Below, one piece after another: positions 1-64,000 of a DNA stretch of 64,000 nucleotides. Under the pieces are notes generated by a model. The model made no database searches, was not told the origin of the DNA, and was given only the letters and a program-made list of their open reading frames with translations. The translations under genes were made by a program, and so were the position numbers. Source of the DNA: Carex sylvatica (lineage: Eukaryota > Streptophyta > Magnoliopsida > Poales > Cyperaceae). The stretch lies in contig CAXKVR010000188.1 of the NCBI GenBank assembly GCA_964058845.1, positions 186,001-250,000 on the forward strand. Direction: 5' to 3'. Each line of letters begins with the position of its first letter. Within the stretch, counting starts at the first letter, position 1.

Positions 1-390
1 TAGTACTTGTTTATATGCTCTTCATTATTGAGCTAATTTTCAAATTGAAGCGAGCCAGTTGTTAGCAAAAAGGATAATCCAGTTTTTAATAACTTGATAA
101 TCTAACTTTTGGGATGTGGTGCTATTAGCTGGTAACATGAGCAATCTGTGGTCTACCCACAGATTGGCAAATTTTTTAAGGGTTGTAGATAACTAAACAA
201 GACTAACTCTTAGTTGGAGATTATCCCAATTCATTCTTAATACATCATCACAATTAATAGCAAAAATCCAATTTCTTTCTTGCAAGTTTTAAACTTACAA
301 CGAGTCAATGCTTTCCCAGGTTTCACCTAAATGTTAAAAATATAATATTGTAAAATAATAAACACTAGACTTTCTTCATGTGTATAGAAC
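1..390. repeat. Duplicated upstream region, copy A
   Basis: This AT-rich stretch upstream of the cysteine oxidase is nearly repeated at 19447-19835. Long shared blocks include the one around GGGATGTGGTGCTATTAGC, and I estimate about 90% identity with small indels. Similarity stops near 385 here and near 19830 there. Both copies keep a perfect 9-bp inverted repeat, AATCTGTGG/CCACAGATT (143-151 and 157-165 here). It could be promoter-distal DNA from a partial tandem duplication, or a dispersed repeat whose left end lies outside the window. Confidence 0.75.
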
Positions 391-489
391 TGTTCAAGTA
401 ATTTTAAAATTCCGGGTGCGATATTATTATGGATTTTAGAAAGATCCATCAAATTCAACCCACAAACATAATTAAACAAATAAGAAAGA

Positions 490-742
490 AGAGAAAATAT
501 ATAATCCCCCTTTTATATACCCGTTTCAGCACGCAAACCCACAGCGTTTCTTCTCGCAGTATGAACTAAACCTTAAAAAGAAGGCACTTTCATCCCTTGG
601 ACGGAAGCCTCAAGAGATAACACACCAGCTGCTCAAACAAAAGGCCAAATGTGGTAGCTAGCCTGGTGCTCTCTGTTCTTGAAAAAATTGTATTTCGAGA
701 GCTTCTCTGTTTAACTTTACAGAAAATTTGGATTCTTGATTT
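490..742 (+). promoter_or_regulatory. Putative core promoter and 5' leader of the cysteine oxidase gene
   Basis: TATA-like stretches occur at about 497-504 (ATATATAA) and 511-519 (TTTTATATA), about 225-245 bp before the ATG at 743. The start site cannot be fixed from sequence. Related Arabidopsis PCO genes are hypoxia-induced, but I found no element here that I would call a hypoxia-response site. Confidence 0.35.
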
Positions 743-3700
743 ATGTTGGTCGAGGCAGATTTTACTTCTTCCAAGCAAGGCAACAGGAAGAATCGAAGGA
801 GGAACAAGAAAAGCAATACTGGTATGATGCAAACTGTCGTTCAACAGCTGTTTGAGACATGTCAGGAAGTGTTCTCTGGTCCTGGTACCGGTACCGTACC
901 ATCTCCTGAAGAAGTGTTGAGACTGAAATTTGTTCTAGGTATGCTCCAAACTTGTGATTTATTCATTTTTTTGACCATCTCTATTTTATTTATTCATTTT
1001 TTTTTGGTGTTTCTGATAATTCCTTTGTGATGATCTGAAACAAATGCACATGATATGTTTCAGACTTAAGTATCTCTTTAGAAAAATGTAATGTATATTT
1101 AATTTTTTTGTGAGTAAAAAAGAGTACTTCCTTCCACAAAAAATATATATATATAGTTATTACAATTTTCCCATTATCTCTTTAGAACCATATACATGTA
1201 TGATAATTATTGTAGCTCAATTCGTGCTTATATATTAATTACCAATATGCATTTATATATGATAAAAAATAATGTCATATTTTACCAGTTCACCAAGTTG
1301 CTCATAGCATGATGGTATAGCTTCTGGATATATATCTTCTATCCTAACAATTTATATATAAGCTACATACTGTCACGAAAAACAGAACAAAAACGAAAAT
1401 AACACCACTCCTCAAATCTCCCTCCCTTATTTTTATTTCTTTTCATTGTTGATCATTACAAGGGATTAGACCATCCTTTATATCCAACAGAATTGTTTGC
1501 CAAGTTTCTTTTATTTTAGGAATATAAGCATATAAGGAAAGAATCTAATATTACATACAAGGAGAGAATCTAATATTTTAGGAATGTAAATATACAAGGA
1601 AATAAACTAAATATGCAGGATTGCAATCTTCTCATTTTTGGCGCATATCTATCTTGACCGAATCTTCTAGCTGGCGCCTCTACAGCTCATCTTTTCACAC
1701 TCCTCAAGTTGGTTGGTAGATGTCTACTATACCTAACTTGCCCAATGAGTTGTCAAAACTTCGGATATCCACAGCTTTAGTCAGAACATCTGCTAATTGT
1801 TCCTCTGATCTGACATGAGGGAACCGAATGATCTTGTCTTCAAGATTGTGTTTTATGAAATGGCGATCCACCTCAACATGCTTGGTTCGATCGTGTTGCA
1901 CCGAGTTGTGGGATATGTCAATTGCTACTTTGTTGTCGTAAAACAGATCCATCTTCTCTTGTGGCGCATACCCAAGTTCGGTTATAAGTTTCCTTAGCCA
2001 TAATAGCTCGCACAATCCCTTAGACATGCTGCGAAATTCAGCTTCTGCACTGGAAAGAGCTACCACATTTTGTTTCTTGCTTCTATTACTAGGTTGCCTC
2101 CAACAAATGTGAAGTAGCCAGCCATAGACTTTCTGTCTGCCACATTTTCTGCCCAGTCAGCATCAGTATAGCCACTGATCTTTAGGTGTCCATGTTTCCT
2201 GAACTGTATCCCTCTTCCCGAGAAACCCTTTAGATACTTGAGAATTCTATTTACTGCTTCCATATGTACTTCATTTAGTGAATGCATGAATTGACTTACC
2301 ATACTTACTGCGTAAGCAATGTCAGGTCTTGTGTGCGAGAGGTATATCAGCTTTCCCACCAATTTCTGGTATATTTCCTTATTGGTTGGAGTATGGTCCG
2401 GATAATTTCCAAGTTTCAGATTTTGAAAAGCAGGTGTGTCAACTGGTTTGCAATCTAGCATTCCAACTTCGGTGGGCAGGTCTAGTACGTACTTCCTTTG
2501 GGACAAGACAATGTCCTGTTTGGATCGTGTAACTTCAATTCCTAAAAAATATTTCAATCCTCCTAGATTCTTCATTTCAAATTCTTTTGACAACCTTTCT
2601 TCAAGAGTTTGTATTTCTATTGCATCGTCTCCTGTTATCACCATATCATCGACATAAATAATGAGTATAGTGACTTTACCTTGATTATGCTTGAGGAACA
2701 GGGTGTGGTCGGAGTCACTTTGCTGGTATCCATAGCTCTTCATGGCATTGCTAAATCTCCCAAACTACGCATGTGGAGACTGTTTCAGACCATACAACGA
2801 TCTCTTTAGTCGACACACCATCGACTTATCATTTTTCACTTCATATCCTGGAGGAACGTCCATATAAATCTCTTCTTCAAGATCGCCATGTAAAAATGCA
2901 TTCTTTACATCAAACTGGTGGAGTGACCAATCCAAGTTTGCTGCAAGTGAAAGTAAAACTAACACAGTATTGAGTTTCGCAACGGGAGAAAAGGTTTTCT
3001 GAAAATCAATACCATAGGTTTGGGTATATCCTTTTGCAACCAGTCTAGCTCTGTATCTTTCTATTATCCCATTTATATCATATTTTAATGAAAAATCCAC
3101 TTACAGCCGACATTTTTCTTCCCTTTTGGAAGTTCAACTAATTCCCACATGCCATTCTTCTCTAGAGCTTCCATTTCTTGATTCATGGCGTTTGTCCATT
3201 TTGGATCTTTTATTGCTTCATCTACTCGTTTAGGAACTTGTATGGCTGACAAATTCGCAGCAAATCCTTTTACTCGCCCGAAAAGATGGTCCAAGCTCAC
3301 ATAGTTACTTATTGGATACGAACACCTCCTCCTGTCCCACTCATCAGGTTTGAATCTATCTGGCATCCTTCCCCTGTTGTTCCTGTGAGGTAGCTCATAA
3401 CCAACATTAGTTGTATTTGAGTTCAAATTAGTTACCTCTTGGATATCCTCTAGAGCCAGGCTTTGTGGTTGAGAAGGGAGTTGTATCACATTTTCTTCAT
3501 CTTCATCTGCGAGAACTTGAAATCTGTTTTCAGTGGTTATGTTAGGCTGCTTCCTCCTTGAGTAAACCTTCTCTGGATTAAACCTGCGCTGGGTCTGAAA
3601 TTTGGCTTGATCTGTATTGGGTTGAGAACATGGGCTTTGAGGGGAAGAGCCCAAGTTGAGGTGGATAGGGCCCGAGTCAGGTTGTATACCCAAGTCGTGA

Positions 3701-6700
3701 GTTTGTTCAGCAAACTGTTCAGCGGGTCCAGCATATGGTTCAGTGGGCTGCATAGGATGGACACGATCCACTGAAATATCAGGGTTAACAGACACATCTC
3801 CTGGGTTGGGGTTAATGCCGAACGGATTCATAAAACCTTTTTCCTCATAATTCTCCTCTTGAAAATGGTGTTTGGTTTTTTGATAGAAGCCTTCCTCTTC
3901 AAGAAATGTAATATCCATTGTCACATATGCCTTTCCTGACATCAGGTGGGTTGTAACACCTGAAACCCTTTTTTTGCAATCCATATCCTAAAAAAATACA
4001 TTTTTCGGCACACGGATTTAGTTTGGTTCGTTGTGTTTTTGAAATGTGAACATACGCAACACATCCAAAAATTCTTGGAGGTAAGGTTAAGGTTGAGGGA
4101 ATTGGAAAGAAAGAAGAAAGATTTTGTAGAGTTTGAAATTTTAATACCGTAGATGGCATTCTATTAATCAAATATTCTGCTGCCATAACTGCATCATCCC
4201 AGAAATATTTGGGAACATTGTATTCGAGAAGTAGAGCTCTTGCAGTTTCTAGTACATGTCGGTTTTTTCTATCAGCCACTCTATTTTGTTGTGGAGTCCC
4301 TACGCAAGACGTCTCATGGATAACCCCCTCATTGTTAAAGAACACCTTTAGGGTCTTATTCACAAACTATCTCCCATTATCACTTTTGACCATCTTTACT
4401 TTCTTACCAAATTGTGTGTATATCATTATGTAGAAACTTTGGAACACATCAATCACTTCATTTTTATTTTGAGTAAGTAAAGTCAGGTCATGCGGGTGCA
4501 GTCGTCAATAAATAACACAAACCACTTGGTTTTTGAGGTAATTAATGCCGGACCCCAAACATCAGAGTGAACCAAGTCAAATAGATTACTACACTTGTTT
4601 AGACTTCTCGGGTAAGATACCCTATGGCTCTTTGCCTTGATACAAGTTTCACATTCAAATTTATGATTTCCATAATTCACAAATAATTCAGGAAACAAGT
4701 TTTTCATATAACCAAATGATGGGTGACCCAATCGTTTGTGCCAAATTAGCACTTTATTCTTACAATTTGAAAATAAACTAGAAGTACTAAGTGCGTTGCC
4801 CTCATTGATGTCGTCCAAGTGATACAACTCTCATCTTTTAGAACCACGCCCAATAGTCTCCTTCGTGAGGATATCCTGAAAAAGACAAAATTTTGGGTAC
4901 ATTAGTACAGCGCAGTTACGCTCTTCACAGATTTGTCCAACATATAACAATTTTGTAGTCAATGAAGGAACTAGGAGAGTGTTTGACAAGGTTATTGAAT
5001 GGGATATGTGCACGATTCCAGCACCAGTTTACTAGACTACTTTTACCATTTGCATTTACAATTTTATGTTTTCTAGGTTCTATGTTATCTGTAATATCAC
5101 TCTTACAGAAGGTCATGTGATCTAAAGCGCCAGAATCAATTATCCATGCTTCTCTGGAGTATCTACTTGTGATAAAGGCCGAACTTGTACTGACCAAGTT
5201 GTGATCTGGTCCATAATTTTTGGAAATGGGCCCAGCCTGTATTGTGGCAGCGGAAACCAAGTGACTGGGTACAGTTGTTTTATCATCTATACATTCGATC
5301 TAGTTTTGAGAGTTAATCCAGCCCATGTATCAAATTTATAGAAAAAATTACCTTCAATTGATGAGGCCTTCTCATCGTTTACCAAAGGAACCAATGAAAC
5401 TTCGCTACCTGATGCGATGGTGGCTTTGCCTGTATCATTGCCCTGCTGTTTCTTCTTCTTTGGGTCCTTCCACCAGTGGGGATACCCGTGTAACTTGAAA
5501 CATGTCTCTCTGGTATGCTTGATCCCCCCACAGTGTGTACATCCGTCAGGTGGAGGTCGGGGCTTAATTTGCTCACTTCTCGCGGGTATCAGGTGTGTCT
5601 CGTTCTCCTTTGCCACCATTGCCACGGGTGTGTTGTTCTCCACTTTTTTGAGATGATAATTATGCCTCACATCCTCTTGTCTCACCCTGGCAAAAGCCTC
5701 CTCAATGGATGGAAATGGCTCCATACGAAGCACTTCAGCCCGTATACTACCCAGACGATCATCAAGACCATCAAGAAAGTTATACACCCTTTCTTCCTGC
5801 ACTAGAGAGTTATGTTTTTCTATATCTTTTGGACATTCCATAGGGTTGGGACGCCTAAAATTGATTTCTTGCCAAAAAAAATTGTAGGTTGTTGAAATAT
5901 TCTTCAAGTGGTCTACCCAACTGTTTGAGTCGAGTTACTTTTCTCCTAAGGTTATACACTTGGGTCTTATCTTTTCCATCAAAATAGACTACAACAACTG
6001 TTTTTCAAACATCTCTGGCACAAGGGAAACATATAAAATTACCTATTAGTGCATAATCCATGGACCCAATAAGCCAGGCTTTGACAGTTGAATCTTCTGC
6101 AAACCATTTTGCATAATCTGCATTAGTTGTAGGAGGAGCTGGTAAAGTACCATTGATGTATCCTAATTTCTCCTTGCTTGCAAGATGCATCTCAACTACC
6201 TGCACCCATAAGCCATAATTATGGCCGGTTAGTTTCACCGAGATAGGTAGGGTTCGGTCATCGACTATCCCTGAGTGAGATGGTTGCTCCGTCTTGAGAG
6301 GCAGTGGTTGCGAGAGGATCTGAGCAAGCCGCTCAAGCAAAGTGGTTGCTTCGGTTGAGTCGCTAGACTTCTGTGGTGAAGAAGGGGAAGCCATCGTGTG
6401 GCTCTGATACCATGTCACAAAAAACAGAACAAAAACGAAAATAACACCACACTCCCCAAACCTCCCTCCCTTATTTTTATTTCTTTTCAATGTTGATTAT
6501 TACAAGAGATTAGACTTTCCTTTATATCCAACAGGATTGTGTGCCAAGTTTCTTTTGTTTTAGGAATATAAACATATAAGGAAAGAATCTAATATTGCAT
6601 ATAAGAAGAGAATCGAATATTTTAGGATTGTAAATATACAAGAAAATAAACTAAATATGCAGGATTGCAATCTTCTCATTTTTGGCGCATATCTATCTTG

Positions 6701-8721
6701 ACCGAATCTTCTAGATGGCGCCTCTACAGCTCATCTTTTCACACATACATAAGGAGATAATATATAATATGTGTGCCAAACAGCACTTTAGGTGGGGTCT
6801 TCTCCAGCCTCAGTCACACGTTGGTACAAGGTTTCTTTTGGTTCTATATATATATAATTATTTTATTGTCATAACTTCTAACCAACTTTGCTTATGCTTT
6901 TGAACTGGTTTCTAGAGAAAACTTTTTCCCTTCTTTATAACAAATTAATTGATTCACTTTTATATACTTCTACGCGTTTCTTCATATGACCTTAAATTCT
7001 ACCTGGCTCTTCTTAGTTTCTTTTATTTATTTTTATTCTTGGAAAATTGATCCTTTTATCATTTTTTTTTTTGCGTGCAGATACAGTAACAGCATCAGCG
7101 ATGTAGGTCTAACTCCAAATATGCGGTACTTTCGACATAATGACTATCAGAATCCTCCAATCACATACCTGCATCTATATGAGTGCGATAATTTCCCGGT
7201 ACCAAGTTATTAACTAAGAATTTTATCTATATATGATGCCATGAAATTGAAAGTTAAAACTCTAAATGTTCACCACAGAGATGTCACCACAGATATAATT
7301 TCTCAAATGCCAATCTGAGGGGGTATACATGTAGTAATACTAACTAGTATTATTGCACCCAACCATACTATTAAGTGCTTCCAATCACTAGTTTGGTAGA
7401 CTGGTACTGAGTCCATACATGGGCCAAATTGGTAAAGTACCCAACATTGCCTAGACAAAAACCAGTATCAGAAAGTAGCTTCTTGAATGCAATTAAAAAT
7501 AATATATCCTGTGTACTAGTACATGCAAGCACTCATCTCTAATTAATTTCTTTTTTCTACAGATTGGTACATTCTGTTTGCCTCCTTCAGGTGTAATACC
7601 TCTGCACAATCACCCCGGTATGACAGTTTTCAGTAAACTCCTCTTCGGCTCAATGCATGTCAAGTCGTATGATTGGGTAGACACACAGCAAGGTCAGCAT
7701 ATATAACAGTTTCACCAACCTCATAAGCAATAAAATTCTATTAATAAATATCTTTTTCATTTTTAAATAAAGAATGCTCACCTGTAAGAACTTTTCTGAT
7801 TTTCTCTTCATTTCCTTTGGAAGGTTCCTAAACAAATCCTCATTAATTCTCATTATAGAAACAGTGTGGAAAGGGGGTATTCTTTCGAAGAAATCAAGCT
7901 GAAATCTGTCACATAATTGAAAAAAATAATGTGCCTAACAATTTGCTTCAAACACTTGTTTGTCCCTAATTATGGAAGCTTGAAGAGCACTTAATTAAGT
8001 AAAAGGAGAAATTATGTCACTTTCAAATGGGTGCACAAACTTAATTAATAGACTGAGCTCTTTTCAAAGATTGAAAAGGAATTTAGAAGAGGAAGTTAGT
8101 ATAATTATGAAAGAAACACAAAGGTTGTCCGAAATGAAGAAATTTTATTTTTGTTGTGTGAAGTATAGGTAGACAAGTGGGCCCAACTTTAGCAATGGTC
8201 AAGTCTGATAAGGTAATTACAGCTCCCTGTGGCTGTGATACTACGGTTCTTTATCCGAATGACGGAGGAAACATGCATTGTTTTACGGCACATACCCCGT
8301 GTGCAGTGCTCGATGTGCTGGGCCCGCCTTACTCTGACGAAGAAGGCCGACACTGCACTTACTACAATGACTTCTCATTGTCATCTTTGCCTGGTACGTA
8401 CCCTTTTTGTGTTAGCAACAATTTCAGATCAACACTGCCTCTACCAAGATTCTCGAAAAATTCTAAAAGACTTAATTGGCCAATTCTTTCTTTCTGTTCT
8501 CCCCAGAAAGGTTAAAAGTACTACAACCAAAGTAATTTTTATCCAATAGTATTGCCATTATTTTTTTTGTTAATAGTATTATAATTATATTTGATTGTGC
8601 AGGAGAGCTAATGATACAGGGGAATAACACTGGTTATGCTTTGTTGGAGGAGAGAGATAAGCCTGAAGATTTTATGGTAGTCGGTGCACCATATAGGGGT
8701 CCAAGAATTGTCGAAAATTAA
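743..8721 (+). CDS. PCO: Plant cysteine oxidase (PCO), five exons, frame broken at the exon 1/2 junction
   Basis: Non-haem iron thiol dioxygenase that oxidises the N-terminal Cys of group VII ERF factors, feeding the oxygen-sensing N-degron pathway. Exons read by eye: 743-938, 7081 or 7107-7198, 7563-7692, 8169-8393, 8603-8721. All introns are GT-AG. Family signatures are [13 protein letters not shown] (two iron His), GGNMHCF (third iron His), LDVLGPPY and a C-terminal GAPYRGP. The natural acceptor at 7080 gives a DTVTAS segment that aligns with the family, then two extra bases (7098-7099) put the rest out of frame, with TAG at 7104-7106. Acceptor AG at 7105-7106 restores the frame, costs about eight residues before GLTP, and yields 253 aa. 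The usual MPYFR reads MRYFR here. Intron 1 (6.1 kb) contains an antisense copia element. Family assignment is firm. Whether the gene is functional is open. Confidence 0.88.
939..1365 (+). other. PCO intron 1, left part
   Basis: AT-rich intron DNA between the donor at 939 (TAG|GTATG) and the copia target duplication at 1366-1370. It contains a short TA microsatellite near 1143-1156 and no coding signal. The rest of the intron resumes at 6749 and runs to the acceptor at 7080. Confidence 0.7.
1371..1699 (-). repeat. Copia element 3' LTR
   Basis: 329-bp LTR, pair of 6413-6743. It has TG...CA ends and the target duplication CATAC immediately outside. A purine-rich tract (ACTTGAGGAG on the minus strand) beside its inner end is the likely polypurine tract. 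Confidence 0.93.
1704..5260 (-). pseudogene. Degenerate copia pol region (protease, integrase, RT, RNase H)
   Basis: Read leftward, domains follow copia order. A protease-like segment is [11 protein letters not shown] (about 5150). The GAG-pre-integrase segment contains [13 protein letters not shown] with a CETCIKAK knuckle (4483-4827). The integrase core segment ends in [14 protein letters not shown] (3899-4363). RT follows with [20 protein letters not shown] (2765-3100) and the catalytic [11 protein letters not shown] (2060-2743). RNase H has [16 protein letters not shown] and [13 protein letters not shown] (1704-2150). Pieces lie in several frames separated by frameshifts and stops, so no full polyprotein can be made. 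Confidence 0.9.
5287..6394 (-). pseudogene. Degenerate copia gag
   Basis: The likely start is the ATG at 6394 ([11 protein letters not shown]), just inside the 5' LTR. An N-terminal UBN2/Gag segment ([20 protein letters not shown]) is followed, after frame disruption between about 5907 and 6005, by the rest of Gag. That part contains a CCHC-like knuckle ([21 protein letters not shown]). Gag would form the retrotransposon particle. The broken frame means this copy cannot. Confidence 0.85.
6400..6412 (-). promoter_or_regulatory. Primer binding site, initiator tRNA-Met
   Basis: The minus strand reads TGGTATCAGAGCC directly after the 5' LTR, the usual plant LTR-element complement to the 3' end of initiator tRNA-Met. 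It fixes the element's orientation. Confidence 0.9.
6413..6743 (-). repeat. Copia element 5' LTR
   Basis: 331-bp LTR, partner of 1371-1699, followed directly by the target duplication CATAC (6744-6748). As the 5' LTR on the minus strand it would hold the element's promoter, firing against PCO transcription. Confidence 0.93.
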
Positions 8722-9726
8722 TTTCTCGCGATATGAATATGGAGAAGATGATGAAATTCCCCTGTTTAGATGTAAATATATCATGAGGGAAATGAAGGGG
8801 TAAGAGAAGTAATATTGTCACAAGCTCTAACAAGATGCATGTCATGACTACGAAATTAAACTTTGGTTTAATTTAGAAATTGTAGATTATGAATTTAGAA
8901 ATTAATAATGTGATCAGTGCTGACCTCCTCTCTCTCTCTCTCTCTCTCAATCCATCTCTTGCTTGTGTACTTAAATTCTGTTGTTTTAAGAATTATGCAT
9001 TTGAACTGATAACTGTGCTTAAAAAGTTTCCTCAAAAGGAAAAAAGCTTTTATGCAAAAGACTAATCTTCTTGATTTCCAACAAAATCTCAGTTGCATTT
9101 TAAATTTTTAATTGATATACAACTCCTAGTTTGTATCTTGAACTCAGAAGTTGAATTTTAATAAAACCAACAATTAGACTGCATATTTTACTCCAAATAT
9201 GGAATAAAGTTGGATGGAAACTTCACGGCAGCGTTGAAGGGTTAAGGGAAAAAAAAAGAACTCCGCGGCTCTTTCGCGCGCTTGCTGATACAGCAAAAAT
9301 CTGAGTAGTGGGTCAGCACTCAGCACTTGTGAGTGAATTATTCGTGTTACAGAGCAACGGATCGGTGAATTATATGATTTATCATTGATGCAAAACGAGC
9401 ATGGCGACGTACACTATTTTTTTTTTCCATTCTCTGGTAATTAGGGTTGTAAAATTATACTTGGTGTTAATGGATGTGAGGTGTAATGTATCTTCTATTT
9501 TTCCGTGGGATTATTTTTCCTCTCTGGTAAATTCTTTTTGTTTGGCTTAATAAAATTTAGTAGCAAAACCTACTACTTCATTATTCATTACAAAAAATAG
9601 CATGGATGCTGGCACTACTAGCTCCTGACTAGGGATGTTGGCAATGTTAGCATTCAGTTTTCAAACAATAATAGACAACTTGGCACTGTCAGCTTCAAAA
9701 TTGGATACTGGCATTGCTAGGGTTCC
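8722..9726. other. Intergenic DNA downstream of PCO
   Basis: Likely contains the PCO 3' UTR and terminator. A (TC)n microsatellite is at 8927-8948. A slightly GC-richer patch lies near 9260-9310. No coding signal was seen. The region ends at the gypsy target duplication CAGCA (9727-9731). Confidence 0.6.
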
Positions 9727-9731
9727 CAGCA

Positions 9732-12044
9732 TGTCACACCCCGGAACCAGGGGGCGCGACAGTTACGCCGTGAATATATATTTTCTATATACTCACGAGG
9801 CAAGAACGATGAGATGATTCATATTCATCCCAATTTTATCGGATAATTTAAATCTTTCAGACAAGCAGTTAATGAAAATCAGATAATTAAAACACATCCT
9901 ACTTACAACACCTCCTACTTACAACACCTCCTACTTAACGAATTAAACATTTACACTACATAATTAAAATAAGTTTTACAAAGGTCTGGTTCAAAGGTTA
10001 TACACAACAAAATATGATCTGAGTACTTAACTAGTACAAAACGATCATTAATTAAGGCATATCTATACCTCTCCTTTCTTATCCTCGCCGCACGATCTCG
10101 AAATCCTATTCCTTCTTTCCTGAAAAACCCACGAGGGGGAAGAGGGGTGAGAAACTTATTCGCAGTTTCTCAGTGCAGAATTTAAATAGGGCTACTGGAT
10201 TTGTAAGAAATCCAAAATCAGAATTAAATCAATTCATTAGTATATTAATCAGTTAAATCATGAAATGCAATTACTTTAAAAGGGAATTCAAGTGAACTTC
10301 TACTATTATCACATTCGGAGAAAAATCAAAACGGAATTATTCAGGATGTTTGGACCTAAATGCAAACTCTCTAAGTCAGGTTGGAAAGATAGAAATCAGT
10401 TATCTATCTTTGTCGGCTTAACCGTTCTATTGGTTCTGGTTTATAATTAAACATGCATATCAATCAGAATTTCACGGATAGCAATAAAGTAACTCGATCA
10501 GAAACAAAGATTATCAATACAGTAACAGTTTCACATCAATCACTATACCGCAGTTCAGTATTCCAACAATCACAATAATATATGTAATAACAGTATCCCC
10601 TACCCAACCGGTACTGGGTTCAGTGGGGTCATTCCCCAAATGCGCATATGGTTCCTGAGGCAAAGTCTAGCGTCGACTCTAGACTTTGCAATAACTATGA
10701 TATAATATAACAATATCAATTCAGTACTGTGGTTTCATTCCATTATCAGAATCAAAGGAACAGTAAAATCGATAAAACCATACCAATATGCTAGATCATC
10801 CTAAATATAGCAATTCCGATATATCATTTACTTAACTATGCAATAATGCTATGATGCATGCAATTAGAAATTCAACATGCCATTATACGTAATTATTTAA
10901 TTCTTAAAAAATAAATCCCAAAACAGATCCCGTGAACCCCCGCACCTGATCACGTAAGATGCGTAGAGAATCAGCTATCACTAGATTCCGAACTTCCGAC
11001 GATTTCGCTGAATCGTACTCGATAGGGTCTATGCCTATGTTAATAAAGCATAGATGAATTAATAAAATAAATTCCTATAAACTAACTAATCAGAATCAAA
11101 TCGATTATCGAGGTATAACGTTTCAGATCAAATTTGAATTCGAATCTCATCAAAAATATAACAATATCAATTGAATTAGGGTTTCCAAAAGAAAAGAAAG
11201 ACAAATCAGATCAATTATCACAAATTAACAACTAATCGAGCTAGAACTCGATTACTGAAACCCTAATTCGAATTTCAACCGAAATCACGACAAATCGAAT
11301 AATTTAGGATTTTCAAGGAATTGCAAAAGAGATGTATATACCAATTTGAAGCTTTAGAATCGATCAAGGATCGTCAATTCAGCTCGAATCTCAATTTTCC
11401 GGTCAGTTCGATCAGATTCCGCGCTCAATTTCTCTCTCTCTCTCTCTTTCTCTTTTTCCTTTCGGCTAACCTAACTCTCTCTTTTAATTCCCGTAAAATG
11501 AGAAGAAGAAGGAGGATTTTGATTTATAATTGAAATTTTGCAAATAAACCCCTCAAAAATAACAAAATTACATTTCAGTGCGGATCATTCATCCGCACTG
11601 CGGATCCTCTCCATCCGCACTGCGGTCTCTCCATCCGCACTGCGGATCATCCAGCCGCATTCACTGCGCAGAAGAAAAAGTCCGAGCCTAGTGCGGACGC
11701 ACTGAGGCCAGTGCGGATGCTCCCATCCGCATTCAGTACTTAGCGAAATTTTCAGAAGAGTACAGAACTCACCCGCAGTGCGTGTGCCCATCCGCACCAC
11801 CATCCGCACCCAGAGATTTTTCAGCCGTTTATTAAGGAACTTGTCCCAGTGCGGGTGAAGCCACCCGCAGTGCGGGTCATCCATCCGCACTGGACCATTT
11901 TTCTATATTATAATTCAATTTTCGACGCCTTAACTCAATCAGTTAGTATAAAAATATTTCCAAGCATTAGACCTTTAACTTTTAAAACTATATTTAATTT
12001 AATCTTTTGAAATCTTATTATTTTAAAAGTTCCACTACGTTACA
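9732..12044 (-). repeat. Gypsy 3' LTR
   Basis: 2313 bp. On the minus strand it begins TGTAACGTAG and ends GGGGTGTGACA, typical of Tekay/Del LTRs. It includes a TC-rich tract (about 11411-11432) and a CpG-rich array of GTGCGG motifs (11578-11897). Confidence 0.95.
11578..11897 (-). repeat. GTGCGG motif array in the gypsy U3 (left LTR)
   Basis: About 15 copies of (A/C)GTGCGG or its complement CCGCAC lie in 320 bp, many paired as inverted repeats such as CCATCCGCACTGCGG and AGTGCGGACGCACT. On the transcribed strand the array lies upstream of a TATA-like TATAAAT (about 11522-11528). The same array recurs at 18652-18971, and related arrays occur in two other LTR families in this window. Confidence 0.85.
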
Positions 12045-12062
12045 TTTCTCCCTCACTTAAAA
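12045..12062 (-). promoter_or_regulatory. Polypurine tract of the gypsy element
   Basis: The minus strand reads AAGTGAGGGAGAAA directly before the 3' LTR, the expected plus-strand DNA synthesis primer. Confidence 0.8.
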
Positions 12063-12087
12063 ATAAAGTTCAATCCTTTGAACTTAA

Positions 12088-15000
12088 CTACGTACCTGAA
12101 CTGTCGAATAACTCAGGATATTGCTCGCGAATTTTCGTTTCGAGTTCCCATGTTGCCTCTTTTTCCGAGTGTCTTCCCCATTGTACTAAAACAAGTCTAA
12201 TCGTTCGATTTCTTAACCTTTGCTCTTTTCTATCAAGTATTCGCATTGGTTCTTCTTTATAGGCCAAATTCTCATTAAGGTATAAGTCAGAATGATCGAT
12301 GCAGTGAGAAGGATCTCGTACATATTTTCGGAGTTGTGACACATGAAACACCGGGTGTACCCGGTCCAAGGCTGGAGGTAATGCAAGCTCGTAAGCTACA
12401 AGTCCTACTCGGTTCAGAATCTGAAAGGGACCGATATACCGTGGACTTAGCTTACCCGATACTCCAAACCGATGTACTCCTCTAACCGGAGATACTCGGA
12501 GCCACACATGATCACCTTCTTGAAACTCTAAAGGTCTTCGATGTACATCAGCATATCTCTTTTGTCGATCTTGAGCTGATTTGAGTCGGCTCAAGATAAC
12601 CTGTGTCTTTTCTGCCGCTTCTTGTATCAATTCTGGTCCTGTGGACGGATGAGTACCCGCCGGACCCCACCACAACGGTGTACGACAAATCTCTCCAGTA
12701 AGCGCTTCTAATGGTGGCATCCCGATACTTGAGTGATAACTGTTGTTGTAGGCAAATTCAACCAAATGCAAATGGTCGAGCCAAGACCCTCGAAAGCTCA
12801 AAGCACACGCTCGAAGCATGTCTTCCAATGTCTGGATTGTTCTTTCTGACTGTCCATCAGTCTGCGGATGATGTGCGGTGCTGAACCTCAGCTTCGTACC
12901 CATATTCTCTTGGAAACTTTTCCAAAAATGCGAAGTGAACCTGGTATCTCGATCAGATATAATTTCTCTTGGACATCCATGATATTTAACGAAAAATTTC
13001 AGAAACAAGTTGGCTAACGTTCGACCCGATGTATCAGGTCCGAGTGGAATAAAATGTGCCACCTTCGTCAATGTATCCACAATAACCCATATGGTATCGT
13101 GTCGACCCACTGTCCTCGGAAAACCAGATACGAAATCCATTGCAATAACTTCAAACTTACCTCTCTTCTTATTCAGCGGTTGAAGTAACCCAGCTGCCTT
13201 TCGTCGATCAGCCTTCACTTGCTGACAGACTTGACATTTCTCAACGTACCTTGTCACATCCCTTTTCATGTTCGGCCACCAGAAATATCGCTTCAGAGTT
13301 TGATACATTTTAACTTCGCCAGGATGGATCGTGTATCCTGAATCATGTGCTTCGGATAGAACTAGGGTCTTCAAATCTGAATCTTCAGGAATGCATATGC
13401 GGTTGCCAAACCGCAAGATACCCTCGTCATCAAGTCTAAATGGAGTGTCTCGGTCCGATTCTACATGTTCTCGAAATTTCTGACATTTCTGATCTTCGTG
13501 CTGCGCTACCCGTATACGGTCATGTAACTCCGGTCTCACCTCAATAGCAGCAGAAATAATGGACATACCAGCCGATTTATTCATACCCGCTTCTTCCTCG
13601 AGTAAGCGAGTTGCAACTGACTTTGCCAATTCGTGCGATGCTCCAACATGTAAATTCATCCTTCTCATTTCTTCAATCAACTGCACTTCACTTGAAATCA
13701 CGCTTGCCAGGTTAACCTGATTCTTCCTACTCAACGCATCTGCTACCGCATTAGCTTTGCCCGCATGATACTGAATATCGAGATCGTAATCCTTCATTAA
13801 CTCCAGCCACCTTCGTTGTCTCAAGTTCAGTTCCTTCTGAGTAAAGACATACTTTAAGCTTTTATGATCCGTGAAAATCTGGCACTTCACACCATACAAG
13901 TAATGCCGCCAAATTTTGAGCGCAAAGATCACCGCTGCTAGCTCCAAGTCATGAGTCGGATAGTTCTGTTCATGTGGCCGTAACTGTCGAGAAGCGTAGG
14001 CAATAACTTGCTCACCTTGCATCAAAACGCAACCCAAACCCGTACGGGATGCATCTGTAAACACCGTGTAGTCCTTTCCAGTTATTGGCATTGTAAGAAT
14101 CGGAGCTGACACTAGCCGACTCTTTAACTCCTCAAAACTTCTTTCTTGTTTTTCACCCCAATCGAACTTAACACCTTTATGTAGCAACTCCGTAAGAGGG
14201 CGGGCTAATTGTGAGAATCCAGCTACAAACCTTCGATAGTACCCCGCTAATCCGAGAAAACTACGAATCTCTGTAACAGTTGTTGGTCTTTTCCATTCAG
14301 TTACCGCTCGAATCTTCTCAGGATCTACCGCCAAGCCTTCACCCGAAACTATATGGCCCAAAAATGCCACCTTGTCCATCCAGAATTCGCACTTTGAAAG
14401 TTTGGCATAAAGCCGATGATCTCGTAGTCTTTGTAACACCACTTTAAGATGTGCCGCATGCTCCTCATATGAACGCGAATAGATCAATATATCGTCGATG
14501 AAGACCACCACACTTGAATCCAACAAATCTCTAAACACACGCTGCATAAGATCCATAAAAGCTGCCGGTGCATTGGTCAATCCGAATGGCATGACTAGGT
14601 ATTCATAGTGCCCGTACCTAGTACGGAAAGCCGTCTTCTCCACGTCACTTGGATATATACGCAACTGGTGATAACCCGTTCTTAAATCGATCTTGGAATA
14701 GACCGACGATCCTTGTAGCTGGTCAAAAAGATCATCAATCCTAGGCAATGGATACTTGTTCTTCACGGTCACCTTATTCAACTCCCGATAATCTATGCAC
14801 AACCGCAGAGTTCCATCCTTCTTTCTTACAAACAACACTGGTGCGCCCCATGGAGAAGTACTTGGTCGAATAAAGCCTTTCTCCAACATTTCTTCTAATT
14901 GCACCTTCAATTCTTTTAGCTCAGCCGGAGCCATCCGATAAGGAGCCTTCGAAATCGGAATTGTGCCAGGTATCAAATTAATGTTGAACTCAATTTCTCG

Positions 15001-16671
15001 CTCCGGGGGTAATCCTGAAATCTCATCAGGAAAGACATCAACGTATTCCGAAACAATCGGAATGTTAGATATTTCTGGAATTTCAGTAGCAGTACTCATA
15101 ACCCTCACTAAATATGCTGTACACCCCGACTCAATTAAGTGCCTTGTCTCTATTGCTGAAATATACGGTACCACCTCTTTTAATCCTCTACACTTTAATG
15201 CACATGTAGCACCACTTGACAATGCGAACTGAACGGTACGGCTCAAACAATCAATCGTAGCTAGGTGTTGAGTTAACCAATCCAAACCCAACAATGCATC
15301 ATACTCAGAAATGTCCATGACCAACATTTCGGCTAGAAAATCCCTTCCATCTACTCTCACTTTCAGGTTTCGGCATGTCCTCGCAATTTGGGTAGTTGAA
15401 CCGAGAGGGGTATGAACATCCAATACTCTCCCACTCGACTCCGTTAACCATCCACACTTCTCCACTAACGTACTAGATATGATCGAATTGCTACAACCCG
15501 TATCAATCAACACATATGCAAGATGTCCCGAAATAGAAATAGTACCTGCTAGCAAATCAGTCTGAGTAGAAATAGGAATCAACTCGTCTCCTGCATTCGG
15601 TAGCTCTATTGCCTCTACCGCGTGAACACTGGCTCGTCCTCCTGCCCGGCCTTCCCTCAACTGTGGTGTAGGGCCTCGACCTCGTAGCGAAGGTATGCCT
15701 CCACGTCCTCGCCCCTGTGGACCTCTATAACCACCACTGCCACTGCTCCCGGGTGTACTCGAAAAATTATTTGGGCAATCCTTGATCCAATGATTCTTGC
15801 TGCCACAGCGGAGACAAGTTTGGTTGAGGCGACGACACTCAAATTCGGTATGTGGCTTCATGCAAATACGGCACCAAGGTCCCGTAGCTCCCGGGGTAAA
15901 CTGAGGTACCGCTATCTGTCCCGTAGGGTATCTAGGGGCTTGAGGTCTAACCCCCGATCCACTCGCTTGCTTTCTTTGATCAAATTTAGGCCTAACATTT
16001 CTGGAGAGGGTTTGTTGCGCACTTCTCTTGAGATATACCTCTGTCTGCTCCGCACATCTCATAAGAGCTGGAACCCCTGCAGCTGTGGAATGATGTATGG
16101 CTAGTGCAATATTCGGGTCCAACCCGTCCAGATACTGCCTCCGGTATCTATCAAGATCCCTTTTCACATCTGGAGCATAGCGGGATAGGTCAAAGAACAA
16201 ACGGTTGTACTCCTCTACCGACCTTTCATTCTGTCTTAAGTTCAGGAATTGGCTTCTCAAAGCCTCCCGATGTAAATCACTCAAGAACTGCTCCCCAAAC
16301 TTCTGTTCAAACCATTCCCAGGTAATCTCTCCTTCGCCCCCTTCAAACTCCATTTTAACTCCCTCCCACCAATGCCTACCAGACTTTTCAAGCAATTGTA
16401 CGGCCAACTCCACTTTGTTCACCTCTGGCACTCGGCATAGGGTGAACTTTGCTTTCAGACTCACCATCCATTCTTCCGCAGCAGGATATCCCCCCGACCC
16501 ATCAAACCGAGGGGGTGTCAAACGCATAAATGCTTCATATAATTGTCGAAATTCCTCCCCATTTGCTCCAGCCACAGGAGCTGGTCCGCGTTCCAGATTT
16601 TCCGCTCTACGACCTCTTTCATAGGCTGCAATTAACATTTCTCCGAGATCTCTCTCCATTTGACTATTCAA
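12088..16671 (-). CDS. Gypsy gag-pol polyprotein with C-terminal chromodomain
   Basis: A single 1527-aa open frame. In order: retrotransposon Gag (about residues 70-165); CCHC knuckle [14 protein letters not shown] (about 286-299); aspartic protease [12 protein letters not shown] (about 388); reverse transcriptase with [11 protein letters not shown] and catalytic FIDDILIYS (about 724); RNase H starting [10 protein letters not shown] (about 871); integrase zinc finger from HPGEVK (about 1116) with CQVCQQVK, then a core beginning MDFVSGFPR and an [13 protein letters not shown] motif; and a C-terminal chromodomain ([20 protein letters not shown]). Chromodomain integrases of this type usually direct insertion toward heterochromatin. 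No stop or frameshift is present, unlike the other elements here. Confidence 0.97.
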
Positions 16672-16783
16672 TAATCAATAAGTTAATATTTCAATTCACG
16701 CAGTTTAACGTTACCAATCTAACTCTAGACTTACCCCACTCGTTTATCCTATCATGTCTGGTTAGGGTTTGAAAACAAACCTT

Positions 16784-16797
16784 TGCTCTGATACCAA
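16784..16797 (-). promoter_or_regulatory. Primer binding site of the gypsy element
   Basis: The minus strand reads TTGGTATCAGAGCA, complementary to a plant tRNA-Met 3' end, eight bases from the 5' LTR. Confidence 0.88.
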
Positions 16798-16805
16798 CAA
16801 TTAAC

Positions 16806-19118
16806 TGTCACACCCCGGAACCAGGGGGCGCGACAGTTACGCCGTGAATATATATTTTCTATATACTCACGAGGCAAGAACGATGAGATGATTCATATTC
16901 ATCCCAATTTTATCGGATAATTTAAATCTTTCAGACAAGCAGTTAATGAAAATCAGATAATTAAAACACATCCTACTTACAACACCTCCTACTTACAACA
17001 CCTCCTACTTAACGAATTAAACATTTACACTACATAATTAAAATAAGTTTTACAAAGGTCTGGTTCAAAGGTTATACACAACAAAATATGATCTGAGTAC
17101 TTAACTAGTACAAAACGATCATTAATTAAGGCATATCTATACCTCTCCTTTCTTATCCTCGCCGCACGATCTCGAAATCCTATTCCTTCTTTCCTGAAAA
17201 ACCCACGAGGGGGAAGAGGGGTGAGAAACTTATTCGCAGTTTCTCAGTGCAGAATTTAAATAGGGCTACTGGATTTGTAAGAAATCCAAAATCAGAATTA
17301 AATCAATTCATTAGTATATTAATCAGTTAAATCATGAAATGCAATTACTTTAAAAGGGAATTCAAGTGAACTTCTACTATTATCACATTCGGAGAAAAAT
17401 CAAAACGGAATTATTCAGGATGTTTGGACCTAAATGCAAACTCTCTAAGTCAGGTTGGAAAGATAGAAATCAGTTATCTATCTTTGTCGGCTTAACCGTT
17501 CTATTGGTTCTGGTTTATAATTAAACATGCATATCAATCAGAATTTCACGGATAGCAATAAAGTAACTCGATCAGAAACAAAGATTATCAATACAGTAAC
17601 AGTTTCACATCAATCACTATACCGCAGTTCAGTATTCCAACAATCACAATAATATATGTAATAACAGTATCCCCTACCCAACCGGTACTGGGTTCAGTGG
17701 GGTCATTCCCCAAATGCGCATATGGTTCCTGAGGCAAAGTCTAGCGTCGACTCTAGACTTTGCAATAACTATGATATAATATAACAATATCAATTCAGTA
17801 CTGTGGTTTCATTCCATTATCAGAATCAAAGGAACAGTAAAATCGATAAAACCATACCAATATGCTAGATCATCCTAAATATAGCAATTCCGATATATCA
17901 TTTACTTAACTATGCAATAATGCTATGATGCATGCAATTAGAAATTCAACATGCCATTATACGTAATTATTTAATTCTTAAAAAATAAATCCCAAAACAG
18001 ATCCCGTGAACCCCCGCACCTGATCACGTAAGATGCGTAGAGAATCAGCTATCACTAGATTCCGAACTTCCGACGATTTCGCTGAATCGTACTCGATAGG
18101 GTCTATGCCTATGTTAATAAAGCATAGATGAATTAATAAAATAAATTCCTATAAACTAACTAATCAGAATCAAATCGATTATCGAGGTATAACGTTTCAG
18201 ATCAAATTTGAATTCGAATCTCATCAAAAATATAACAATATCAATTGAATTAGGGTTTCCAAAAGAAAAGAAAGACAAATCAGATCAATTATCACAAATT
18301 AACAACTAATCGAGCTAGAACTCGATTACTGAAACCCTAATTCGAATTTCAACCGAAATCACGACAAATCGAATAATTTAGGATTTTCAAGGAATTGCAA
18401 AAGAGATGTATATACCAATTTGAAGCTTTAGAATCGATCAAGGATCGTCAATTCAGCTCGAATCTCAATTTTCCGGTCAGTTCGATCAGATTCCGCGCTC
18501 AATTTCTCTCTCTCTCTCTCTTTCTCTTTTTCCTTTCGGCTAACCTAACTCTCTCTTTTAATTCCCGTAAAATGAGAAGAAGAAGGAGGATTTTGATTTA
18601 TAATTGAAATTTTGCAAATAAACCCCTCAAAAATAACAAAATTACATTTCAGTGCGGATCATTCATCCGCACTGCGGATCCTCTCCATCCGCACTGCGGT
18701 CTCTCCATCCGCACTGCGGATCATCCAGCCGCATTCACTGCGCAGAAGAAAAAGTCCGAGCCTAGTGCGGACGCACTGAGGCCAGTGCGGATGCTCCCAT
18801 CCGCATTCAGTACTTAGCGAAATTTTCAGAAGAGTACAGAACTCACCCGCAGTGCGTGTGCCCATCCGCACCACCATCCGCACCCAGAGATTTTTCAGCC
18901 GTTTATTAAGGAACTTGTCCCAGTGCGGGTGAAGCCACCCGCAGTGCGGGTCATCCATCCGCACTGGACCATTTTTCTATATTATAATTCAATTTTCGAC
19001 GCCTTAACTCAATCAGTTAGTATAAAAATATTTCCAAGCATTAGACCTTTAACTTTTAAAACTATATTTAATTTAATCTTTTGAAATCTTATTATTTTAA
19101 AAGTTCCACTACGTTACA
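16806..19118 (-). repeat. Gypsy 5' LTR
   Basis: 2313-bp partner of 9732-12044 with no mismatch noticed by eye. It holds the second copy of the GTGCGG array (18652-18971). It would drive the element's transcript leftward. Confidence 0.95.
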
Positions 19119-19123
19119 CAGCA

Positions 19124-19446
19124 TCTATGCTATTTTCGAAAATACTTCATCCACTATGCCATGCATTTAATTTATAATACCAAAAAAATGAGCATAATTA
19201 AGGGGCTATATGTATGAAAGTTGTTGCTGAACATCAGATATTAAATGAATCAGATAGAAACATTTGCTTTCAAAATATAGTGTACTATGTCCTGTTCCAG
19301 TACGAATAAAAGCTGAAATTGAAGAATAAAATCCTTTTTATTTCCTCATAAAATTTCACCTAAAAGGACAGTTAATGATGTTTATATTATGTGAGAAGGT
19401 TTTCCATTAATGAGGATATCTAAGATAATATCTCCTCTTAATTGCT
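19124..19446. other. Intergenic gap between gypsy element and duplicated upstream region
   Basis: AT-rich single-copy-looking sequence that continues the DNA interrupted at 9731. No coding potential, repeat or RNA signal was recognised. Confidence 0.5.
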
Positions 19447-19835
19447 AGTACCTGTTTATATGCTCTATTTAGATTCTTCATTATTGAGCTAATTTTCAAA
19501 TTGATGTGAGCCAGTTGTTAGCAAATACGATAATCTAGTAATTTTTAATAACATGATAATCTAACTTTTGGGATGTGGTGCTATTAGCTGGTAACATGAG
19601 CAATCTGTGGTCTACCCACAGATTGGCAAATTTTTTAAGGGTTCTAGATAACTAAACAAGGCTAACTCTTAGTTGGAGATTATCCCAATTCAATCTTAAT
19701 ACATCATCACAGTAGCACAAATCCTATTCCTTTCTTGCAAAATTTTCAACTACAAAACGAGTCAATGCTTTTCCAGGTTTCACCTAAATGTGAGAACCAT
19801 AATATTGTAAAATAATAAACACTGGGCCTTCTTCT
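19447..19835. repeat. Duplicated upstream region, copy B
   Basis: Second copy of positions 1-385, including the inverted repeat at 19602-19610/19616-19624. It carries an extra TATTTAGATTC-like insertion near 19470. No PCO exon follows: the similarity ends just before the large palindrome. This suggests a truncated tandem duplication. Confidence 0.75.
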
Positions 19836-20195
19836 GAATAAAATATAATTTTGATTTCCGAACTCAGATTTCAAAGACGAAGTTGTACATATATATATAT
19901 AGAGAGAGATGCCGATTTTTTTATTAATAGAAAATAAATTAATAAAATATCGAAATAGGATATAAGATTTGAGTTTTGTCAAAAAATAAGTAGAATGGGA
20001 TCTGTTATGCCGTCCCAACGGACGGTACATTTTTTTCCGTCTGGTTTATCCTAATTAACTCCTGAACAAATTAGCAGTAAAAAAAAAAAAAAAAAATCCA
20101 GACAGTGAGAGAAGACCCGTCCCGAATTTAGTGAAAAAAAAAAAAAAATCCCGGACAGAAAAGTAAGACCGTCCGATTTCCTTTCTGTTTTGTTT

Positions 20196-20500
20196 TTATA
20201 TTATAATATTATTATATTATATTATAATATATTACATCATATTACATTACATTACATTATATTATATTATATTATATTACATTACATTATATTATATTGT
20301 ATTCTATTATATTATATTGTATTCTATTATATTATATTGTATTGTATTACATTACATTACATTATATTATATTGTATTATATTATATTGTATTGTATTGT
20401 ATTATATTGTATTATATTATATTATATTACATTATATTATATTATGATTTTATATTATATTATTATATTAATATACTTATATATATTATATTATGAGTAG
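20196..20500. repeat. TTATA pentanucleotide array, left arm
   Basis: Interspersed TTATA, TTACA and TTGTA five-base units over about 300 bp. The open frames across it rich in Tyr, Ile and Leu are low-complexity artefacts. Its inverted counterpart is at 21435-21690. Confidence 0.9.
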
Positions 20501-21434
20501 AAATAGAATTTTCTTAAGCTCACCAAAGTGTTTGGTAAGCTTAACTCTAAAACTCATTAAATTGGTTTCAAATAACGAATTCGAACCGTTAGAACTCGTC
20601 TATCTTACGAGTGATGCGTCTACATGTAAAAATTTTAAACATTTGAATTAATTTAGTATAAAGTCAATCGGTCAAATTAAAAGGTTAATAAATTAATTTT
20701 AGTGCATTCATTTTTTGAACATTTTTTGACCGCTTGACTTTATACTAAATTAATTCGAACGTTTAAAATTTTCACATGTAGATGCACCACTCGTAAGGTA
20801 GGCGGGTTTCAACGATTCGGATTCGTCATTTGAAACCGATTTGATGAATTTTGAAGTTAAGCTTACCAAACACTTTGGTGAGTTTAAGAAAACCCTATTT
20901 CTACTCATAATATAATATATATAAGTATATTAATATAATAATATAATATAAAAAATAAAATAAAATATAATATAATATAATATATATAAAATCATAATAT
21001 AATATAATATAATAATATTATAATTTTATAATTTTATAATTTTATTCGGTTGTAAGCTCACTAAAGTGTTTGGTGAGCTTAACTCCAAAATTTATCAAAT
21101 CAGTTTCAAATGACGAATCCGAACTGTTAAAATCCGCCTACCTTACAAGTGATGCATCTACATGTGAAAATTTTAAATGTTCGAATTAATTTAGTATAAA
21201 GTGAAGCGGTCAAAAAAAGTTCAAAAAATGAATGCACTAAAATTAATTTATTAACCTTTTAACCGATTGACTTTATACTAAATTAATTCAAATGTTTAAA
21301 ATTTTCACATGTAGACGCATCACTCGTAAGATAGACGAGTTCTAACAGTTCGAATTCGTCATTTGAAACCAATTTAATGAGTTTTGGAGTTAAGTTTACC
21401 AAACACTTTGGTGAGCTTAAGAAAATCCTATTTC

Positions 21435-21690
21435 TACTCATAATATAATATATATATAAGTATATTAATATAATAATATAATATAAAATCATAATATAAT
21501 ATAATGTAATATAATGTAATATAATATAATATAATATAATATAATACAATACAATGTAATATAATATAATACAATGTAATATAATGTAATATAATGTAAT
21601 GTAATGTAATATAATACAATACAATATAATATAATATAATATAATATAATACAATACAATATAATGTAATATAATGTAATATTATATTAT
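21435..21690. repeat. TATAA pentanucleotide array, right arm
   Basis: Reverse complement of the left array, with TATAA, TGTAA and TACAA units. A shorter related tract lies near the palindrome centre (about 20905-21010). Confidence 0.9.
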
Positions 21691-21985
21691 AAAAAACAAA
21701 ACAAAAAAGAAATCGGACGGATCTTACTTCTCCGTCTGGGATTTTTTTTTTCTGCTGAATCCGGGATGGATCTTCCCTCACCGTTCGGATTTTCATTTTT
21801 TTTTAACGCTAATTTGATCGGGGGTTAATTAGGATAAACCGGACAGAAAAAAATATACCGTCCGTTGAGACGGCATAACAGATCCCGTTCTACTTATTTT
21901 TCGACAAAACTGAAATCCTTTACCCTATTTTGATATTTTATTAATTTATTTTCTATTAATAAAAAAATTGGGAGAGAGTTGGGCT

Positions 21986-22348
21986 ACGGTACTTCACGAA
22001 GTAAAGTGAATGTTTTACTTCACATTTATATCTTCAATTTCAAAGTTCAAAACTTTGATCCGAACCGTTCAAGTTGATCTACATATTAAATTGTACTTGG
22101 AGACTAAATTTTATATTTTTTGGAAATTTTTTACTATTTTATTAGAATTTTTGAAAATAACAGTTTTTCAGAAAATTCTGAACCATCAAACACAGTGATT
22201 TTCAAAAATTCTAAAGAGATGGTAAAAAAAATTCAAAAAATATAAAATTTGGTCTCCAAGCACAATTTAATATGAAGATCAACTTGAATGATTTGGATCG
22301 ACATTTTAAACTTTAAAATTGTAAAATATGAGTGTGAAGTAAAATAGT
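21986..22348. mobile_element. Palindromic MITE a
   Basis: Two arms meet near 22180. The left arm starts near TTTTACTTCACATTTA and contains a GATCCGAACCGTTCA block. The right arm repeats both in reverse complement, ending near GTGTGAAGTAAAAT. It abuts the large palindrome. No coding capacity. Borders approximate. Confidence 0.7.
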
Positions 22349-22915
22349 ATTTTACTCATATTTTGCGATTTTAAAGTTTTTAACAAAATCACTATATTCA
22401 GACCATTGAATTTTTGTACCCATCTTAATAAATAGTACAAAAATTCAAAAAAATATAAAATTTGATCTGCAAGCACATTTTAACATATCCATTATGTTGA
22501 ATGGTTTGGATCGACTTTTTGGACTTTGAAAATATAGAGTGTAATCTGACAATTACACATTTTTTGGTGACACCAAATTACACTCTCGATTTTCAAAATT
22601 TTTGAAGTTCAAATAGTCGATCCAAACTGTTCAACATAATGAATATATTAAAATGTGCTTGTAGATCAAATTTTATAATTTTTTGGAATTTTTTTTACTA
22701 TTTATTAAGTATTTAACAAAATCGATATATTCAGACCATTGAATTTTTATACCCATCTTAATAAATAGTAAAAAAATTCAAAAAAATGTAAAATTTGATC
22801 TGCAAGCACATTTTAACATATCCATCATGTTGAACGGTTTGGATCGACTGTTTGAACTTCAAAAATATAGTGTAATCCGGTATCACTAAAAAATAGTGTA
22901 ATTGGATCCCTCCTC
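22349..22915. mobile_element. Palindromic MITE b
   Basis: Contains two inverted copies of an arm with ATTTTGATCTGCAAGCACA and GGTTTGGATCGACT, and an inner inverted repeat around AATTACACTCTC. It is related to MITE a but has a different tip. Related half-element sequence resumes at 24316-24500. Borders approximate. Confidence 0.65.
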
Positions 22916-23375
22916 ATATATATATAGAGAGAGAGAGAGATGGGCTATGGTACATTGTAATGCATAGATATTTTTGTGCATTAGACCATAAATCATCAGA
23001 TTCAAAGTTCAAATGACCTATCCAAATAGTTTATCTTGTTCTCCATATTAATATGTGCTTGGAGACCAAATTTTACATTTTTTGGAATTTTTTTACTATT
23101 TATTAAGCCACTTTGAAAATAGCTGATCCAATGATGCCTTTTGATTTTACTGTTACCGTTAGATCAGCGGTTTTCAAAGTGGCTTAATAAATAGTAAACA
23201 AATTTTAAAAAATGAAAAATTTGGTCTCCAAGCACATATTAATATGGCGAACAAGATGAACGGTTTGGATCAGTCATTTGAACTTTAAATCGGTGATTTA
23301 TAGTCCAATGCACAAAAATATTTATGCATTGCAATGTACCATAGCTTACCCCTCTCTCTCTCTCTATCTATATAT
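22916..23375. mobile_element. Palindromic MITE c
   Basis: Starts in (TA)n(GA)n, then TGGGCTATGGTACATTG, and ends with the reverse complement into (TC)n(TA)n. The internal arms carry TTGGAGACCAAATTTTACA and GCCACTTTGAAAAT. The centre is near 23145. Confidence 0.8.
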
Positions 23376-23829
23376 GCCTATGCATTGCAATGTATGGTAG
23401 ACTTACTCTATATGAGTAAGTCTACCATACATTGCAATGCATAGGCACCTCTATGCATTGGACTATAAATCACTATATTCAAAGTCCAAATGACCGATCC
23501 AAATCGTTCATCTTGTTCTCCATATTAATATGTGCTTGGAGATCAAATTTTACATTTTTTGGAATTTGTTTACTATTTATTAAGCCACATTGAAAATCGC
23601 TGATCCAACGGTTACAGTAAAATCAAAAGGCACCGTTGGATCAGTAATTTTCAAAGTGACTTAATAAATAGTAAAAAAATTCTAAAAAATATAAAATTTG
23701 GTCACCAAGCACATATTAATATGGAGAACAAGATGAACGGTTTGGATCGGTCATTTGGACTTTGAATCCGTGATTTATAGTCCAATGCATAGAGGTGCCT
23801 ATGCATTGCAATGTATGGTAGACTTACTC

Positions 23830-23832
<3 letters not shown>
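23376..23832. mobile_element. Palindromic MITE d plus a remnant end
   Basis: A full palindrome runs from about 23412 (GAGTAAGTCTACCATACATT) to about 23832. It is preceded by an orphan copy of its right tip (23376-23411), probably left by an earlier insertion or excision. The inner arms match those of c and e. Confidence 0.75.
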
Positions 23833-23872
<40 letters not shown>

Positions 23873-24315
23873 GTTGGCTACTATGCTTATATAAGCATAT
23901 CTCCACATATGCTTATAACTCATTTTTGTGTTTCCAATGTCCAAATGGTCGATCTGAACCGTTAGATGCGATATCTATATTGAAATGTGCTTGGAGACCA
24001 AATTTTATATTTTTCTGAATTCTTTTACTATTTATTAAGCCACTTTGAAAATCGTTGATCCAACGGTGGCTTCTGATTTTACTGTTTTTTTAAGCCACCG
24101 TTGGATCAGCGATTTTCAAAGTGGCTTAATAAATAGTAAAAAAATTCAGAAAAATGAAAAATTTGGTCTCCAAGCACATTTCAATATAGAGATCATATCT
24201 AACGGTTCAGATCGACCATTTGGACATTGAAAACACAAAAATGAGTTATAAGCATATGTGGGGATATGCTTATATAAGCATAGTAGCCAACCCCTCTCTC
24301 TCTCTATATATATAA
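23833..24315. mobile_element. Palindromic MITE e
   Basis: Bounded by (TA)n(GA)n at 23830-23872 and (TC)n(TA)n at 24294-24314. The tip is GGTTGGCTACTATGCTTA and the inner arms are the shared TTGGAGACCAAATTTTA and CCACTTTGAAAATCG segments. The centre is near 24088. Confidence 0.82.
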
Positions 24316-24933
24316 GAGGGATCCAATTATAACATCTTACAATAATTTGATTTTGTAATTTTTAAAGTCTAAATAATTGATCAAAACCGTTCAACACGAT
24401 GTCTATATTAAAATGTGTTTGGAGATCAAATTTTATATTTTTCTAATTTTTTTATTATTTATTAAATATTTTACAAAATTATTTTTTTAGACAATTCCAG
24501 ACTTAACAGTGGATTCTCCTCATTTTAATATCTATAGTCTTCAAAAAGTAAGTTCAATGAATATAACCGTTCTTATTTAATACAGTATAATTAAGAGGTC
24601 ACATGTCAAGTACATATTTTAATAAGTTACAACTTTATTTTGTTTGAAATTAGGTACAGTCAATGTATGAATGAACCAAATATAGAACTGTATATCCAAT
24701 CCCAATATCCCATATATAGCGATAGTCGACAAAAAGTTAAATATTTTTATAAGCACAAGTGGTCAGATATAAAAGACCAATCCACATCACAAGTTTGCCA
24801 ATTAATATGATGTGATGGCATGAGAGCCACAAATTTCAAATTCAGTTTTGACTTTTGAATTGGATCAAAATTTCAATCTCTAAAAATTATTTTTAGGATG
24901 TCCGTTCTTCAAATATAGAAAAGGTGTCCGGTT
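24316..24933. other. Intergenic DNA with a MITE half
   Basis: 24316-24500 resembles one arm of MITE b (GATCCAATTA tip, GGAGATCAAATTTTATATT). The remainder is AT-rich with no recognised gene. Confidence 0.5.
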
Positions 24934-25312
24934 AGTATGATATTGATGTCACATAACAGTAACTTCAAAATTAATTGAATAAATTTTAAATGACTAATTC
25001 AACCCGTTCAAACTAATTTATTTCATGAGTGATGCATTTACATGCAATTTTTTTTTTTGAGTTATTTTAGTATCAAATCGAGCGGTAAAAAATTAAAAAA
25101 TGAATGTATTAAAATTAACTTTAAAATTACACATTTGACCGCTTGACTCGATATCAAAAAAATTCAAAAAGTTATAAATTTTACATGTAAACGCACAACT
25201 AATGAAGTAGATCGGTTTAAACGGTTTAGATTCACTGTTTGAAGTCAATTCGATAAGTTTTGAAGTTAATGTTATATATAATGAAATAACACTGATGTTA
25301 TACTAGTCATAC
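24934..25312. mobile_element. Solitary member of the palindrome-core family
   Basis: Inverted arms flank a centre near 25120. Motifs such as GAGTGATGCATTTACATG, a CGAGCGGT block and GACCGCTTGACTCGATA match, in diverged form, the inner palindromes of the 19.9-22.0-kb foldback. The outer ends pair as TTAGTATGATATTGATGT against a complement near 25285-25312. Confidence 0.65.
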
Positions 25313-26715
25313 TCATAGAAAAGGCTGTTGATGAATTCCGTATAAATCGAGAGGAGCCTAACCTACAAATTAATTAAGTGGACAAATGGATTATTACAAG
25401 TTCTATATTTTTGATTCCATATAAGATTTGTTAAACATCGTTAAAAGAATTGTACAAATGGGGCGATCAGCTACACATCGTTAAAAAATTGGTTATGTAT
25501 CATACATTTCTTTATGTAATGCACAAAATTTCTCTATAATTATAATCTACTCATCTAGAATAGATGTCATGTAATATACAGATTAGATGAAAATATTAAG
25601 ATCCCTTAAAAAAAAATAACCGTCCCAATGTGAGATTTAGGGTATTTTTTTTAATTTTTTTCAGCTCAGAGGACATATTTGCTATTTTTTTTCTTGAAAG
25701 GCATTAATAAAAATTTCGAAAGTTTCTTTGACAAGTAAAATAATAGTAATGTAAGTAGTTTCAAGTACTAAATAAGAACGTTAAATTATTTTTTGAACTG
25801 AAGTAAAAGTTAGCACTAAATTATTTAAATTTTGACTCTTATATATAATCCTTATTATAGTTCCTTACATGAAACAATTAAATTTTTTTATTTTACCCAA
25901 ATTTATCCACTTACTTTACTACTATTAAATAGTCAATACTTTAAAATTATTTAATATCTATTTCATTTTAATTCTACTCAGCTGCTAAAATCAAGAGATA
26001 TTAACTGAGAAGTCATGGCCTCGATAAAACCAATATCATTGACTTGCTATATTATATTTATACCGTTCTCAGCCACCCTAATTACCACAAAACACAGATA
26101 TTTTATTTTTAGAAATATGGTCAATATTTCATCGTCACATAGAAAGATTGATTTGTTTTTCTATCCCATGGAAAAAACGAAGCAATAGATTATGGTATCT
26201 ATGTGAGAAGTTATGAGTTCAAAATTTAAATGGAGAAAATTATTTGCTATAATAACAAGGGTATTAAATAGTTGGGTGGCTTGACTTTCAACCTTTACTC
26301 AAAAAAAAAACAAAACAATAGATAAGTCATTAAAGCTGCCTCACTATCTGCAAAAATTTTGTATAATCTGATATGTTTCATATTAATTTATTGTTATTAT
26401 ACAATACCTTCAGAGCTATCTGTCAAAATAATAATAATAATAATAATAATAATAAGGATGTAAATATTTTAGTGTATCAATAAAATGGTGAAACTTTCTT
26501 ATTAGTATATAAATGAATTTAATGGTTTCTTTTCATGCACACTTACAAGTATTAATGAATCAAGGCATATATAAAATTAAAAATATGTGAAATTATTAAG
26601 AATTTAAAAACTAAAGGTAAATTGGATATTATAGTGTAAAAAATTCTCTCAGCCCTCAAAATCACAATTTGTGCACTTAGTATAGCACTCTCCTATTTTT
26701 ATTCTTGTTAGTGTT
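25313..26715. other. Intergenic AT-rich DNA
   Basis: No gene was recognised. It contains an AAT trinucleotide microsatellite (26426-26455) and ends at the copia target duplication AATTA (26716-26720). Confidence 0.6.
26426..26455. repeat. (AAT)n microsatellite
   Basis: About ten uninterrupted trinucleotide units. Confidence 0.95.
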
Positions 26716-26720
26716 AATTA

Positions 26721-27829
26721 TGTTGGATCTTAATCCAACATTGAGCATATATGTGATATAATTATGAATTGTTTACTGTCATATATGATTGTCACAATTA
26801 AAGTGTCTAATATGGAATTAAGATATTACACAATCTATGTATTCAATAGGATGTGGTCCATAAATGTGTAGAACAATTTAGACAAATATCAAATCATTGA
26901 TGGACTGATTCTGAGATTTACAATTAAGAAAAACTACAATTTTGACCCTGAGTACGAACGCACTGAGCCCAATGCAGACGCACTCAGTACTTAGCCCAAT
27001 TCTGGGAACTTCAGGAAAAATGTCCGAGCGTAATGCGGATGCACTGAGATCCAGTGCGGACGCACTCAGAACTTAGGTGACTTTTTGAAGTTCAAATGCT
27101 TAGTGCAAACGCACTAGACCCTAGTGCAGATGCACTCAGCACTTAGCAAAAATTTTGAAGTTCAATGCAAAAAAATCCGAGCGTAATGCAGACGCACTGA
27201 GCTCCAGTGCGGATGTACTCAGGAATTGAGAAATTTCGGGGCTGAAATTTAAGACGGTTATTTGGACATGTCTTAACCAGTGCGGATGCACTGAGCCCAT
27301 TGCGGGTTGGTGCACCCGCACTCGTGTTGTCAGATGTGTAAACCTATATATAGATGGGTCCCCAAGGCACAAGATAACTAACTTAACTCAGAATTCTGAA
27401 AGAGGTTATTCTTAGACAGAATTTTGAGAGCCTTCTTCCGTCTTCCACCATTAAAGAATTGAGAGGAGAAATCCATTAGAATTTTGGAGATGATTTCTGA
27501 AGGGCGTTCTTGTTGCTTTGGAAGACCTAATCTAAGATCCAACCAAAAAGGCGTGAGGGAAATCTCAGCATCAAGAGTCTTGTCTCGCGCTCACGGAGAC
27601 GGTTGCTGCTCTAACTTAGGATTTGATATTCCATGGCAAACGATATGGAATCAGGTATTGTATTCCGCACTAAATATTATATTTTGGATCTCTTTGGCAT
27701 AGTACGGTCTTAGGTTAAGGTGGAGATTGTTTATTCTTTCCTGGGGTGTAAGTGTTTGACCCCTAAATGAGATGTAATTATTTGATCTCTACATAAGGCG
27801 TAATTGTTTGGCCTTTATGATTACCAACA
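26721..27829 (+). repeat. Copia 5' LTR with GTGCGG module
   Basis: 1109 bp. U3 includes repeats of AGTGCGGACGCACT type at about 26950-27330, followed by a TATA box CCTATATATAGATGG near 27342-27356. It differs from the 3' LTR by substitutions and indels (1109 against 1072 bp), so the insertion is old. Confidence 0.92.
26950..27330 (+). repeat. GTGCGG/CGCACT module in the copia U3
   Basis: Five blocks pair a GTGCGGAYGCACT-like palindrome with the phrase TCAGYACTTAGC. Some CpGs have decayed to CA or TG (for example AATGCAGACGCACT), as methylation-driven mutation would produce. A related module is at 32952-33285 in the 3' LTR. Confidence 0.85.
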
Positions 27830-28823
27830 AGTGGTATCAGAACATTCACATGCCGAAGGATTAGGTCTTTAAGGATCTAGAGAGAATTGGAAATTGATTG
27901 ATTTTTCATCGATTTTTATTGGTTTTTTTCTTCTTAATTTTCTTGATCTGAAAATTTATGTTTGAAAGCACAAAAGTTTTTTTTAATTAAGATCCTAATT
28001 GCTCAGATTTTTTTGGTTATTAAGTTGATTAGAGTTTGCTCGAAGATTTCCATTTGAAATCGCAAAATTCTAATTAAGATTCGGTCTTAGAATCGTTATG
28101 TGGCCTACCATGGCATGCATGAAATTCCGCAAGCCATTCATTTGGCAATTTTCTGGGCAATTTTTTGGAATTAGGATTTTGGAGAGTTTATTTTTTATAA
28201 ATTTTCTAAAATGGGATTTACAAAATTGGAAATAAATTTCTAAATCTGAAAGGCTATTTGAGGTGCTTCCAATTTTAAAGTTTCTCTCTAGATCGTGTCA
28301 TAATTTTATTTAATTGAAATTTTATTTATGTTAAAGGTATAGATTATGATTCTTACAAAGACATTGTAGTTGTATATATCTTGAATTGATTAATTGAGTC
28401 ATTATTGTACCCTCCGGTGCCTCTTTTTACAAGGTTAATTGAGTTCATTATATAAAAATGAATTAAGTGTACATTTAATGGAAGCAATCATTCATCGGCC
28501 CTCCAGAAGGTAGTGATTGTTGAAATTTTATGTATAATTTAGTAATATTATAGTATGGTCATGATTATTATGATTAACACATATGTCAATAATGTCAGCC
28601 CTTCGGAAGACATGTTTTCGATATGTTATTGAATTATCAATACTTTATTATTGCGCCAAAGCATCATAAGAAGTTAATTCTTTTGCCCTCCGGCAATCAA
28701 TTAACGGAAATCGATATTTTGTTAAGATGGTAGTGTTTAGCCTTTGTTTGAACATAATTTATAAAATTCAGTATTTATTATGCTAAATCATGGTTGTTTT
28801 GTGTGTTTTTTGTTCGAATCTTT

Positions 28824-30916
28824 CAGCTAGCATTACTACTAGCCTAAAAGACATTCCAATGTTAAATGGTATCAATTTCAAGTATTGGTAGGAGAGTGTT
28901 ATGATAACTCTCGGTGTCATGGACTTAGACTTAACATTCAGAAAACATCATCCCACTATTATTGCTACCTCAACCTCTAATGATATAAGGATTGAGAAAA
29001 AGTGGAAAAGATCTAATAGAGTGAATCTAATGATCATGAAAAGATCCATTCCAGAAGAATTAAGAGGCTCGATTTCAGATGATATTACGAATGCTAAGGC
29101 ATTTTTAGCTGAAGCTGAGACAATGTTTGTCAAGAATGAAAAGTCGAAAATTGGTATACTATTGATCAAACTTGTTTCAATGAAATATAAGGATAAGGAA
29201 AGTATTATGAAGTACATCATGGAGATGTCTAATATTGTTTCAAAACTAATGGCACTTAAGTTGGAGATTTCTGATGATCTCTTGGTGCACTTGGTACTGA
29301 TATTTCTTCCTCCACACTTTAGACAGTTTAGGGTGAGCTATAATTGTCAGAAGGACAAATGGCCACTCAATGAACTCATCTCCCATTGTGTGGAAGAAGA
29401 GAAAAGACTGAAACAAGTTAAGACAGAAAGTGCCCATATTGCTACTACTTTCAAATTTAAGGCTTCAGCTAAGCGTAAGAAATATGACCAGACTAAGAAT
29501 AATAAGGATGCTGCAGTGACCACCAACAAGAAATATGATAAGGGCAAAAAAGTTGTCAAATCGAAAAATGCCTGTCACTTCTGTGGTGCGGTTGGACACA
29601 AGAAGATTCATTGCTATAATTATCACGCATGGCGTGCTAAAAAAGGTAAAACTCTTGTTATGGTTTGTACGGAAGTTAATTTATCTTCTGTATCTAGATA
29701 TACTTGGTGGATAGATTCAGGTGCAACTACTCACATAAGTATATCTTTGCAGGGTTGCCTAAATTTTCAGAAGCCAAGTGATGATGAAAGATTCATTTTT
29801 GTGGGCGATGGCAATAAAGTTGAGGTGGAGGCTATTGGGACTTATAGATTATTGTTAAAATTATGATTTTATTTGAATTTGTATGAGACTTTTGTTGTAC
29901 CGTCTTTTAGACGTAACTTAATTTCTATTTCTGTATTAGATAAGTATGGATTTACTTGTACTTTTGGAAATAAAAACTTTAGTTTGTTTCATGATTCAAA
30001 TCAAGTTGGTTCTGATTTTTTTTCTATTTATGATAATCTATATTCTTTTGATGTCAATAGCTCATATATTGAAGCCTTGCATGTGGATACAAATAGTAAG
30101 AAAAGAAAATTAACAAATGAGAATTCGGCTACATTATGGCACAAGCGATTATGTCACATTTCTAAATATAAAATTGAAAGACTTGTGTCAAATGACATTC
30201 TCCAACCCTTAAATTTTTCAGGTTTTGGTGATTGTGTTAATTGTATAAAAGAAAAACAAACCAATTTCAGAAAATATGAAGCCAATAGATGTTCGGAAGT
30301 CTTGGAATTAATTCATACTGATATCTATGGTCCGTTTCCAATGGCTACAAGAAATAGTCACCGGTATTTTATTAGTTTCATAGATGACTATTCAAGATAT
30401 GGCTACATATATTTAATTAAGAAAAATGCTCAAGCCCTTGACATGTTCAAAAGTTTCAAAGCGAAAGTTGAGTTATAAGTTATTAGATCTGACCGTGGTG
30501 GTGAATATCACGGCAGATATGATGGATCAGGAGAACAATGTAAAAGGCCTTTTGCACATTTCATACATGATTGCAGCATTGTGCCTCAGTATACATTGCC
30601 CAGTTCGCCAGAAATGAATGGTGTTTCTGAGAGGCGCAATAGAACGCTTAAGGACACGGTAAGAAGTATGATTAGTCGCACTACTTTACCAAAGAATATA
30701 TGGAGTGAAGCCTTAAAAACAGCAGCATATATCCTAAATAGAGTACCTACTAAAGCAATTAACAAAACCCCATATGAGATGTGGAATGGGCGAAAGCCTA
30801 ATTTGAAATATTTGCGTGTGTGGGGATGTCCAGCTGAAATAAAGCCTATAGGCCACACGAAAAGAAACTGGATGAAAGAATTAGTTGTTATTTTATTGGG
30901 TATCCTGAACGGTTAA
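28824..30916 (+). pseudogene. Copia gag-protease-integrase with nonsense codons
   Basis: Gag begins near IPMLNGINFKYW. An in-frame TAG at 28889-28891 follows at once. A CCHC knuckle CHFCGAVGHKKIHC (about 29575), protease WWIDSGATTHIS (about 29707), GAG-pre-integrase LWHKRLCHISKYK (about 30130) and integrase HRYFISFIDDYSRYG and SSPEMNGVSERRNRTL follow. All lie in one frame, broken by TAG at 28889, TGA at 29864 and TAA at 30476. The frame ends at 30916. Confidence 0.9.
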
Positions 30917-32140
30917 GGGGCTATAAGTTTTATAATCCCACAAAATTTTCAGTTTTTGAGACATGAAATACAAAAAAAATTTAGGATGTTGAGTTTGTGG
31001 GGGGATATACAATAATAGATTTTGAATTCAAAGAGGAATGTGTAAACATTCTCATAGGTATTGAGAGTTTTGTGAATATTGAACCCATTTTAACTCAAAA
31101 TACAATTATAAAAAATGAAACTATTATTGAAGACTAATCTCAACAAGAACAAACAGCATAAAGTCAAATTCTAGAGATTTTTGATGATGTTGTTGTTGGC
31201 CAGATTGTTGAAGACAATGCTGGAAACTCTCAAGAAAATTCAGAAGTGCCAATAAGAAGATCCACTAGAGAGAAAATGTCTGCAATATCTTCAGATTATA
31301 TAGTTTACCTTAAAGAACATTAGTTGATGTTGACATGTTAGAAAATGACCCTATAAATTTTTAACAAACCATACAACACTCCAACACTCACAAGTGGATC
31401 GATGCCATGAATGAGAAAATAAAATCTATGGCTGACAATGACGTTTGAAAAATTGTCCCATTACCTAAATGAGCGAGACCCATTGATTGTAAATGGATAT
31501 TTAAAATCAAGAGGGATTCGAAAGGTAATGTGGAGGAATATGTATGCACAAGTGTGTACGCGTCTGGATATTGCGTTCATCACTGGCATGCTGGGCTGAT
31601 ACTTATCAAATCCAGGTCTAGATCATTGGAAAACATCCAAACGGGTCTTGAGGTACCTGAAGCGAACAAAAGACCACATGCTCACGTATTGAAGATCGAA
31701 CAAGCTAGAGGTCATTGGGTATACTGATTCTAATTTTGGAGGATGTCAAGATAGCATGAAATCTACATTCGGCTACATTTATATGTTAGCTGGAGGAGCT
31801 ATTTCATGGAATAGTGCTAAATAGTCACTTATAGCATCTTCTACAATTGCTGCATAATTTGTAGCATGTCATGAGACATCAAATCATGGCGTATGGCTAC
31901 GCAATTTTGTCACTAGGCTACGTATAATGGAGTCTATTGAGAGACCACTAAAATTGTATTGTCATAATAATTCGGTTGTGCTATATGCAAACAACAATCG
32001 AAGTTCATCAAAGTCCAAGTACATTGACATCAAGTTCTTAGTTGTAAAAGAGAGAGTGCAGAATGGTGAATTCCATAGAATACATAGGAACAGACTCCAT
32101 GTTAGCGGATCCACTTACTAAATGATTACCATTCAATAAG
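30917..32140 (+). pseudogene. Copia RT/RNase H remnant with RT catalytic core deleted
   Basis: After the integrase tail, an RT N-terminal scrap is recognisable (about 31380-31535), ending where the text jumps from NVEEY-like sequence straight to TRLDIAFITGMLG. The catalytic YVDD region is absent. RNase H motifs follow: TDSNFGGCQDSMKSTFGY (about 31720) and KYIDIKFLVVKERV (about 32020). Stops and frame changes are frequent. Confidence 0.8.
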
Positions 32141-32723
32141 TTTGAGGAGCATGTTGCTCATATAGGGGTAATTTCTATTAGGAAAATTCATTTTTAGTGA
32201 GAGTCCATTAGTTGTTTAATTTTGATGTTCTATTTACTTATTGTAATTTTGGATATGAAACTTGTGACATAAAACAAGTTATTTATGTTATATGCATGGT
32301 GTTGTAAAAAGATTTTGAGATGCACTTTATCTCTAATTTTGATTTGACCTTACATTTGAGTATATGATTTGCGAATTATTTATTTGAATTTTTGTATTTT
32401 ACACAGGTTTATGAAATTAAGTTTCAATTTTTTTTTAGTGGGAGACCTAGTTAGAAATTGGCACGTAAGATCACAATTGTGTATAATTTCTATGCTACAC
32501 ATCCACATCATGGTTCATGTCATTTGGTTATGTTAGTACTGTGATTATTGATGGTTTCGTCATGACTAAAATAAATGTGACGAAAGCTGTTTTAGTCATT
32601 TGCTAATGTAATTGATGAACAGAATTGATTTAGAAATACATAAGGATGACAGAAAAGTATGTGCTCACATTAGGTTGACAATACATAATTAAAAGAGTAT
32701 AACATATTGCTCAAGTGGGAGAT

Positions 32724-33795
32724 TGTTGGATCTTAATCCAACGTTGAGCATATATGTAATATAATTATGAATTGTTTACTGTCATATATGATTGTCACAA
32801 TTAAAGTGATATAATATGAAATTAAGATATTAGACAATCTATGTATTCAATAGGATGTGATCCATAAATGTGTAGAACAATTTAGGCAAAGATCAAATTA
32901 TTGATGGACTAATTCTGAGATTTGCAATTAAGAAAAAATGTCATTTTGATCCTGAGTGGGGACGCACTGAGCCTAGTGCGGACACACTCAATACTTAGCC
33001 AAATTCTAGAAAATTCAAGAAAAATGTCCGAGCGTAATACGAACGCACTGAGATCCAGTGCGGACGCACTCGACACTTAGGAGATTTTCTGAAGTTCAAA
33101 TGCTTAGTGCGGATGCACTCAGCACTTAGGTGAATTTCTGCAGTTCAATGTAGAAAAATTCTAGCGTAATGCGGACGCACTGAAGGAATTGAGAAATTTC
33201 GGGGCTGAAATTTAAGACGATTATTTGGTCACGTCTTAACCAGTGCGGATGCACTGAGCCCATTGCGGGTCGGTGCACTCGCACTCGTGCTGTCAGATGT
33301 GTAAACCTATATATAGATGGGTCCTCAAGGCACAACATAACCAACTTAACTCAGAATTCTGAAATAGGTTATTCTTAGACATAATTTTGAGAGCCTTCTT
33401 CCGTCTTCCACCATCAAAGAATTGAGAGAATAAATCCATTAAAATTTTGGAGATGATTTCTGAAGGGCGTTCTTGTTGCTTTGGAAGACATAATCTAAGA
33501 TTCAACCAAAAAGGCGTGAGAAAAATCTCGGCATCAAGAGTCTTGTCTCGCGCTCATGGAGACAGTTGCTGCTCCAACTTAGGATTTGATATTCCATGGC
33601 AAACGACGACATGAAATTAGGTATTGTATTTCGCACTAAAGATTATGTTTTCGATTTATTTGACATAGAACGGTCTTAAGTTAAGGTGGGGATTGTTTCT
33701 CCTTTTCCGGGGTATAAGTGTTTGATCTCTAAATGAGATATAATTATTTGATCTCTAGATAAGACATAATTATTTGACCTTTATGATTCCCAACA
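32724..33795 (+). repeat. Copia 3' LTR
   Basis: 1072-bp partner of 26721-27829 with its own GTGCGG module (32952-33285) and TATA box (about 33306-33320). The target duplication AATTA follows directly. Confidence 0.92.
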
Positions 33796-33800
33796 AATTA

Positions 33801-34221
33801 TTATTGTTATTGCTACATGATGATCGAGCAATAAAAGTAAACGAACAACAGCAACAAATTAAGTTCATTTTCACACAACAGTCAAATGAATCAAGGAGGA
33901 ACATATATAGTTATCTTTCTGTTTCTTCTAAATTAATTAAGACTTTGAGGAGGAGAAGGTTTAGAGAAATTTTAGCTTTACTAGCTAGCTACGTACGTAT
34001 GCAGATAATATATAGCTAGCGCACCCCAATTACCAATTAAGTGTGTAGCGGGTGAAAATAAAATCTATCCGAAAACAATGGCAACTCCGTAAAATCGGCA
34101 GATTTAGCTCTTAAAAATATCGTTCTGAAGTACTCGTGCATCATCTAATTATATTGTTTCGTGCAAATTAAAGTGGAGAAAACAATTAATATATAAGCAC
34201 GCTAGCTGCCTCATAAAAGCG
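33801..34221. other. Intergenic DNA and likely WRKY 3' UTR
   Basis: Between the copia duplication and the WRKY stop codon. The portion nearest 34222 probably contains the WRKY 3' UTR and polyadenylation site. No separate gene is visible. Confidence 0.5.
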
Positions 34222-35504
34222 TTAACCACAGGAGGCGGAGTCGCCACAGTAAGGAAAATTATAGTTGTAATTTTCATAGAAAACAGTCCCAGGAGAGAGA
34301 TGATTGTGCATTCCTTCATATGTGGTGATAACATAGCCTGGATCATTTCTATCTCTTTCCACCCTTTTCTTCACCTTACATCCCTCCATTGTGCACCGAT
34401 AATAATTTCTGAAATTTTCACATAAATGTTCCTGACTAATTAAGCATACTATTTTGGAGCACTCATATGACAAAATTCAACAATTTCTAGTTTTTGTTCC
34501 AGACTTAATGTGCTTAATTTTGGTCAAATCTGAATTCAGCTAAATGAAGTTTCAGTATATATGATCTGGTAACCTTTGGGTCACCGCCAGATTCCATGCG
34601 TTCAATTGTTTTAATTAAATTTGTTGGTTCTGATGATCAGATCAGACATGTTTTGCTGTTTCTGGTAAAGAAATATTTTATACCTTGGGTTTGGACTGTT
34701 CTTGACAGCCTTCTTGCCATATTTTCTCCATTTGAAGCCATCATCTAATACATCTATCTCTGATTTTGTTCTGAATCCTATTCGTCTGCAGCACTCCTCA
34801 TTTGTTTCTAATTTACTGACCGATTCTCTGTTACAAAAAAATTTGTGCTAAACTTTTTAACAATTTATAACAAATTGGGTAACACTGGAAATTCTGGATT
34901 CCATGGTTTTTCTTCTTCTTTAAGAATTTACCTCAATGCAGTAATGCTTTGGCCCAATAAAATAATTGTACTGGTACAAGCATATGCGGGGCCATACCCG
35001 TAGTGCTTATTATTCTCTCCTCAACTTGACTAAAAGTTGTAACTGATCCAAAAAACCTCGGTAAGTCCAAGAATGACACACTACGTACCGACGTAATGAT
35101 GTTTCAGAATCTGTACCGAACTGTATCTGTACTAGTATAATACCGTTGGAAATTCAGCCGACCATAGAAATGAATATGAATTGGTTGTATTACCACCAGT
35201 ATACAATTTCAAGTTTATCTGATTCGCACAACAAAAAATCATAATTCATATTTTGGACACAAAAGATAAGAAATTAATATTTAGGAAATTGAACATACAT
35301 CATGCTGCTCTCTGGCTTCTCTGACTTGTTATGATCAGAACTTGATAAAATCTGATAGTAGCCTTCAGTAGATCCTATGGGATGAATGGAGCCATGAATT
35401 GGTTGATCATGATATGAAATATCTGAAGTTTGATACATGCTGGAACTGGAATGGAGAGAAGGATAAGTGTATGACATGTTGCTTAGGCTTAAAGTAGCCG
35501 CCAT
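34222..35504 (-). CDS. Group IIc WRKY transcription factor with WRKYGKK core (WRKY50/51-like)
   Basis: Nuclear DNA-binding protein of 178 aa. Three exons on the minus strand: 35504-35299, 34827-34684, 34408-34222, all with GT-AG junctions and consistent phases. The WRKY domain starts [21 protein letters not shown] (WRKY at about residues 102-105) and continues into a zinc finger C122-X4-C127-X23-H151-X-H153. The intron splits the domain after NPR, the position conserved in group II/III WRKYs. The core reads WRKYGKK, not WRKYGQK, as in Arabidopsis WRKY50, 51 and 59. WRKY50/51 act in salicylate and jasmonate defence signalling, a role inferred here only by similarity. The Ser/Tyr-rich N-terminus (residues 1-68) has no recognised domain. 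The gene looks intact. Confidence 0.93.
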
Positions 35505-35530
35505 GACTTACTAGTTACTAGTAGCTTCCA

Positions 35531-35612
35531 CTATATATATTTTGCGGAGGGTATAAATGTAATTCATATTTATAGATCCAAGTTTAAGGTCAAATCTATT
35601 GAACATCACGTG
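35531..35612 (-). promoter_or_regulatory. Candidate WRKY promoter elements
   Basis: Upstream of the ATG on the minus strand: a TATA-like ATATATATAG (35531-35540), a W-box TTGACC (35588-35593) and a G-box CACGTG (35607-35612). A W-box would fit auto- or cross-regulation by WRKY factors. The TATA lies unusually close to the ATG, so the real start site may be elsewhere. Confidence 0.4.
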
Positions 35613-35740
35613 TCAAATTATTTTATCATGAATCATGACCATATCCAATGACAACCACCTATGCTGATTTTCTGTGGCGATTTGGTATTTTAAGCTATGT
35701 ACATCATAAAAAAAATTCATTGCATTGGTATCATAGTGAC

Positions 35741-36015
35741 CATAGTGACAAATGAATTATTTGGGTTCAATTCGATGAGATCAAAAATTAATAATTCGGG
35801 TATAATTCGAGAATAATTCAGAATTATTCGGACCAGAGATCTCAGTCCTACAAGAGAGCAAAAAAAAAACCAAAAAAACCAATATTCTGGTAAAAATTTG
35901 TGAATTATTCAGGTTTATTTCGGTCAAAGTTCGGTCAGCCGAATAATCTGGCGTTCAGTTCGACTTCACCAAAAGATAAATTATTCGGGTATAATACGCG
36001 AATCTTGTCACTATG
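35741..36015. mobile_element. MITE with CATAGTGACAAG ends, copy 1
   Basis: 275 bp starting CATAGTGACAAATGAATTA and ending CTTGTCACTATG. The ends are inverted repeats. The interior is built of TTCGGGTATAATTCG-like phrases. A second partial copy follows (36013-36090). Related copies are at 43571-43887 and 52401-52635. No coding capacity. Confidence 0.75.
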
Positions 36016-36263
36016 ATAGTGATAAACGAATAGTTCGAGTTCGGTTCAGTAGGGTCAAAAAGTTCATGATTCAGGTATAATTCAATACAATAAAGAAGAA
36101 AAAACCCAAAAAAAATATTAAAAAATAAAAAAATTCTAAATATTTTTTTTGCATTTTTTCGTGTTTTTTTTCGCAAATAAGTTGTAACTCGTGTTTTATT
36201 CGTAAATAAAACGTATTATACGTCTTTTTGCATTTTATTTGAAGTTCGGCTCGAAAACATAAA
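36016..36263. other. Partial MITE copy and AT-rich spacer
   Basis: 36013-36090 repeats the start of the preceding MITE (ATAGTGATAAACGAAT, then TTCGAGTTCGGTTC). The remainder up to the (TA)n border is AT-rich with ACGTATTATACGT-like inverted bits and no gene. Confidence 0.5.
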
Positions 36264-36722
36264 AATATATATATATATATATATATAGAGACAGAGAGAG
36301 AGAGATAGGCTAATATACAATCGATTGTTCCTAGCCTCCTGTGCAACCAAGTCGTTTTTCAATTTTTAAAGTCCAAATGATCGATCCAAACCGTTAGATG
36401 TCATCTCCATATTAAAATGTGCTAGGAGACCAAATTTTACATTTTTTGGAATTTGTTTACTATTTATTAAGCCACTTTGAAAATCGCTGATCCAACGGTA
36501 GCTTCTGATTTTTACTGTTTGGTAAGCCACCGTTGGATCAGCAATTTTCAAAGTGGCTTAATAAATAGTAAATAAATTCCAAAAAATGTAAAATTTGGTC
36601 TCCTAGCACATTTTAATATGGAGATGACATCTAATGGTTTGGATCGATCATTTGGACTTTAAAAATCGAAAAACAACTTGATTACACGGAAGGCTAGGAA
36701 CAATCGATTGTATATTAGCCTA

Positions 36723-36759
<37 letters not shown>

Positions 36760-36762
36760 TCG
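36264..36762. mobile_element. Palindromic MITE f
   Basis: Bounded by (TA)n and GA-rich tracts on the left and (TC)n(TA)n on the right. The tip is AGGCTAATATACAATCGATT and its complement. The inner arms share TTGGAATTTGTTTACTATTT and AAAATCGCTGATCCAACGG with MITEs c-e, 12 kb away. The centre is near 36513. Confidence 0.85.
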
Positions 36763-37388
36763 CGTCTATTATTACTATAATTGGTATTGGCATCTCTTAT
36801 TTTATTTTTCAGATACCAAAGTACTTTTCATACACTTTCCGAAATTGATATAGCAAATTAATTAAGTGTCGAATTGATATACGAAAAGAGAATAAATTGT
36901 TTCCAAGAAAGACAAAGGAAGGCTCAATCATGAGTCCATGGCATGCGGAAATGAATTAGCACTTACATGATGTGTGTCGTACCTATTGATTGGCATCATG
37001 TTAGGTACATGATAATTACATATTCTGTCTCTCTTTTATTTACCACGTGTTGTGTTGCACTTGTACCATAAAATAAAAAAAAAGGGTTCAACTAAGTAAC
37101 AATTAATGCAAATTTGACAGCAGAATTGACAAAGGAACCGGTTGCATGCATTTGAACGAATCATTGATATCTCCAGGTCGCAATCGGATGAATTCGGTTC
37201 AAATTTTTGGATTACATTTATTTTGTATTTTGGATTATACCGGATTTAGATTGTTTTTAGGTGCCGATTTGAAATAGCAATTTTTAGGTTATTCCGATTC
37301 GGACCCTTTTGGTTCTCAAGATATTAATTACTTAGCTGAAATTTGGGTTCAATCAATTGGTGGGGGTTCAAAAATCGAGTAATTGTCA
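36763..37388. other. Intergenic DNA
   Basis: No gene or repeat end recognised. It includes a purine-rich tract near 37076-37085 and some GGATTCGG-like phrases that may be old repeat sequence. Confidence 0.45.
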
Positions 37389-37396
37389 ATTTAGGG

Positions 37397-37828
37397 CTAT
37401 GGTGTCAACGGTTATTATATTATTTTTATATCCGTATAACTTATGATAACGAAAAAAAAATTTATTTTTATTCGTGTTTTCGAATACAATGTGGATCAAG
37501 TAAACGAATAAAAAAGTGTTATTGATATTTCGATTTATATTTCTGATAAAATATTTTTCAAAACAACAAAATAATAATAATGAATACAACTAATTTGTAT
37601 CATGAAAATTTAATAAAATACAAAAGTTTATTGTATCATGTATTATCTTCATACAAATATATATCTATATATATAGTTTTATTTTTAAAAATTATCTTAT
37701 ATGAAAACGGGTAAGGTAACAAATTACCCGTACCCAATAAGTTGACGATTTTTTTTTTTATCCTTATCCGTATTTTCGGATACGATATAAGTCGGATAAA
37801 CGGATAAAAGGGTGCCATTGACACACCT
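37397..37828. mobile_element. Non-autonomous hAT element
   Basis: 432 bp flanked by a perfect 8-bp duplication ATTTAGGG (37389-37396 and 37829-37836), diagnostic of the hAT superfamily. The ends CTATGGTGTCAACGG and (inverted) AGGTGTGTCAATGGC are imperfect inverted repeats around GTGTCAA. The subterminal regions carry inverted CGTATAA/CGGATAAACG-type segments. No transposase. Confidence 0.85.
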
Positions 37829-37836
37829 ATTTAGGG

Positions 37837-40009
37837 CCTAATTTTTGTCGATATATTTTATTAAACTTAATTTTTTGATGTTATATAATATTATATATTA
37901 TTTTTCCAATACATCAAGTTTTGGTTGGATGATTAATATTCATTTGACCGGATGATTGTGTTATGTTATTAAGGTTTATTAAAATTAAATTATAATGTTG
38001 TAAAAGTAGTTTTATTATAATTTTTATTTATTAGTGAACATTTTTACCTTAAGGTTTATTAAAAAAAACTAGGTCATATTATTAGGCCCAGTTTGTTTTC
38101 ACTAAAGAGAAGGTCAATATGGTCAAAATAGGCCCAAGATAATCAAGTTATACCTCATTTTTATACAGCCCAGAATGTGTAAATCAGCTTCTTCTTCTTT
38201 TTTGTTCTTCATTTGTATGAAGCATTTTCTTTTGCTATTATGAAGATTGCAAACATAGTGATCTGTCATTGATTAAATTTAGTTAGCATTAAATCCAGTA
38301 TATCTAAAATTCAATATTTTCCAATTTGAAAGAATCGGATACAAAAAGAAAACAAACATGATAACCATGAATAATATCACGAAATTAAGCACCGTAACGC
38401 AAATATGCAAATTCTAAGTAAATCCGAAATTTATTTGCTTATCTTTTGTTTAGTCCCACAAGTGGCATTTCAGGAGATACACTATGCAAAATGGATATAA
38501 GAAATCGGTCAAGGCTAGTCTAGAAACTCATCTCTTTGTAATAATGATAGTTCAAGCAAATGAGAAATGACCAGTGGCTCCAGTCTTCAAATTTTTATTT
38601 TTTATTTATATCTCTCTGCTAAAAGACTTTTCAAATTAGATTAGTATCCTACTTTTTCTTCAAATAATTAAGGTTACATCTCACCTCCTCAGGACCTCAG
38701 GTCAATTTGATTAAACTTTTTAATAAGAAAAAAAAAATACATGATTCGGTATTTAAACTCTTGTTTTTTCTTGTTTTTTGTCTTGAGTTCTTTAGATTGA
38801 AAGAATTGCTATATATAGCAGATTATAATTCAAAAGTTCTTTAATAAGTAAGTTTGGTCAAATTAATAACTGCACAACCTAAAATGAGAAAAAAGAAAAG
38901 GAAAAAGAAAGAAGTTATGAGTAGAGAAATATGTAGATGTGATGTGACCACTTGGCACTGGTGAACAAACTTTTCTAATGCGGATGGACCTCTGAAAACA
39001 GATACCAGTACTGAGAAATGGACACCTGATTTCAATAGTCAAACAAAGGAAATGTCCTTGATAAAAATTCAAAAATTTCACCTTGTTCCAGTGTCTTTAG
39101 TCTTTACTGAGAAAGTCCAGATATTTTTAGCATTGTGGTATTAGCTGCTGCAAACTGAGCAACATAGATGTTTCTACTGGCCCATAAACTGTTTTGATCC
39201 AATTCAATTCAATGAGCATTTGACTGTCAGACAGCAATTTTCTTTATTCTTCTTTTGGAAGAATCACTTTTTTGTTGTTGTGAACATTGCAAATATTCAA
39301 TCGACAAAATATATAAAGGTTATGTGCAATAAAGCAATAAATGATAGTGATCTGTCATTGTTTAAAGTTAATTGGACATCAATCATTCAACGAAACAGTT
39401 CAATATTTATTACAAACTAGCTGCAGCGTTTGGATACAAACCTTATCAATTTAGCACAAATTTTGATAAAATTGTGTCCCACAGGCGCTATGCTGCATGG
39501 TGCAGTACAGCAGAGGATCTGAACTCATTCTTCTTTTTTCATGCTTATTCTTCTTTTTCAGTAAGATTTGAGAATCATAATTGACCAAGAACTAAAGTTG
39601 ATTGGCAAAAATATTTTTTTGAGGGTTAGTCGGCAAAATGCCGAAAACAAATATATTGATAAGAAAAATATTTACAAAGTTTTTAAGTACAAATCACCTC
39701 TCTTAATTACAAAATTGCCACTTATTCATATTATTGGCAAAATTGATTGGCAAAAATGTTAGCATCAGTGTAAAAATTGCCACTTATTCATTAAAAATTT
39801 GTAACATATATACAAATCGGTTGTACAAAATGGAACCTCTCTCGTAAGATGTACTTGTATTTGGTTGTGAATGGTACATAGAATGAACAGATCATAACTT
39901 GCCGTGGACAAACTAAAGAGCACCAAAACCATCCCTGTGTAGAAACCAGATAACGAGATGAGATGAGATACATGTACAAATTGAAGATTGAAAAAAAAGG
40001 TGGGAGAAG
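37837..40009. other. Intergenic DNA downstream of the twin-LOV gene
   Basis: About 2.2 kb with no supported coding region. Open frames here are short and lack homology that I recognise. The last few hundred bases before 40010 probably contain the twin-LOV 3' UTR. Confidence 0.5.
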
Positions 40010-42632
40010 CTATCTAGAAGGGCCCGCACAAGAAAAGGATATGCTCCTAACTGCAACCTTAACTGCACCGACAGTTCCGAATTGCCACATCTCGGGACTA
40101 ATCCCGTTTAATTCTCCTTGGGATGCTTCATCTAATATTGCTCCTATATAGTATGCAATCTGCTCCTAATAAATTTCTTATTAGAGATTTAAAATCTCAG
40201 AATATAAGTTCGATTAAAGTTTGAATCAGTATTAGCTTGAGCTCTAACCTTTCCAGTTGAATTTCGTACAGGTGATATGTGAAATAGATTCCAGAAGGAG
40301 CTTCCATCCTTCCTGAGAGAATAAAATTTTAACAGTAAGACGAAAAATATAAAATGTTTAATATCAAGAAAAATTCAAACAAGGAGATAGGCACCTGTAA
40401 TTCAATAATCGCACTGTACAAGATTTCTCAGCACCAATACTCTTATTAATCTGCTTTAATAAAAAAAAATAGTGTGTAAATTTGAATTGTTTAACAAAAG
40501 AATAGATAAAGAAGTATCCCACATTTCACTCAAGCGAACTCCACCCTAAATATACATCAATCTTTTTCAGTATGCCAAAAGATGCATACTTAAAAGTTAA
40601 AAAAAAAGGGGAAATAACATAGCTTAAACCACTAGGCAAGCCAATGAGATTAGAACCATACTGACAATTAAACCTTTGATTTGTGTGGAATGTACCTGTT
40701 GCAAAGCTTTTGAACAAGTGCCAGGTCCATTTAGAAATTTAGAGTTACGCCCCAAGACTTCACATCTCGAATAGCCTGTGCCGTGGTCAAAAAAATTGAT
40801 AAAACATTGCAACATGAGAAATGGCATATAACTATTATTCCAGAAAAAGAAAGGACACCATTAATATTTCAGGAAACTTCAAAACTTTAAATAATAATAA
40901 CAGGTTGACATCCTCTTTTCCCTTGTTTTAGCTTATGCAAAATTAGAAACAATTAGGTATATCAAGAAAAACAGTTTAGAAGCAAATACACGATCTTCAG
41001 GTAAATCTAAAAACAAACAATAATGGCATATAATAATATACAAACATGTAAAGCATAAAAGATAAGTATAAATTTACCAGTTAAACTCAAAAATGCATCA
41101 CTAGCATAGACAATAGGCATGCCAGGTAAATGTGGGTCAGACCTACAACTCATATAAGTTTTGCCAAATCAGTCCCAATCACAAGAAACACTTTTATTAA
41201 AATAAATTGAACTCAGAAATGAGGTGAATTGGGGCAATTGAGCACTACTTGCGCAATTAAGTCTCAAATTGAAGCATATTTGGAATTGCAATTCAGCAAC
41301 TAAACCAATTTAAAAGAACCAAGTACTTTACTGAGCAATTAAGGATTATTCAAATTGAAGCAGCAATCCGAGGCACAGACCTAAACTTATCCAATACGTC
41401 AAAATGACAACAAAGGTTCCAGTTTGGGTCGTACAAGTAGTGGCAAAAAACTTATTTGTTACAAGCAAATAGAACTTTGAGGGAAAACTCACAATAAAAA
41501 GCTCTTATTAATTCCACCAAGAGAGAGTTTCAAGCACGAGCTAAGGGCAGGGATGGTGCGGGGTCCGCAACATTGCTTGGTACCAACCACCAAACCAGTA
41601 AGCTTACTGTACCGATTAAGAGCCGATATGATATTATTGGCCGCATTTAATGCTGTCTCCTTCTCCCATTCACCAGCTATGCATGATTCACCACCCTCTG
41701 ACACTGTATCAGTCAACTAGCAAGAATGCTTTTTTTACCATCTTGTTTTTTTAGTTCTCCAATCAAACAATACTTTCGAAGAAAAAAAGCTAAATATTTT
41801 ACATCAGGTAGGCCTTTCATCCATCTCAGTTATGATTTTTTTACAAGATTCAATCAAAGTCATTGTATGCCAATTACTAGTTAATGCCTCCAATTGAATC
41901 CGATGAAATGATTTTTAACCATAAGTCCCAAAATTCATATAGAAAACTACAATTGTTTGGATCACAAGTTACAACCAATAAGTATGGTTCCAGTTAATTC
42001 AAAGTATTTCCTATACCAGTCCTGAATTATACATAATCATAATCCAGATATCACAGTTTTTACTTAATTATGCATGACAAACAATTTACTAAAAGAAGAA
42101 CAAACCATAAATGGAACTGACCTTTATTACACACATTATCAAACAGCTTCTGAGCAGGTGCATCACACCCCATTCTCACCTCATCTCTGCAACCCCTCAA
42201 CAAAGCCCTGCTACACGTACCGTGTCGGGTCCCGGGCCGCTTCACAATGGGCACTTGGACCGCAAAGAAGTGCACCACAGTCCCATCCACTTGCTCAAAC
42301 ACCGGGCTCATATGAAACAACACCTGGTGCGGTGTACCATCCTTCCGATAGTTTACCAACATAATCTGGACCGTGGATTGCGTTCTGACAGCCTCGCGGA
42401 TCTGAGAAACGGATCCACGATCCGTTTCAGGGCCTTGAAACAGCCGTGGGTTCTTGCCAAGGATTTCTGACTGAGCATAGCCTGATATGGAGAGAAACGA
42501 TTGGCTAGCAAACACTATCGGGTGACCAGATATTGCAGGGTCCGTTATAAGAAAGCAATCCGATAACTCGTTAAGAGCTTCGAGTACCCAATCAGAGTAG
42601 CGGGAGGTGAGCGATAGCTGGAAACTGTCCAT
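40010..42632 (-). CDS. TLP1: TWIN LOV protein (TLP1/PLP-like), seven exons
   Basis: Two-LOV-domain protein of 378 aa with no other recognised domain. Arabidopsis PLP/TLP1 proteins are reported to interact with other regulators in a blue-light-dependent way. Exons on the minus strand: 42632-42135, 41716-41493, 41142-41078, 40775-40696, 40450-40395, 40312-40249, 40159-40010. All have GT-AG borders and compatible phases. LOV1 (about residues 15-130) reads GKNPRLFQGPETD: the photoactive Cys is Pro62. Lack of Cys in LOV1 agrees with my recollection of the Arabidopsis protein. LOV2 (about 240-350) reads GYSRCEVLGRNSKFLNG: the Cys position is Ser274 (codon TCT, complement of 40741-40743), which is unusual because LOV2 normally keeps NCRFL. 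LNYRKDGSSFWNL and HISPVRNSTGK are intact. Length is close to the family's roughly 400 aa. Confidence 0.92.
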
Positions 42633-43570
42633 TGTCGCAACAGGATGATGCGATGAAGGTGAATAAGGGAGGATAGAAATGAAGTGTGCATGGAGAGAGA
42701 GCTGGAAAGAGGGATTTCTAGGGAGTAAAAGTGGTTGACTAATTGAGTTAGATTTATTATTATTTTATTAAATTGGTGGATATTGGAAAACAACAGAATG
42801 GAATGGAGGTGGAAACTGTGGGAAGGAAAAGGAAGCCAATTGATTGAAGTTGTGTGGCAATTTGGCAGCGAATTAGAGAATGCGACGTCGGCAGAGTTGA
42901 GAGGTAGAGAGAGAGAAGAGGTAAGAGTGGTATTTTGTTTATTTCTTTTGTTTTTTCAATATATTAAGACGAAATAATAGATAGCTATGGGAAACAGACA
43001 AAACAACTGACATTTGATCGAAAACAAAACAGACAACTGACACGACAGAGCTTAGGATTGAACAGTTTTACTGGCTGGAGCTGGAGCATTTGGAGTAAGT
43101 GGACCGTGAATGTACGGTCCTTTCTTTATATAAAAGAATAACCTTCATCCCTCTTCTATATTTTATTTATTTATTAAAATCCTTAGAAACTCACACAATA
43201 CACTCTCACGATTCAAATTTACGTTCTCCGTAAGAGAATGGATGCCTTATCCAACCCATGTTCACCCCTCTTCTATTGATAAAAATAATATATTCATTCT
43301 CATCATTTAATTTATACTTTTGTTTTCAAAATCAAATTAATATATTTCTTGACTTATCAAATTCATCTTAGCAAAACTAAAGTTTCAGAACACTCGATAA
43401 ATTTTGAATGCTCGTGGCAGCACACGATATACTCCGGATGCATTCAAGATGGAGCGCCCATAGGTTGATCAGTTGATGGATTAAGAAATTTCGTGTTTAG
43501 CGATTAAAACAACTGTAAAATAATGCACTAAAATCAAACTGGGTTCTTTTGGATCCATTACTTCTCATCC
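42633..43570. other. Upstream region of the twin-LOV gene
   Basis: Contains the presumed promoter and 5' UTR. A GAGAGAGA-rich stretch is near 42901-42918. No other gene was seen. Confidence 0.5.
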
Positions 43571-43887
43571 TATACACGAAATGAATTATTCGGATTCAGT
43601 TCAGTAAGATCAGAAATTCGTGATTTAAAAATAATTCGTATATAATTTAAAAATTATTCAAAATTATTCGAATCAGAAATCTCAATTTTGCAAGAGAAAT
43701 TGAGAGAGCAAAAATAAAAAATGTTCTAAGAAAAATTTGAAAAAAATTCGTAAAATGCACAAGTTATTCAAATTTAATTCGGTCAAAGTTCGGTCAACCA
43801 AATAATTATGCGTTCAGTTTGACATCACCAAAATAAATTAATTATTCGAATTTAATTCAAATTTAATTTTCGAATCTTGTTACTATG
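43571..43887. mobile_element. MITE with CATAGTGACAAG-type ends, copy 2
   Basis: A diverged copy of 35741-36015. It shares ATGAATTATTCGGATTCAG, the GAAATCTCAATTTTGCAAGA segment and the end CTTGTTACTATGG. The left terminus is decayed. Confidence 0.6.
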
Positions 43888-44301
43888 GTAATAAGTTTCA
43901 GCACACCCTTAATGACAACCCGTTATATGGTTATTCGATTAATTGGTTGCCACAGGAAGATAAAAGACAACGCTTACGCAGGGATTGGTCATCGGATAAG
44001 AATAAAAAGAATTGAGTGTACATAACATCTGATCAACACTAATAAAGATCCTGTAAATTTTAGATATTTTTTTCCACCAGTTGACATCATCCACAAAAAG
44101 TCAAATAGTCTTATTAATCTAATCTATGTTCGTTAAAATTTTAAAAAATATCCACGTTCTCGTCACAAGATTTCAAAATTTCCCAATATTGAAGTGGAAA
44201 TTTTGAAATATATTGGATTGTGACAAAATTCATATTAAATATTAAAATTCTGAACGTGAACAGCTTGTTGTTTGGAGCTGAGAATGTGGAGGACCGGGAA
44301 G
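43888..44301. other. Intergenic DNA
   Basis: AT-rich. No gene, RNA or element end recognised. Confidence 0.45.
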
Positions 44302-44531
44302 GGAATGGGTATCCTTTGCATTAACTCAAAAGAGAATTTTTTGAGTTAATGAATTTCAACCGTCTAATTTTAAATTGAGTCAATTTAATTTCTATGATTT
44401 CTATCTATACATAGGAAGTCTTTCAATATTAGTGCAAATTTAATTTACATGAATTTTAAAACAGATCGAATGCCTGAGATGCATTAACTCAAAAGATTTT
44501 CTTTTCAATTAATGCAGAGGATATGAATTCC
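44302..44531. mobile_element. 230-bp MITE with ~50-bp inverted ends
   Basis: The left end (44302-44352) and inverted right end (about 44481-44531) share TATCCTYTGCATTAA and TTTTGAGTTAATG blocks. Each end is itself a small hairpin (TTAACTCAAAAG against CTTTTGAGTTAA-type). It lies eight bases from the target duplication of the 7.7-kb hAT element. Confidence 0.65.
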
Positions 44532-44725
44532 GGGGAAGGTGGGTGCTAGAGTTTTGCTTTTACCCGCCCGGGTCGGACCCAACCCGTACCCGCCCGTGCC
44601 CGTTACCCGGGTTACCCGTGCCCGAGCCCGGGTATGGGTCGGGTAAACGGGTAGACGGGTACGGGTAAAAAACGGGTAGGGTACGATTATTTGGTTCAAA
44701 ACCCGACCAAACCCGGTCCGATTTA

Positions 44726-44931
44726 AGCCCGACCCGACCCGACCCGACCCGACCTACCCGACCCGGACCCGGACCCGACCCCGACCCGACCCGTCCCGAC
44801 CCGACCCGACCCGACATGACCCGACCCGACCCGGACCCGACCCGACCCGACCCGACCCGACATGACCCGACCCGACCCGGACCGGACCGGACCCGACCCG
44901 AACCCGATCTGACCCGACCCGACCCGTTGAA
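44726..44931. repeat. (CCCGA)n subterminal array
   Basis: About 40 units of CCCGA/CCGGA. The minus strand reads GGGTCGGGTCGGGTCGGGT, which meets the formal G-quadruplex pattern. Subterminal repeats are where hAT transposases bind in studied elements such as Ac. The Arg/Gly-rich and Asp/Pro-rich open frames across it are artefacts. Confidence 0.9.
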
Positions 44932-45496
44932 TTCAAATTTTTTTGAATTCAATTCCCGCCGGTTCAACCGGGCCCGGACCGGTCTAATCAAACCCGACCG
45001 ACCGGACCCACCCGAGTCAACTCAGGCTCAGCCGTTTTTTTTTTTTTTTTTTTTTTTTTTTTGTTTCAAATTTTATTCCCTCCCAATATTTTCTTTAAAT
45101 ACCCCATCTTCCTCACCAAAAATTCACACTCTCATTCTCTCATCTCTCATTCTCTCAATCTCAATTCTCCAATTTAATTATTCACTATTTTTTAATTTAT
45201 TGTTTAAAAAAATATATAATTGTAAATTTAATTCATTACACAAATCCGCAAACGGAATTACAAAGTTCGTCACCTCCCGCAAAATTTTTTCGCGAGATTT
45301 AAAGGTAACATTTATTTCATTTTAGATTAATTTATTTTTGTAGAGTACATTTAGTTTATGCTTGATTTATTGAATATTAAGTAATTAGATTTGTCATTTG
45401 TTAGGTTTGTTAAATTTATTAAGTAATTAGATTTGTTAGATTTATTGAATATGTTAGATTTATTGAATATGTTAGATTTATTTAGTTTATGTTAGA

Positions 45497-47115
45497 TTTG
45501 AATATGTCAAATAATTATATTTGTTTTTAATTTCTGTTTTTGAAATTCTGTTTTTTAATTTCTGTTTTTTAAATTCTGTTTTTTAATTTCTGTTTTTTAA
45601 TTTCTGTTTTTTAATTTCTGTTTTTAAATTTTCTGTTTTTTAAAATAGATTAGTTTTATAGATTTGAATATGTGAAGTGATTATATTTGTTTTGAATAGG
45701 TTAGATTTATTTTTCAAAATTCGAATTTATTTTTAATAGGTCTTTTAAAATAGGTTAGTTTAATTTCTGTTTTTTATTTTCTGTTTTTTTATTTCTGTTT
45801 TTTAATTTTCTGTTTTTTAAAATAGGTTAGTTTTATAGATTTGAATATGTGGAGTGATTATATTTATTTTGAATAGGTTAGATTTATTTTTCATAGATCT
45901 TTTAAAATAGGTTAGTTTAATTTCTGTTTTTTAAATTCTGTTTTTTAATTTCTGTTTTTTAATTTCTGTTTTTAAATTTCTGTTTTTAAATTTTCTGTTT
46001 TTTAAAATAGATTAGTTTTATAGATTTGAATATGTGAAGTGATTATATTTATTTTGAATAGGTTAGATTTATTTTTCATAGATCTTTTAAAATAGGTTAG
46101 TTTAATTTCTGTTTTTTAAATTCTGTTTTTTAATTTCTGTTTTTTAATTTCTGTTTTTAAATTTCTGTTTTTAAATTTTCTGTTTTTTAAAATAGATTAG
46201 TTTTATAGATTTGAATATGTGAAGTGATTATATTTATTTTGAATAGGTTAGATTTATTTTTCATAGATCTTTTAAAATAGGTTAGTTTAATTTCTGTTTT
46301 TTAAATTCTGTTTTTTAATTTCTGTTTTTTAATTTCTGTTTTTAAATTTTCTGTTTTTTAAAATAGATTAGTTTTATAGATTTGAATATGTGGAGTGATT
46401 ATATTTGTTTTGAATAGATTAGATTTATTTTTCAAAATTCGGATTTAATTTTAATAGGTTTTTTAAAATAGGTTAGTTTTATAGATTTGAATATGTGAAG
46501 TGATTATATTTATTTTGAATAGGTTAGATTTATTTTTCATAGATCTTTTAAAATAGGTTAGTTTAATTTCTGTTTTTTAAATTCTGTTTTTTAATTTCTG
46601 TTTTTAAATTTCTGTTTTTAAATTTTCTGTTTTTTAAAATAGATTAGTTTTATAGATTTGAATATGTGGAGTGATTATATTTGTTTTGAATAGATTAGAT
46701 TTATTTTTCAAAATTCGGATTTAATTTTAATAGGTTTTTTAAAATAGGTTAGTTTTATAGATTTGAATATGTGAAGTGATTATATTTATTTTGAATAGGT
46801 TAGATTTATTTTTCATAGATCTTTTAAAATAGGTTAGTTTAATTTCTGTTTTTTAAATTCTGTTTTTTAATTTCTGTTTTTAAATTTCTGTTTTTAAATT
46901 TTCTGTTTTTTAAAATAGATTAGTTTTATAGATTTGAATATGTGGAGTGATTATATTTGTTTTGAATAGATTAGATTTATTTTTCAAAATTCGGATTTAA
47001 TTTTAATAGGTTTTTTAAAATAGGTTAGTTTTATAGATTTGAATATGTGAAGTGATTATATTTATTTTGAATAGGTTAGATTTATTTTTCATAGATCTTT
47101 TAAAAAAGGTTAGTT
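45497..47115. repeat. Higher-order tandem repeat inside the hAT element
   Basis: Ten copies of a GATTTGAATATGTGRAGTGA segment (near 45661, 45839, 46024, 46208, 46380, 46476, 46654, 46759, 46934, 47037) alternate with AATAGGTTAGATTTATTTTT and runs of TTTCTGTTTTTTA. Spacing is about 175-185 bp, with some at about 95-105 bp. It lies between a possible leader splice donor (AAAG|GTAACA at about 45303) and the transposase ATG. Confidence 0.9.
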
Positions 47116-48508
47116 TAATTTCTGTTTTTTAAATTCTGTTTTTTAATTTCTGTTTTTTAATTCTGTTTTTTTATTTCTGTTTTTTATTTCTGTTTTTTTA
47201 TTTCTGTTTTTTTATTTCTGTTTTTTATTTCTGTTTTTTAATTTCTGTTTTTTAATTTCTGTTTTTTATTTTCTGTTTTTTTATTTCTGTTTTTTATTTC
47301 TGTTTTTTAATTTCTGTTTTTTTATTTCTGTTTTTAAATTTCTGTTTTTTATTTTCTGTTTTTTTATTTCTGTTTTTTATTTTCTGTTTTTTTATTTCTG
47401 TTTTTTATTTCTGTTTTTTAATTTCTGTTTTTTATTTTCTGTTTTTTTATTTCTGTTTATTATTTCTGTTTTTTTATTTCTGTTTTTTATTTCTGTTTTT
47501 TAATTTCTGTTTTTTAATTTCTGTTTTTTATTTTCTGTTTTTTTATTTCTGTTTTTTATTTCTGTTTTTTAATTTCTGTTTTTTAATTTCTGTTTTTAAT
47601 TTCTGTTTTTTATTTCTGTTTTTTTATTTCTGTTTTTTTATTTCTGTTTTTTATTTCTGTTTTTTAATTTCTGTTTTTTAATTTCTGTTTTTTATTTTCT
47701 GTTTTTTTATTTCTGTTTTTTATTTCTGTTTTTTAATTTCTGTTTTTTTATTTCTGTTTTTAAATTTCTGTTTTTTATTTTCTGTTTTTTTATTTCTGTT
47801 TTTTATTTTCTGTTTTTTTATTTCTGTTTTTTATTTCTGTTTTTTAATTTCTGTTTTTTATTTTCTGTTTTTTTATTTCTGTTTTTTATTTCTGTTTTTT
47901 TATTTCTGTTTTTTATTTCTGTTTTTTAATTTCTGTTTTTTAATTTCTGTTTTTTATTTTCTGTTTTTTTATTTCTGTTTTTTATTTCTGTTTTTTAATT
48001 TCTGTTTTTTAATTTCTGTTTTTTATTTCTGTTTTTTATTTCTGTTTTTTTATTTCTGTTTTTTTATTTCTGTTTTTTATTTCTGTTTTTTAATTTCTGT
48101 TTTTTAATTTCTGTTTTTTATTTTCTGTTTTTTTATTTCTGTTTTTTATTTCTGTTTTTTAATTTCTGTTTTTTTATTTCTGTTTTTAAATTTCTGTTTT
48201 TTATTTTCTGTTTTTTTATTTCTGTTTTTTATTTTCTGTTTTTTTATTTCTGTTTTTTATTTCTGTTTTTTAATTTCTGTTTTTTATTTTCTGTTTTTTT
48301 ATTTCTGTTTTTTATTTCTGTTTTTTTATTTCTGTTTTTTATTTCTGTTTTTTAATTTCTGTTTTTTAATTTCTGTTTTTTATTTTCTGTTTTTTTATTT
48401 CTGTTTTTTATTTCTGTTTTTTTATTTCTGTTTTTTTATTTCTGTTTTTTTATTTCTGTTTTTTTATTTCTGTTTTTTTATTTCTGTTTTTTATTTCTGT
48501 TTTTTAAT
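47116..48508. repeat. TTTCTGTTTTTTA short tandem array
   Basis: About 1.4 kb of 12-15-base units alternating TTTCTGTTTTTTA, TTTCTGTTTTTTAA and TTTTCTGTTTTTTTA. Larger blocks of roughly 330-430 bp recur within it. Its reverse complement, CAGAAAAAA, dominates the other flank of the transposon (51780-52010). Confidence 0.93.
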
Positions 48509-48614
48509 TTTCAATGTATGTTAGAATTATTTTGAATAGGTGAAATAATAAGGTTACATTTTTTTTTTAATATGTCAAGTAATTTACATTTATTATTTTG
48601 AATAGGTTTAATAA

Positions 48615-51145
48615 ATGTCATCTCATCGTGGTTCCGTGGAAGAGGACATCGCGAGATTTTCGGCCGATCTTTTTGGCCCGTCAATACCAAATTATCCACA
48701 AAGTTCCTCCCAAATTGCACCACCTAATCATCCACAAAATTTTCCACCAAATTATCAAAGAAGGGACCAAATACTAGATTTGAATTATCAACAACCCTCA
48801 CAAATGAATGCACCGTATTATACTTCAAACGATCCAAATGTATACATTCCACAAGAAACACTTCAACCGACACCACAGTATACATATGGAGGCATTGGCT
48901 CTTCTTCTGTAGCATCCAGTCAGTTCACTGACACTGCTCCTGTAGGAGGTACACCTTCGACAGGTGAACCTGAAATTCAAGAAGAAGTTGTCCCTCCTTC
49001 GACAAGTGATCCGCCGCAAAAACCAGCAGGAAAGAAGACTAAAAGACCTCCCCCCGAATACAATCAACCGTGGGCGAAATTTTACAAAATTACCAGAGGG
49101 AGTAACAATTGTATGGCTTTTGGACAATGTAAGGTAAAAACTTGCCGAAAAACTTTTGAGTATAAACAAAGTGGTGGTTTGAGTACTTTTAAGAGACATG
49201 CCGAGTCGCACGAAAAAAAGGGTGAGTTTCCATCTGAAAATTCTGAACCGGGACAAATCCAAACCCTTATAAACGCGGATGGTACCAGAACAAATCCAAA
49301 ATTCGATGAATCAAAAATGCTTAGTGAATTGGCCCGGTACATTACCCATAAAGAACAACCAATAAGTATGGGTGGTTGCACGAGTTTTGCCCGGTTATGC
49401 ATTCGGGGGTTAGGTCAACCAATGTACAAGAGGATCCATCATAGAAAGATGGTTGGTGAAATAAAAAAACAGTTTACCTCCACCAAAAATGACCTTAAAG
49501 CTCTATTTGCATACCAAAACAATAAGGTGTCAATTACCTCCGACATATGGACTGCCGGTAAACATGGCCTTGGGTACTCTTGTATTACCGGCCATTGGAT
49601 CGATGATCACTGGGTATTACAAAAAAGAATATTAAGTTTTTGAGTTTTGGATTCCCCCCACACTGCAACTGTAATTTTCAAATCCATTATTGAGGTTTTA
49701 GAAGAGTATAACCTTAAGAGGAATTTTGGTAACAAGGTTTTTTCTATATCCTTCGATAATGCTAGCAACAACATTGCTTCCATTGAGATTTTTAAACGGT
49801 CACTAAACCCGATAATGAATGGTGAAATGTTTCACCAAAAGTGTGCTTGCCACGTTCTTAACCTTGTCGTGAAGGCGGGTCTAAAAACAGAAGCCGTAAA
49901 ACTATTGATAATTAAATTTAAGAATGCCCTCAACCACATTGTTTCAAACCAAGAAAGAAAACAACAGTTTGCTGCATTATGCGTCACCTATAGATTGAGT
50001 AAGTTGAAGGTACCTTGGGATATAGATACCCGTTGGAACTCAACATATAGGTTGTTGAACCGATGCCTTCCCTACAAAGCTGTCATAGGTGAGTTTTTGA
50101 GAAGCTCCAACCCCGAGGCATTGCAATTCGAACTCATTGACGAAGAATGGGATAAACTGCAAAGGCTTAGCAAATTCCTTGGAATCTTTTTTACTGCAAC
50201 AGTTCAACTATCATGCTCGTACTCACCGACGTCGTTTGAGTTGCTGAGACATCTCTATGAAATCTCCAAGGTGTATTGCGAATTAGAACAATCTGAAATC
50301 TATGATGCATCTCTCACGCCAATTGTAGATGCCATGAAACAAAAATTCCTAAAATATTGGGAAGATGTACCTCTCCTAGCCATTATCGCAAACTGCCTCC
50401 ACCCGGCATACAAGAAGTTTTACACGATCAAAGTAGTTGAGAGGTACAAACAGAATTTAAATTTAGACTCAACCGGAGTGGAGGCTGACGTGAATTCGAA
50501 GTTCGATGAGATGTTTAACATATACCACTCAAGAATGAGTGACAACCGAAACCCAGCTTCGTCCCGTCCGGCCCCTAGGTATGAATATAAATATACATGT
50601 GTTTTCAATCTTTATTATTTATAATATCTACATTATTTGTCCACTAATTTTTTTAATTGTTAAATAGTTCCACTACTAGGAGCACTAGCAGTGGTGGATT
50701 ATTAGCAGATTTTCAGTCGGAGAGCCAACCGCACACATCCGCAAACGAGTTATTGGGGTATATATCGATGATCAATGAAAGTGAAGAAGGACTTGACGTG
50801 ATGGCATGGTGGAGGAGGCATCAAAGTTCCTTGCCAACGCTGGCTATGATGGCCCGCGATGTATTTGCTGTGCCCGTATCAACCGTCCCTTCTGAAAGTT
50901 GTTTCAGTTCGGCGAACAGGATCCTCTCCGATAAACGAAGTAAGTTGGGTGCACATGTTTTTGAGAGACTTGTGTGCTTGAAGGATTGGATTGCTGCTGA
51001 AGAGCGTACGCAACATGTGCCTCAACAACCATCATCATCTGAAGCCGACACTGAAGAAAGCGGTACCGAGGCGCGACGTGAGGCTAATTCTGATTCTGAC
51101 GGTGCCGAAGAGAGCGAACAATGGTATATGAATCCAAACTACTAA
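48615..51145 (+). pseudogene. hAT transposase (BED finger, RNase-H-like core, dimerisation domain), single nonsense codon
   Basis: Two exons, 48615-50578 and 50668-51145, joined by an 89-bp GT-AG intron, give 813 codons. A BED-type zinc finger lies around CKVKTCRKTFEYKQSGG...H (49130-49215). The catalytic region includes SITSDIWTAGKHGLGYS (first Asp, about 49530) and SISFDNASNN (second Asp, about 49745). The C-terminal hAT dimerisation domain has AWWRRHQSSLPTLAMMARD and VSTVPSESCFSSANRIL. A lone in-frame TGA at 49641-49643 follows RILSF, just before the conserved VLDSPHT, consistent with a CGA-to-TGA transition. Otherwise the frame is open. A RICESLEEPER-like relative by domain order. Not functional as read unless the stop is bypassed. 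Confidence 0.9.
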
Positions 51146-51770
51146 ATAGGTAGTGTCGGTATAAATTTCTAACATCTTTTAATCTTTATGGTTATTTTTT
51201 AAATTATAAATTTCTAAACATTTCAATTAGTTTTTAAGTTATCTATTTTAAAGAAGAATTACTAACAAAAAAAAAGTTAGAACTCCGCCTATGTTATTTT
51301 ACATAGCCGGTCCCAAGCCCGGAATTAAGGAGGAGGGTAACTTTTATTTTTTAATCTATTATTTTAAAATTATTCATAATTATTTTTCAAGTAATTGATT
51401 TAAGAAATTTTTTATTTTTATTTTATTCTTTTAAAGTAAAAGATTTAATTATATTTTTTATTTATATTTTATGTAACCTATTAAAAATAAATGAACGTTT
51501 ATAAAATATATTATAGATATAAATAAATTATGAAACTATATAATTAGAATGAAAATTTGAAAATAAAATAAAATGACTGGTGTAATTGTGTAAAGAAATA
51601 AATAAATACATTTGTATTTAGCCGAATAAATATACAAATTTTCGCATGAATATTTTTTATATATAAGTTACAAATTTTATTTATTTATATACACTATTTG
51701 ATATTTAACTATTTTGATTTTAAAAGTCGAATTATAAACACGTAATAATATTCGTACAACACCGTAAAAA
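51146..51770 (+). other. hAT transposase 3' region
   Basis: AT-rich downstream DNA, presumably the transposase 3' UTR. It contains one GC-richer island (51276-51341; CATAGCCGGTCCCAAGCCCG) unlike its surroundings. Confidence 0.5.
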
Positions 51771-51779
51771 AATACCGTA

Positions 51780-52010
51780 AAAAAAAAGAAAAAAAAAACA
51801 GAAAAAAAACAGAAAAAAAAAACAGAAAAAAAAACAGAAAAAAAAAACAGAAAAAAAAAACAGAAAAAAAAACCAGAAAAAAAAAACAGAAAAAAAAACA
51901 GAAAACTAAACATAAAAAAAAAAGAAAAAAAACCGAAAAAAAAAGGACAAAAAAAACCGAAAAAAAAACAGACAAAAAACCCAGAGAAAAACAGAAAAAA
52001 AAAAAACAGG

Positions 52011-52042
<32 letters not shown>

Positions 52043-52262
52043 GGACCGGACCGGGTACCCGACCCGGACCGGGTACCATGCCCGGACCGCCCTACCCGTG
52101 CCGGGTACCACGGGCACGGGTAAAACTCGGGTCGGGTACGGTTTTTGAAAATTATACCCGAGTATACCCGCCCCGAGATACCCGTTTACCCGACCTACCC
52201 GTACCCGACCAAACCCGTGGCCCGACCCCGGATAAACCCGGTCCGCCCGGACCCGGTCCGAG
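51780..52262. repeat. Right-hand hAT flank: CAGAAAAAA array, A tract and GC-rich subterminal repeats
   Basis: 51780-52010 holds repeated CAG plus 7-11 A. An A tract follows (about 52011-52039). 52040-52262 is dense in ACCCGACC, CGGGTACC and CCGGACCGG. Order and complement mirror the left flank, giving the element long, imperfect subterminal inverted structure. Confidence 0.85.
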
Positions 52263-52400
52263 AGCACAGCACTAGTGGGTGCCATGGTGACCACAAGCCC
52301 ATAGAGAGAGAGAGAGAGAGAAAGATCCGGATCTCTTTGCAACCATTCATTTTATGGCCACGTATGTGGTCATTGTTGTTTGCAATTTGTAGAGTAGCAG

Positions 52401-52635
52401 TATAGTGAGAAACAAATTATTTGAATTCAGTTTGATAATATTAAAAATTTGTAATTCAGAAATAATTCGGGTATAATTCGAGAATGATTCAAAATTATCC
52501 GAATCAGAGATCTCAGTTCTATAAGGAAGCAAAAAAATTAAATTAAATTTTTTTGCGAATAATTCAGTCAAAGTTCAGTCAATCGAATAATCTGACATTC
52601 AGTTCGGCATAAAAATTCGCAAAATCTTGTCACTA
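52401..52635. mobile_element. MITE with CATAGTGACAAG-type ends, copy 3
   Basis: 235 bp starting TATAGTGAGAAACAAATTA and ending AATCTTGTCACTATGA. The interior matches the copies at 35741 and 43571 (AATTCGGGTATAATTCGAGA, AGAGATCTCAGTTCTA). Confidence 0.72.
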
Positions 52636-54163
52636 TGAGTAGTAGGGGCCTTTCATTAAAATCATTTGTTTACATCAAAATTATACAATAACAGTAAGTT
52701 GTTAGATGTTAGTTAGAGGCTGTTAGAACTCTAGTTAGAAATCTAACCTAACAGTTTTTATAGGAAAAATGATTAATTCTCTATATATAAATACAAGGTG
52801 TGTACATGTAAACAATTACAAAAGAATGAGTGAAGATTTGAAATCTCATATTTCCTGTCTCTTACTGGCTAGTAGCGTATGAGTAAGCGAAGTTGATTAC
52901 TTAATTTGCACCCATTGTTTTTGTCTGAACATTTAAAGTAATTATGGCGTTAGCTTTCTATTGAGAATTAAATTAAATGTCAATGCATCGGGAAGAGTTC
53001 TCAATTTGAGCGATCTCCAGCTAAGATATATATATATATTAGTTATGAGAAAGAAAAGTAAAACCCACAGCGCGAAATCCCAGTTAAAATGATTGGGTAA
53101 AGATATTAATATATCTGTTTTGAGCTTCATAAAACCCGTACGACATACAAAATCATATTATTATTATTCGTATGCTGCATAAAGAAAGTCAATACTAATC
53201 TGTTTATTATGCGCACTAGAACAGAACTAGGGAATTATTTGGCATTACTTGAAGTTGAAGCTCAATGCTCATTAATATTAAGTTAAGATAATATATTAAT
53301 AGTAAGCACCACTGCACCAGGTAAAACTCCCATCAATCTTTCTTTCCGTTGACGAATTAATTGATGGGTAAGAATCCAATTAATTCACGAAAATAATAAT
53401 AATATTTTCAAATAAGTCGGATCTTTTTAAAACACACACACACCCACCCCATAGCCTCTCTAAATTAGTTGTGATTCAAACTCAAAATCCTATACATAAT
53501 TAATAGTAATGTTATTTCGTTTGTCGAACATACATATTTACATCAAATTTAATAATTTTTCATATATAAGACATTAATATAGTAAAAATTACATTCTAAG
53601 TATATATATAATTTCCAAAATGAGAACGCATAATTTTCTATCTATTGTTAATCAATTCTGATATTCTTAATATATTTGTGTATGATCTTTTATAAACATC
53701 AATTATACAACCTTTCTGACTTGACCACACATGCTAATAAAAAATGACACAGATTCATTATTCGTACTCGGATGGGTTATGACAAATCGTTCCGACAAAA
53801 TAAAATAAAAATGTATTATTTTGTTTTATGAAAAATACAAACATCGTAAATAACGTAAACAAACAAGGGAGACCCAGTAATCAATAAAATAAAATTTGGA
53901 CAAATCCTTACAACAGGGTGCAATCCCAAATGTAATTATTATATTCTTTGCAGGGAGGGAAGCACATAACTAGCACTAAGCTCAGAGAACTGGCCTAAGT
54001 AAAAAAGTTTAACCTCCATTTGATGGGTAAATCAGTCTTGGTAATCTCTCCGGTAAAATTTGGAAGTTATGGGGGTACACTGCAAAATGGGAAAGCACGG
54101 GTGGCTCCAGCATATTTTCTCTTCCAAAAGGGAAATGAAAATTTATTCTCTCTATGATATGAA
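52636..54163. other. Intergenic DNA downstream of NOL9
   Basis: 52690-52880 has retro-LTR flavour (TGTTAGATGTTAGTTAGAGG, then CTCTATATATAAATACAAGG), but I could not define ends. A short (AC)n lies near 53434-53446. Sequence just before 54164 is likely the NOL9 3' UTR. Confidence 0.5.
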
Positions 54164-57100
54164 TCAGTGATGAACTTCCACATTCTTGTGAGATATTGTG
54201 GGCACCACATTTGTACACATGTAAGGTGAGATGCATCCACGTACCTGTACATAGTATTTGTTATATGAGAGCTTATAGCCTCAAAATAACCATCTTCGTA
54301 CCAGACATAGTACATATGTACTGACAGCAGATTAGAATATTAACACTCTCAAGGTGAACCAGTAATTAGGCCTCAAACAATCCCTATTCTACATTATGCC
54401 TCAATTAACAATCAGTTCTACATGAATGAATCCATTTTGACATAAACTTAGTAGTTCAATAACAGGGGAAAACAAACAAGAAAAGAAAAGTTAAACCAAA
54501 GAAGGCTAAAAAAGCATAATCATGTAAAAAAACAACAACCAAAAACAGACCTATATGAAACCCATGTATACTAGAAATGCCAGTATACATCTTACAAGGT
54601 TAGCTTTGGTATTACAAATGTAAATGATTACAAAGAGGAGAGCATTACCTGCAAAAGGCTAGTTGGTATTTCAATAAGACCTTGTAGCAAAATATCAACT
54701 TTTTGAAGGGACTGAACTGGTACAGGGGTTATAACATACAACAAGCCTCTCGACACATCTATTCCTCTGACAATACCTGAAACAGTAAACAATAATATAG
54801 TAATACAAGATTACAAAGCAAGAATACATTAAATTTCAATACGTTCCCCTTTGCATGTGATATAGTTCAAAATAAAACACTAGAAACAGAGAGGTTTTCA
54901 TCAAAAAGAAACAAGAGAGGTGAATACCAAGACCAATACACCAGGGATATGAATTAGCCCTTGCTGGTCCCACAGAACTAACAGCTAGGCCCACGATTGT
55001 TGCATTCAAGCTATGCCATATCTCATCAATTGGGACCTCCATAAATTTATAAAACAAAACAAATTAACAAGATCATCAACAATTGCAACATGGGCTGACA
55101 GATATGAAGTCTGACAAGCACATTGCAAAGCCATACCAATGACTTACAGCTCCATGAAACCGCACATTACCCTAATTTAACCTCAGTTAACCCCAGATGG
55201 TGCAATTAAACACTATTAAACCATGAAGAAGCAAGCATAAAATAAAAAAAATAAAAAATAAAATAAGGGTAGTCAAAACAAACACCATTCCAGACTTCTA
55301 CTGGGCTGGACTGTGTAGAACCAAAATTCAACTAGATATTAATAAGCATAAAATAAATTGTATAGCAAAACTTATTGCAGTTGTAACTTCAAACATTTTA
55401 AGACCTACCTGATGATGCAAATGCTTGACCTTAACTCTTGAAAAGGAAACTTGATACGGAGGGATGGAGGCTAGTGCAAATGCAAGCTCCTTGTTTGTTG
55501 AAAGTGAAATATCACTTTTAAAGCACTGCCTGAAGTATTCTGAAATGAGCAAGCCCCTAAAGCAGCGTGCATCCTTCTTCGCCAGAACCCTAAGAAGAGC
55601 TTTAAGTTGCAATAAGTGAATCACAAACTACAGTAAATCCAAAATTTGAGCAACCGATGTTTAACATTGGAGAAAGAAAAAGAAAAACTTCAAAAGCCAA
55701 TTAACCAAATACACAAGTAGAAAAATACCAAACAAAGAAATAACTATATTTATCCATGTCTAATCATAATTTCATACTGGAAATATAGTATCAGTAGAGA
55801 CAGGTCAGCACATAACAGTCACACATGACAGTACCAAAAGATGATACAGGATTCATGCTAGCACAACCAGAATATAGATATCTGTAAAACTTACGAGGGA
55901 GCTAATAAATCCTGTTGGTGAGATTCTAAGTCAATCAACTCAAGCGGACCTGCCAGTTTTTCACCATCCAGCCAAAAAGCACCAGCAGGAAGGTTCTTTC
56001 TATGAAGTGATATTCGTAGTTGAACTACCACATTTGGAGAAGCATACCTTAATATCTCCACTAAAATATCATAACCAGTACCTGAAATGAAAAATGAAAA
56101 ATAAAAAACAATATGAGAACGAGAAATGTTATTTTAGAATCTGAATTTATTATACAACCTATTTCATCTATAACTGACCCACAAATCTTGGTATCGTAAA
56201 AATACCAGTTTACCTAAGGATTTGTAATTGTGCCTCAGAATCTCTCAAATTGTGTAGTCAGAAAATAGAACCTCATCCTTACAACAATTTAGGTCTAACT
56301 ATGTGCATATGATTGCAATAGAAAATAGAAAAAAAATAAATAAATAAGAAGAGGCAAACTAGATGAAGCCTGTAGTATTAAGTAAAAAAAAAACATCCTT
56401 TCGTGCCAACTGGTATTTCAGTACACAAATCCATTTGAATAATTCTTGCAGTCAGCACATGTTTAAAGAACAATGCAACGATACAGCATATTTAACAATG
56501 TAGTTTCCTTGGAAATGCTTAAGCAAACAAAACTTTAAAGTGAGCACTAATCAAATTTAGACAATACCTTTGACCCATCCGGGTGTGTTAATAATTAAAG
56601 GTAGCACCAATTCAGGATTATCTTCGGTTTCATTACTTCGAAAGTGTGCAAAAAAATAATCGTACAGATTATACACACAATTTAAGTAAGCTTCAGGGTC
56701 TCTTTTAGAAGAAATATCTCCAAAGAAGAAGCTCCTAGATTACAAAACCAAAAATAATTAAATGGTCAGCTACCATACCAACTACAGTAATGTTACACAT
56801 GCACATATAATATACTAACCTCTCAGGAGCTCTTACAGAAGAATTACCCAGATCTACACGATAAAATACAGAGAAAGAACTTATATCAAACCAACTACAT
56901 ACAGTACATGGATAGGTATCAAAGCAAATTAAAGAAAAAATAGAGATACCTTCGATTAATTCATCTATAATATGTAAAGAAATACAACCCGGAGGAGAGA
57001 ATTCCGGCTGACCCACATCTGTATCCAAATACGCCACTCTTTTATACCTATAGACAAGTAAAATACACAAAAGAATTCAACTTTAATCTCTAATTACTAT

Positions 57101-57348
57101 AAACCAGTACTCAATGACAAGAAGAAAAAAAATAAAAATAAAAATCACCTCCGGAGCAGAGTGTTGAGGAGAAAACGAGAGAAAGTCGACTTGCCACTAT
57201 TCTTCGGGCCACAGATGGCCACCACCAGCCCGGGTGGACAAATGGCGGAGCGGGAGATGGCCCCCGTCGCCTCCGACCACGAAGGAGGTATCGTTACATC
57301 AGCGTTTTGAGGAGATGGGGTTTCACAGCCTTCCTTGTGCGCCTCCAT
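54164..57348 (-). CDS. NOL9: Polynucleotide 5'-hydroxyl-kinase NOL9/Grc3 homologue, nine exons
   Basis: Nucleolar RNA 5'-kinase family. Yeast Grc3 and animal NOL9 phosphorylate pre-rRNA during ITS2 processing, so the same role is inferred here. Exons on the minus strand: 57348-57149, 57047-56950, 56853-56820, 56734-56568, 56081-55895, 55589-55409, 55036-54928, 54776-54649, 54244-54164. All are GT-AG with matching phases, giving 394 aa. Walker A is GPKNSGKST (about residues 47-55). The Clp1/NOL9 signature YLDTDVGQPEFSPPG, FFFGDISSKRDP, INTPGWVKG and TGYDILVEILRY follow. The C-terminus ends in a QVRGCISPYM-type segment, as in plant homologues. The ATG at 57348 is chosen because its N-terminus matches the short lead-in of plant relatives. 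An upstream in-frame ATG at 57402 would add 18 residues. No damage was seen. Confidence 0.92.
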
Positions 57349-57402
57349 TGGTATAGGTTTTTGTTGGGACTTGGAAATGATGCCGCGAATTTGGAAAAAC
57401 AA

Positions 57403-57660
57403 TTGGACTCGGAGAAGGGGTTTTTCAATTGGATCCGTATCCTCGCAGGTACCTGAGTCAACACAATTGAAACGGACACCTCAGATTCGGGATGACAGAG
57501 GGGGCAGGATTATTTTTGCTTTGAGATGCGTGCCAATCCATTTTTGGACCGTCCGATTCAATTCTACTCAATCAGGTGAACTGACGGGATACGATTCTTT
57601 TTCAATTTGGGTTAAAATTTAACATATTTGCGGGCCAGCCAGGCCTCCACCAGGCTCTTA
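57403..57660. other. NOL9 upstream region
   Basis: Probable promoter and 5' UTR of NOL9 (reading leftward), ending at the left end of the Mutator-like element. No distinct element was recognised. Confidence 0.5.
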
Positions 57661-57757
57661 GGGCCGAGATTTTTATTTTTACCCAAAAAAATATATTTTA
57701 TTATAAATAACCACGGTTTAGCAAAATTTATAAAAATATCCAAACCGTCTAGATTAT
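57661..57757. repeat. MULE left terminal inverted repeat
   Basis: About 97 bp starting GGGCCGAGATTTTTATT. Its reverse complement is at 63827-63918. Confidence 0.85.
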
Positions 57758-57849
57758 ATGCGGCTCCGATTTAAACCTCCAAACTGCAAATAATATTTGT
57801 AGTTTCATTTTTGGACCGTCCAATTTAAACCTCCTAGATATTATTTTTT

Positions 57850-58125
57850 TTTCTGCAACTGTTCACATGCGTATTTATGAATTGTATTTACTATTCATAA
57901 TGTTCATTATTGTTCATATACTTATTTACTGTTCATTAATGTTAATATACGTATCTACTGTTTATGTACCCTTCATATACGCATTTACTATTCATGTACA
58001 TATTTATGCTGTTCATGTAATGTTCATTTATGTAGTTACTGTTCATAAACTCTGCATATACGTCTTTAATATTCATTACTGTTCATATATGACTGTTCAC
58101 TACTATTCACAACTGTTCACAATTG
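57850..58125. repeat. Degenerate ACTGTTCATATACG-type repeat
   Basis: Fifteen or more imperfect TGTTCAT/ATTCAT phrases separated by ATATACGTATTTA-like spacers, forming the subterminal left flank of the MULE. Confidence 0.7.
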
Positions 58126-58177
58126 AAATCAGTAAATTGACAAAATATTTACCATTTACGAATGTAGTTTATTGGTC

Positions 58178-59790
58178 ATGCCTATTGAAATTTCAGTACA
58201 TTTTGGAGGAAAATTTATTTTTGACCAGAATGGAGTACGTTACTCCAAACTTCAAGTAAATATGTACTCGGTTGACGAAAATTTCTCATTTGAGCAGTTG
58301 CAATCGCTTATTTATGAAGTGAGCGGCTACAATAGGAATCGTTGAGAATTAGAAATAATTACCCGAATGGTCCAAGCAGGAAAGTATGTCAGAATCACAT
58401 TGGGAGATGACGGGGCATTGAGAGGCCTGATCGCATAGGTTGTGAGGTCCGACGAATCACTATGCGAAGTTTTTGCGTGTAATTTGCAAAGAGTGGGGCT
58501 GAAAGTTCAGGCCAAAATTCGGTTGCAGAAAATGATCAACCAAATTATGAACCACACACTCCTTTTATCCCAATGCCAGTACCAGTACCAGTACCAGAAC
58601 CAGAACCAGAAATATACAGTAATTCACCCCAATCTCCACATTTTATCCCACCCCGACTACAATCTCCACATTTTATCCCACCTATATCCGTGCATAGAGG
58701 TCCTTCATCCTTACCTGGGCCTGAACTATATCCTCAGCCTAGACCGCCACCAGTGCAGGAAGATCCGAATGAGTCAAAATTTGAATTCATGAACGAGGTA
58801 CCGGAGGAGAATCTGCAAACTGGGGATGAATGGGGAGAAGGAGACTGGGACATTAATGATGAAGAAGAATAAACAAAGTCTACTGTGATGCAAAATAGAG
58901 ATATGCCGATAAGTGGCCGTTTTGAGACTCACCCATTCGTAAACTTTAATGATACATCTACTTTTCGAGAAGTAGGTGTTTCTTACTATGGTTATCGGGT
59001 TGAATACAAGAGTGAGCTCGCAAAAGGCCAATACTTTGTAAATAAAAAGCAACTGACGAAAAAGATCAGAGAGTACCATGTTGACAAGAACCATGAGACA
59101 TATACAAAGAGAAGTGTCACATCCCGGTTAGAAATTAGATGCAGCACTCCGGGTTGTGTTTCAAACTGAAGGCAAGAGCAACAAATCATAGAGATATATG
59201 GATGATAACTGAGTAAGACACACCGCACAAATGCACGTCTGAGTACACCAGGACTGACCATGTATAACTCACGGCATCAATCATCACAGATATCATCGAG
59301 ACTAGCATTAAGGAATACCCCACTATCAACATCCGGAGTGTGGCAAACTGTGTGAGGGTTAAGTTTGACAGTATAATCCCAGAGTACAATAAACTTTGGA
59401 GAGGTCGTGAGATTACAGTAGCCCGGTAATTTGGGAGTTGGAAAGAGTCGTACAATTTTATGAAACTATTGCTTATCGGGATATGTGACAAGAATTCCGG
59501 CTCGAGGCACCAATTTCTGACCAGTTTAAGCATCGATAAAAATACAGGACTGGTCAAGCAAGATGTTCAGAAATTCAGGGCCGTGGCATGGGCTTACGGA
59601 CCATGCATCACCGCATTTGATTACTTGAGACCGGTGATTAGTATAGATGCAGCCTTCCTTTTCTGGGTGGTATGAGTGAAGACTTTTAATGGCTTGCAGC
59701 TATGATGCCAATAACCAATTGCTGCCTCTAGCATTTGCAATTGTGCATAAAGAGAATGAAGAGAATTGAGAGTTTTTTCTTACAATGGCT
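58178..59790 (+). pseudogene. MuDR-type transposase relic
   Basis: It begins at ATG 58178 with the N-terminal segment typical of plant MuDR transposases (MPIEISVHFGGKFIF). The reading is soon interrupted by TGA after YNRNR (58342). A Pro/Glu-rich linker (PVPVPVPEPEPE, about 58574) and an acidic stretch lead into the MuDR DNA-binding segment (58885-59169; GQYFVNKKQLTKKIREYHV). Scraps of the MULE catalytic domain follow in shifting frames (IDAAFLFWV, then LAFAIVHKENEEN-like text near 59730-59770). The rest of the transposase is absent or displaced by the LTR insertion. Confidence 0.82.
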
Positions 59791-59953
59791 TACGATTAAT
59801 GTGATTAGTGTTAATATATTCGTATGTGTTATATCAGACCAACTGATAAGCATAAATTATATAACCATTCTATCTTGTTTCTATCATAAAATAGCTCCAA
59901 ATATCTTGTACTTTGAATATAAAGTAAATAAAATACATCTAGAATCAAGTTAC

Positions 59954-61621
59954 TGTGGTTGTTTGTCTTTAGAATGCAGGAAAAGATGAAAATTGCAGAA
60001 AATACTTCTCAGTGCGGGTCATCCACCCGCACTCACATACAGTGCGGACGCACTCCTCATTTAGCCAAATTTCCACCATCTCAGCGCAATCCAGAAAAAG
60101 TCTGAGCCCAGTGCATCCGCACTGAGAACCCAGTGCGGCCCAGCAATCCGCACTCAGCACTTGGCCGATTTCAGAAACTGCACGTCACATGCTCCAGTGC
60201 GGGTCATCCACACGCACTCATATACAGTGCGGACGCACCAAAAGTAATGCACACAATTTCCAGACTGATAAAAAAGGAAACTTCAATTCAGTGCGGATGG
60301 ACGACCCGCACTCTGACTCAGTGCGGACGCACTAAACCCGCAGACTGCCAGAATTACACATTTTCAACATGGATTCTATTTTTAGCGAGTCAGGGATGGT
60401 TTTTGACAGCTAAATTTGGACACATCAGTCCATAAAAACAAGTCAAAAATAGCACCCACTAACCCCACCTTCTAGCCTCTAAATTGGGCATAGTCTTTTG
60501 CTATATAAGGGAGATCTCTACACATTTCACAGGACATCACATATCATACAACTCTCACATCTCACATTCAATTTTGATTGAGAGATAACGATAAATCTGC
60601 AGCAATTCTAGGAGTTCCGAAAGTTTTTCAAGAAAGGAAAAGAAGGTTCAAGCAAGAAGAAGGCAAGATTGAGGTTCTTGATTCAATAAAGGGTGTAACT
60701 ATTTCTTTATTTCATTTCTTCTTATTTTTGCCAACTTTTGTAATGGATCTCTCCAAGAGAGAGTAGATCTCTTTCTAGAGGTTTAGGTCAATGCATGAAC
60801 TTGTTTAATTGTATCTTATTCGGTTATTTGTTTTTATTATGATTGTTTTATGAGATTTGATGCTAATTTTTTAGATTTATAATTTGTGTTAACTACATAA
60901 TTAGTACTTAAAATCGATGTAGTTCCGCTTTGAATTCGAAAGAACCAAAGAAGTTAGGACGAGAGGAGAGTACCAATTATAAACACAAATACCTTAGGTT
61001 TTGATTAAGGTCTAACCAACTGCGAAATCAAACCGGAACTACAGAAATTAGGGTTAGAGACTTGGTGAAGGACGTAACTATGATGTCATACTGTTATTAG
61101 GACATCTCAAATTGAATCGGATATTGGTATGAAGGACGTAACTGTGAAGTACCAATATTTGAGGAGATGAGAGACTAACAAGAGCTTATGGTCTAGGTAG
61201 CTAGGATGAAGGACATAACTGTGAAGTCTAAATTACTTAGGCATGTTATTAATTCACGAAAGTGACCCTTAATGACATATTAGGTTAGAAGCCTCATCAA
61301 ATCATACATGAATTTAAACAAATACCAAATAGATAGAATTAAAAAGGTATTGTAGACCGAATACCCCTAGATTTTTTAATTCTTGAAAACAAACCAATAT
61401 TCACTTTCTTTATTTTATTTACATCTATTGTTTACAATTATTCTCGGGTATTGAAACCAACTTAGGACTTTTTAAACAAACCCCCCTTGTTTTATTTTAT
61501 TGCACTTACTTCTTTTTATTATTTTCTGAAATTAATTAATAAGTCTAAACCTAGTAATTGTCCATATTCCCTGTGGATCGATACCCGATAATATACTACG
61601 CGGTAGGATTGTATACTTGCA
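59954..61621 (+). mobile_element. Probable solo LTR (gypsy-like) inserted in the MULE
   Basis: It starts near TGTGGTTGTTTG and ends near CCCTGTGGATCGATACCCG ... TACTTGCA, wording typical of plant gypsy LTR 3' ends. It contains a GTGCGG module (59998-60345), a TATA box (GCTATATAAGGG, about 60500), and three GAAGGACRTAACTRTGAWGT repeats (near 61068, 61133, 61209). No primer site or coding region adjoins it. Left border and target duplication unresolved. Confidence 0.65.
59998..60345 (+). repeat. GTGCGG module in the solo LTR
   Basis: Repeated CAGTGCGGACGCACT, AGTGCGGGTCATCCACCCG and CACTCAGCACTTGGCC phrases, about 150 bp upstream of the TATA-like box. The wording parallels the modules at 11578 and 26950. 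Confidence 0.85.
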
Positions 61622-61692
61622 ATCTGAACTGAAAGTGTATTTAAGATTAAAAGGTACAGTTTGATGTACTGAAACTTTGTACTATCTTTGTA

Positions 61693-62834
61693 CTATACAT
61701 TTCTGGTGCAACACCAACACAAGGGGATCAAAGTTGCATTGAAACCTGAATACAGATACGATAAGGATAATTTTGTGCACAGGTATTGCATGTTACCGAT
61801 AACTTGGTCCAGGATTGTGGGAAGGACCAATGGTACATAACTAGGTTCAAATAAGGAGCCAGGAAGAAGAAGCCAAGAACGCTGAAAGAGATGTTCGAAG
61901 ATCAACCGTGGCACAAGTTGGAGTAAAGATGTGCTAGGACAGCTCCACCCCAATTATACTTGCTCGACGGCTCAAGATCTCGCAGCAGCTCTAGATACAT
62001 CATCAGGATGGTATCACCGTTTGAATCAGCGAACATGACAGAACCAAATAGGTCCATCACGAAGCCCCATGTGTATCTGTAATATGGAAATTACAAAGCA
62101 ACTCATTTTCGGTATAAAATATAGTACAAAATAAATGTAATACAAATAGTTTGTATAAGTACCTCTGAATATCGAGCACAGTGGAATGCCAATTTAGACC
62201 TCTCGCAAACATAGCTCGCAGCTTCGTCTTCTCCAGACAGTACTTAGACCTTCCCCATTTCCGCATATATCTGGCTCCGCTCCCAACAACTTTGTGAGCA
62301 TGGCATTAATCGTGTTGTCATCTGTGGAGTCAGATATACCACAAACAGGCATGCCCTGGATAGGCAAACTCCATAGGGCACTGATGTCCTGGAGAGTCAC
62401 TGTCATCTCTCCAAAAGGTAAGTGGAACGTGTGCGTCTCGGGGCGCCATCGCTCCACTAGTCCTGCAATAAGGGACGCATTAATGGCCTTACTCTCCAAC
62501 TCTAGAATATCGACCAAATGTTGCAACTCCAAATTTCGTAGATACGGCTCCATCAGCGAGTAGTACTGCATGTCATAATTCCGACTCCTAACAGTTACAA
62601 TTGTCTGACACTGCGTTGAAAAAAGTAAACAACATGAAAACCTAAAAATAAAAAAACTAAACAAAATTTAAACTTAAAAAAAAAATTAAGTACCTCTTTA
62701 GATGCCAGTGAGACTCGGTACTCATCGTGAGGCATCCATAATAAATGACTAAAATTGTCCTTGCTGTTATTGGGAATTGGCTCATCAACCAAATCGGCTG
62801 GTGGTGGTCTCCTAGGCCGTCACCTAGCCATCAT
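61693..62834 (-). pseudogene. Plant mobile domain (PMD) gene relic
   Basis: It starts at ATG 62834 on the minus strand but meets TGA at 62820-62822 three codons later. A leader (PADLVDEPIPNNSKDNF), a likely intron (about 62595-62694) and the PMD core follow. The core includes LVERWRPETHTFHLPFGEM and TLQDISALWSLPIQGMPVCG (62330-62460). Downstream text reads YNWGGAVLAHLYSNLCHG near 61910-61960, then a stop. Related plant proteins are MAIN/MAIL1 and PP7-long-like. Orientation is opposite to the transposase, so the element was divergently or convergently organised. Confidence 0.8.
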
Positions 62835-62849
62835 ACGTTAAAAAAAAAA

Positions 62850-63370
62850 TTAAACATGCTACAATTAGCTAAAATACGCTAATTGCGGTAAAAAATTATT
62901 ATTCGGGTAAAATATGCTAAAACAAGTAAAAATATACTCAAATATGCTAAATTACACTAATTGCATGAAAAATATGGTAAAATACGCTAATATGAAAAAA
63001 ATTTGTTATTTGGGTAAAATATGCTAAAACAAGTAAAAATATACTCAAATATGCTAAAATACGCTAATATGAAAAAAATATTATTCGGATAAAATATGGT
63101 AAAACAAGCAAAAATATACTCAAATTAACTAAAATACGCTAATTGCGGTAAAAATATGCTAAATTACACTAATATAAAAAAAAGGTTATTCGGGTAAAAT
63201 ATGCTACAACAAGCAAAAATATACTTAAATATGCTAAAATATCCCAATTATAGTAAAAATAAACTAAAATACGTTAAAATACGCTAATTACTGTAAAAAT
63301 ATGAAAAAAATACGTTATTCGGGTAAAATATGCTACAAAAGCAAAAAATACTCTAATTGACTTAAAAACT
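62850..63370. repeat. AT-rich tandem repeat at MULE right flank
   Basis: Five copies of an ATTCGGGTAAAATATGCTA block (near 62903, 63009, 63085, 63188, 63319) with ACGCTAATTGCGGTAAAAAT spacers. Period about 75-130 bp. Confidence 0.8.
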
Positions 63371-63826
63371 TTAAAATATGCTAATTAAGGTCAAATTTTG
63401 GACTAAAAAACTCAAAATAAAATTAAAACTAACTTTGGTATCATAATTATCACTAATGACCAATAATTTTGGTACCTACATTAACACTAATTAATACTAA
63501 ATTGGTACCATAATTAATTAACTCTAAATATAAGTAATTAGCACTAAGTAAATATAATTAAAAATAATTCAAACTATATTATCTAATTTGGTACCTTACT
63601 AAGTTAATTAAACTAATCTACAACTAAATTTACACTACGAATGAAATTTTAAAAAAACATAGCGGTTTACTTGTAAATATGGAGAAGAGAGGAGAAAGAG
63701 AGGAGAATTTTCGAATTTGAGGAGAGAGTGTATAAATTTTAAAAAATAAAATTGGAGGAGAGAGAAATCGCTGGGCATGGCTATTTATAAGCTCGGATCG
63801 CAAATTTTTTATATGATTTTGGGACC

Positions 63827-63918
63827 ATAATCTAGACGGTTTGGACATTTTTATAAATTTTGCTAAACTGTGGTTATTTATAATAATTTTTTTTTGAGTA
63901 AAAATAAAAATCTCGGTC
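63827..63918. repeat. MULE right terminal inverted repeat
   Basis: About 92 bp, reverse complement of 57661-57757, with a few substitutions (ATGTCC for ATATCC). Confidence 0.85.
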
Positions 63919-63925
63919 TTAGGAT

Positions 63926-63962
63926 AAAAGTAAAAAAGTAAAAAGTAAAAAGTAAAAAGTAA
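63926..63962. repeat. (AAAAAGT)n microsatellite
   Basis: About five short AAAAGT/AAAAAGT units at the window edge. Nothing else was recognised after 63918. Confidence 0.85.
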
Positions 63963-64000
63963 AAAAAAAAGCATGTCTTGGTTCCAATATTTCTCCTTTG

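Follow-up and report, generated by a model that had tools for sequence, protein, structure and literature searches.

A palindromic half-site module common to Ty3/gypsy and Ty1/copia LTRs of Carex sylvatica, a candidate transferable cis-regulatory cassette

Known palindrome arrays and the LTRs of the window

The closest known system to the module described here is the RM boxes of Sireviruses. According to the sections of Bousios et al. (2010; PMC2829016) that deal with them, RM boxes are palindromic, with a CGG-CCG core in all elements but one, and occur in at least eight copies per element in the upper half of the LTR, in CpG islands shortly upstream of TATA; their words vary by element, additional copies lie outside the LTR, and they were reported as Sirevirus specific and absent from classic copia elements. 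A maize palindrome, CACCGGACNNNGTCCGGTG, is common to Copia elements and Helitrons, and in the portions of PMC10760457 on this motif, cis-regulatory and small-RNA roles are proposed for it, while maize Ty3 elements display no obvious structure peak. The VANDAL/VANC motifs, as presented in the corresponding parts of PMC5735166, are short repeated words that differ in related families, arise by repeat formation, and have a specific protein as their reader; among them, YAGTATTAY, the motif of VANC21, is nonpalindromic and lies mainly in noncoding DNA in one orientation. Anti-silencing targets of the VANC type are recognized by a transposon-encoded protein that takes away methylation.

The window analyzed here is a 64,000-nucleotide stretch of Carex sylvatica DNA. 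In it, LTRs of three elements carry in U3 a module (flavor 1) built from palindromic AGTGCG/CGCACT half-sites and preceded by a nonpalindromic lead phrase that is common to them. The Tekay-type Ty3/gypsy element is on the minus strand, with its 5′ LTR at 16806 to 19118, a TGGTATCAGAGC primer-binding site (PBS) directly inside, and its 3′ LTR, an exact duplicate of 2,313 bp, at 9732 to 12044; its target site duplication (TSD) is CAGCA (9727 to 9731 and 19119 to 19123). The gag-pol ORF of this element (12088 to 16674, minus strand; 1,528 aa) scored above the Pfam cut-offs for RVT_1, RNase H, RVP_2, and Integrase_H2C2, and Chromo reached 23.0 bits, under its cut-off of 25.1. The Ty1/copia element, on the plus strand, consists of a 5′ LTR (26721 to 27829), an internal region of 4.9 kb, and a 3′ LTR (32724 to 33795) with 87% identity to the 5′ LTR, and its TSD is AATTA (26716 to 26720 and 33796 to 33800). 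The Athila-type solo LTR (59844 to 61713, plus strand; TSD CCAAC at 59839 to 59843 and 61714 to 61718) is 92.5% identical over 1,852 bp to the LTR of L070, an Athila-type element that encodes gag, protease, reverse transcriptase (RT), RNase H, and integrase domains. A domain search assigned the pol of the Tekay-type and Athila-type elements to the Ty3/gypsy type; the lineage names themselves are presumptive, taken from domains, PBS, and lineage features.

The module occupies 11578 to 11897 (LTR positions 148 to 467) and 18652 to 18971 in the Tekay 3′ and 5′ LTRs (minus strand), 26950 to 27330 and 32952 to 33285 in the copia 5′ and 3′ LTRs (plus strand), and 59998 to 60345 in the Athila LTR (plus strand). 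An earlier sequence-only reading had given these spans as the LTRs; they are the modules inside the longer LTRs located above. Counted by eye, there are about ten 14-bp palindromes, part of them imperfect, in the copia 5′ LTR and about eight in the Athila LTR. A TATA-like box lies past each module end: TTATAA at 11524 to 11529 in the Tekay 3′ LTR, with the 5′ LTR copy at 18598 to 18603 (both minus strand); CTATAT at 27344 to 27349 in copia (plus strand); and CTATATAAG at 60501 to 60509 in Athila (plus strand). The claim that the module sits directly upstream of such a box is correct as to order in all three elements, and the gap, in element sense, is 14 bp in copia, 49 bp in Tekay, and as much as 156 bp in Athila. 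Since the Tekay element is on the minus strand, its module is inverted relative to its own transcription, unlike the copia and Athila modules. The module was also said to be CpG rich, which applies to copia (CpG observed/expected, 0.87 to 1.11 versus 0.49 to 0.70 in the remaining LTR) and Athila (0.88 versus 0.47) but not to Tekay (0.93 versus 1.16).

The compact unit AGTGCGGAYGCACT had 10 exact matches in the window, 10 of 10 within the five LTR copies (two Tekay, two copia, and the Athila solo LTR). The units are thus present in all three LTRs, as had been claimed, but the other phrases are not: the lead phrase GTCYGAGCSYAGTGC is exact in Tekay and Athila only, its copia version being GTCCGAGCGTAATGC; the linker is exact in copia only and is 1 nt shorter in Tekay and 1 nt longer in Athila; and of the five LTR copies, only the copia 3′ LTR lacks an exact CAGYACTTRGC. 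That more than a short motif is shared was confirmed by same-strand local module scores of 59 (Tekay-copia), 62 (Tekay-Athila), and 46 (copia-Athila), compared to means of 17.6 to 18.1 and maxima of 27 to 29 for 300 randomized sequences per comparison. Opposite-strand scores (48, 43, and 34) were lower than these and also above their randomized maxima (26, 23, and 31), because the module words are palindromic. The LTR flanks of the three elements proved unrelated except for one match at E ≤ 0.01, 20 bp between copia and Athila (E = 0.003). Moreover, the Tekay-Athila module alignment extends into nonpalindromic sequence on either side of the units, which indicates homology, more than one binding site occurring twice. 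Nested copies of one element, also raised by the sequence-only reading, are ruled out by a separate TSD for each element and the unrelated flanks.

The module resembles RM boxes, as characterized in the RM-box sections of PMC2829016, in its dyad palindromes with a CGG-CCG core (AGTGCGG...CCGCACT and the flavor 2 word TACGGNCCGTA; in the compact unit AGTGCGGAYGCACT, CGG is confined to one side), in a copy number of at least eight by the above counts by eye for copia and Athila, and in the short distance to a TATA-like box. As for the CpG islands of RM boxes, the observed/expected ratio is higher in the module for copia and Athila and lower for Tekay. Unlike RM boxes, the carriers here are Tekay-type and Athila-type Ty3/gypsy elements, an unclassified family D, and a copia element without the two Sirevirus features checked; furthermore, one word is common to unrelated families of one genome, apparently exchanged, and in frame in pol. 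We interpret the module as working like an RM array whose carriers are not Sireviruses. The copia element, which is placed outside the Sireviruses provisionally, has the 4.9-kb internal region noted above and was found to have no AGGGGGAG octamer, a Sirevirus feature.

Like maize CACCGGACNNNGTCCGGTG in the relevant portions of PMC10760457, the module places one palindrome across two transposable element superfamilies; unlike it, the cassette here has nonpalindromic phrases and includes Ty3 lineages. It has family-specific repeated words in common with the VANDAL/VANC motifs, for which a protein reader is reported in the corresponding parts of PMC5735166 and is only predicted here; unlike the VANC21 motif, the words are palindromic, stand in both orientations, and occur also in coding sequence. 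The sequence-only reading knew of no named description. Palindromic CGG-CCG motifs upstream of TATA do have one, the RM boxes (PMC2829016); a palindrome cassette common to copia and gypsy LTRs was not described in any of the openly licensed papers listed by the searches, judged by title and the start of the abstract.

Genome-wide occurrence and exchange between lineages

The genome-wide motif search proposed in the sequence-only reading was carried out on the 64-Mb, 950-contig assembly. With one mismatch allowed, the core AGTGCGGAYGCACT had 1,679 matches (807 plus 872) versus 3 (1 plus 2) for its reversed control, and the lead phrase AAAGTCYGAGCNYARTGC had 575 versus 0; the wide palindrome had 2,055 versus 18. 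In line with the expected link to LTRs, 27 of 27 inspected core clusters were assigned to LTR families, 13 of them to Athila, 7 to Tekay, 6 to family D, and 1 to copia, in a sample hand-picked from the first matches listed on contigs C1 to C9 only. This sample comprised 7 places of L001 to L008 (two being one place) and 20 of L071 to L090; it omits places from the LTR search, what were probably the second LTRs of elements already represented, and all matches past C9. Family D, which is unclassified, is taken as an LTR family on its repeat pairs alone, 12.6 kb apart on C456 and 12.76 kb apart on C295; that it is a diverged Tekay was rejected, as a sensitive flank comparison gave no match of at least 60 bp. 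At the level of sequence comparison, these data show that one homologous cassette, including the nonpalindromic lead phrase, occurs in Tekay, Athila, copia, and family D.

Six Athila LTRs match the reverse strand of the Tekay LTR inside the module, over 278 bp in L076 (84%) and L084 (82%), 270 bp in L082 (83%), 199 bp in L081 (81%) and L088 (82%), and 195 bp in L005 (77%). These stretches are inverted relative to Athila transcription and lack the Tekay LTR ends, and they are therefore not nested Tekay LTRs. L005 and L088 match positions 1 to 159 of the Athila LTR (80 to 82%) and then its sequence from 602 on (76 to 80%); remnants of 160 to 601 in them amount to 33 bp at 88%, several pieces of 22 to 27 bp, and, in L005, also 99 bp at 69%. 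In L076, L084, and L082, the Athila alignment continues through the module at 69 to 75%, and L081, L076, and L084 retain Athila pieces of 94 to 175 bp at 67 to 72%. As judged from these alignments, just two of the six, L005 and L088, have the Athila module cleanly replaced, though L005 retains its 99-bp match. Exchange of the cassette between the Tekay and Athila lineages is supported by these LTRs. The sequence-only reading had proposed exchange between superfamilies; the support from L005 and L088 is for exchange between Tekay and Athila, both of the Ty3/gypsy type, and for copia, the comparisons show shared descent of the lead phrase, not a dated swap.

Two further places in the assembly contain the lead phrase in unusual settings. 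At C62:12724-32645 (G000), it occurs nine times at 2,108-bp spacing and then once more 3,040 bp on, this array being a tandem repeat of a unit that contains the lead phrase. L104 (C308:20400-21000) is a fragment in which the lead phrase and units are fused directly to Athila coding sequence.

Half-site spacing and units outside U3

In the sets examined, distances between convergent half-sites were mostly 7, 16 to 17, 27 to 28, or 37 to 38 bp; those between divergent half-sites were 13 to 14 bp, then 33 to 35 and 42 to 58 bp with more scatter; and same-direction half-sites were mostly 20 to 21 or 30 to 31 bp apart. After spacers at least 70% alike were dropped, the best periods of the three orientation classes were 10.3 bp (n = 65), 10.3 bp (n = 96), and 10.0 bp (n = 117). 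The near-identical Tekay loci L039 to L068 were mostly omitted from the phasing sets (3 were kept), as were some duplicates. Thirteen of 14 family-by-class phasing tests gave a P value of <0.01 against a jitter of ±5 bp, with the copies counted being related by descent and so not independent trials; phasing of Athila internal divergent pairs was not significant against the same jitter (P = 0.11), and the number of Tekay convergent pairs did not suffice for a test. Duplication of a 21-bp unit predicts convergent distances of 7, 28, and 49 bp, not 17 and 38 bp, so 10-bp steps are needed. For AGTGCGN{5,35}CGCACT, 50 distinct places among the matches listed (C1 to C3) had gaps of 11 (33 places), 32 (14 places), and 10, 12, and 22 (1 place each), and all 50 flavor 2 pairs among the matches listed had a gap of 9 or 10, with 3 to 12 permitted. 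This ladder of about 10 bp speaks more for a predicted DNA-binding protein that acts as a dimer than for hairpins in RNA or repeats that are neutral. The sections of PMC2829016 on RM boxes make no mention of helical phasing.

The module had been described as a U3 feature, which holds for the three window elements; in an Athila family, it is also found within coding sequence and in the 3′ UTR. L070 has flavor 1 units in its 3′ UTR and also, in frame between protease and RT, units encoding CGSLTRTETQCARTQPPD-type repeats. The protease-RT linker of L070 has 178 residues; it was measurable in 78 of 120 relatives, 72 of which have 93 to 143 residues and the remaining six 149, 149, 172, 177, 214, and 300. 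Among 20 further coding copies, eight (L091, L102, and L105 to L110) were open through the module by eye, and others had lost the frame. In the part of their alignment that was seen, the coding copies vary by whole units, including an exact 22-nt absence in L099 to L101 beside a direct repeat, CCAGTGCG, and the same part yielded no clean empty site for insertion of a unit, only unit differences within existing arrays. Palindromic units within ORFs are found in Rickettsia palindromic elements and nematomorph mitochondrial genes; unlike the units here, those are bacterial or mitochondrial and are not phased arrays in LTR promoters. Residues 522 to 600 of the L070 protein, the peptide encoded by the module, were compared to other plants by a search that requires shared 5-residue words, and none of the 13 candidates reached E ≤ 10. 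A Rhynchospora breviuscula protein (P0014) has a protease-RT linker with CAVAPDPCAVAQ-type repeats able to encode TGTGCGGTCGCACA-like palindromes, an observation at the protein level only.

The architecture recurs with a different word, TACGGNCCGTA (flavor 2), in a second element, which is seen at the end of L001 and in L112, and the flavor 2 double palindrome occurs at 401 places genome-wide versus 0 for the control. This element has a gag domain (E = 6e-22) and shares 33% identity with the L070 protein over 243 residues (E = 9e-31); by these matches, it is Athila-like. Of its flavor 2 pairs, those at C1:52416 and 52517 are probably in U3, that at C1:53353 is ahead of the PBS, that at C1:53926 is in the leader, and those at C1:55434 and 55536 are in frame past gag, a place in the polyprotein that differs from that in L070.

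Explanations for the module and other features of the window

Phasing in two flavors, the place before a TATA-like box, and the occurrence of half-sites in either orientation suggest that the module offers sites to a predicted dimeric DNA-binding protein. On balance, we favor, with some reservation, the explanation that the module is a transferable cis-regulatory cassette, most likely bound by such a protein upstream of the LTR TATA box. The inverted-repeat half-site array AGTGCGG/CCGCACT would be bound by a dimer or a dimer of dimers, the phasing would reflect binding along one helical face, and the sites would be maintained by selection, whether for transcription or for evasion of silencing. 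The cassette would be exchanged at the DNA level by ectopic conversion or repair, since the inverted orientation is ill suited to simple switching between two sense RNAs. A promoter role would fit the position and helical phasing of the module; on the other hand, such a role is not obvious for sites in the coding sequence and 3′ UTR, and the Athila copies there may serve as internal sites or have arisen incidentally through the same copying.

Those coding copies are best accounted for by a selfish short palindromic repeat that would proliferate within retrotransposons by slippage, template switching, or repair and have no regulatory role. Palindromic elements in Rickettsia genes and the GC clusters of yeast mitochondria are parallels. 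Three observations are in keeping with such a repeat: Athila has units in the 3′ UTR and, in frame, in the linker between protease and RT; the 20 coding copies show unit-level differences (the 22-nt absence included); and flavor 2 is scattered over a second Athila-like element, where a different linker contains it in frame. Nonetheless, 10-bp-step phasing is unexpected for neutral hairpins, the modules recur in U3 ahead of TATA, and no empty-site insertion was found, and we regard this account as unlikely. Somewhat less likely again, in our assessment, is a function of RNA structure, with hairpins of the genomic RNA that would act in packaging, dimerization, or stability or, as has been argued for maize Sirevirus palindromes, would feed small-RNA silencing. 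The RNA of the Tekay module is strongly structured and folds 5.7 standard deviations below shuffles (z = −5.7), which also counts against the regulatory cassette; one flavor 2 double palindrome folds into a single hairpin (z = −5.9); and small RNAs are drawn to maize Sirevirus palindromes in the relevant portions of PMC10760457. Against RNA structure, however, the spacing follows the turns of the DNA helix, a single compact palindrome has room for a loop of just 1 to 2 nt, and another flavor 2 unit and a copia piece gave z values of only −2.2 and −1.7; in addition, the central two bases of flavor 2 are Watson-Crick complementary in 2 of 50 pairs among the matches listed, with 8 more wobble capable on one strand.

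The sequence-only reading had also entertained convergent capture of a host array, in which unrelated LTRs each gained sites for the same host transcription factor. A host activator would indeed select one half-site in any LTR, but the nonpalindromic sequence shared around the units and the 195- to 278-bp Tekay-like stretches within Athila LTRs require common descent or transfer; these alignments largely refute convergence for the Tekay-Athila pair, and we hold it to be improbable in general. The period of 10.0 to 10.3 bp would also suit nucleosome positioning or curved DNA, with GC-rich words every 10 bp setting a nucleosome beside the promoter; this would need a composition, not an exact 6- to 7-bp word in two orientations, and is highly improbable.

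If the transferable cassette is indeed regulatory, a broader and distinctly tentative proposal is that several plant LTR lineages carry exchangeable recognition codes in the form of helically phased palindrome arrays, each word with its own predicted protein, an activator or anti-silencing factor. Lineages, even superfamilies, would adopt the codes of others by cassette swapping, and some Athila elements would distribute the code over their whole length, with in-frame copies even inside gag-pol. Were this so, retrotransposon promoters would evolve partly by lineages trading regulatory cassettes, which could explain unrelated families being switched on together, and palindromic RM boxes would no longer be a Sirevirus-only property. 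The strict helical spacing makes the predicted binding protein a definite target that should be retrievable with a short DNA probe.

Several other features of the window were observed. Positions 42060 to 42764 are part of a PAS/LOV gene, in a region 96% identical to Carex rostrata and 85% identical to Rhynchospora breviuscula. Ten-bp repeats in two inverted blocks lie at 20160 to 21720 within a larger fold-back structure, and long 14-bp and 13-bp tandem arrays (45350 to 48000 and 51717 to 52400) flank long ORFs at 48615 to 51145. GC-rich inverted repeats of the CCGGGTACC type are present at about 52050 to 52140.
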